Source: Gemmatimonadetes bacterium SCN 70-22 (GTDB lineage: Bacteria > Gemmatimonadota > Gemmatimonadetes > Gemmatimonadales > Gemmatimonadaceae). Taken from it: DNA of 36,369 bases. A program made the translations under genes and the position numbers. Location of the stretch: NCBI GenBank assembly GCA_001724275.1, contig MEDZ01000035.1, forward strand, positions 1-36,369. Direction: 5' to 3'. Position 1 is the stretch's first letter. Every line of letters starts with the position of its first letter. Below, in pieces: positions 1 through 36,369 of this stretch. The notes beneath the pieces are model-generated. The model saw only the letters and a program-made list of their open reading frames with translations. It searched no databases and was not told where the DNA came from.

Positions 1-92
1 GACCCTGGACTACGTCAGTCCCGTGACGTATGAAGAACGACTCCAGAACGCCGCGTAAGAACTCTTAAACCCGTGTCCATTAAACCGGGTCA
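1..92 (+). mobile_element. Right end of an IS3-family insertion sequence (partial)
   Basis: The window opens inside an IS3-family element. Seen: the last codons of a transposase (2-58) followed by a terminal sequence that, read inward from base 92, begins TGACCCGGTTTAATGGACAC, the TG..CA-type end expected for IS3 elements. The rest of the element lies outside the window. The terminal TGA also serves as the stop codon of the minus-strand gene ending at 90, so the element appears to have inserted into that gene. Confidence 0.7.
2..58 (+). CDS. IS3-family transposase OrfB, C-terminal 18 residues (partial)
   Basis: The plus strand encodes TLDYVSPVTYEERLQNAA followed by TAA. The pattern 'SP..YE.R' close to the C-terminus is characteristic of the end of IS3-family OrfB integrases, in the region after the catalytic DDE core. 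The 5' part is outside the window, so catalytic residues cannot be checked. This element differs from the IS3-family copy at 20.3-21.5 kb, whose C-terminus and ends are different. Confidence 0.7.
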   Translation, partial: TLDYVSPVTYEERLQNAA

Positions 93-755
93 AGCCCAAC
101 CCACGCCTCTGTCCCGCCAGTCCCTGTCCTGCTCACGTTCCGCAACACGTCGGCGAGCAGCGGCATGGACCCGCCCCAGCACAAGTTTGCACGCGATCTG
201 AAAGAGAAGGAGCACCCCCACGCTTCGAGCACCATACAGGAACATCTGCCTCCATGGTATCCGCCACGCATCCGGAGTACTCAGCGACGCGAAGCGTAAG
301 AGCGCGTAAGCATTGAACCAGAAGAAGACGCCGGTATAGAAGGCACGCGACACAGGAGACCACCGAGCGGCCTCGTCATCAGTCACTGCACCAATGCCTA
401 ATTGTGTCTCATACGGGTAGCCGTACCCCTTGAAGACGAGAGTCCGCTCGATCAGTGTCGACGATATCGATGCGATCACGTGGCCTGCCACATAAACCGT
501 AAGACCGAGCGCCAGTGCGGTTACTGCACTCTGCAGCCACGTTGGGTTCGAGGCTCCACTCAGGAGCATTCCAGATAGAGTGTGAATCGGAACATGCAGC
601 GTACGACCAGCGAGCGCGCCGCCCGGCCCCGCCAAGTGGAGCGCCCACGTCTCGAACACGTAGATGCATAGTAGAAGCAGTCCCCCGGGAGCGATGTAGC
701 CCAGTAGGTCATAAAAGGTCATCGACCACGGCAACTTCTCCACACGTTCGGCCAT
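90..755 (-). CDS. Hypothetical membrane protein, probably 3'-truncated by an IS
   Basis: A 221-residue protein of no family I recognise. It has about four hydrophobic segments: near residues 18-40 (LLGYIAPGGLLLLCIYVF), 75-95, a weaker one around 140-155, and 175-192 (GVLLLFQIACKLVLG), then a very basic, charged tail rich in Arg. It is therefore likely an integral inner-membrane protein. The start MAERVEK is preceded by a GGGAGG-rich stretch that can act as a ribosome binding site. The stop TGA (90-92) coincides with the terminus of the neighbouring IS3-family element, so the natural C-terminus was probably longer. Function unknown. Confidence 0.6.
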   Translation of the reverse strand: MAERVEKLPWSMTFYDLLGYIAPGGLLLLCIYVFETWALHLAGPGGALAGRTLHVPIHTLSGMLLSGASNPTWLQSAVTALALGLTVYVAGHVIASISSTLIERTLVFKGYGYPYETQLGIGAVTDDEAARWSPVSRAFYTGVFFWFNAYALLRFASLSTPDAWRIPWRQMFLYGARSVGVLLLFQIACKLVLGRVHAAARRRVAEREQDRDWRDRGVGWA

Positions 756-1003
756 CTCCCCTCCTCCCGCGTTGTGCCCACTCCTTCATGGCGCCCTAAC
801 TCATCGCTGCATTGCGGCGTCGTCCACCATCACGAGTCCCCTGGCGGGGCGCCCGGGTCCGCTCACCTATCGTGTAGACTGCATGGCGTAGCCTTTCTGG
901 AGGGGGACGTCCCTTGCTCCTGGAGCCAGTCGGACTCACACTTTGATGGCGGCTGGCGAAGAAGAAGAGGCGCGCCGATATGCCTCGCAACGGTTGCCTT
1001 TCG

Positions 1004-1285
1004 CTACGCACCGTGCCGCCTTCGATGTCCGCCCCGCCCCTTCTCCGCTACTGTCTCCGCTGTGGTAATGCGAATCCACCTCCGACGATCGAAGCTCGTC
1101 GGATAGGCATCCGGTTCCTGTCCGCACTCTCGAACAGTACGGCGCACTTCCTCGAGAAAGGCCGCCTCCGACGTTCGGATCGGGATCTCTACGTCGATGG
1201 CACCGCTGACTCGCGACTCCACCACCCAGCCGCGCGCCATGAGGTGCTTGCGGAGACCGCGTCGCTCACGTCGTTCGTCGCTCAT
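1004..1285 (-). CDS. Small hypothetical protein coupled to a lipoprotein gene
   Basis: A 93-residue charged protein with no recognised domain. Its ATG overlaps the TGA of the upstream lipoprotein gene (ATGA at 1282-1285), the usual signature of translational coupling and the main reason to believe it is real. The middle part (GAIDVEIPIRTSEAAFLEEVRRTVRECG) looks like a strand followed by an amphipathic helix, while the C-terminus is Arg/Gly rich. No signal peptide or membrane segment is visible. Function unknown; moderate doubt that the annotated C-terminus is biologically meaningful. Confidence 0.45.
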   Translation of the reverse strand: MSDERRERRGLRKHLMARGWVVESRVSGAIDVEIPIRTSEAAFLEEVRRTVRECGQEPDAYPTSFDRRRWIRITTAETVAEKGRGGHRRRHGA

Positions 1286-1800
1286 CGGCGCTCCGCGGCC
1301 TCCTTCACGGCCTTCTCGAAGCGCGACTCGAAGTCGCCGGTGCTAGAGCACTCGAGGCGCGTGAAGTGGTAGGGTGCGGCCCAATACCCGCCGAAGAAGG
1401 CCGCGGTCACGCGCACCGTGCTGCTCGTGGGGCCGGCGGATCGCACCAGCACGTTGTAGCGCGCAGACTCGGGCGGATATACCAGGTCTCTCGCCATATT
1501 GCTGCCGCGCAGACGGCCACAGTCGGCAAGAGCGCGGGCCAGCGTTGAGTCCGCGGGGAGGACGGTGCGAATGACGCTGCTCGAGGCCGCGACGAATCCC
1601 GACGCGCGGTCGAGCGTCTCGATTGGTATGACCTCGCGCGCGAACAGGTCAATGACAGCATCCCATGTGCGCTCGAACGGTGCCGCCACGGGTTCCGCGT
1701 TTCGCGCAATCGGGTCCTTCGGCGGGATGTACCGCAGCGGCGGTGCGCACGCGCCGGCGAACAATACAGCTCCCGTCAGTAGGAACTGCGGGCTTCGCAT
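1282..1800 (-). CDS. Predicted lipoprotein of unknown function
   Basis: A 172-residue protein with a clear lipoprotein signal: basic start MRSPQ, hydrophobic core and lipobox FAGAC, giving Cys18 as the lipidated residue. After the signal, residues 40-65 (FERTWDAVIDLFAREVIPIETLDR) followed by 'ASGFVAASS' resemble the repeated helix-grip unit seen in several outer-membrane-associated lipoproteins (BamC-like fold); this resemblance is inference. A GGAGGTGGAG stretch lies directly upstream of the ATG. Four-base overlap with the following gene suggests a two-gene operon. Function unknown. Confidence 0.7.
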   Translation of the reverse strand: MRSPQFLLTGAVLFAGACAPPLRYIPPKDPIARNAEPVAAPFERTWDAVIDLFAREVIPIETLDRASGFVAASSSVIRTVLPADSTLARALADCGRLRGSNMARDLVYPPESARYNVLVRSAGPTSSTVRVTAAFFGGYWAAPYHFTRLECSSTGDFESRFEKAVKEAAERR

Positions 1801-2116
1801 AACTCCACCTCCCCCCTCCCCTGCCCCGAGCCCATCCCGGCGCGACGCCTACCTTACGACGAGGCTCTGACAGCGTCAAGCAAGGTCCCGGCACGCTCTC
1901 AGATTCGGTGCCCATCGACTCGGCCGTTCCCGTCTGAAATACGGTGAATCGACGATGATGAGCCGCCAGGGCGAATGGCGTCCCGGTGTCTCTCGTCGTC
2001 AAAACGGGGGTCTGGCTGGCTCGGATATCCGGGGGCCCCGCCATCCCGTGCTGGTTCACCTCCCTGACGGACTCCGGCTTGGGGAGGAGTTCACCGCTGC
2101 TCGCCAGTAGCGCCCC
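1801..2116. other. Intergenic stretch without a supported gene
   Basis: About 316 bases between the lipoprotein gene and the 143-aa hypothetical gene. It presumably holds the lipoprotein promoter (minus strand), but I see no convincing -35/-10 pair, repeat or hairpin. A 136-codon open frame on the minus strand crosses it, but its composition is irregular and it overlaps the lipoprotein gene, so I do not call it. Confidence 0.5.
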
Positions 2117-2548
2117 TCACACCAGGAGTCTCTCTAGGAGGTCCGTGACGCGCTGACGCGTCGTCAGATTCTTGAGAGCCGAGAATCGCACTCGCAGAGT
2201 GCCATCGTCCGTCAGCGCTTCGGTACTGATGGAGCCAAAGAGTGCCCGCGCCTCATCCTGCAGCGCAGGGTTGAGATACTTGGCCGTTCGCGGCGTGATC
2301 TCGAATTTTGCACCGTCGACCATACGAGGATACGCTGACCAGAAGACCGATCCGTCCACCACGCGTGCAAAGCTCACGACGTGCTGTTCGTAGCCGCTGT
2401 CGTGATGTACGAGACTCGTCGCGTGCACCGCGCTCCAGTCGATGAAGTGGTCGAGTACCTCAGCAAATCGCTGCTGCTCGCTGGCGTGGGGGACATAGCG
2501 ACCTACCTGCATGAGAAAGCGCGCTCGATACTCAGCCAAACACGGCAT
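2117..2548 (-). CDS. Hypothetical protein, mixed alpha/beta, unknown function
   Basis: A 143-residue protein with even, protein-like composition and no signal peptide or membrane segment. I recognise no family. Residues 20-45 (ASEQQRFAEVLDHFIDWSAVH) look like a helix, residues 50-80 contain alternating hydrophobic strands (HVVSFARVVDGSVFWSAYPR), and the C-terminal 25 residues (LKNLTTRQRVTDLLERLL) form another helix. The central 'SAYPRMVDGAKFEI' could be part of a larger enzyme domain, so this may be the C-terminal remnant of a longer gene. Isolated from its neighbours by more than 300 bases on both sides. Confidence 0.5.
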   Translation of the reverse strand: MPCLAEYRARFLMQVGRYVPHASEQQRFAEVLDHFIDWSAVHATSLVHHDSGYEQHVVSFARVVDGSVFWSAYPRMVDGAKFEITPRTAKYLNPALQDEARALFGSISTEALTDDGTLRVRFSALKNLTTRQRVTDLLERLLV

Positions 2549-3087
2549 TGAGTGTTGGGATTCGGGTTACGATGGGCGGCATAGCGCGAGGTGGAGCTGC
2601 GGTCGAATGCCGTGAGGCGAGCCAAGCGAGCGCACCACTGATCGGCCGGCTGGACCAACGGCGCCAATATAGCACCGTCGCGGCAACCGGCTTCGCGCTC
2701 AAGAAGTGGCACCGTGCCACTTCTTGTACCTATTGCCGCTGCCACTGGGGCAAGCGTCGCTGCGCCTGAACCGCCTCGAACCTTCCGGAACTTCGGTTAG
2801 TTAAGCCAAACGAGGGTCGGGAGAGACGCGTGAGACTCATTGCACACGTCTAGGAACCCCGATCGGTACGACACACTTCCGCGATTCTTACAGGAGCCGC
2901 CTGAAATCCCCTGGTGGCGAGATCTCGATTTCGCGGACCTCGATCGCGTTGACTCGGCCGGGGCATCCGGATCGCCCGATTCGGCCGGCGGCTTCGACAG
3001 GCGGCGATCGTGTCACTCGACGAGACGCCCCGATCATCGCCGTACCCTCCCGTCTTAGGACCTGGGCACCGCTCGGCGCTGCCTCAG
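2549..3087. other. Long intergenic region upstream of hypothetical gene and downstream of hsdM
   Basis: About 540 bases with no gene I can support. Its one striking element is the perfect 13-bp inverted repeat at 2700-2726. A short plus-strand open frame (2840-3058) encodes an acidic segment (PWWRDLDFADLDRVD) that looks partly protein-like but degenerates into Arg-rich sequence; it may be a decayed remnant. Confidence 0.5.
2700..2726. repeat. Perfect 27-bp palindrome (13-bp arms, 1-nt centre)
   Basis: Arm CAAGAAGTGGCAC (2700-2712), one central C (2713), then its exact reverse complement GTGCCACTTCTTG (2714-2726). Such a near-gapless dyad is more typical of a protein-binding operator or a cruciform/recombination site than of a transcription terminator, which needs a loop. 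It lies about 150 bp upstream of the hypothetical gene at 2117-2548 (minus strand). Confidence 0.85.
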
Positions 3088-4590
3088 TCACCCGCCCGTC
3101 CCCCTCAACGCCCCCTCCAACCCCTCAAACGCCTCCAACGCCGCCCTCAAATCCTCCACGATCTCCCCCGCAATCACATGCGGCGCCGGGAGATTCGCCG
3201 ACGCCTCCAGCGCCTCGTCCTTCAGCCAAAAGACATCCAGCGACGCCTTGTCCCTGGCGAGCAGCTCCTCCACGTCATACGCTCGCCACCGCCCGCTGGG
3301 GTTCTTCTTCTCGCTCCACGTCGCCTTCCGCTCGTGGCGGTTGGCGGGGTGATAGCAGGCGACGAACTCGTCCAGGTCCTTCCGCGCCAGCGGGTTGGTC
3401 TTGAGGGTGAAGTGCTGGTTGGTGCGGAGGTCGTAGATCCAGAGCTTCTTCGTCGCCGCCTTGTCGCTGGCGGCGCGACGGTCGAAGAAGATCACGTTGG
3501 CCTTGACCCCCTGAGCGTAGAAGATCCCGGTGGGAAGGCGCAGCAGAGTGTGGACGTCGCACTCGTGCAGCAGCTTGCGCCTGACGGTCTCCCCCGCCCC
3601 GCCCTCGAAGAGGACGTTGTCGGGGACGACGACGGCGGCGCGGCCGTTGATGCGGAGCAGCGTCTTCACGTGCTGCACGAACGCCAGTTGCTTGTTGCTG
3701 GTGGTGACCCAGAAGTCGTCGCGGACGATGGTCAGCTCCTCGCGCTCCTCGTCGCCCTCGGGCGTCACCATGCGCACGCTCGACTTGCGGCCGAAGGGCG
3801 GATTGGTGAGGACCATGTCGAAGCGGTCGCCGGGATCGGCGCGCAGGGCGTCGTCGACTTCCACGGCGGGATCGACCTGCTCTCCGGCGGTAGGACCGAT
3901 GCCATGCAGCAGGAGGTTCATCCCGCACAGGCGGGCGACGCCGTCCACCAGCTCCACGCCGCGCAGCGCCTCCAGCTTGAGGTGGCGCTTGGCCTTCTTG
4001 TCGAGAGTGTGGTTGTGGCGGACGATGTAGTCGTGCGCCGCCAACAGAAAGCCGCCGGTGCCGCAGGCCGGGTCGCAGATGGTCTCCCCCGGTTTAGGGT
4101 CCATGCAGTCAACGATGGCCTGGATGAGGGGGCGCGGGGTGAAGTACTGGCCGGCGCCGCCCTTGGTGTCCTGGGCGTTCTTCTCCAGCAGGCCCTCGTA
4201 CGCATCGCCCTTCACGTCGGCATCGAGCGAGAGCCACTGCTCGCGGTCGATGAGGTCGGCGATGAGGCGGCGGAGCTTGGCGGGGTCCTGGATCTTGTTC
4301 TGCGCCTTGCGGAAGATGAGCCCCAGCATCCCCTGCTCCTTCCCCAGCCGCTCCAGCGTACGCCGGTACTGCCCCTCCAGCGCGTCGCCGTCCTTGGAGA
4401 GGAGCGCGGGCCAGTCGAGCCCCTTGGGGATGATCGACGGCTGGCTCCACGGCGCCTGGGTGCGCTCGTGGGCCATCTTGAGGAAGAGCAGATATGTGAG
4501 CTGCTCGACGTAGTCCCCGTAGGAGAGGCCGTCGTCGCGCAGGACGTTGCAGTAGTTCCAGAGCTTCTGGACGATTTGCTGAGGGTTCAT
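3088..4590 (-). CDS. hsdM: Type I restriction-modification DNA methyltransferase subunit
   Basis: A 500-residue N6-adenine DNA methyltransferase, the modification subunit that forms the M2S core of a type I system. Seen: N-terminal helical HsdM_N-type region (residues 5-135), 'GQYFTPRPLI' (147-156) that precedes the AdoMet fold, motif I DPACGTGG (173-180) binding S-adenosylmethionine, and catalytic motif IV NPPF (263-266). Length matches the family. ATG overlaps the stop of the PIN gene by four bases (ATGA), so it is translated from the same message. It is unusual in being the last gene of the operon, separated from hsdR and hsdS by three other genes. Specificity is set by HsdS and cannot be read from the sequence. 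Confidence 0.95.
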   Translation of the reverse strand: MNPQQIVQKLWNYCNVLRDDGLSYGDYVEQLTYLLFLKMAHERTQAPWSQPSIIPKGLDWPALLSKDGDALEGQYRRTLERLGKEQGMLGLIFRKAQNKIQDPAKLRRLIADLIDREQWLSLDADVKGDAYEGLLEKNAQDTKGGAGQYFTPRPLIQAIVDCMDPKPGETICDPACGTGGFLLAAHDYIVRHNHTLDKKAKRHLKLEALRGVELVDGVARLCGMNLLLHGIGPTAGEQVDPAVEVDDALRADPGDRFDMVLTNPPFGRKSSVRMVTPEGDEEREELTIVRDDFWVTTSNKQLAFVQHVKTLLRINGRAAVVVPDNVLFEGGAGETVRRKLLHECDVHTLLRLPTGIFYAQGVKANVIFFDRRAASDKAATKKLWIYDLRTNQHFTLKTNPLARKDLDEFVACYHPANRHERKATWSEKKNPSGRWRAYDVEELLARDKASLDVFWLKDEALEASANLPAPHVIAGEIVEDLRAALEAFEGLEGALRGTGG

Positions 4591-5177
4591 GCGAGGGGTG
4601 CGGATGCGGAGGGCAGTTCGCCGAGGAGTTCGTTGAGTCGCGCGACCGACTGCACGAGTCCACCGTCACGAAGCGCAGTGAGCACGCCGCCGACGCTTTG
4701 CGCCGGGTTGCGAAGGGCAGCCGCTTGCTCGCGGACGCAGTTGGCCACCAGGACGGGGGCCAGGTCGAGACAGTCCATCACGAAATCGTCCGGGTGCTTT
4801 GCCTCGACGTCGTACCGTCCGAGGGCCGACGACGGAAAGTCCTTCGTGTTGAAGGTGACGATCGCCTGCGCCCCTGATCGAATGGCGGCGGCCAGCACGT
4901 GGCGGTCGCCGGGGTCAGGCAGGGCGATCCCGTCAATCAGCGGCTCGAAGTCATGCACGTTGGCGGCGGGAAGTGCGGCCTGCATCAGCGCCCGAGTGCG
5001 GGCGAGATTCTCGGGGTCGAGGTCCGGACGCGCACGCCGAATGCTCGAAAAGCACTCGTCGAGGATGGACTCCGACCAGCGGGCCTGGACGATGCCGGTG
5101 CGCGCGATTCGCATGAGCAGGTCGCGCAGCGGCGCGGGATGGAGCACGCACGCATCGTAGACCACCGAGAAGGGCAC
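4587..5177 (-). CDS. PIN-domain ribonuclease, probable toxin of a TA pair
   Basis: A 196-residue PIN-domain protein. PIN domains are metal-dependent RNases and are the toxin in VapBC-type modules. Candidate acidic metal ligands are visible: Asp8 (VVYDACVL), Glu41 (ILDECF), Asp91 (PDPGDRHVLAAA) and the 'TFNTKDFP' turn (Asn110/Asp113). The C-terminal ~60 residues form a helical extension beyond the core. It starts with GTG one base after the stop of the upstream HTH gene and overlaps hsdM by four bases, so toxin, antitoxin and methylase are translationally linked. Toxicity and target are inferred from family and context. Confidence 0.85.
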   Translation of the reverse strand: MPFSVVYDACVLHPAPLRDLLMRIARTGIVQARWSESILDECFSSIRRARPDLDPENLARTRALMQAALPAANVHDFEPLIDGIALPDPGDRHVLAAAIRSGAQAIVTFNTKDFPSSALGRYDVEAKHPDDFVMDCLDLAPVLVANCVREQAAALRNPAQSVGGVLTALRDGGLVQSVARLNELLGELPSASAPLA

Positions 5178-5178
5178 G

Positions 5179-5628
5179 TCAGTATCCGAGCCCCAGCTCC
5201 TGGGCTTGCCGCGTCAGTTCATCCAGGGCCTCGCGAGACCGCTGATCCTGCGCGCGCTTGTACGCCGCCAGGTCAGCATACAGGACCCGCCGGTGCGTGC
5301 CGACCTTGCGGTGCGGCAGCTCGCCCTTCTCCAGGAGCGAGACGAGGAACGGCCGCGACACGTTCAGGAGATCCGCCGCCTGCTGGGTCGTCAGCTCCGC
5401 GTGGATGGGGACGATGGTCACGGCGTTGCCGTTGGCCATCTGCCCCAGAATCTCCAGGAACAGGTCGAAGGCGGCGCGAGGGACGACCACCGATGCACCG
5501 TTATCGCCGTCCGCGCGAAGGCGAACGTGCCGGCGCGCGCGGCGGGTGGCCAGCGGCGACAGCTCGCGCAGCGCTTCCTGCGCCTCGTGGGCGGTCTCGG
5601 GGGTCGGGAGTTCGAGGGTTGCGGTCAT
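5179..5628 (-). CDS. HTH (excisionase-type) DNA-binding protein, probable antitoxin
   Basis: A 149-residue protein with an excisionase/MerR-like helix-turn-helix at residues 79-125: 'LTTQQAADLLNVSRPFLVSLLEK', then 'GELPHRKVGTHRRVLYADLAAY' forming the wing. The N-terminal 75 residues include an AbrB/Phd-like strand region (SVVVPRAAFDLFLEIL). Proteins of this form commonly sit directly upstream of PIN-domain toxins, where they bind the toxin and repress their own promoter; that role is inferred here from gene order. An AGGTGA stretch precedes the ATG. The spacing of one base to the toxin gene fits a co-translated TA pair. Confidence 0.8.
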   Translation of the reverse strand: MTATLELPTPETAHEAQEALRELSPLATRRARRHVRLRADGDNGASVVVPRAAFDLFLEILGQMANGNAVTIVPIHAELTTQQAADLLNVSRPFLVSLLEKGELPHRKVGTHRRVLYADLAAYKRAQDQRSREALDELTRQAQELGLGY

Positions 5629-5743
5629 GGCTTCACCTTACCTGCTGGACGCTCTCACCGCAATATACGAAACAAACGAAACGAAAGTTCCTTCGGGCCG
5701 CCTACCGCCTTCCGACACGACAGGCGGGACCTGTCCCCAGCCC
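5629..5743 (-). promoter_or_regulatory. Probable promoter/operator of the HTH-PIN-hsdM genes
   Basis: This is the only gap of any size inside the restriction operon (115 bp). On the minus strand it contains an AT-rich tract with repeated GTTTCG units and a TATATT hexamer (5662-5667) that could be a -10 box. The repeats could be the operator for autoregulation by the HTH protein. No clear -35 consensus; assignment is inference from position and composition. Confidence 0.4.
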
Positions 5744-6646
5744 TCACCCCTCCGGCGCCAGGAAATACACCGGCTGCAACGGCAACCGCCGTCGCTCCAC
5801 TTCGGCGAGCTTGGCGTAGTGTTCCGTCCAGAGCCTCACGAGCCGCTCCAGATCGACCAGCGTCACCCGACGTGTGGTCTGCGACCGGGCCTCATCGATG
5901 GCGTCGCGCGTGAAGCCCCCGGTGTTCACGAAGATCCCCACGTCGTCGGTCCCGAGGAGCGCCATGAAGGCACGGAGCCCGTCAACGGCGACCTTCTGCT
6001 GCTGGCGCTTGACCTGGACCTTGATGCGCGGGAGGGTGGTGCCGAGTGGGTCGTTGAAGGCCAGGATGTCGACGCCGCCGTCCTTGCCGGGCTGCGCGAT
6101 CCAGCCGACGTGATAGCCCATGGCGCCGAGCAGGGCGGCGACGAGGTTCTGGAAGTCGTACGGGGGCATGGCCGACAGGTAGCGTTCGATCTCGCTCCAC
6201 GCCTGCTCCTCGGCCTGCTCGAGGGTGATGCCAGCCGTGGCTTGCTCCTCGTCCTCCTCCAGCTCCTCCTCGGGATCGGCGCTCGGTTGCGCCTTCCTCC
6301 AGGCGCGGTACGCGGCGATCGCGGTGCGCAGGAACCGTTCGGAGTCCTGGTACTTGGCGAAGGCCGCCCGCCCCTCGTCGGTGATATGCCAGCGTCCGGC
6401 GTCCTTCACGAGCCATCCGGCCTTCACCAACGGGATGGACGTGAAGCGGACGACCTTCTCGTAGCGCTGGGCGCCGGAGGCGTATTCGCCGGACTCGTAC
6501 TCGGTGGGCGGGAGGCGACGGGCGAGTCGTTCGATGACCTCGGAGGCGCGGAGCCCCTCGCTCTCGTCGCGCAGGACGTCGAACAGTCCGCGCATGAGGG
6601 TGGCGCGGCGGTTGAAGCTGACCTGGGCAGTGGACTTGGGGCTCAT
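5744..6646 (-). CDS. Mrr-family restriction endonuclease embedded in the type I operon
   Basis: A 300-residue protein with an Mrr-type N-terminal winged-helix domain (residues 10-100, including 'KAGWLVKDAGRWHITDEG') and a C-terminal Mrr catalytic domain (152-275). The nuclease motif is seen as GGVDI (Asp193) followed by VQVK (Gln211, Lys213), the D...QxK variant usual in Mrr enzymes. An acidic linker (EEELEEDEEQ) joins the domains. Mrr proteins cut modified DNA (type IV restriction). Its ATG overlaps the hsdS stop by four bases, so it is part of the operon rather than a neighbour. Whether it acts independently or with the type I complex is unknown. Confidence 0.88.
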   Translation of the reverse strand: MSPKSTAQVSFNRRATLMRGLFDVLRDESEGLRASEVIERLARRLPPTEYESGEYASGAQRYEKVVRFTSIPLVKAGWLVKDAGRWHITDEGRAAFAKYQDSERFLRTAIAAYRAWRKAQPSADPEEELEEDEEQATAGITLEQAEEQAWSEIERYLSAMPPYDFQNLVAALLGAMGYHVGWIAQPGKDGGVDILAFNDPLGTTLPRIKVQVKRQQQKVAVDGLRAFMALLGTDDVGIFVNTGGFTRDAIDEARSQTTRRVTLVDLERLVRLWTEHYAKLAEVERRRLPLQPVYFLAPEG

Positions 6647-7998
6647 CGGCGTGGTGCCTTGCGAGAGGTCTTGGCCGTAGCGCGCGACTTGGGAGCACGT
6701 GGCGCGTCCGACTCGCGCTCGGCGCAGATGCGGTCGAGCAGGACGGAGGCGGGTTCGTCGTTAGGGTCCTGCGAGACGAGCTTGCCCTCGAAGGCGTGCT
6801 TGAGGATGGACTGGCGGAGGCGCGTAGCGCGGAGGAGTTGGATGTCGATCTCCTGCTCGCACCGATCGATCGCGATTAGCTGATCGTCGACAACAGCAGC
6901 GACGAGCTCTTGCTCCTCCACTGTTGGCGGAACGGGAACTGCGAGCTGCTCGATATCCTGCTGGTTGATCTTGTATATCCCGGCCGTCGTGCGAGCCTGC
7001 GATTCGATCTGGCGACGTACCGCTGAGGAATCCCACGCGATTCGGAGAAACGCCGCGGTCAGCACTCCCTGATTCGGACGAACCCGAATCAGCGTATCCG
7101 GGTACGCGACACCCCGTCTCACGTGCCCCACCATCCCTCCCCGGCCGACGAGCCTTCGCGATCCATTTCCCCTCGACACAAGGAAATCACCCTCTCGAAT
7201 GAGGAACGGCCGCGCGGCATCCGGGCTCCAAGCGCCAATCTTGAACTCGCCCTGATCGATCATCCCCGATCGGAGGCACGTAAGTCGGAGAACCGGAAAA
7301 CCCTTGTCTGCAGTCGGAACGGACCTCCCGTTGGAGAGCGGCTCCGCCAGCAGCTCACCGATTCTCCGAGTTGGAAATGCGGAGAGCGCCGCATCACGGA
7401 CAGACTGGCGAAGCCGTCGTGCATTCGCCCGCGCCCGCTCCAACCCCGCCACCGCCGCATCCAGCTCCGACAGGTTCTCCTCGAGCGCGGCGACGATGCG
7501 GCGCTGCTCGGCGAGTGGAGGCAGTGGCAAAGGGATCTCGGCGATCGTGCGAGAGGACAGGTGCTTGACAGTTATGGCCGATGTGTACTCGTTGATAGCA
7601 GAGAGGTAGCCGGGAAGCACGTACGCGAGGAACTTTCGCTGCAGTACCGCCTCATTCGGCGAGATCTTGCACACTCGTTGATTCAGAGCGGCAACGGGTC
7701 CGCGCCAAAGTGCCGCGCTGAAGTCGCCATCCATTCCGACGACAAGTTCTCCCGCCGAGACGAGGAACTGCGGATCAACTCCTCCGTCGAAGCACGCATC
7801 GGTCGACTCGGACCGGACGTCACGTATACGCAGGAGGGGAGTCCCCCGATCCTTCGTGAACTTCGCGGAGGGAAACGGGAAGCCGTTGAGTATCGTCGCG
7901 ACGCGCCCCAGTGCGACGCGGCGCCAGTGAGGGGCAGCCGAGAGCAGACCGTTGCGGTTCTCGCGCACTATCTCCTTGAGCGACGCTGTGAAGCTCAC
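6643..7998 (-). CDS. hsdS: Type I restriction-modification specificity subunit
   Basis: A 451-residue HsdS with the usual layout: target recognition domain 1 (about residues 20-170), a central helical conserved region ('LPPLAEQRRIVAALEENLSEL'), target recognition domain 2 (about 215-370) and a second conserved helix region ('VPPTVEEQELVAAVVDD'). The two TRDs each recognise half of a bipartite site. It begins with GTG overlapping the hsdR stop by four bases and overlaps mrr at its end. TRD sequence looks less GC-rich than neighbouring genes, as expected for segments exchanged by recombination. Recognition sequence cannot be predicted by eye. Confidence 0.93.
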   Translation of the reverse strand: MSFTASLKEIVRENRNGLLSAAPHWRRVALGRVATILNGFPFPSAKFTKDRGTPLLRIRDVRSESTDACFDGGVDPQFLVSAGELVVGMDGDFSAALWRGPVAALNQRVCKISPNEAVLQRKFLAYVLPGYLSAINEYTSAITVKHLSSRTIAEIPLPLPPLAEQRRIVAALEENLSELDAAVAGLERARANARRLRQSVRDAALSAFPTRRIGELLAEPLSNGRSVPTADKGFPVLRLTCLRSGMIDQGEFKIGAWSPDAARPFLIREGDFLVSRGNGSRRLVGRGGMVGHVRRGVAYPDTLIRVRPNQGVLTAAFLRIAWDSSAVRRQIESQARTTAGIYKINQQDIEQLAVPVPPTVEEQELVAAVVDDQLIAIDRCEQEIDIQLLRATRLRQSILKHAFEGKLVSQDPNDEPASVLLDRICAERESDAPRAPKSRATAKTSRKAPRR

Positions 7999-10910
7999 GC
8001 CGCCACCACCCCCGTCACCTCGTCAATTACCGTCTTCAGCGAGTCCCCAAACACCCGATGCGCCGCCCCCAGCCCGCCACGCTGCGCGAACGGCGCATAC
8101 TCGAAGTCATCCACGTCGATCTCCACGTTGGCCGCCAGGTGGTCGACGATCTCCGCCAACCACGTCTTCTGTTCATCGGTGAAGCGCCGCCCACCCGCCT
8201 CCATCTTCGACATCCACGCCGCGAACCGCGCGCGCGCCACCTCGGGGAACGGAGCCAGCGCGTCGTCGCGATGCAGGGCGAAGCGCACGAGCGAGACGAC
8301 GTCGGTGAGCACCCGCGCCGGACGCCCCCGCACGCGCGAGCGGTCGAGCAGCTCGTACGCCCGCCAGACCTCCTCCAGCGCCAGCGGCGGCTTCTGCCGA
8401 GCGAGCGTCTCGGTCAGCTCCTGCAGCGCGTCGCGCGTGAGGCGTCGCCCCTTGGCGCGTCCGTAGAGGAGCTGCAACGCCACGAACTCGTCGCGGTGCT
8501 TCGCGATGAACTGCTCGAAGCTCGTCGTCAGCGACGCCGCGCGCTGCCGCGCCTCGGGTGAGATCCCGGCATCGAGCAGCTCGTCCTGCGACGCGATGTC
8601 GATGACCTGCTCCTTGGATCGCTTGAGGTCGAGGATGCGCTGCCGCAGTTGCGGGTTGGTGGCGAGCGGCGCTACGGCGTCCTTGATGAGCTGCGCGCGT
8701 GCCTGCTCGACGCCCTGGATGCTCGGTTCGGCGCTCCCCTTGACTCCCTCGTGACGGCGCGCCTGCGCCTGCGCGTGGTCCGGGTCGAGCGCCAGGACGA
8801 TGGCGTGGGCCAGCTCGCCTAACGACCTCCCGCCGGCGGCATCCTTGATGCTCTCGTGCTCGGCCTTGCCGAGCTGCCGCTCCAGGCGCGCCAGCCGGCT
8901 CGCCACCGTGGAGGCGACGTCAGGGTCGGTGTTCCCCATCGCGACCGCCTGCAGGAGCTTCTCCAGCGAGACGGTCGGCTCGCGGTCGAGCGGGCGCGTG
9001 TCGGAGAGGTCCTCTTCGCTCACGCCCACGCAGTCGATGATCACGAAGCGCGTCTTGGCGTCGGCGTCCGGGGTCACCGCCTTGAGGTCGTCGGGCTTGA
9101 TGACTCGCACGCCGCGCCCCTTCATCTGCTCGAAGAGGGTGCGGCTCTTCACCGTGCGCATGAACCAGAGGACCTCGAGCGGCTTGACGTCGGTCCCGGT
9201 GGCGATCATGTCGACGGTGACGGCGATGCGCGGGTGGAACGAATTGCGAAAGCTCTGCAGGAGGTCCTCCGGCTTCACCCCGCTCGACTTCCAGGTCACC
9301 CGCTCGAACTCGGTGCCGTCGTCCTTGCGCACCTTCTCCACGAGGCGCACGGTCGACGTGCGATAGGTGATCTTCTGCACTGCGTCGTTCCCCAGCCCAA
9401 GCTCGTCGCGGATGATCTGCACCAGGTCGTCGGCGTGCGAGTCGTCCTTGGCGAAGACGAGCGTCTTGGGAACGTGCGTGCGCTCCGGAAAGACTTGCGG
9501 GAGGAAGTGGTCGCGGAAGGCGCGCACGACCGTGCGAATCTGGTCGGGGGCGACCACGTCGCGGTCAAGCGAGGCGCCGCCGTAGGCAAGCTCCTCGTCG
9601 AGCTTCTCCCACCGCTTGGCGCGCGTCTCGCGATCGCGCTTGTCGACCCACTGCCCCGCCTCCACCGTCGACCCCTGCTCGGTGATCTTCGTGCGGATGC
9701 GGTAGACGTCGAAGTCGACGTTGACCCCATCGGCCACCGCCTCCTCGTGCCCGTACTCGGCGACCACGTTCCCGTTGAAGAAGCCGTAAGTGAGCTTCGA
9801 CGGCGTCGCCGTGAGCCCGATGAGGAAGGCGTCCCAGTACTCCACCACCTGGCGCCAGAGCGTGTAGATGCTCCGGTGCGCCTCGTCGACGAAGACGATG
9901 TCGAAGGTCTCGATGGGGATCGTCGGGTTGTAGACCACCGGGAGCGGTTCCTTCCGGAGCGCGTCCAGCCCGCCTAACGCCACCGCCACTTCATCGGCGC
10001 CAGCCTCATCCCCCTCCTCCGGGAGATCCTCCTCTCCCTTGAGCATGGAGTACAGGCGCTGCACCGTCCCGATCACGACCTTGGCCACCGGGTCGATCTT
10101 GTTGTGCGTGAGGCGCTGGACGTTGTAGAGCTCCGTGAAGAGCCGCCCGTCGTCGGGCGTGCGGTAGCTCTGGAACTCCTTGAGCGCCTGCTTGGCCAGG
10201 TTGGCGCGATCGACCAGGAAGAGCACGCGCGTGGCACCGCCAAACTTGATGAGGCGGTAGATCGACGAGACCGCCGTGTACGTCTTCCCGCTCCCCGTCG
10301 CCATCTGCACCAGGGCGCGCGGGCGGTTCTTCGCCAGCGAGACCTCCAGGTTGCGCACCGCGTCCAGCTGCGCCGGCCACATCCCCCGCTCGGCGACCGG
10401 CGGCAACACCGTCAGCCGCCCGCGCAGCGACGACGGGTGCAACGAGAGCGGGTCCGGCTTCCCCTTGCGCTCGGGCATCCAGAGCGGCTCCGCCTCCAGC
10501 CACTCCGCTATCGTCTCCGGGCGGTGAAAGGTGAAGACCTCGCGGCTCTTGGGGACCGGGTCGAGCCGGCTGGTGAAGCGCGTCTCGACCCCGGTGCTCT
10601 GATAGAGGAAGGGGAGCGGGCGAGTCGGCGCCGGGACCCCAGCCGGGACGCCGTTGCCGTATTTCTCGCTTTGCAGCTCGAACTCCGTGAGCGGCGTCCC
10701 GGCCTTCTTCGCCTCCACCACCCCCACCGCCTGACCGTCGACGTAGAGGAGGTAGTCGGCGAAGCCGTGGCCGCTCTTGAGCGGGAACTCGCGGATCGCG
10801 ACCCCGCGGGCGGCGTGCACGTTGAGAGCGGACATGTCCTGTAGCACCCATCCGGCGGCGGCCAGCTGGGCGTCGATGTCGTGCCGTGCGCGGGCTTCGG
10901 GGGTGGTCAC
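7995..10910 (-). CDS. hsdR: Type I restriction endonuclease / translocase subunit
   Basis: About 971 residues from a GTG start at 10910. N-terminal PD-(D/E)XK nuclease: 'FADYLLYVD' (Asp52) and 'VVEAKK' (Glu66, Lys68). Superfamily 2 helicase core: Walker A ATGSGKT (204-210), DEAH box (342-345), and 'QMKGRGVRVI' near motif VI. The C-terminal ~300 residues match the helical region found in EcoEI-type HsdR. HsdR translocates DNA and cleaves unmethylated targets with the M2S complex. The open frame extends 57 codons further upstream, but that stretch is Pro/Arg-rich and unlike HsdR, so I chose the GTG just before 'TTPEARARHDID'. No strong Shine-Dalgarno is visible. First gene of the operon. Confidence 0.93.
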   Translation of the reverse strand: MTTPEARARHDIDAQLAAAGWVLQDMSALNVHAARGVAIREFPLKSGHGFADYLLYVDGQAVGVVEAKKAGTPLTEFELQSEKYGNGVPAGVPAPTRPLPFLYQSTGVETRFTSRLDPVPKSREVFTFHRPETIAEWLEAEPLWMPERKGKPDPLSLHPSSLRGRLTVLPPVAERGMWPAQLDAVRNLEVSLAKNRPRALVQMATGSGKTYTAVSSIYRLIKFGGATRVLFLVDRANLAKQALKEFQSYRTPDDGRLFTELYNVQRLTHNKIDPVAKVVIGTVQRLYSMLKGEEDLPEEGDEAGADEVAVALGGLDALRKEPLPVVYNPTIPIETFDIVFVDEAHRSIYTLWRQVVEYWDAFLIGLTATPSKLTYGFFNGNVVAEYGHEEAVADGVNVDFDVYRIRTKITEQGSTVEAGQWVDKRDRETRAKRWEKLDEELAYGGASLDRDVVAPDQIRTVVRAFRDHFLPQVFPERTHVPKTLVFAKDDSHADDLVQIIRDELGLGNDAVQKITYRTSTVRLVEKVRKDDGTEFERVTWKSSGVKPEDLLQSFRNSFHPRIAVTVDMIATGTDVKPLEVLWFMRTVKSRTLFEQMKGRGVRVIKPDDLKAVTPDADAKTRFVIIDCVGVSEEDLSDTRPLDREPTVSLEKLLQAVAMGNTDPDVASTVASRLARLERQLGKAEHESIKDAAGGRSLGELAHAIVLALDPDHAQAQARRHEGVKGSAEPSIQGVEQARAQLIKDAVAPLATNPQLRQRILDLKRSKEQVIDIASQDELLDAGISPEARQRAASLTTSFEQFIAKHRDEFVALQLLYGRAKGRRLTRDALQELTETLARQKPPLALEEVWRAYELLDRSRVRGRPARVLTDVVSLVRFALHRDDALAPFPEVARARFAAWMSKMEAGGRRFTDEQKTWLAEIVDHLAANVEIDVDDFEYAPFAQRGGLGAAHRVFGDSLKTVIDEVTGVVAA

Positions 10911-11710
10911 GCTGGGGGGGCGTGGGGCTCGGGTTCGCGGAGGTGGCCTGGGGGCGGGCGCTCGACAGGGAGGGTGGAGCGCGAATGCCCTAGCCCAGCC
11001 CGAGGAGCCCCGGGGGAATTTGGGGTGAGGGTGGGGGGTTGGGGAGGGTGCGGAGCAACCTGACGTTGCCACGCCACGCACGGCGTGGCACCGCGGCGAC
11101 GGCGGATCGAACTAATCCAGTGACTCGGTTATCACGTACCAGACGTTGAAACACTTGCGACTTAACAAATCGAACCTCCGGCAATCCCGGGGCGGTTCAT
11201 TTTGCTGCGTGACGCAACCAATGGGAACGACCCAGCCGGTGCGCTGAAGCTGGCGTTGTGTGCGGGTCACTGATGGTCCGACGGCCTGCGGAAACGTTGC
11301 ACTCGGCCGTGGCGCTGACAGACTTGCCCCCCTCTCACCTCCGCCGAGTCGTGCCCCAACCGCGACAGAACGTGGACTTCAAACTCGGTGCCGACCAGGT
11401 CGAATTCATCTTCAAACGGCCGGTGGCTGAGGGCCGCGCCGGCCAACGCGACGTTAACCCGGTGCTCGCGGACATGGGACGCGAAATCGGGGCGCTCGAG
11501 CGTGTCGAGCGCACTTGCGCGCACTGAAATCGATCGCGCCCTCGAGGGTGGCGCCACCTCTGTTCGCCATGTGATGGACGGGCGCCCACCTATTAACGAC
11601 GCGGTACACGACCATTCGCGGGGACAGGACTCTCCAGACCTGTACGACTCATCCTGACTCCCATCCTGGTGCCGGCCGCGAGCGCGTTGACCGATTCGCT
11701 ACGGATACCG
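10911..11710. other. 800-bp intergenic region between the two defence operons
   Basis: This presumably carries the hsdR promoter and the terminator of the Gabija-like operon. It contains a 9-bp inverted repeat (11067-11090). Open frames at 11258-11557 on both strands are short and mutually overlapping; the minus-strand one has a patch that looks protein-like (FEDEFDLVGTEFEVHVL) but matches nothing I know. No convincing gene. Confidence 0.5.
11067..11090. repeat. 9-bp perfect inverted repeat upstream of hsdR
   Basis: TGCCACGCC (11067-11075), six-base spacer, GGCGTGGCA (11082-11090). It lies about 160-180 bp upstream of the chosen hsdR GTG. It could be an operator or a stem-loop of the 5' leader; there is no following T-run, so a terminator is less likely. 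Confidence 0.6.
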
Positions 11711-13465
11711 CTACCGAACGAAGCCGAGCAGGGGAGAACCGCCGAGATCTGGGGCGATGATCGTCCAGAAGCGCGTCGCACGAGTAACCACGACATAGAA
11801 GAGTCGGCGCGACTCGTCGTCATCAGGCCAAAACCTTGCCGACGCGTCAGCGAGAACCACGGCATCGAACTCCTTTCCCTTGCTCTGGTGTGCCGTCATG
11901 ACAAAGAGTCCGTGGCCATGGCGCGGGGCTCCGTGCGTTAGCGTGAGAACAGCCGCCGAGTACTCGGCGAGTGCGCGGGCGAGGTCGGCGGGCGATCCGG
12001 CCAATCTATCGGCAGTGCGCTGAATAGCGCGCGCCGCTTCGACGCGAGGCAGGTGGTGACCCGACGCTCTGCACGCATCAAGTGCAGTCGCCACCGCATT
12101 GAAGAATCGCCCGGCCCCGTCGGCGAAAACGGAATCGAATGCGCCGAGGAGCCGAGCGGCCTCGGGACCAGCCCCTCGTGGGTTGGTGCCCGTGGCTGTG
12201 ATCCTCCTGCGCACTTGGTCAACAACGGCCGCCGAAAGCGTTGGCACGAGCGCCGACACTCGATCTAGCGCATGCTGAGCAAACGCCCGTCGATCCTGGA
12301 AGAGGGGCAACTGCTCAATGTCGTGTCGAGCTTCCTCGAAATCTTGGGTGCCAATCTGCCGCGGGTACTGCGACTCCCTGCACAGGTAGGCCTGAAACTC
12401 GGAGGCTCGATCGTTGTCTCGTACCAGAACGGCTACAGACGAAGCCCCATTCGTAAACGCGCGGGCTACGGCCGCCCTGATGAACGGCTTCGCACCGTTC
12501 AACCCGCGTTGAGCGGGAGTGATTCTCAAGTCGCACTCGGGTGGTTTGGGACAGGCGGCATCGCGGCCGGCTAGCCGTTCTCGAACGGCGAGCAACCATC
12601 TGGCTACGGGCTCGCGACCGTGCCACCGATGCGGTGTGCTGAGGCTGAGCTGTTGGCCGCAATCCGCGGCGTGCCGTTGGAGCCGGGTGCGGCTTGCCCC
12701 GCGGAACTCGTGGATTAGCTGCATGTCATCAGCGAATACGGTCAGTCGCCGATCACCGAGCCGCCGTGCGATCGCATCTTGGAGGGCAGACGCATCTTGG
12801 TGCTCGTCCGCGATAACGACCGGATACCGATCGCGGTATGCTCGGTCGACGACGGGATACCGTGTCAGCAGGGACCAGAACAGCGCTCCTAGATCATCGA
12901 AGACGAGTCGTCCGGCGATCTGCTCTCGATGGACGGCCAGGAGCAACCTCTCCAATAGATCTGGCGCAGGGGTGCGCGCGTCCTGGAATTCGGGGAAGCG
13001 ATGCTCGGCGATGGACTCAACGACTCCATTTGTCCCTCCGAGCCTGGCACGATCGGGGCCGAGGTTGAGGGCCACCTCGCGTCGCGCGCGACTGCCGATG
13101 TCGATTTCCATCGGCAACCCAAGCGCGCGGCGGTATGCGGAGACGCCCTGCCAGAAAAAACGGTGGTAGTTGGTGATCTCGACTCGGTTCCGCAGGCTTC
13201 CCGGAAGCCTTAGGGCGGCTTCGCGTTCGAGCTGAGACCGAGCTTGGTTGGAGAACGTCAGCAGTAAGACCCGCTCTCCGTGCGAGAGCTGCGCCGCCCA
13301 TTTTGCTGCCACTCGGACCGAGAGGCAGGTCTTGCCGGTTCCTGGAGGCGCCGACACCAACACATGGCGGGCATCACTCACCAAGACGGCGTCGTGATCA
13401 GAATCGGTCCGAAGCTCAGGCACCCGGCCCCATCGCGATTTCTCCGCCTGACCGGCAACCATCAA
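11711..13465 (-). CDS. UvrD/Rep-like superfamily 1 helicase, GajB-like
   Basis: A 584-residue SF1 helicase-like protein. Seen: Walker A APPGTGKT (39-46), motif Ia-like 'LLLTFSNQA' (68-76), a Walker B/motif II 'VVIADEHQDAS' (Asp220-Glu221), motif III-like 'LTVFADDMQLI', motif V-like 'TAHQSKGKEFDAVVL' and motif VI-like 'RRLFYVVVTRA'. All core motifs are present, so it is likely an active ATPase. Paired with the preceding OLD-type gene it has the layout of Gabija (GajA nuclease plus GajB helicase), an anti-phage system. The first possible start overlaps the upstream gene by 50 bases; a GTG at 13423 would give an 8-base overlap and is equally plausible. Last gene of a four-gene operon. Confidence 0.85.
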   Translation of the reverse strand: MMVAGQAEKSRWGRVPELRTDSDHDAVLVSDARHVLVSAPPGTGKTCLSVRVAAKWAAQLSHGERVLLLTFSNQARSQLEREAALRLPGSLRNRVEITNYHRFFWQGVSAYRRALGLPMEIDIGSRARREVALNLGPDRARLGGTNGVVESIAEHRFPEFQDARTPAPDLLERLLLAVHREQIAGRLVFDDLGALFWSLLTRYPVVDRAYRDRYPVVIADEHQDASALQDAIARRLGDRRLTVFADDMQLIHEFRGASRTRLQRHAADCGQQLSLSTPHRWHGREPVARWLLAVRERLAGRDAACPKPPECDLRITPAQRGLNGAKPFIRAAVARAFTNGASSVAVLVRDNDRASEFQAYLCRESQYPRQIGTQDFEEARHDIEQLPLFQDRRAFAQHALDRVSALVPTLSAAVVDQVRRRITATGTNPRGAGPEAARLLGAFDSVFADGAGRFFNAVATALDACRASGHHLPRVEAARAIQRTADRLAGSPADLARALAEYSAAVLTLTHGAPRHGHGLFVMTAHQSKGKEFDAVVLADASARFWPDDDESRRLFYVVVTRATRFWTIIAPDLGGSPLLGFVR

Positions 13466-15257
13466 CGACCCACCGGTTTAAGTGAACGAACGCATTTCGA
13501 AACGTGGCGGGTACTCCCTGATGAGCGATGATCGTCTCGGCCAGGATGCGGGCCTGACGAGCGCCCTTCTGTTCGAACGGCGATGCCGTCTTAGATCCGA
13601 GCGCACGAGCAAAGACCTTTCGGCACTCATCGGGGTCGAGGCATGCCACGAAATCGTCGAGCGAGGTGGTAGTCCCAGCGGCGCTCCGACGTGCCGGATC
13701 CACGCCATCGCACCGGCTGATCAGATCCGTGCGCTGCTCTTCCCACGCGTAGCCACGATCGTTGGCAACCGCGCCCATGCCTGCGGACAGAGCGCTTAAG
13801 TCGCATCCCCACGCCAGTGCTCCCTCAAGGTTCTGTCGATCGGGAGCGAGGTCGTGCAGCACCAAGGCGCCACAGTGTCCTTCGCGCTTCAACCGATCAA
13901 CCTCACGACGGGCAGCATCTGTATCCTGATCCACCCAAGCGACGACCGTTCTGCCCGCCGCACGTAGGACAGCGGCCAGCATCGGCATGTTTGAAACGCC
14001 CTCAGCATTCACGATGTCGAGCCCGATGCGGAAGGAGTGAGCCACTTGCTCAGTCCGAGCGAGTTCACGCCAAAACACTTCAAAGACAGCGCGATCGCTT
14101 GGACCCTCCACCAGCACCGGAATGCGACAGAAAAGCCCACGGACGACCGGCCCGTCCAACCGCCTCTCGTAGGCCTGTCGGACTGCAGGTGGAATTTGAC
14201 CAGCAAGGTGCACGGCGTTCGCCCCGTTGGTTCTCTCATGGAGTAGTAGGAAACTGTCGATACCAAACGCCCGAACGATATCAGGGGAATGGGTGACGAG
14301 GAATACCTGACCATTCGCCTCCGTAATTTCCTGGATCATCGATGCAACTTGGACCTGCCTGAGTGGCTCGAGCGCTTCCTCGGGCTCCTCGAAGGCGGCA
14401 AGAGGTGCCGCTGCGGCGTCGGACGAAAGACGTAGAAGTAGCGAGACCAGCGCCAAACGCTGCGTGCCACGACCTTGTCGCGAGAGGGGGATGTTGGTGT
14501 TGCCAACGGCTGGCAGGGTCAGGCGCAGGGTTTGTAGCAGCGCGCGCTGGGAGACGGAGCCGAGCTCGAATGCGGCCGCTTCCTCATTCCTGATTAGTCC
14601 GACGCGCTCCAGTTCCTTGGACACCTTTTGCAGGACGCCATCGATGGCGGCATCCGAGTTGAGCGCCGCCGTACCGGTGCGAATGACCTCCCGAAAGGTC
14701 CCGAGTGCTTCGCCGAGATCTACTTCAGCGAAGTACCGATCGAGCACGCCACCTTGATAGAAGAAGAGTTGACGGGACGGATCACGGCTCCGACCGTCGA
14801 ACACCCATCGAACCTGTGCGCGCAGCCGTGGATGAAACCGCGCTGCGTTCGATTCCGGCTTCGCGAACTCATGAATGGCCTCGAACTCGTCTGTGCCGCG
14901 GACCCTCACACGCACGACAGCCTCCACGCCATCCCCATCCGGTTCGGCTACCAACTCGCTCGAGGCAGCCCGCCAACCCTCCAGGTGATGATGCACCTCC
15001 GCGCTGAATGCGCGCGACAGGTCCCCTAACACCGCCTCGATCTCGAAGCCGCTGTCCGGATCGCGCATATGGTAGTCGATCTCCTCAAGCGCGGGGCGCT
15101 GGCGACCGAGTCCGCTGTGGAGCAGAAGGTCGAGTGCCTCGAGCACGGTGCTCTTCCCGGCGTTGTTCGGACCGAGGATGACGGTGCAGGGACCGGGGCA
15201 GAACGTGAGATGCTTTAGAGCGCGGAACCGCTGAATGGTTAGGCGGCGGACTCGCAT
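13416..15257 (-). CDS. OLD-family ATPase-TOPRIM endonuclease, GajA-like
   Basis: 613 residues from the ATG at 15257 (MRVRRLTIQRFRALKHL, the typical beginning of this family). ABC-type ATPase domain: Walker A GPNNAGKS (29-36), a signature-like 'SRQGRGTQRLAL', Walker B 'LAAFEEPEEAL' (286-296) and switch 'FLVTHSPDIV'. C-terminal TOPRIM nuclease domain: 'VLVEGPSDRAVF' (Glu384) and 'VAWVDQDTD' (Asp443, Asp445). OLD proteins are DNA nucleases; with a UvrD-like partner they constitute Gabija. An in-frame start at 15368 would overlap the upstream gene by 38 bases and adds 37 residues without family character, so I prefer 15257. Tightly linked to the helicase gene downstream. Confidence 0.85.
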   Translation of the reverse strand: MRVRRLTIQRFRALKHLTFCPGPCTVILGPNNAGKSTVLEALDLLLHSGLGRQRPALEEIDYHMRDPDSGFEIEAVLGDLSRAFSAEVHHHLEGWRAASSELVAEPDGDGVEAVVRVRVRGTDEFEAIHEFAKPESNAARFHPRLRAQVRWVFDGRSRDPSRQLFFYQGGVLDRYFAEVDLGEALGTFREVIRTGTAALNSDAAIDGVLQKVSKELERVGLIRNEEAAAFELGSVSQRALLQTLRLTLPAVGNTNIPLSRQGRGTQRLALVSLLLRLSSDAAAAPLAAFEEPEEALEPLRQVQVASMIQEITEANGQVFLVTHSPDIVRAFGIDSFLLLHERTNGANAVHLAGQIPPAVRQAYERRLDGPVVRGLFCRIPVLVEGPSDRAVFEVFWRELARTEQVAHSFRIGLDIVNAEGVSNMPMLAAVLRAAGRTVVAWVDQDTDAARREVDRLKREGHCGALVLHDLAPDRQNLEGALAWGCDLSALSAGMGAVANDRGYAWEEQRTDLISRCDGVDPARRSAAGTTTSLDDFVACLDPDECRKVFARALGSKTASPFEQKGARQARILAETIIAHQGVPATFRNAFVHLNRWVVDGCRSGGEIAMGPGA

Positions 15258-15330
15258 GGACGGGCGGACAGGGCGTGGGCTCGCATTGTGTGGCGCAGTT
15301 CGCGATGTGACGGTGATGGATGGCACATGA

Positions 15331-16119
15331 TCAGGCTCCCCCCTCCTGAGTGCCGCCACTGCGGACATCGATGGCCGGAAAGCCGAGTGCTGCGCGCACT
15401 CGTGATATCAGGAGCACTAGCTCGCCGAAATCGCGGATTCCCGAGTGCGTGCAGATGTACCTTCGGAGCGCGGCCTTCGACGGATGCTCCCATCTGATAC
15501 GCCTAAGCTGGCCGTCGCGATACTCCTTGCTGCAGTTGGCCCCGCCGAGGGCAAAGAACGCCTCCTGTGCCGGCAAGGGGATCAGATCCTCGATGAGGAC
15601 GTCGGGCCGCCCAACCAGTGTCGGATGGGCGGATGGGTCGAGTGTGAGCGAGTGCCGGTCAGGGCGGAACCCGTACTTCTTGATCTGATCTCGCGCTTCG
15701 CGGCCGGCCCAGTCGTGGTCAAACACGAACACGATGCCCAAGAGAACTTCGGCCCGAAAAAAGTCACCAAACAGAGCTGCGGCCATGTCGACCATGCGCT
15801 TGACACCACCGCTGGCTGGGCGGCCGTTCTCACCCGGAACGACAACCGCTATTCGGCGCTCTGATCCGCGGCGCAGGGTGGGCGGTACGTCAAGCGGGCT
15901 CACGCCGTGGGCTGCCTCGAAGAGTTCTGCGGCGCGCTGAATGTAGCCACGGTCAGTGGCACCCTCTACCACCACCATAAAGTCAGGTAGGCCAGAAAGG
16001 TTGGGTACCGCGAACTCGTCGCGGAGTGTCGCGAGGACCCGTGCTTCAATACTAGGCTGCTGAGGTCGGGCCCCAGGTTCCGGCGCTGCACGGGAGATGC
16101 GACTCCGATTGATCTCCAT
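15331..16119 (-). CDS. Stand-alone TOPRIM-like protein in the Gabija-like operon
   Basis: A 262-residue protein with the hallmarks of a TOPRIM fold: strand plus 'VVVEGATDRGYI' (Glu52) and, after 80 residues, 'GIVFVFDHDWAGRE' with the DxD pair Asp134/Asp136. TOPRIM domains chelate Mg2+ and occur in primases, topoisomerases, RNase M5 and OLD nucleases. No ATPase or DNA-binding domain is visible, so it is a free-standing domain with a ~110-residue unassigned C-terminus. It starts nine bases after the stop of the 1065-aa gene and ends 73 bases before the OLD-type gene, so it is co-transcribed with both. Such a gene is not a component of described Gabija systems to my knowledge. Function: possible second nuclease or regulator (inference). 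Confidence 0.7.
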   Translation of the reverse strand: MEINRSRISRAAPEPGARPQQPSIEARVLATLRDEFAVPNLSGLPDFMVVVEGATDRGYIQRAAELFEAAHGVSPLDVPPTLRRGSERRIAVVVPGENGRPASGGVKRMVDMAAALFGDFFRAEVLLGIVFVFDHDWAGREARDQIKKYGFRPDRHSLTLDPSAHPTLVGRPDVLIEDLIPLPAQEAFFALGGANCSKEYRDGQLRRIRWEHPSKAALRRYICTHSGIRDFGELVLLISRVRAALGFPAIDVRSGGTQEGGA

Positions 16120-16128
16120 TCAGAGCCG

Positions 16129-19100
16129 CTATTCAACCGTTGGAGGAACGGCCTGCGGGCCAAAGTTGGTAAACCGAATAAAGCAATCCCGCTCGGATCC
16201 GTGCCGCAGGTTGGGACCAAAGTCGTGCACCCGCATGGGGATCTGCACGGTGCCCCATCCATGAGGGACCCCAAAGTAGTTCCGCCCTCCATCCGCCAGG
16301 TTGCGGACAAAGATGGAGGTCAAGAGGCGCTCGCTGAACGATTTGGCCGGATCCCCGAGAAAGCGCATTTCATCGGGCACATGGAGGGCGCCGCCGCGCT
16401 CGCCAAGCTGGTCCCTAAGGTGACGGAACACCGACTCGCCCCTTCTTCGTTGAGCAGTCTCACCGATTTGAAACAGCAGAATGCCGAGCTCCATCATGAT
16501 CTGAAGCGGCAGCGAGAAATCGGGATCGCCCTCCAGAGCGACAAGGAGCTCCAGTCTTTCAGCAAAGTCCAGCGGTCTCCTCCGCGAAATGACTCTATAG
16601 AGTGCGAAAATCGACCGAGACGTGGCTTGGTCGACTGGCACGGCCCTCAACAACCTCTCAGCCTCAGAGAGCGCTTCCTCGGATGGTGCGGCCTCGGATG
16701 CATGGATGCGCACCGCAAGCTTCGCAAGGGCCACGAGCGCAGGTTCGGATCCATTTTGGGCCAGACGAACCAAGAGCGATCGGCCGTCACCTTTCTCCAG
16801 GGCGTCGTACGCGTTGGCGAGCTCGAACAGAATGGGCTCTTCTCGGCGCCCTCCTTGATCGGTTTGAAGCTCCCACTCAAGCAGGCTGATCGCATCCACC
16901 ACCAATCGGATACGCTCCTCTCCGTCAACGAACGGCATCTGCTGATTCAACTTGAACCGCGCGAAGTTCTCCAAGACATAGGAGTTGTCGGAGTCCATCC
17001 GTTGCGCCGCACGGTAGGCGGCATCCGCAGCCGCACGGAATCTCTCGGCTTCTGTAGGGTGGCCGGTGCGGTGCTCATGCTTGGCCCGAGCGTCGTACGT
17101 CAGCGCGAGCGACACTCTCAGATTGAGGGACGATTCGCGTCTACCATCATCGCTTGGCCGGATATTGTCGATTGCATCAAGCAAATGGTTCTCGGCTAGC
17201 TCAAGCTGCTCGCGCACGGCATCTGAGTGCCAAGAGGCATCGGGCGGGTCCAACGCTAGATGTCGCCGGGCTTTCGCAACGTGATGGTTGAAGATCTGGC
17301 TGTCATCCCAAACCGCATCCGGAACCCGCTCGAGCATCCGTACGATACGATCGCGCTCCTGATAGTTCCGAGGCGCTTCGAACGGATCCACTCGCAGAGC
17401 CGAGGTGACGAGTTCCTCGACTAGCCTAACGCCGACTGGTCCGCCTATGACATCACGTGTGATGATGCGCTCCAGCACGTGCAGTTCGAGGTCGAACGCG
17501 TTCAGACAGGCTGGCATCCCGACGGCAGTGAGCGCCGAATCGTCACGTGACGCGAGCCGAAGCAGCTCCTCGGCCGTCAGTGAGTGCGCGAAAGCAAACC
17601 CCGATGACGACGCACGGTGCAGGACGATGAGGCCAAGGAGATTGCTGTCCTCGCTAGCCAATGTGCGTAGCTGGCGAAGGGCACCGGACGCGAGCAACTC
17701 CTGCGGCATCTCAAGCCGGTGCTTTGACAACGCGGCGGTTTCGAGAACGGCTGCATAGAGATCAGGGCGCCCAGCCGTCGAGACGTCAAGGTGCCGGCGC
17801 AACCAAGTGTGGAGATGCTCTTCGGATCCGGGGACGCGGAGGAGCCAGAACCGAAGCGCCACCCAAAAGAGGCTGCGGGTGCCTTCCGACGTTACACGAA
17901 GCGTGTCGGCAATCACCCATTCCCACTCGCTCCGCGTGCGTCTCAGTTCAGGAGGCAGAATCCTGTCGAAGTGCTCGCCGAGGGCGACGGCCTCGTCGAT
18001 GTCCACCGAATTTCGCAGCGGCGGACGCAGAAACTGGTTGGAGCCCAGCGCATCACGCCGAGCGTCATCCGTGCGGTCGTTGTACGGACGGACCGCAAGG
18101 ACGATCGCGGAGCGTTGCAGGCGCTTGAGGCCGCTCGCGACGCCGGTCACAAACTCCCACTGCAGTTGGGTGTGCTGGGCGTCGAAGACGATCGTCCATG
18201 GTGTCTCACCCGACGACACACCTTCGGCTACGAAGCGATCTCCCGCGCGCGTGAGGAATGTGGCGAGCTGGTGAAAATCAAAGTCGAGTGCGTCGGCCCG
18301 AGCGACGAGGACCGGGTGGCCGGCGTTCGCCAAATCAAACGCGAGCTGGCGTACGGCTGTCGTGGCACCTGACCCGTCCTCTGCCTGAAGCCAGATTGTT
18401 TCTGTGGCGGCCGGGCCCTCTCGCGAGAAGCGAGCGAGATACTTAAGTACAACGCGCCGGTGCTCAGCATGTCGGGGATACGGTATTCCGGATGCGTAGG
18501 GACGCCAGTCCCCAGCCGGGTGCGCCAGGAATGCGCGGAGGGCATCGAGAGTCGGTGAACCGCCATCAAGCAGGTGGCGGATGGAGACAAGTTCGAACCG
18601 CGAGGTGATGGGATGGCTACGGTCAACGCATGTTGCGAGATTGATGGACTTGTCCATGTCTCCTGCGCGAACGCGAATGAGCAGGCCGTCGGCCTCCTCG
18701 CCCAGCGGTTCGACCGAGTCAAGACACTCCAGGAATTCTGCGACCGACGCCGGCCAGTGAATCGCCGTGTCGACGCTAGGTAGCGTAATCGGGTCGGGCA
18801 ACCGCGGTCCGACGAAGACCAGCCGCCGAATGGCGTCCGAGAGTTCACACGCCTGCAGGAGTCCGGCGAGGTCGCTCTGACGCGTGAGGCCGAGGACGAA
18901 GACAACCGCACCCGCGGGCACCCTCTGCAACATCTGGAGACGGTGCAGGGTGCTGACTGCGGACGGGCGCGATGAGGACGGTGATGTCGCCGAAGTCTCT
19001 GGGAGGACGTAGATCGGAACGCGGTTCTGGGGCGGATCAGCGGCTGGATTTTCGCGGTACACCCGAAATGGCAAGTCGCCAACGAGGGGATGTTTGTCGC

Positions 19101-19326
19101 GAACCGCATCAACGGGGAGACCTTCAGCGTCGAGGAAGACGGCAGCCCACGGATGGAGTAGCGTTCCGGCTAGGGCGCCTACAAGAGCTTCTGGTTCCTC
19201 CGCCGATGCGACCTGGGAGGAGAATCCGGGAGCGATCCACAGAACGGCGCGCCGCGTCTGAACCGCTATCGGCCATGCTGCGTCGGGCGTTCCGACGGAA
19301 TCCACGTGAATGCGTTGTTCGCTCAT
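16129..19326 (-). CDS. Large P-loop-like and TPR-like protein, first gene of the Gabija-like operon
   Basis: About 1065 residues from the ATG at 19326 (other starts at 19344 and TTG 19353). Three regions are visible. Residues 1-300: alpha/beta segment with 'PAGAVVFVLGLTRQSDLAGLL', faintly SIR2-like at its end, not assignable with confidence. Residues 305-450: STAND-like NTPase region, with a P-loop-like 'AEDGSGATTAV' (315-325) in which the invariant Lys is replaced by Ala, and a Walker B-like 'TIVFDAQH' (378-385). Residues ~690-990: helical repeats of TPR type. The last 50 residues are strand-rich (GWGTVQIPMRVHDFGP). Sensor or scaffold proteins with STAND-plus-repeat layouts are common in anti-phage defence; that role is inferred. 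Start of the operon, with a 200-bp upstream region before the IS256 remnant. Confidence 0.7.
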   Translation of the reverse strand: MSEQRIHVDSVGTPDAAWPIAVQTRRAVLWIAPGFSSQVASAEEPEALVGALAGTLLHPWAAVFLDAEGLPVDAVRDKHPLVGDLPFRVYRENPAADPPQNRVPIYVLPETSATSPSSSRPSAVSTLHRLQMLQRVPAGAVVFVLGLTRQSDLAGLLQACELSDAIRRLVFVGPRLPDPITLPSVDTAIHWPASVAEFLECLDSVEPLGEEADGLLIRVRAGDMDKSINLATCVDRSHPITSRFELVSIRHLLDGGSPTLDALRAFLAHPAGDWRPYASGIPYPRHAEHRRVVLKYLARFSREGPAATETIWLQAEDGSGATTAVRQLAFDLANAGHPVLVARADALDFDFHQLATFLTRAGDRFVAEGVSSGETPWTIVFDAQHTQLQWEFVTGVASGLKRLQRSAIVLAVRPYNDRTDDARRDALGSNQFLRPPLRNSVDIDEAVALGEHFDRILPPELRRTRSEWEWVIADTLRVTSEGTRSLFWVALRFWLLRVPGSEEHLHTWLRRHLDVSTAGRPDLYAAVLETAALSKHRLEMPQELLASGALRQLRTLASEDSNLLGLIVLHRASSSGFAFAHSLTAEELLRLASRDDSALTAVGMPACLNAFDLELHVLERIITRDVIGGPVGVRLVEELVTSALRVDPFEAPRNYQERDRIVRMLERVPDAVWDDSQIFNHHVAKARRHLALDPPDASWHSDAVREQLELAENHLLDAIDNIRPSDDGRRESSLNLRVSLALTYDARAKHEHRTGHPTEAERFRAAADAAYRAAQRMDSDNSYVLENFARFKLNQQMPFVDGEERIRLVVDAISLLEWELQTDQGGRREEPILFELANAYDALEKGDGRSLLVRLAQNGSEPALVALAKLAVRIHASEAAPSEEALSEAERLLRAVPVDQATSRSIFALYRVISRRRPLDFAERLELLVALEGDPDFSLPLQIMMELGILLFQIGETAQRRRGESVFRHLRDQLGERGGALHVPDEMRFLGDPAKSFSERLLTSIFVRNLADGGRNYFGVPHGWGTVQIPMRVHDFGPNLRHGSERDCFIRFTNFGPQAVPPTVE

Positions 19327-19565
19327 GTTGCGATGACCCGGCATTGCGCTCAAAGACCCGGTGACGAAGGGCCCCTCGAGATCGAATGGGACGCTTCGTG
19401 GGCGGGGAGAGAGGGCGTGAGTGATGTGGACTGGGTGAGTTCGTCGGAGAGGGGCGGCACGACCGCTCGTTCATGTGAATCTACCGGCAAGGGCGATGGC
19501 GCGGCAGACTGTGGTCATGTCGGCGCGCCGAGCAGCCGCTGAACCGCCCCGGGTTCGTCGGAGAC

Positions 19566-20294
19566 GGGCTTGTCCGATCTTCTGTGAATGAGCCGCTACG
19601 CCTGAACGGCCTTCACCACACGTCCGGCGGACGGTCGCCGAACAGGAGCTTCAATTGCGGCAGCGCGGCGCGCCAGTGCTGCGCGGGTTTGGCATGCCAG
19701 GTCTTCTGGATGTTCCGCAGCGCGAGGTACAAGAGCTTCGCGGCCGCCTCGTCGTTTGGGAAGTGCCCCCGAGCCTTGAGCTGCTTGCGGAGCTGGCTGT
19801 TAAAGCTCTGGATGGCGTTCGTCGTCTAGAGCACCCGGCGCACCGCGAGCGGATACGCGAGGGCGGGGGTGATGCGCTCCCAGTGCCGCTCCCAGAGCGC
19901 CAGAATCTGGGGATAGCGCTGTGCCATCGGTGTGGTCGCCAAGTGGCAGAGCGCCACCCGGGCGCTGGTCTCGCTGGGGCCCTGATAGATCGCCCGCAGC
20001 AGCGGCACGAGCGCTATCCGGTCCTGGTAGCTCACGAACTGCAGACTCTGGCGCACGAGGTGCACAAGGCACTGGTGGATCACCGTGTGCGGAAGCACGG
20101 CGTGCAGCGCCTGGGGGAGCCCGGCCAGACCGTCGATGAGCGCGATGAGGATGTCGGCCACCCCGCGGCTCTGCAGTTCGCTGAAGACGCGGTGCCAGAA
20201 CGCGTCGCCTTCGGTCTGCACGATCCAGAAGCCGAGGACCTCCCGTGTCCCGTCCGGCTGGACGCCTAACGCGAGGTAGACCGTCTTGTTCTGG
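19566..20294 (-). mobile_element. IS256-family element, 5'-truncated remnant
   Basis: The 3' half of an IS256-family element on the minus strand. Its right end is placed near 19566, where the sequence after the transposase stop (ATTCACAGAAGATCGGACA) resembles the terminal repeat region of IS256 elements. At the other side it stops exactly at the end of the adjacent IS3-family element (20294/20295); the missing 5' half is not found beyond that element. Boundary at 19566 is approximate. Confidence 0.7.
19613..20294 (-). pseudogene. IS256-family (mutator-type) transposase, truncated and with an internal amber stop
   Basis: The reading frame begins abruptly at QNKTVYLALGV next to the IS3 end, continues through 'ILIALIDGLAGLPQAL', the 'CLVHLVRQSL' motif and 'YPLAVRRVL', then meets TAG (19826-19828) exactly where family members have Tyr in 'YTTNAI', and resumes in frame with 'TTNAIQSFNSQLRK' to 'FGDRPPDVW' and TGA at 19613. 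Thus it has lost the N-terminal third (and first catalytic Asp) and carries a nonsense mutation just before the catalytic region ending. It is certainly inactive. The frame is otherwise intact, so the amber codon is recent. Confidence 0.9.
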
Positions 20295-20319
20295 TGACCT
20301 GCTCCCCAAAGCGGGACCA

Positions 20320-21168
20320 CTACGAAGTGCAGGCCGGGGACTGGGGTGAACGGGTGAAGGTGCGCGAGTATTCGTTCGGGGTCAATTGCTGCAGGGAGCA
20401 ATGCGGACGCACGGTGTTGTAGTCGTCCTGCCACGCGGAGATGATGTCTCGGGCATCGTGCAGATTCGTGAACCAGTGTTGGTCCAGGCATTCGGCGCGG
20501 ATCTTGTCGTGCAAACTCTCGACGTAGGCGTTGTCGACGGGCTTCCCGGGGCGGATGAAGGCGAGTTGCACCTGGCGTGCATACGCCCACGCATCGAGCG
20601 CGCGGGCGACGAACTCGCGGCCGTTATCGACCGTGATCGCGCGGGGCGTGCCGCGCAGGCTGGTGACGTCGTCGAGGACGCGCACCACTCGAGCGGCGGG
20701 CAGCGACGTGTCGGCTTCCAAGGCGAGGCATTCTCGCGTGAACGTGTCGATGAGGCTGAGTACGCGAAAGCGGCGACCGGTCGTGCACTGATCGCTGATG
20801 AAGTCCATCGCCCAGACCTGATTCGGCTGGATGGCGACGGGACGGGGCACCCGAGCGAGCGAGACCTGTTTCCGCTTCCGCCGTCTGACCTGCAACCCCG
20901 TACTGCGATAGACACGGCGCACGCGCTTGTGATTCACCTGCCAGCCGTCGCGGGCCAGCAAAACGTGCAGCCGGCGATAGCCCCAGCGCGGTCGCTCGGC
21001 GGCCTTCTCGCGCAACGCGTCCGCCAAGGCGCCATCACTGGGCCGGGTGCTCTGGTGATACCAGCGCGAGCGCACCCGGTGCACGAGCTCGCACGCGCGA
21101 CGGGTGCTCACGGGATACGTGGCCTTGAGATGGGTGACGGCCGTCCGTCGCTGTGCCGGCGTCACCAC
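20320..21168 (-). CDS. IS3-family transposase OrfB (DDE integrase)
   Basis: A 282-residue rve-type integrase. Seen: N-terminal HTH_21-like region ('DGALADALREKAAERPRWGYRRLHVLL'), catalytic DDE triad in 'WAMDFISD', 'ITVDNGREF' and 'YVESLHDKIRAECL', and the C-terminal 'DDYNTVRPHCSLQQLTPNEY' typical of the IS407 group of IS3. GTG is the first in-frame start and overlaps orfA by seven bases; in this family OrfA-OrfB fusion is normally made by -1 frameshifting, which is likely here although no strong slippery sequence is evident. The stop codon lies inside the terminal repeat region. Intact and possibly active. Confidence 0.92.
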   Translation of the reverse strand: MVTPAQRRTAVTHLKATYPVSTRRACELVHRVRSRWYHQSTRPSDGALADALREKAAERPRWGYRRLHVLLARDGWQVNHKRVRRVYRSTGLQVRRRKRKQVSLARVPRPVAIQPNQVWAMDFISDQCTTGRRFRVLSLIDTFTRECLALEADTSLPAARVVRVLDDVTSLRGTPRAITVDNGREFVARALDAWAYARQVQLAFIRPGKPVDNAYVESLHDKIRAECLDQHWFTNLHDARDIISAWQDDYNTVRPHCSLQQLTPNEYSRTFTRSPQSPACTS

Positions 21169-21428
21169 TTTCGTCCCACCACGTCTTTCAGCATCGAGTT
21201 GTCGAGGCTGAGCTCGGCCACGAGGCGCTTGAGGCGCGTGTTCTCGTCCTCGAGGGCCTTGAGCCGTTTCACCTGGGGCAGGCCGATCCCGCTGTACTTT
21301 GCCTTCCAGCGGTAGAACGTGGTCTCCGTGATACCGTGCTTGCGCACCACCAGGCGGGCGTTGTCACTGCCCGCCGCCTCCTTCAGGATCGCGACGATCT
21401 GCTCTTCCGTGAAGCGCTTCCGCTTCAT
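21162..21428 (-). CDS. IS3-family transposase OrfA (HTH protein)
   Basis: 88 residues from the ATG at 21428 (MKRKRFTEEQIVAILKEA). An HTH_Tnp_1 helix-turn-helix ('VVRKHGITETTFYRWKAKY') is followed by a leucine-zipper-like coiled coil ('LKALEDENTRLKRLVAELSLDNSMLKDV'), the standard OrfA layout for end binding and multimerisation. A start six codons upstream (MPEEAH) exists, but MKRKRF matches the family N-terminus and has GGAGGAGG in front of it. Confidence 0.92.
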   Translation of the reverse strand: MKRKRFTEEQIVAILKEAAGSDNARLVVRKHGITETTFYRWKAKYSGIGLPQVKRLKALEDENTRLKRLVAELSLDNSMLKDVVGRKW

Positions 21429-21503
21429 GTGGGCCTCCTCCGGCACCGGGCCTGGCTCGTGCCCCTAACCTACCACTCGGTCCCGTTCTCGGGGCGCAGG
21501 TCA

Positions 21504-21553
21504 CCACTACTGCGATCCGCACCCGCGTTCACCTGCAGCAAGCGTCGTTAGGC
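21504..21553 (-). other. Truncated attC-like site (left half) cut by the IS3 element
   Basis: On the minus strand, 15 bases after the stop of the 173-aa gene, comes GCCTAAC (21553-21547), matching the RYYYAAC core of integron attC sites, followed by GACGCTTGCTGCAGGTGA, which looks like an attC arm. The site is interrupted at 21503 by the IS end, and no matching GTTRRRY half is found on the far side of the two ISs. Assignment rests on similarity in position and form to the complete site at 22121-22214. Confidence 0.5.
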
Positions 21554-21568
21554 TGAGGCGCGCCAGAA

Positions 21569-22090
21569 CTAGCGCACCCAACCACGTGTGAGAAGAAGAT
21601 CTCTACCCCTGCGCGTTGGCGTGAGCATCGTGCCGTGCATGTAGTTCTGATGCAACGTCACCAGCTTCTCCCTCTCGAGCCGTTCGATTGCGCGGTCCAG
21701 CCGGAGAGCCGCAACGCCCGACTCGCGCGCTAGTGTGCTGACACTAACTCTGCCGCCGTCGTAACGCGCGAGAGCCTGCATTGCCCAGGACTCAACCTCG
21801 TCCAGTTCGGGCAAGGAATCCGTCGCTGTCTCAGCGTCGGCGAGTGCCCGGCGAATCCATACGACAAGACCCGCGACACCAACCGCTGCCGCGATTGCGA
21901 GAATACACGCCCAGACGGGGACCGCAAGCTCAATGCGATACGCTAGAAGGTTCCACAGCGCTCTGACTGCCAGTGCCCCGAAATCCCAACCTTGCGGAAC
22001 AACCCCGCTCACCTTGCCGAGTCCTGCGAGGATTAGTCCGCCGAGGACGGTCGCGACGGTACCGTCACGGACTGGATGTTCGCTTTTCAT
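21569..22090 (-). CDS. Two-helix membrane protein with a C-terminal winged-helix domain (cassette gene)
   Basis: A 173-residue protein I do not recognise. Two hydrophobic segments are visible (residues about 12-32 and 55-82, the latter 'PVWACILAIAAAVGVAGLVVWI'), then a linker and a C-terminal winged-helix-like domain (100-165: 'EVESWAMQALARYDGGRVSVSTLARESGVAALRLDRAIERLEREKLV'). A membrane-anchored DNA- or protein-binding role is inferred. It is flanked on both sides by attC-like sites, begins 30 bases after one of them and has no obvious promoter, consistent with an integron gene cassette. Confidence 0.7.
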   Translation of the reverse strand: MKSEHPVRDGTVATVLGGLILAGLGKVSGVVPQGWDFGALAVRALWNLLAYRIELAVPVWACILAIAAAVGVAGLVVWIRRALADAETATDSLPELDEVESWAMQALARYDGGRVSVSTLARESGVAALRLDRAIERLEREKLVTLHQNYMHGTMLTPTRRGRDLLLTRGWVR

Positions 22091-22120
22091 CTCCGAGGGT
22101 GCAAGGAGACCGTGACTTCA

Positions 22121-22214
22121 GTCTAACGTCTGGGTTCACGTGCAGCCGAAGGTAATAGTGCGAGCGGAGCGAGCACACCATAGCCCGGCTATCTGGTGCA
22201 ATCTCATGTTAGGC
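22121..22214 (-). other. attC-like recombination site of an integron cassette
   Basis: Read on the minus strand, the 94-bp element starts with GCCTAAC (22214-22208, RYYYAAC core) and ends with GTTAGAC (22127-22121, GTTRRRY core); the two cores pair at six of seven positions. Between them are imperfectly complementary arms (TTGCACCAGATAGCC against GGCTGCACGTGAA) with unpaired bases and a central hairpin-like GTGCTCGC...GCGAGCAC-type segment with mismatches, all as in attC sites. The core contains the TAA stop of the preceding gene. Length and orientation fit. No integrase gene is in the window. Confidence 0.65.
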
Positions 22215-23093
22215 GGGCTCTTGGCCTATGCGTGCCTTGACGTGCTCCGCGCTGACACTGATGGAGCCGGTCGCTGGCTCTCTAGTAACCACGCGAAGCA
22301 CGCCGTCCGCAACCCCCGCCTCCGCAATCGTTGTCGCCACTTCCCCGTGGACTACCGTGCGTGAGACGACTGGTGCCAGCTCGGCAATGGTGTCGATGCC
22401 GATTACGAGACGAGTGAGAGTACCGACCTCACCGTTCGGCCCTCGCACGATGCAAGGAAAGGGCGGTTCGTAGATCGCATGAAAACTGCCCGACCCCGCA
22501 GGAGCATGATCAAGCAGTGTGCTTCGGACTTCGGGGCTGTCGGATACCTGGCTGAGAATTGCGCCAACGCGGGCCTCGGCGTCGCCGTCCTTCTGCATCA
22601 AGACGGTCTCCTTTGTCGCTGGCCACCTGACCAAGGTGCCATCGTCTAGTCTCACATCGACCACAGGATCGAAGCTCGGTCGTAGGAGTTTGACTGAACC
22701 CCCGATAAGCTGGCGTGCCAGCGAGGCCCATGGAGCACGATCGATCCCCCCCGGGACGATCGTCTCGATCCCGAGTGCCCGCGCCTTCGTGATCGCGCTG
22801 TTGGAGAATCCGGTCGACGACCAGAGCACCAGCTTTGATGTCGGAAGGTCGTCATGCTTCTGAGCCATGGCTTCAACCCACGTCACATCTGCGGCACGAC
22901 CGCGATCGCGAACCTCGATACTGATGACAATGGGATAGCCACCCACGAGTGCCTCGGCGACAACGTCTACCTCCCGCTGCTCGCCCGTGCGCGCGTCCGT
23001 GAGGGATCGCGATTCTTCAACGGTCCATCCGGGGCCGAGGTCTTTGTGAACGGCAGCAACGAGCCGTTGAAACATGTTCGAGCGAGCTGGCAT
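22209..23093 (-). CDS. Restriction-endonuclease-like protein (PD-(D/E)XK), cassette gene
   Basis: A 294-residue protein whose first ~130 residues look like a PD-(D/E)XK nuclease of the Mrr/HJR type: 'EQREVDVVAEAL' (Asp43) and 'PIVISIEVRDRGR' (Glu60, with Arg62 where Lys is usual), followed by a helix 'WVEAMAQKHDDL' and strand 'SKLVLWSSTGFSNSAITKARALGI'. The C-terminal half is strand-rich and unassigned. The Lys-to-Arg change leaves activity uncertain. The TAA stop lies within an attC-like core, and a GTTAGGC core sits just upstream of the start, so the gene looks like an integron cassette; a defence role is inferred from the fold. Confidence 0.75.
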   Translation of the reverse strand: MPARSNMFQRLVAAVHKDLGPGWTVEESRSLTDARTGEQREVDVVAEALVGGYPIVISIEVRDRGRAADVTWVEAMAQKHDDLPTSKLVLWSSTGFSNSAITKARALGIETIVPGGIDRAPWASLARQLIGGSVKLLRPSFDPVVDVRLDDGTLVRWPATKETVLMQKDGDAEARVGAILSQVSDSPEVRSTLLDHAPAGSGSFHAIYEPPFPCIVRGPNGEVGTLTRLVIGIDTIAELAPVVSRTVVHGEVATTIAEAGVADGVLRVVTREPATGSISVSAEHVKARIGQEPA

Positions 23094-23102
23094 TTTAGCT
23101 CC

Positions 23103-23120
23103 GCCTAACGCCAGTTAGGC
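23103..23120. repeat. Inverted pair of core-like sequences, GCCTAAC-N4-GTTAGGC
   Basis: GCCTAAC (23103-23109), four bases, GTTAGGC (23114-23120): a perfect 7-bp inverted repeat directly upstream of the nuclease cassette's ATG. Read on the minus strand it presents GTTAGGC at the position expected for the recombination point of an incoming cassette. The arms between cores are missing, so it is either a collapsed attC, part of an attI-like site, or a chance use of the common genomic word GCCTAACG. Confidence 0.6.
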
Positions 23121-23324
23121 CTTCCCAGATAATCCAACCAAGAGCTGCACTCCAGCACTATCCGCCACCCCAATGCGCGCATAACACCACTCCAGCTCGA
23201 TCCACACTCCACCCACATCTCCCTGCAAGCGAACAACTTGGCCCTCCAACCGCATTCGCCCGCACCCGCGCTATCCTCGCATCTTCACTCGGATAATCAC
23301 AATAGCCCCTGCAGACAGACAACA

Positions 23325-23354
23325 CGGGGCCCCCAGCTCTCCCCGGGGGCCCCG
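23325..23354 (-). terminator. Probable terminator hairpin downstream of nrdJ
   Basis: A perfect 10-bp stem, CGGGGCCCCC (23325-23334) and GGGGGCCCCG (23345-23354), with a 10-base loop, 58 bases past the nrdJ stop on the minus strand. The sequence after the stem in that direction (TGTTGTCTGTC) is T-rich but not a clean U-run. Confidence 0.7.
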
Positions 23355-23411
23355 CTCAACATCTCACCTTATCCCCCCCCGCCCCACCCCCCTCACCCCA
23401 TCAGATAGCTA

Positions 23412-25916
23412 TCACCCACATTCACTAAACCCACACACATGACACTTCACACACCCCTCAGCAAACTCCAGCTGTGACCCACAATCCGGACAAGTCCCAA
23501 TAAAGCTCTGCGCCATCTGCTCATTGAGCGAAGCAAACGCCAACTGCTCCCCCGAATCCCCAGGCGCCACATGCGCCACCGTCACCTGCCCGACCACCGG
23601 CGCCGAGCCAACCGGCGTCTGCCGAATCAGCTCCTGCTGAACCCCCTGCTGCGCCTGGAACCAGTCGTGCAACGCGATCCCGATCGCATCCGGCACCGAG
23701 AGAATCTTGTTCGGCCCGAGCCCGACCGCCCGATCCGACGAGATCCCGCGCAGCTGCCGGTGCACCTCCATCAGCGGCACCCCGGAACGCAGCGCCAGCG
23801 AGATCAACCGCCCCATCGCCTCGGCGTCGGCCATGGCGCTCCCGCCGGCCTTGCCTAACGTGATGAAGACCTCGAACGGCTGCCCCTTCTCGTCCTCGGT
23901 GATGTGCACGTACATCGTCCCCAGCGGCGTCTCCTTGCGGATGGACGTCGACTTGAGACGGTCGGGGCGCGAGCGCTTCATCCGGCGCTGCAGGTTCTCG
24001 CTCTCCACCTCGAACAGGTTCTTCTTCAACCGCTCGATCTCGGCGTTGAGCTCGGCGATGGTCCCCTGCAGCTCGCCGATCTGGCGCTTCTCCGCCGGCG
24101 TCTCCTTCCCCTCGCGCGCGGCCTTGGCGGTGTCGGTGGCCCCGGTGCTCAACACCTGGTTGTCACGCGACCCGTCACGGTACACGGTCACCCCCTTGCA
24201 CTTCATGTCGTACGCCAGCTCGTAGATGGCGCGGACGTCGTCCTTGCTGGCGGTGTACGCGAAGTTGGTGGTCTTGGAGATGGCCGAGTCGGTGTGCAGC
24301 TGGAACGCCGCCTGCATGCGCACGTGCATCTCGGGGGCGATCTCGTTGGCGGTCACGAACACCTGCTGCCAACGCTCGGGGACCTCGGGCTGCTTGACGC
24401 TCCCGGACTTGGCGATGCGCTCCATGAGCTGGTCGCTGTACCACCCCTCCTTCCTCGCCACGGCGACGAAGTCCTCGTTGACGTCGGGCATCATCACGCC
24501 GGCCTGGTTGCGCATGAAGGCCACGGCAAAGAGCGGCTCCAGCCCCGACGAGCAGCCGGCGATGATGGAGATGGTCCCGGTGGGGGCGACGGTGGTGACG
24601 TTGCAGTTGCGCAGCAGCTGCATGGGACGGATGCGCTGGCCGCTGGCGTCACGCGCGCAGGTGGCGTCGGGCCCCCAGATGGAGCGCGCCCACTCGGGGA
24701 AGGCGCCGCGCTCGTTGGCCAGGCGCTCGCTCTCCTTCTTGGCCTCGACGTCGACGAACTCCATCACCTTGCGCCCGAACTCCACCCCCTCGGGGGTGTC
24801 GTACGGGATCCCCAAACGCACGAGAGCGTCCGCAAAGCCCATGATGCCGAGCCCGATGCGGCGGATGCGCTTGGAGAGCGCGTCGATCTCCGGCAGCGGG
24901 TACTTGTTGACGTCGATGATGTTGTCGAGGAAGTGCGTCGACAGATGGACGTCGCGCCGGAAGGCGTCCCAGTCCATCGCCCCGTCCTTGACGTAGTAGC
25001 CGACGTTGATGGACCCCAGGTTGCAGACGTCGTACGCCAGGAGCGGCTGCTCGCCGCACGGGTTGGTGGCCTCGTAGGCGCCAAGGTGCGGGACCGGGTT
25101 GTAGCGGTTGGCCTCGTCGATGAAGAAGACGCCGGGCTCGCCGGTGCGCCACGCCCCCTCGATCATCCTGTCCCACACCATGCGGGCGTCGAGCTGCCCG
25201 ACCACGTTCCCCGTCCCCGGGTCGACGAGGTCGTACGACTCGCCGGCCTTGAGGGCCTCCATGAACCGGGTGGTCACGGCGACCGAGATGTTGAAGTTGG
25301 TCACCTGCGTGAGGTCTTCCTTGCAGGCGATGAACTCCATGATGTCGGGGTGGTCGACGCGCAGGATCCCCATGTTGGCCCCGCGGCGCGTCCCCCCCTG
25401 CTTCACGGCGTCGGTCGACGCGTCGTACAGCTTCATGAACGACACGGGCCCCGACGCGACGCCGGTGGTGGAGCGGACCATCGACCCCTTGGCGCGCAGG
25501 CGCGAGAAGGAGAAGCCGGTCCCGCCGCCGCTCTGGTGGATGAGCGCCATGGAGCGGAGGGTGTCGTAGATCCCGCTGCGCCCGTTGGACAGGGCATCGT
25601 CGACGGGGAGCACGAAGCACGCCGAGAGCTGGCCTAACGGGCGCCCGGCGTTCATGAGCGTGGGCGAGTTGGGCTCGAAGCGCGACTCGGTCATGAGGCG
25701 ATAGAACGCCTCGGCCACCTCCTGCACCGCTCCATCCGTCGCGCCATAGCGACGATCCGCCTCGGCGACGACCGTGGCCACGCGCCAGAAGAGCTGCTCG
25801 GCGGTCTCGGTCGGCTTGCCGGATGCGTCCTTCACGAGGTAGCGCTTCTCCAGAACCGTGAGTGCGTTCTTCGAGAGCTGGACGGCGCCGGCAGGCGGCT
25901 TGGAGGAGAGGGGCAT
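23412..25916 (-). CDS. nrdJ: Adenosylcobalamin-dependent (class II) ribonucleotide reductase
   Basis: An 834-residue class II ribonucleotide reductase, which makes deoxyribonucleotides with a thiyl radical generated from adenosylcobalamin and needs no oxygen. Seen: 'RFEPNSPTLMNAGRPLGQLSACFVLPV' with the redox Cys100, the active site NPCGEQ (285-290, radical Cys287 and Glu289), the second redox Cys298 (VCNLGS), and 'APTGTISIIAGCSSGLEP'. The C-terminus has four-cysteine zinc-ribbon character (CPDCGSQ... CVKCHVC...) that carries the shuttle cysteines. An insert with a coiled coil (EIERLKKNLFEVESEN) lies near residue 640. GGAGGT stands nine bases before the ATG. No cobalamin riboswitch was recognised upstream. 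Looks like a core chromosomal gene. Confidence 0.96.
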   Translation of the reverse strand: MPLSSKPPAGAVQLSKNALTVLEKRYLVKDASGKPTETAEQLFWRVATVVAEADRRYGATDGAVQEVAEAFYRLMTESRFEPNSPTLMNAGRPLGQLSACFVLPVDDALSNGRSGIYDTLRSMALIHQSGGGTGFSFSRLRAKGSMVRSTTGVASGPVSFMKLYDASTDAVKQGGTRRGANMGILRVDHPDIMEFIACKEDLTQVTNFNISVAVTTRFMEALKAGESYDLVDPGTGNVVGQLDARMVWDRMIEGAWRTGEPGVFFIDEANRYNPVPHLGAYEATNPCGEQPLLAYDVCNLGSINVGYYVKDGAMDWDAFRRDVHLSTHFLDNIIDVNKYPLPEIDALSKRIRRIGLGIMGFADALVRLGIPYDTPEGVEFGRKVMEFVDVEAKKESERLANERGAFPEWARSIWGPDATCARDASGQRIRPMQLLRNCNVTTVAPTGTISIIAGCSSGLEPLFAVAFMRNQAGVMMPDVNEDFVAVARKEGWYSDQLMERIAKSGSVKQPEVPERWQQVFVTANEIAPEMHVRMQAAFQLHTDSAISKTTNFAYTASKDDVRAIYELAYDMKCKGVTVYRDGSRDNQVLSTGATDTAKAAREGKETPAEKRQIGELQGTIAELNAEIERLKKNLFEVESENLQRRMKRSRPDRLKSTSIRKETPLGTMYVHITEDEKGQPFEVFITLGKAGGSAMADAEAMGRLISLALRSGVPLMEVHRQLRGISSDRAVGLGPNKILSVPDAIGIALHDWFQAQQGVQQELIRQTPVGSAPVVGQVTVAHVAPGDSGEQLAFASLNEQMAQSFIGTCPDCGSQLEFAEGCVKCHVCGFSECG

Positions 25917-26054
25917 GTCGGAAGTACCTCCGGTGTATATCGATCAGGTGTTGCAGACGGACTGGCTCGGCACATCGCCGCGCGGCGACCGCAAACCCAG
26001 GTCAGTCAAGCGCGGGCGGGCAGTTTACTTGGCCTCGTGAGAGCGCGCCAGTGC

Positions 26055-26071
26055 CCACGGAAGTGCCGTGG
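26055..26071 (-). promoter_or_regulatory. Small hairpin in the nrdJ leader region
   Basis: CCACGG (26055-26060), loop AAGTG, CCGTGG (26066-26071). It lies about 140 bases upstream of the nrdJ start and next to the AT-rich stretch CAATAATTTAGCTTATC, the most promoter-like piece of this gap. Could be a regulator binding site or a leader stem; function not established. Confidence 0.35.
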
Positions 26072-26370
26072 TGGCAATAATTTAGCTTATCAACATCACG
26101 AATCCGACCCCCGGGCAGATTTCCACGATTGGCGCCACCAACGGCGCCCACGTCGCCCCCGAAGATTCTTTCGACCTGAAGGCACCCGATCGGTCAGTCA
26201 CCCCAAGCCATTGCCCTACCAAGGCTTACGGACTAGACGCCAGCGACGCACGGTTTGGGCAAGGGGCGATTTTCGGCGCCCCACTGGTTACTAACCCTTG
26301 ACGCGACCGAAGGGTTCGCACAGTGGCTTGCCTGGAATCGCGAAACCGCGGGCCTAACGAGACTACAGAG

Positions 26371-26410
26371 GACGAGAAGACGAGAAGACGGGAAGACGAG
26401 AAGACGGGAG
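26371..26410. repeat. Five tandem copies of an 8-bp unit (GACGAGAA-type)
   Basis: Consecutive units GACGAGAA, GACGAGAA, GACGGGAA, GACGAGAA, GACGGGAG fill 26371-26410 and end one base before the amidase stop codon (26412-26414). On the minus strand this is a pyrimidine-rich CTTCTCGT/CTTCCCGT array just past the coding region. Unit variation shows it is a real microsatellite rather than a sequencing artefact. Confidence 0.9.
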
Positions 26411-26411
26411 C

Positions 26412-28319
26412 CTACCGCGCCAATCGCCGGAAATACGCCTCGAGCCCATCCGCCACCCCCAGTGCATATGCCTCCTGGAACTCCGGCGTCCGCAGCAGCG
26501 CCTCCTGCTCGGGGATCATCACGAAGGCCCCCTCGCACAGCACCGACGGCATCCACGTGGGACGGACGACGGCCAGGTTGTCGTAGTTGATCCCCAGGTC
26601 GCGCAGCCCCATGCGCCGCACCATCCCGCGTTGCACCTCGCGGGCAAGGGGGACGCTGCGCGCGTTGAAGTAGTACGTCCCGGTCCCGTGCGCCGTGAAC
26701 GGGTTCACCCCGTCGGGGAGGGCGTTGAGGTGAATGCTCACGAAGGCGTGCGCCCCGGCGCGCCGCGCCATCTCGGGACGGTCGATGAGCCCCACGGCCC
26801 CGGGGGCGGTGCGCGTCATGTACACGGTCGCCCCGCGCCCCTTCAAAACGGCCTCGAGGCGCTGCGCGATGGCCAGCGTGGCCACCGCCTCGTAGAGCCC
26901 CGTGGGGCCGGTGGACCCCGCGGGAGGGTGGCCGGCATCCACCGCGATCGTCACCCCCTGCAGCGGACGCGTAGGGTTCACCGCCGGGGCCCGGCGCAGG
27001 CGCAGCACCAGGGCGCCACGCTCCCAGCGCACCAGGTAGCCGAACACGGGGGCGTTCAGCTCGATCACGTACCGGGCCCGCTCGCTCCCCGCCTGCTCCC
27101 ACGTGACCCGCCGCACGATGGAGTCGCCGGTGGCGTAGTTCAGGATGTCGGTGTTGGCCACGGTCCCGTACAGCTCCAGCACCAGCTGGCGCTCCCCCTC
27201 GTGCACGATGTACGGGGGGCGCTCGCCCATCGGGATCACGAGGTCGCTCGCCTCTCCCCCGCGCGAGACCACGCGGGCGTTCCCCGCCACCCGCACGGGG
27301 GCCGGCGTCCCGGCGGGGAGCTCGCGCAGGTCGCCCCCCGCCAGCCACACCTCCAGGTCGCGATCGAGCCGCGCCCGCACCATGTCGCCCGAGCGCCCGG
27401 TCACCTCCACCACCGTCCCCGGGAGGAGGAACCACTTGTACGTCCCCCCGTTGGCCACCGGGCGGGCGATGACGACGCGGTCGGAATCGGGGGCAAAGGG
27501 GCCCTGCGGGGCGGGGCGATCGCCCACCACGGCGTAGCGCGCCCCCGCGGAGTCGGCCAGGGCGACGCGCCCGGTCGCCAGCGCCACGCTGTCGGCGCCG
27601 CGCGCCACCACCACCCTCCCTTGCAGCTGCAACGCGCGGGCCTCCACCTCGGTGGCCCACAGCGTGGAGTCCCCGGACAGTCCCGCCTCCCCGAGGTTCA
27701 CCAGCGCCCGGCGGCTCCCGTCGGCTGCAACAAAGTGCACGGCCGCGTTCCGCGGCGCCCGCACCGCCACCCGCACCAGGTCACTCCCCCGCCGCGCCTC
27801 GCGCCCCCCGGGGCGGAGCGACGCCGAGTCGACCACGAGCGGGGCGCTGTCGGACAGGACCCGGCGCGGCGCCGGGAGCACGAGCCGCCGCAGCAGGCGC
27901 ACCGTATCCGCCCCCTGCGTCGCCACCAGCTCCCACTGCGCGCGCTCCCGCGGCGGGAGGAGGAGCCACGCCAGCCACGAACCGTTGGGGTGCACGGGGA
28001 CGTCGACGCCATTGATGGTAAGCCGGGCCTCCCCGCTCCCGGTGGAGCCGAACAGGAAGGTCGAGTCGCGGGCGAAGATCGTGGCGCGATCGGAGGGATA
28101 CACGACGCGCAGATCGAGCTTCCCCACCACGCGCGGCATCGGCGGGAAGGCAGGGGGGCGGGCGACACGCGACGAGTCGCCCCCCTCTGGCACGGGGGCG
28201 GTGGCGGGGCGATGCGCGGGGGCGCAGGCGGCCAGCGCGGCCAGCGCGGCCAGCGCGACCAGCGCGACCAGCGCGGCGCACGCCGGCGCGGGCGTGACGA
28301 GGGAGAACGGGGGGCGCAT
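26412..28319 (-). CDS. N-acetylmuramoyl-L-alanine amidase, lipoprotein with long N-terminal region
   Basis: 635 residues from the ATG at 28319. N-terminal lipoprotein signal with an unusual Ala/Leu/Val repeat core and lipobox ending in Cys (LAALAAC). A long middle part (about 60-450) is strand-rich, with SH3-like and AMIN-like stretches likely to bind cell wall. The C-terminal Amidase_3 domain (455-635) holds the zinc ligands His464 (VDAGH), Glu477 (LYEA), His530 (SIHLNA) and the catalytic Glu596 (LCEGAF). The enzyme cleaves the amide between MurNAc and the stem peptide in the periplasm, in cell separation or turnover. An upstream in-frame extension of 78 codons is Arg/Gly-rich and precedes the signal peptide, so it was rejected as coding. 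Confidence 0.92.
   Translation of the reverse strand: MRPPFSLVTPAPACAALVALVALAALAALAACAPAHRPATAPVPEGGDSSRVARPPAFPPMPRVVGKLDLRVVYPSDRATIFARDSTFLFGSTGSGEARLTINGVDVPVHPNGSWLAWLLLPPRERAQWELVATQGADTVRLLRRLVLPAPRRVLSDSAPLVVDSASLRPGGREARRGSDLVRVAVRAPRNAAVHFVAADGSRRALVNLGEAGLSGDSTLWATEVEARALQLQGRVVVARGADSVALATGRVALADSAGARYAVVGDRPAPQGPFAPDSDRVVIARPVANGGTYKWFLLPGTVVEVTGRSGDMVRARLDRDLEVWLAGGDLRELPAGTPAPVRVAGNARVVSRGGEASDLVIPMGERPPYIVHEGERQLVLELYGTVANTDILNYATGDSIVRRVTWEQAGSERARYVIELNAPVFGYLVRWERGALVLRLRRAPAVNPTRPLQGVTIAVDAGHPPAGSTGPTGLYEAVATLAIAQRLEAVLKGRGATVYMTRTAPGAVGLIDRPEMARRAGAHAFVSIHLNALPDGVNPFTAHGTGTYYFNARSVPLAREVQRGMVRRMGLRDLGINYDNLAVVRPTWMPSVLCEGAFVMIPEQEALLRTPEFQEAYALGVADGLEAYFRRLAR
28230..28274 (-). 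repeat. 9-bp tandem repeat coding the amidase signal-peptide core
   Basis: Three copies of GGCCAGCGC followed by two of GACCAGCGC, in phase with the reading frame, encode the repeating hydrophobic Val/Ala-Leu-Ala stretch of the lipoprotein signal. Copy-number change would lengthen or shorten the hydrophobic core by three residues without a frameshift. Confidence 0.9.
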
Positions 28320-28588
28320 GAGGGCGAAGCTAACCCCCCCACGGGGAGCGGGCGAATCCACGGATGTGGTTGCCCCGTATGTCTCCCGGTGCCATCTTCG
28401 CGCCACCGCGCCATCGCGACCTCTCTCCCACGTATCGAGCGGATCCCGCTTCCTTGTGCCATCTTGCCCTGACCGCGTTCCCGGCCCGCAGCCGCTGACC
28501 GCCATCCGCGCCCACCGCGCCCCCGGCGCCGACCCTCCGTCCTGCATCCCCACGCGCGCGTGAGGACGCAGGGAGTGCCGACGAGCCG

Positions 28589-29728
28589 ATGAAGACGCCC
28601 GTGGAGCCCATGGCGCCGCGCACGCCCACCCCGCCGGGGGGAGACGAGGCCCCGGTCATGGTCGAGGTGTACGCCCTCACCGACGTGGGGCGGACGCGCG
28701 AGCATAACGAGGACGCCTTCGTCGTCGCCGACCTCGCCACCGGGAAGGCGATGGAGTTCGGCCACGTGCTGCGCCAGGGGGCGGGGACGGTCGGGACGCT
28801 CTTCATGGTGGCCGACGGGATGGGGGGCGCCGCCGCCGGCGAGCTGGCGAGCGAGACGGCGGTGGACGTGGTGCTGCGCTACCTGCGCGACGAGTGGGCC
28901 CCGCGACGCAGCCTCGACGCCGGCGCCTTTGCCGAATCGCTGGAGTCGGCGACGTCGATGGCGAACAGCGCCATCTACCGGCACGCCGCCGAGCACCCCG
29001 AGCTGCGGGGGATGGGAACGACGGCGACGATCGCCGGGCTCCTGGGCGACACGCTGTACCTGGCGCAGGTGGGCGACTCCCGCGCGTATCTCGTCCGCGA
29101 TGGCGTGGCCCGGCAGATCACGAAGGACCAGTCGCTGATGCAGAAGCTGATCGAGGCCGGGGAGATCAGCGAGGAGGCGGCGGAGCAGAGCGAGCGGCGC
29201 AACATCATCCTGCAGGCGCTGGGCCCCGAGGCGATGATCCGGATCGACCTCACGCACCAGCGGGTGCGCCGGGGCGACGTCCTGGTCCTCTGCTCCGACG
29301 GGCTCTCGTCGGTGGTGCGCGCCGAGGAGATTGCCCGCGCCGTGGGCGAGGAGCGCGACCTGCAGATGGCCTGCCGGCGCCTGGTGGCGCTGGCCAACGG
29401 GCTGGGGGGGCCGGACAACATCACGGTGGTGGCGGCGCGCTTCGAGGGAGCGGGGCTGGCCGCGCCTAACGCGGACGATCACGTGGGGCACCGCACCTTC
29501 GCCATCCCGGGGCGCCAGGTGGTCCAGGGGGAGACGCTGGACGACCTCCTGGACGCCCGGACGGCGCAGATGGAAGCGGTGTACGAGAAGACGCCGCTCG
29601 AGCTTCCGGCGGCCGTGCGCGCGGCGCGGCGCGAGAAGTCGCTGGTGGTGCGCGGGGTGCTCGCGGCCTCGGCGGTGGTGCTCGGCGGCTACCTCGTCTG
29701 GCGGTTGTTGCAGCTGCTGGGGCGGTAG
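28589..29728 (+). CDS. PP2C-family (PPM) serine/threonine phosphatase with C-terminal membrane anchor
   Basis: A 379-residue PPM phosphatase that removes phosphate from Ser/Thr, usually opposing Hanks-type kinases. Metal-site motifs are all visible: 'GRTREHNEDAF' (Asp42), 'FMVADGMGG' (Asp76-Gly77), 'GTTATIAGLLGDTLYLAQVGDSRAYL', 'LCSDGLSSVV' and 'GPDNITVVAARF'. After a ~70-residue linker there is one transmembrane helix (about 352-375, GVLAASAVVLGGYLVWRLLQLL), so the catalytic domain is probably cytoplasmic and tethered. No kinase gene is adjacent in the window. ATG codons at residues 8 and 24 are alternative starts; residue 24 begins directly at the domain. It is divergent from the amidase. 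Confidence 0.92.
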   Translation: MKTPVEPMAPRTPTPPGGDEAPVMVEVYALTDVGRTREHNEDAFVVADLATGKAMEFGHVLRQGAGTVGTLFMVADGMGGAAAGELASETAVDVVLRYLRDEWAPRRSLDAGAFAESLESATSMANSAIYRHAAEHPELRGMGTTATIAGLLGDTLYLAQVGDSRAYLVRDGVARQITKDQSLMQKLIEAGEISEEAAEQSERRNIILQALGPEAMIRIDLTHQRVRRGDVLVLCSDGLSSVVRAEEIARAVGEERDLQMACRRLVALANGLGGPDNITVVAARFEGAGLAAPNADDHVGHRTFAIPGRQVVQGETLDDLLDARTAQMEAVYEKTPLELPAAVRAARREKSLVVRGVLAASAVVLGGYLVWRLLQLLGR

Positions 29729-29739
29729 CCGCCGCTACC
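29724..29739. terminator. Short hairpin shared by two convergent genes
   Basis: GGTAGC (29724-29729), CGCC, GCTACC (29734-29739). The dyad includes the stop codon of the phosphatase gene (plus, TAG 29726-29728) and the stop of the NagZ-like gene (minus, TAG 29735-29737). It may serve as a weak bidirectional terminator; no T-run follows on either side. Confidence 0.45.
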
Positions 29740-30571
29740 CTTCCGCCCAGCGCGCCCAGTGGTCGCGCCGCGCGAGCGAGGCATCGAGCTGCGCCCGCGG
29801 TACCGTCCGCCCGGCCGCGACTTCCAGGCCGTGCAGCACCGCCGCCGGATCGTTGGGGTGGAACAGGAGGTCGCACCCCGCCGCCACGGCACGCGCCGCC
29901 ATGTGCCCCTCGCCACGCGGCTCCCACCCGCTCCCTTCCACCAGCGGCGCCGTCACGATCAATCCCTCGAAGCCATACGCCTGCCGCAGCACCCCGTGGA
30001 CGATGGCGTGCGACGCGGTGGAGGGGGCGCCGCTCGCGTCCAGCGCGGGGTAGGCGACGTGCGCAGTCATGATGGAGGCGACGCCGGCGTCGATGGCGTC
30101 GAGGTAGGGGGCCAGCTCGCGCTCGAGTTCGTCTCGCGTCGCCGTCACGGTGCTCGGCGCGCCACGCGGTGCGGGAGCGGCCCCCCCCTCGCCCGGGAAT
30201 CGCCCGATGCAGGCCAGCACCCCCTCGCGCTGCACCGCGTCCACCGCGTCGACAGGCGCCATGACCCAGTTGGCGCCGACGCCCCGCGCCTCGCGCGCCC
30301 CCTGGCGTGCGGCGGCGCTGACGGCCAGCGCGTCGCGCGCCCCTGGAGCCGTTGCCCCCGCGTGGGGGGCGGCCATGATGAGCAGCGGGTGGCGCGCCGC
30401 GGCACGGAGCCGCGCCGTGAGCGCGGCCACCGCGTCAGCGTCGCCCCCCAGCAGCACGAAGCCGCCGACCCCGAGCGCCAGCGCACGCTCCACCTCGCCT
30501 TCGGCGGGGGCGAAGCCGAGCGCCGCATCCCATTCCAGGGCGGCGATGATGAGTCGTGCCAGGTCGCTCAT
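29735..30571 (-). CDS. GH3/NagZ-like protein lacking the catalytic motifs (probable pseudoenzyme)
   Basis: A 278-residue protein with the order of segments of a family 3 beta-N-acetylhexosaminidase TIM barrel: 'LGVGGFVLLGG', 'LLIMAAPHAG', 'GANWVMAPVDAVDA', 'CIGRFPGEGG', 'GVASIMTAHVAYPALD', 'VLRQAYGFEGLIVTAPLVEG' and 'AGCDLLFHPND'. In active NagZ these correspond to DQEGG, KHFPGHG plus a DSH loop, and a TDDL-type nucleophile segment; here they read APHAG, GRFPGEG with no DSH, and TAPL, so the nucleophile Asp and the acid/base His are gone. It is also shorter than NagZ (~340 aa). Probably not a glycosidase; could bind sugar or be regulatory. Its location beside murQ, anmK and an amidase keeps a link to cell-wall turnover plausible. 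Confidence 0.7.
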   Translation of the reverse strand: MSDLARLIIAALEWDAALGFAPAEGEVERALALGVGGFVLLGGDADAVAALTARLRAAARHPLLIMAAPHAGATAPGARDALAVSAAARQGAREARGVGANWVMAPVDAVDAVQREGVLACIGRFPGEGGAAPAPRGAPSTVTATRDELERELAPYLDAIDAGVASIMTAHVAYPALDASGAPSTASHAIVHGVLRQAYGFEGLIVTAPLVEGSGWEPRGEGHMAARAVAAGCDLLFHPNDPAAVLHGLEVAAGRTVPRAQLDASLARRDHWARWAEG

Positions 30572-30699
30572 GAGCTTGTCCTATCCTAACCCAGGGACGC
30601 CCCGGTGCCAGCACCGGCCACGCAACGGGACATCCCCAGCCAACGGTGCGGCAAGCCCCCGACAGGCGGGGCGAGCGCGGCGTGCGAACTTCCCCGCCC

Positions 30700-31647
30700 A
30701 TGAGGGATCACATGGGGCGGATCTTCACCGTGATCCTCTTCGTCGCCGGGCTCGCCGCCGCGACGTGGGGGGCGGTGGCGTTCGGGACGCGCAGCTGGCG
30801 GCGGGCCACGCGGGCGGAGCTTCAGCAGCTACAAGGGCGCGGGATGCGCGCCGCGCGCAACGCCTTGGGCGACACGGCCGGGGCCCGCGTCGCCTACGCG
30901 CGCGTGGCGGCCGGGGCCTTCGACACCCTCCCCCCGCCCGTGGCCCGCTTCTTCGCCCGCGTCCTCGCCCCGGGGCAGCGCCTGGTGCGGCTCGCCCGCG
31001 TGACACACGCCGGCGAGTTCGCCCTTCGGCCTAACGAGTGGAAGCCCTTCACCTCGCGCCAGCTCTTCTCCGTCCACCCCCGCGGCTTCGTCTGGGACGC
31101 CCGCATCCGCTTCCTCCCGCTGGTCCCGATGCTCGTGCGCGACAGCTACATCGCCGGCAAGGGGAGCATGCTCGGCGCGCTGGGCGGGGTGGTGCCGCTC
31201 GCCCACGTGGAGGGGACCGAGGCGGTCGCCTCCGGGGCGCTGCTGCGCTACCTGGCCGAGTCGGCGTGGTTTCCCACCGCGCTCCTCCCGGGCGAGGGGG
31301 TGAACTGGAGCGCCATCGACGACTCCACCGCGCGCGCCACGCTCACCGACGCCGGCACCACCGTCTGGATGGACGTTCGCTTCCACGCCAACGGGGGGAT
31401 CGCCCGCGTGAGCGCCATTCGCGAGCGCGCTGTGGACGGGACGTCGGTCCCGACGCCCTGGGAGGGAGCCTTCTCCAGCGAGCTCCTCACCGTGGACGGG
31501 ATGAAGATCCCGGCCTCGGGCGAGGTGTCGTGGCTCCTGCGCGAGGGACGCCATACCTACTGGCGCGCCCGGATCACCGACGCGACGTACGAATACCAGG
31601 CGTGCGAGTCGCCGGCGCCGGTCGGTGCCACCAGCGGTTGCAGCTGA
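30700..31647 (+). CDS. DUF6544/DUF6920-like protein, membrane-anchored
   Basis: About 315 residues from the ATG at 30700 (another ATG at 30712; an upstream start at 30646 precedes the hydrophobic segment with an Arg-rich stretch and is unlikely). A single N-terminal transmembrane segment (IFTVILFVAGLAAATWGAVAF) is followed by a domain with recognisable features of the DUF6544 group: 'RFFARVLAPGQRLVRLARVTHAGEFAL', 'FSVHPRGFVWDARIRFLPLVPMLVRDSYIAGKGSM', 'LLRYLAESAWFPTALLP' and 'ATYEYQ'. The function of this family is not known to me. It is convergent with anmK, seven bases apart. Family naming is from memory of pattern and may be imprecise. Confidence 0.75.
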   Translation: MRDHMGRIFTVILFVAGLAAATWGAVAFGTRSWRRATRAELQQLQGRGMRAARNALGDTAGARVAYARVAAGAFDTLPPPVARFFARVLAPGQRLVRLARVTHAGEFALRPNEWKPFTSRQLFSVHPRGFVWDARIRFLPLVPMLVRDSYIAGKGSMLGALGGVVPLAHVEGTEAVASGALLRYLAESAWFPTALLPGEGVNWSAIDDSTARATLTDAGTTVWMDVRFHANGGIARVSAIRERAVDGTSVPTPWEGAFSSELLTVDGMKIPASGEVSWLLREGRHTYWRARITDATYEYQACESPAPVGATSGCS

Positions 31648-31654
31648 AACGGCA

Positions 31655-32782
31655 TCACGCCGGCGTCAGCTTCCCCAGCACCCTCCCGCCTGCCGCCCCC
31701 GTCGCCGCCGGGACGTTCCCCGGCACCCCTTCCAGGTGCAAGAAGCCCAGCAGGGCGAAGGCGACCGCCTCCTTGGCCTCGCCGTCGAAGAACAGCGCGT
31801 CGAACGGGACCACCTGCCGCCCGGGGAGGAGCCGGGCGACCGACTCCACCAGCGCCGGGTTCTTCGCCCCGCCGCCCGAGACGACGACGTCCTGGATGGG
31901 TTCGGGGAGGAATCGCCGGTAGGCATCGGCGATGGAGTGCGCCGTGAGCTCCACCGCCGTGGCGATGATGTCGCTCGCCGTCGCCTCCGCGCGCACCGCC
32001 CGGCACTGGCGGATGAACGAGGCGATGTAGTCGGGCGAGAACAGCTCGCGCCCCGTGCTCTTGGGAGGGGGCGCGGCGAAGTAGGGGTCGCGCAGCGCCG
32101 CCTCGACGACCTCCTGGACGGGGAGCCCCTGGCGGGCCAGGGCGCCGTCCACGTCGTAGCGCAGCGAGGGGACGAGGGCGCGCGTGACGCCGTCGATCAC
32201 CACCACGCCGGGGCCGGTGTCGAAGGCGCGGACCCCGGTCACTCCCCCGTTAGGCGGGACGACGGTGACGTTCCCGATCCCCCCGATGTTCTGCAGCGCG
32301 CGCCAGTGGGCGCCGCCGAAGAGCAGCGCATCGGCGATGGGGACGAGCGGCGCCCCCTGCCCTCCCGCCGCCATGTCGCGCACGCGGAAGTCGGAGACGA
32401 CGGGGCGCCCCAGGCGCTCGGCGATCACCGACGCCTCCCCCACCTGCCACGTGGAGTGCCCGGGGACGTGCCAGAGCGTCTGCCCGTGCGAGGCGATGGC
32501 CGCCACCTCGCGCCGCGCGACCCCCGACTCGGCGATCACCTGCACGGCGGCACGCGCCAGCAGCTCGCCGAGGTCGAAGTTGAGCCGGCAGTACTCCTCC
32601 GGCGTCCCCTCGCGCAGGGCGCGCGCCAGCCGCGCGCGCTGGGCCTCGTCGTAGGCCACGACGTCGTAGCCCAGCAGCTCGTAGCCGATGCGCCCGCCCT
32701 CGCCCGCGCGCGTGAAGCGCACCACGGCGGCCGAGATCCCGTCGAGCGACGTCCCGGACATCAGTCCCACCACGATCGTCAT
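31655..32782 (-). CDS. anmK: Anhydro-N-acetylmuramic acid kinase
   Basis: A 375-residue member of the AnmK family, which opens the 1,6-anhydro ring of anhydro-MurNAc and phosphorylates it to MurNAc-6-phosphate with ATP in the cytoplasm. Seen: the N-terminal phosphate-binding 'GLMSGTSLDGI', 'IASHGQTLWHVPG', 'NIGGIGNVTVV', 'RAFDTGPGVVVIDG' and the C-terminal 'VVSGGGAKNPALVE'. Length agrees with family (about 370). It follows murQ on the same strand after 65 bases, so the two successive enzymes of MurNAc recycling are co-transcribed. One GCCTAACG word occurs inside (codons for Pro-Asn). Confidence 0.96.
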   Translation of the reverse strand: MTIVVGLMSGTSLDGISAAVVRFTRAGEGGRIGYELLGYDVVAYDEAQRARLARALREGTPEEYCRLNFDLGELLARAAVQVIAESGVARREVAAIASHGQTLWHVPGHSTWQVGEASVIAERLGRPVVSDFRVRDMAAGGQGAPLVPIADALLFGGAHWRALQNIGGIGNVTVVPPNGGVTGVRAFDTGPGVVVIDGVTRALVPSLRYDVDGALARQGLPVQEVVEAALRDPYFAAPPPKSTGRELFSPDYIASFIRQCRAVRAEATASDIIATAVELTAHSIADAYRRFLPEPIQDVVVSGGGAKNPALVESVARLLPGRQVVPFDALFFDGEAKEAVAFALLGFLHLEGVPGNVPAATGAAGGRVLGKLTPA

Positions 32783-32847
32783 CGCTGTCCTGCGTTAGGG
32801 TCATGGAGAGGCGCCATCCTCCGCCCCCCCGTGCCGGCGCCTGACGC

Positions 32848-33771
32848 TCAGGGCACCGGGGGCGGCTCCCCTCCCACCACGCGCCGGATCACGCCATCCC
32901 CCTGCTCCAGCGCCCGCTCCGCCTCGTCGCGCCCCACGCCGAGCAAGTGCATCACGATGGCCAGCTTCACCAGCCCGCCGGCACGCTCCAGCAGCGCGCG
33001 CGCCTCGTCGCGCGACACGTCGCACACCTCCATGATGATGCGCTGGCTGCGGTCGACGAGCTTCAGGTTGGTCGCCCTGAGGTCGACCATGAGGTTCCCG
33101 AAGGTCTTCCCGATGCGGATCATCGCCCCCGTGGTGAGCATGTTCAGCACCAGCTTGGTCGCCGTCCCGGCCTTGAGGCGCGTGGAGCCGGTGACGACCT
33201 CCGGCCCCGTGACCGGGATGATCGCCAGGTCGAGCGTGGCGGCGAAGCCGTCGTCGATGTGGGTGCAGGCGACGAGCCCGGCGACCGCGCCCAGCTCCTT
33301 CGCCCTCGCCAGGGCGCCTCGCACGAACGGCGTCGTCCCCGAGGCGGCGATCCCGATGACGACGTCGCCCGCGCGCACGCCATGTTCGTCCACGGCGCGC
33401 GCCCCGTTCTCCGGGAGGTCCTCGGCCCCTTCCTGCGCGCGGAAGACCGCGTCGATGCCGCCGGCGATGATCCCCTGCACCAGCTCGGGGTCGCTCCCGA
33501 AGGTGGGGGGACACTCGCTGGCGTCGAGGATCCCGAGCCGCCCCGACGTGCCGGCGCCGGCGTAGAAGAGCCTCCCCCCGTGGCGGAAGGCTTGCTCGAT
33601 GAACGAGATCCCCCTTGCGATCTCCTCACGCTGCGTCGCCACGGCCTCGGGGACGCCGCGATCCTCGGCATTAATGATGTCGACGATCTCGAGCGGCGAG
33701 GCGAGGTCGATGTTGGCCGAGCGCGGGTTGCGGTGTTCGGTGATGCGGGGATCGAGCGCTCGTCGTGGCAC
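32848..33771 (-). CDS. murQ: N-acetylmuramic acid 6-phosphate etherase
   Basis: About 307 residues from a GTG at 33771. MurQ cleaves the lactyl ether of MurNAc-6-phosphate to give GlcNAc-6-phosphate and D-lactate. Seen: 'TEHRNPRSANIDLASPLEIVDIINAED' at the N-terminus, the SIS sugar-phosphate site 'YAGAGTSGRLGILDASECPPTFG' with the catalytic Glu of SEC, 'VIGIAASGTTPFVRGAL', 'STRLKAGTATKLVLNMLTTGAMI' and 'NLMVDLRATNLKLVDR'. The frame is open far upstream but that stretch lies over the divergent beta-barrel and GGT genes and is not MurQ-like, so GTG was chosen because it gives the family length. It precedes anmK in a two-gene operon. Confidence 0.95.
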   Translation of the reverse strand: MPRRALDPRITEHRNPRSANIDLASPLEIVDIINAEDRGVPEAVATQREEIARGISFIEQAFRHGGRLFYAGAGTSGRLGILDASECPPTFGSDPELVQGIIAGGIDAVFRAQEGAEDLPENGARAVDEHGVRAGDVVIGIAASGTTPFVRGALARAKELGAVAGLVACTHIDDGFAATLDLAIIPVTGPEVVTGSTRLKAGTATKLVLNMLTTGAMIRIGKTFGNLMVDLRATNLKLVDRSQRIIMEVCDVSRDEARALLERAGGLVKLAIVMHLLGVGRDEAERALEQGDGVIRRVVGGEPPPVP

Positions 33772-33870
33772 GCGAGTCGTGACTGAGGGTAACGAGGGGA
33801 GTTCGCTGTCTCTCCCCTGGGACACGTCATAACTTACCCTCGCGCCGAGAGGGGTCACAACGGAGCGATC

Positions 33871-34569
33871 ATGCAGTCGAGCATGCGGGCGACGATAGGG
33901 CACGTCCCGAAGCGGAGAGTGTTGGGTGCAACCCTGGTGCTGCTCGGCGCCGCGTTGGCGCTGGCGGCGCCGGCGCAGGCCCAGAGGCGCGGCCCGATGG
34001 GGGGCTACGGCGACGGGCCCAAGTGGTGGGGTTCGTTCTGGGGCGGCTACCAGTGGTCCAACCAGGTGGGAGATCCGGGGACCAACTCCACCTGGAACTA
34101 CGACTCCAACTGGATGGTCCGCCTCACCGCCGAGCGCGAGGTGGCGCCGCGGACGGCGATCGGCGTGGCGTGGAACTACTCGCGGATGCCGCTGGCGGTG
34201 GTCGGCAACGCGTCGAGCGCGGTGTGCCGGCAAGGGTGCGCCGCCGAGGGGACGATCGCGAGCTATGGCCTCACGCTGCGCTCCGGCGGCGGGGCGGGGT
34301 TCCACTTCGTGTACGAAGGGTTCCTCGGGGCGATGCAGTACAGCAACTTTTCGGTCGACGGTGCCGGCGCCGCCGCGTTCGCCGACGTAAAGGACACCGA
34401 CTTCGCCTGGGCGTTCGGGACCGGCTTCGGCTACACGCTGTCGCGCGACTTCGAGCTGGTGGGGATCTTCGAGTACGGGAACAGCGTGCACGAACGGTCG
34501 AGTGACCTGTTCCAGCGTCGGACCACGCAGCACTACACCACGCGCCTGGGCTTGCGTGTCGGCTTGTAG
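33871..34569 (+). CDS. Small outer-membrane beta-barrel-like protein
   Basis: A 232-residue exported protein. Signal peptide about residues 1-37 (basic start, 'VLGATLVLLGAALALAAPAQA' then cleavage before QRR). The mature part is rich in aromatic residues and alternating strands ('SFWGGYQWSNQ', 'YDSNWMVRLTAEREVAPRTAIGVAWNYS', 'AGFHFVYEGFLGAMQYSNF', 'FAWAFGTGFGYTLSRDFELVGIFEYG') and ends in 'YTTRLGLRVGL', all like an eight-stranded OmpA/OmpW-type barrel. Two Cys in a short loop (CRQGC) may form a disulphide. CGGAG precedes the ATG. It is divergent from murQ, with 99 bases between them that must contain both promoters. Function unknown. Confidence 0.8.
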   Translation: MQSSMRATIGHVPKRRVLGATLVLLGAALALAAPAQAQRRGPMGGYGDGPKWWGSFWGGYQWSNQVGDPGTNSTWNYDSNWMVRLTAEREVAPRTAIGVAWNYSRMPLAVVGNASSAVCRQGCAAEGTIASYGLTLRSGGGAGFHFVYEGFLGAMQYSNFSVDGAGAAAFADVKDTDFAWAFGTGFGYTLSRDFELVGIFEYGNSVHERSSDLFQRRTTQHYTTRLGLRVGL

Positions 34570-34607
34570 CCGGGCGGGGGGTAGTGCCGGCCTTGGCACG
34601 CGTCCCC

Positions 34608-34667
34608 CAGGCAGCCCGCGGCAAGGCAATCCACAGTCAGGCAATCCACAGTCAGGCAACCCACGGT
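34608..34667. repeat. Four tandem copies of a 15-bp unit between two genes
   Basis: Units CAGGCAGCCCGCGGC, AAGGCAATCCACAGT, CAGGCAATCCACAGT and CAGGCAACCCACGGT occupy 34608-34667, between the beta-barrel gene stop and the GGT start codon at 34679. Units 2-4 differ by only a few bases. The array ends 11 bases before the GGT start, so it forms that gene's 5' leader and leaves no room for a standard ribosome binding site. Confidence 0.9.
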
Positions 34668-34678
34668 CACGACTCTCG

Positions 34679-36369
34679 ATGAGCTCATCGCGCGCCCTCG
34701 TCCTCGCCCTCCTCGCGGCCGCCGCATGCCGCGCTCCTGCTCCGGCCAGCGGCGGGCTCCGCACCACCGAGCCGGCGGTCCCGCCGCGCCGCGCCGTCAC
34801 CTTTCCCGAGGGGTGGCGCTTCAAGGCGGGGGAGAAGGCGGCGTTCGGCGAGCACTTCATGATCGCCTCCAACCAGATCCTGGCCTCCGAGGCGGGGAAC
34901 GAGATCATCCGGGCCGGCGGCAACGCGGTCGACGCGGCGGTGGCGGTCGGCTTCGCCCTGGCGGTGACGTACCCGGTGGCGGGGAACATCGGGGGCGGCG
35001 GCTTCATGGTGATCCGGATGGCCGATGGGCGCACGGCCAGCATCGACTACCGCGAGGTAGCGCCGCTGGCCGCCAGCCGCAACATGTACCTCGATGCCAG
35101 CGGGAACCCGACCGACGAAAGCATCGTCGGCTACCGCGCCTCCGGCGTCCCGGGGGCGGTGGCGGGGATGACCGAGGCGCTGGCGAAGTACGGGTCGTTG
35201 CCGCTGGCCCGGGTGATGGCCCCCGCCATCCGCCTGGCGCGCGACGGCTTCGTGGTGGACTCGCAGCTGTACCTGAGCCTCAAGTCGAGCAAGGGGTACA
35301 TCGGGCGCTTCGACGGGAAGGACGTCTTCTTCAAGGACGGCGACGCGCTCGCGCCGGGGACGCGGTTCCGGCAGCCCGCCCTCGCCCGGACGTTGCAGCT
35401 GATCGCCGACCAGGGGGCCAGGGCCTTCTACCAGGGGGAGGTGGGCGACTCGCTGGTGGCGGCGATGCGCCGCGGCGGCGGGATCTTCGTGAAGGAGGAC
35501 CTGGAGCGCTACCGTGCCTTGTGGCGCACCCCCATCCGCAGCACCTACCGGGGGTACACGATGTACTCCATGCCGCCGGCCTCGTCCGGGGGGATCGTGG
35601 TGGCCGAGGCGCTCAACATCCTCGAGGCCCTGGGCGACACCGTCCCGGCGTGGGGGACCGCGGCGTACGCGCACTGGCTCGCCTCGGCGTACCAGCGCGC
35701 CTTCATCGACCGCAACAGCAAGCTGGGCGACCCGGCCTTCGTGAAGGTCCCGCTGGAGGAGCTCACCAGCAAGGACTACGCGCGCAAGCTGGCGCGGACC
35801 ATCGACCCCAACCGCAAGACGCCCACCCCGCCTAACGGCGACCAGATCGCCGACGGGATGCACACCACCCACTATTCGGTGGTGGACGACAAGGGGAACG
35901 CGGTGGCGACGACGACGACGATCAACAACGGGTACGGATCGGCGGTGTACCTCAAGAACGTCGGCTTCTTCATGAACGACGAGATGGACGACTTCGCCGC
36001 GGCGCCGGGGAAGCCCAACATGTTCGGGCTGGTGCAGGGAGAGGCCAACGCCATCGCCCCGGGGAAGCGGATGCTGAGCGCCATGTCGCCGACGATCGTG
36101 CTCGACCCCAGGGGGGAGCTCTTCCTCGTGGTCGGCGCCGCCGGGGGGCCGCGCATCATCACCGCGACGTCGCAGGTGATCCTGAACGTGATCGACCACC
36201 GGATGTCGCTCGCCGACGCCATGCGGGCCCCCCGCCTGCATCACCAGGCGCTCCCCGACACGCTGATGGTCGAGACGAACGGGCTGTCGCGCGACGCCGA
36301 GGCGGGGCTCCGCCGGATCGGGCACGGGATCCGCTACACTGGCGGGCTGGCGAACGTGAACGCGGTGAT
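34679..36369 (+). CDS. ggt: Gamma-glutamyltransferase (glutathione hydrolase), lipoprotein, 3' end outside window
   Basis: 563 codons are present and the gene runs off the window. A lipoprotein-type signal (MSSSRALVLALLAAAAC) is followed by the Ntn-hydrolase domain: 'MIASNQILASEAGNEIIRAGGNAVDAAVAVGF', 'NIGGGGFMVIR', 'YREVAPLAASRNMY' and 'GVPGAVAGM' of the large chain, then the autocleavage and catalytic site TTHYSVVD (Thr396 becomes the N-terminal nucleophile of the small chain), 'TTTTINNGYGSAV', 'LSAMSPTIVL' and 'GAAGGPRII'. The enzyme hydrolyses or transfers gamma-glutamyl groups in the periplasm. Typical length is 560-580, so only a few residues are missing. The start is set by the signal peptide; a 15-bp repeat array sits directly before it. 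Confidence 0.94.
   Translation, partial: MSSSRALVLALLAAAACRAPAPASGGLRTTEPAVPPRRAVTFPEGWRFKAGEKAAFGEHFMIASNQILASEAGNEIIRAGGNAVDAAVAVGFALAVTYPVAGNIGGGGFMVIRMADGRTASIDYREVAPLAASRNMYLDASGNPTDESIVGYRASGVPGAVAGMTEALAKYGSLPLARVMAPAIRLARDGFVVDSQLYLSLKSSKGYIGRFDGKDVFFKDGDALAPGTRFRQPALARTLQLIADQGARAFYQGEVGDSLVAAMRRGGGIFVKEDLERYRALWRTPIRSTYRGYTMYSMPPASSGGIVVAEALNILEALGDTVPAWGTAAYAHWLASAYQRAFIDRNSKLGDPAFVKVPLEELTSKDYARKLARTIDPNRKTPTPPNGDQIADGMHTTHYSVVDDKGNAVATTTTINNGYGSAVYLKNVGFFMNDEMDDFAAAPGKPNMFGLVQGEANAIAPGKRMLSAMSPTIVLDPRGELFLVVGAAGGPRIITATSQVILNVIDHRMSLADAMRAPRLHHQALPDTLMVETNGLSRDAEAGLRRIGHGIRYTGGLANVNAV

Follow-up and report, generated by a model that had tools for sequence, protein, structure and literature searches.

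A 36,369-nucleotide stretch of DNA from Gemmatimonadetes bacterium SCN 70-22, here called the window, very probably carries a displaced fragment of this genome's own sedentary chromosomal integron. The fragment consists of two cassettes and one intact attC site, and lies between a ribonucleotide reductase gene (nrd) and a defence island. The window is the whole of contig C35 in a draft assembly of 4.70 Mb in 84 contigs. Read on the minus strand, the order is nrd, a hairpin, an 18-bp site, a 294-aa open reading frame (ORF), the attC site, a 173-aa ORF, a core stump and an IS3-type element. Past this element are a truncated Mutator/IS256-type transposase, a STAND NTPase gene, a Gabija pair (GajA, GajB) and a type I restriction-modification region. 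The features relevant to the analysis are as follows:

25916-23412, minus: nrd, upstream of the cassettes
23324-23355: terminator-like hairpin of nrd, between nrd and the cassettes
23103-23120 (18 bp), minus: L-box/4-nt/R-box site GCCTAACTGGCGTTAGGC (GCCTAACTGGC GTTAGGC), with 7+7 perfect inverted cores; borders cassette 1
22209-23093, minus: cassette 1 gene, encoding a weakly Mrr-like protein of 294 aa; its stop codon falls within R'' of the attC
22121-22214 (94 nt), minus: intact attC; R'' GCCTAAC at 22214-22208, R' GTTAGAC at 22127-22121, extrahelical base at 22199 (C on the plus strand)
21569-22090, minus: cassette 2 gene, encoding a 173-aa protein with a hydrophobic N-terminal half and a weak C-terminal winged-helix match
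21507-21553, minus: attC stump of cassette 2; GCCTAAC core and ~40 nt, interrupted by the insertion sequence
20292-21506, minus: IS3-type insertion sequence; orfA 21446-21162, orfB 21168-20320, terminal repeats TGGTGACCTGC
16129-19353: STAND NTPase gene
2581-2667, minus: second attC, decayed; retains the inner stem and loop but has degenerate cores
2548-2117, minus: 143-aa ORF after the decayed attC

The defence island occupies positions 11711-15368 and 3088-11081 and contains Gabija-like GajA/GajB, type I restriction-modification, Mrr, PIN and HTH genes. Searches with Rfam models at their gathering thresholds gave no match anywhere in the window. An insertion-like repeat is common to window positions 1-98 and to positions 8517-8614 of L104, on contig C84. 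Because the two contig ends share this repeat, the left end of the window is taken to be an assembly break.

The attC site at 22121-22214

The 94-nt element at 22121-22214 is recognizable from its sequence as a genuine attC site of the genome's own type. A covariance model, R1, was built from nine aligned attC-like sites on contigs C1 and C24, with the letters of the window excluded. These nine sites came from a search seeded with an alignment that included the window site; the independence of the model thus concerns the window letters and not the initial search. R1 scores the element at 85.8 bits on the minus strand (E 1.8e-23 in the window and 2.3e-21 genome-wide) versus 10.0 bits on the plus strand, which makes the orientation of the site clear. 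The element is 79% identical over 94 nt to an attC site on C1, and 84% identical over 87 nt to an attC site in the array of a sister species.

The predicted fold of the plus strand, which corresponds to the attC bottom strand, pairs both core boxes. Pairing of L'' with L' and an extrahelical base on the L'' side are present and are supported by covariation. Among 54 aligned attC sites, drawn from this genome and from relatives, 90.1% of the named pairs form, a figure that is inflated because the alignment was fitted to the model; shifting the pairing partners by one to three columns lowers the share to 21-41%. Covariation scores 0.430, versus 0.148 +/- 0.011 in shuffled alignments, and 143 cells of the alignment hold double changes. 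The slid controls, together with these double changes, leave little doubt about the predicted attC structure.

Some of the simpler evidence does not point the same way. Chance alone would give ~0.7 RYYYAAC...GTTRRRY pairs of attC spacing in the window, and the folding energy of the site does not differ from that of shuffles (z 0.87); neither line decides the identity of the site. A scanner based on simple arm complementarity likewise did not separate it from background. The core-pair expectation and the ordinary folding energy are what would favor the view that the site is a chance 7-bp core pair around a terminator-like repeat. However, the genome-wide score with a model independent of the window letters and the covariation already refute this view, and the identity to attC sites on C1 and in the sister species also argues against it, so that we give it virtually no chance. 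The original prediction of a 94-bp attC with properly oriented cores and complementary arms is therefore borne out by the R1 score, folding and covariation. Its placement of the nuclease gene's stop codon inside a core is also correct, as the TAA at 22211-22209 lies within the GCCTAAC at 22214-22208.

At the extrahelical base of L'' (column 17 of alignment A3; window position 22199), all 54 attC sites carry G on the top strand and hence C on the bottom strand; the nine training sites shared the C, so some ascertainment is possible, yet the scores span 38-99 bits. In the best-studied attC sites, this base is G on the bottom strand. An extrahelical C is known in attC-dfrA1, and several integrases tolerate C well (PMC3053210; PMC2727003).

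Cassette genes and their partial borders

The 294-aa ORF has the properties of a gene cassette: an attC site in the same orientation at its stop codon, a leader of 9 nt between the preceding GTTAGGC and its ATG, and no sigma-70-like promoter. Cassette 1 would be 982 bp in length. The cassette 2 ORF starts 30 nt past GTTAGAC. Both genes lie on the minus strand and, as had been proposed, face the same way with short leaders and no evident promoter, although sigma-70-like promoters, the kind searched for, may not be the rule in this phylum. Expression of the two genes is expected to depend on read-through or on an unrecognized promoter.

The first gene had been described as encoding a nuclease, a label that is weak. 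The 294-aa protein has remote similarity to annotated restriction endonucleases, but its match to Mrr_cat (15.4 bits) is under the cut-off of 21. A true Mrr gene sits in the type I restriction-modification region of the window. A structure model of the 294-aa protein, built without an alignment, has a pLDDT of 46 and is too poor for a structure search. Elsewhere in the phylum, three genomes each hold one remote, partial match to this protein, and no relatives of the 173-aa protein were found in 394 other genomes of the phylum.

The two sites that flank the intact attC are partial, and the intact cassette unit is consequently incompletely bounded. The core-like pair noted before the first gene is a real L-R box at 23103-23120, a kind of pair for which the chance expectation in the window is 0.07 per strand. 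However, the attC stem is missing, which accounts for the low R1 score of 9.8 bits. It may be what remains, as the 3' half, of an attC that was lost, or else a simple site resembling attI or a junction of the attG type. The second GCCTAAC core, reported to follow the next gene, is present at 21553, but only the first ~47 nt of the site remain, and the IS3-type element takes over from 21506. Across this stump/IS junction, R1 gives 3.6 bits.

The distal attC, that of cassette 2, was thus lost to the IS3-type element. Because it cuts this attC, the element either came after the cassettes or made a deletion next to them. No other full copy of the element was found in the genome. Two candidates for the missing attC half were rejected. 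A core near 21466, considered as the partner of 21553, is inside the IS3-type element; a GCCTAAC at 20264 is inside the Mutator-type transposase frame, and the flanks of the insertion sequence share no target duplication.

The decayed attC at 2581-2667 is ~19.5 kb from the intact site and scores 35.7 bits with R1 (E 3.5e-6 genome-wide). Over the rest of the window, R1 detected nothing convincing beyond these two sites.

The integron of this genome and its relatives

No intI was found in the window, as originally predicted, and therefore none on the whole of C35. Elsewhere in the genome, one intI exceeds the family cut-off (340 bits; cut-off 265), on contig C16. Its R, H-x-x-R, H and Y motifs are kept, but ~42 N-terminal residues are absent, and the encoded IntI may for this reason be inactive. 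R1 gives ~20 attC matches genome-wide, on C1, C24, C77, C9, C84 and C35 and in weaker places. The rest of the genome thus has an intI and related attC sites, so that the outcome said to refute the original prediction did not occur. C1 carries a large attC array, in which the cassette cargo includes BrnT, CopG antitoxin, DUF433 and DUF5615 genes, all of them usual cassette cargo.

One cassette is found both after attI on C16 (L015 155-1) and after an attC on C9 (L103 9060-9215). Because the identity between the two copies begins exactly at the crossover (G|TT, within G|TTATGC), we infer that IntI-type recombination has occurred in this lineage. An 81-bp segment from the attI side of C16 is also copied on C9 (L103 7427-7507). 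Another cassette gene exists in two copies that are 88.5% identical, on C1 (L016 96-696) and C24 (L018 2255-2855), of which the one on C24 no longer has its attC. The first 99 bp of C1 and C24 are the same.

In the sister species G026, nrd lies near the same hsdR/Mrr genes, with other genes between them, and identity is 85-89% over most aligned stretches. No attC was reported on this nrd-hsdR contig of G026, and the species has its array of more than 20 attC sites beside its own intI on a different contig. Because G026 keeps the neighborhood without an attC, the cassettes in the window appear to be displaced from the main integron. A search for an unoccupied nrd site covered the two other genomes of the genus: the intergenic region of G026 differs, and G053 has no match there. 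The intergenic sequence after nrd did not align to relatives.

Some genomes of the family that are assembled as one contig, such as G097 and G109, have stray attC sites hundreds of kilobases from intI, and contig breaks are thus no general explanation for such sites. In all seven relatives checked (G026, G016, G097, G022, G109, G029 and G070), intI shares a strand with its attC array, which lies 3' of it. We found no description of this inverted arrangement in Gemmatimonadota in the literature searched.

The original description of the locus was a cassette array without an integrase (CALIN-like). The cassettes and the lack of a nearby integrase agree with this description, but "array" is too strong for one intact attC, an 18-bp remnant and a stump truncated by an insertion sequence. 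IntegronFinder 2 calls a CALIN only when there are at least two attC sites (PMC9024848), which we took as sites clustered within ~4 kb with no integrase nearby. The interval 21.4-23.4 kb has one intact attC, and the only intI over the cut-off in this draft assembly is on C16. A SALIN is a single-attC element without an integrase (PMC12690207), which corresponds to the single intact attC on an intI-free contig. Because there is one intact attC, the locus is best classed, on sequence features, as a SALIN by strict label, or as a decayed CALIN. It is not a complete integron, given that its contig has no intI and that of the genome is truncated.

The locus resembles the CALIN and SALIN classes of IntegronFinder: as in these, the cassettes are attC-bounded, no integrase is close by, and the genome has, or once had, an integron. 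It differs from a CALIN in its one intact attC. The two-cassette CALINs of Xanthomonas that lie away from ilvD (PMC12444791) are similar in having few cassettes off the main locus and an intI that is often truncated, but they belong to another phylum, whereas the locus in the window adjoins a defence island and is truncated by an insertion sequence. Gemmatirosa kalamazoonensis, from the same family, has a sedentary chromosomal integron (NZ_CP007129.1; PMC9024848) with the same attC type and with intI and cassettes on the same strand, although its large array is beside a full-length intI. In G016, the integrase gene has the coordinates that it has in NZ_CP007129.1, which identifies the family studied as that of G. 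kalamazoonensis. In the chromosomal integrons of Treponema (PMC3607928), transcription of intI runs toward the array and in the same direction as the cassettes, and the Gemmatimonadaceae relatives examined have this layout too; this likeness to a different phylum is one of gene arrangement.

Probable origin of the cassettes

In the favored interpretation, the two cassettes, encoding an Mrr-like protein and a membrane/winged-helix protein, came from the intI-linked array. They would have moved by the action of IntI at a non-attI site or by rearrangement, and later decay would have left a single usable attC. Given a working IntI, the plus strand (attC bottom strand) would fold and recombine at the expected crossover, between 22127 (G) and 22126 (T). 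Excision of cassette 1 would be efficient only if the site at 23103-23120 still serves as a partner. Because the only recognized intI is truncated, the fragment is probably frozen now.

Two mechanisms of displacement are considered, because the upstream junction can be read in the three ways given above and the downstream junction is destroyed. Transfer by insertion sequences or by recombination other than that of IntI has close to an even chance. The IS3-type element without a target duplication and the truncated Mutator-type transposase both adjoin the cassettes, and another decayed attC is found across the defence island on the same strand. However, the insertion sequence cuts the distal attC, with the consequence for its timing noted above, and none was seen on the nrd side. 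Alternatively, and more tentatively, IntI may have put at least one cassette just past the nrd terminator by off-target (attG-type) integration, in which case 23103-23120 contains the left junction. The cassettes are directly past this terminator, where the sister species has none, and closed genomes of the family repeatedly show stray attC sites a long way from intI. Off-target integration at attG sites has been established in other systems (cited in PMC12901181). Against this, the left junction is a perfect L-R pair, which is beyond what an attG site minimally needs and equally fits a truncated attC or an attI-like site, and the insertion sequence has destroyed the right junction.

An artefact of assembly, in which cassettes of the main array were misjoined or were split from intI by contig breaks, is very improbable. 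Draft contigs do break at repeats near cassettes (C1/C24 and C9/C16), and C35 and C84 end in a common repeat. However, the cassettes are internal to a 36-kb contig, and the sister species has the same order of nrd, hsdR and Mrr as this contig; stray attC sites are also present in family members assembled as one contig. We favor displacement from the genome's own integron.

In a broader and unlikely interpretation, the Gemmatimonadaceae integron would be a distinct type, with intI facing the array and an L'' extrahelical base that is always C on the bottom strand, and its integrase would repeatedly have inserted cassettes at ordinary places in the chromosome, in this case between nrd and the defence island. 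If true, off-target integration of cassettes would give defence islands a natural means of acquiring genes.

Integrons in Gemmatimonadota have already been listed (PMC8618304), and displaced CALINs are common (PMC12444791). The locus is thus a sound but ordinary find, a fragment of a kind already well known, and the general picture of integrons is unchanged by it. Its value is that a displaced cassette is independently confirmed in a little-studied phylum, beside a Gabija and restriction-modification island, and that it offers a clear test case for cassettes leaving the main array. The family-wide features of attC and intI, namely the inverted intI and the C extrahelical base, could inform studies of integrase-attC co-evolution. 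A contig search with an IntI query matched one Deltaproteobacteria metagenome-assembled genome.
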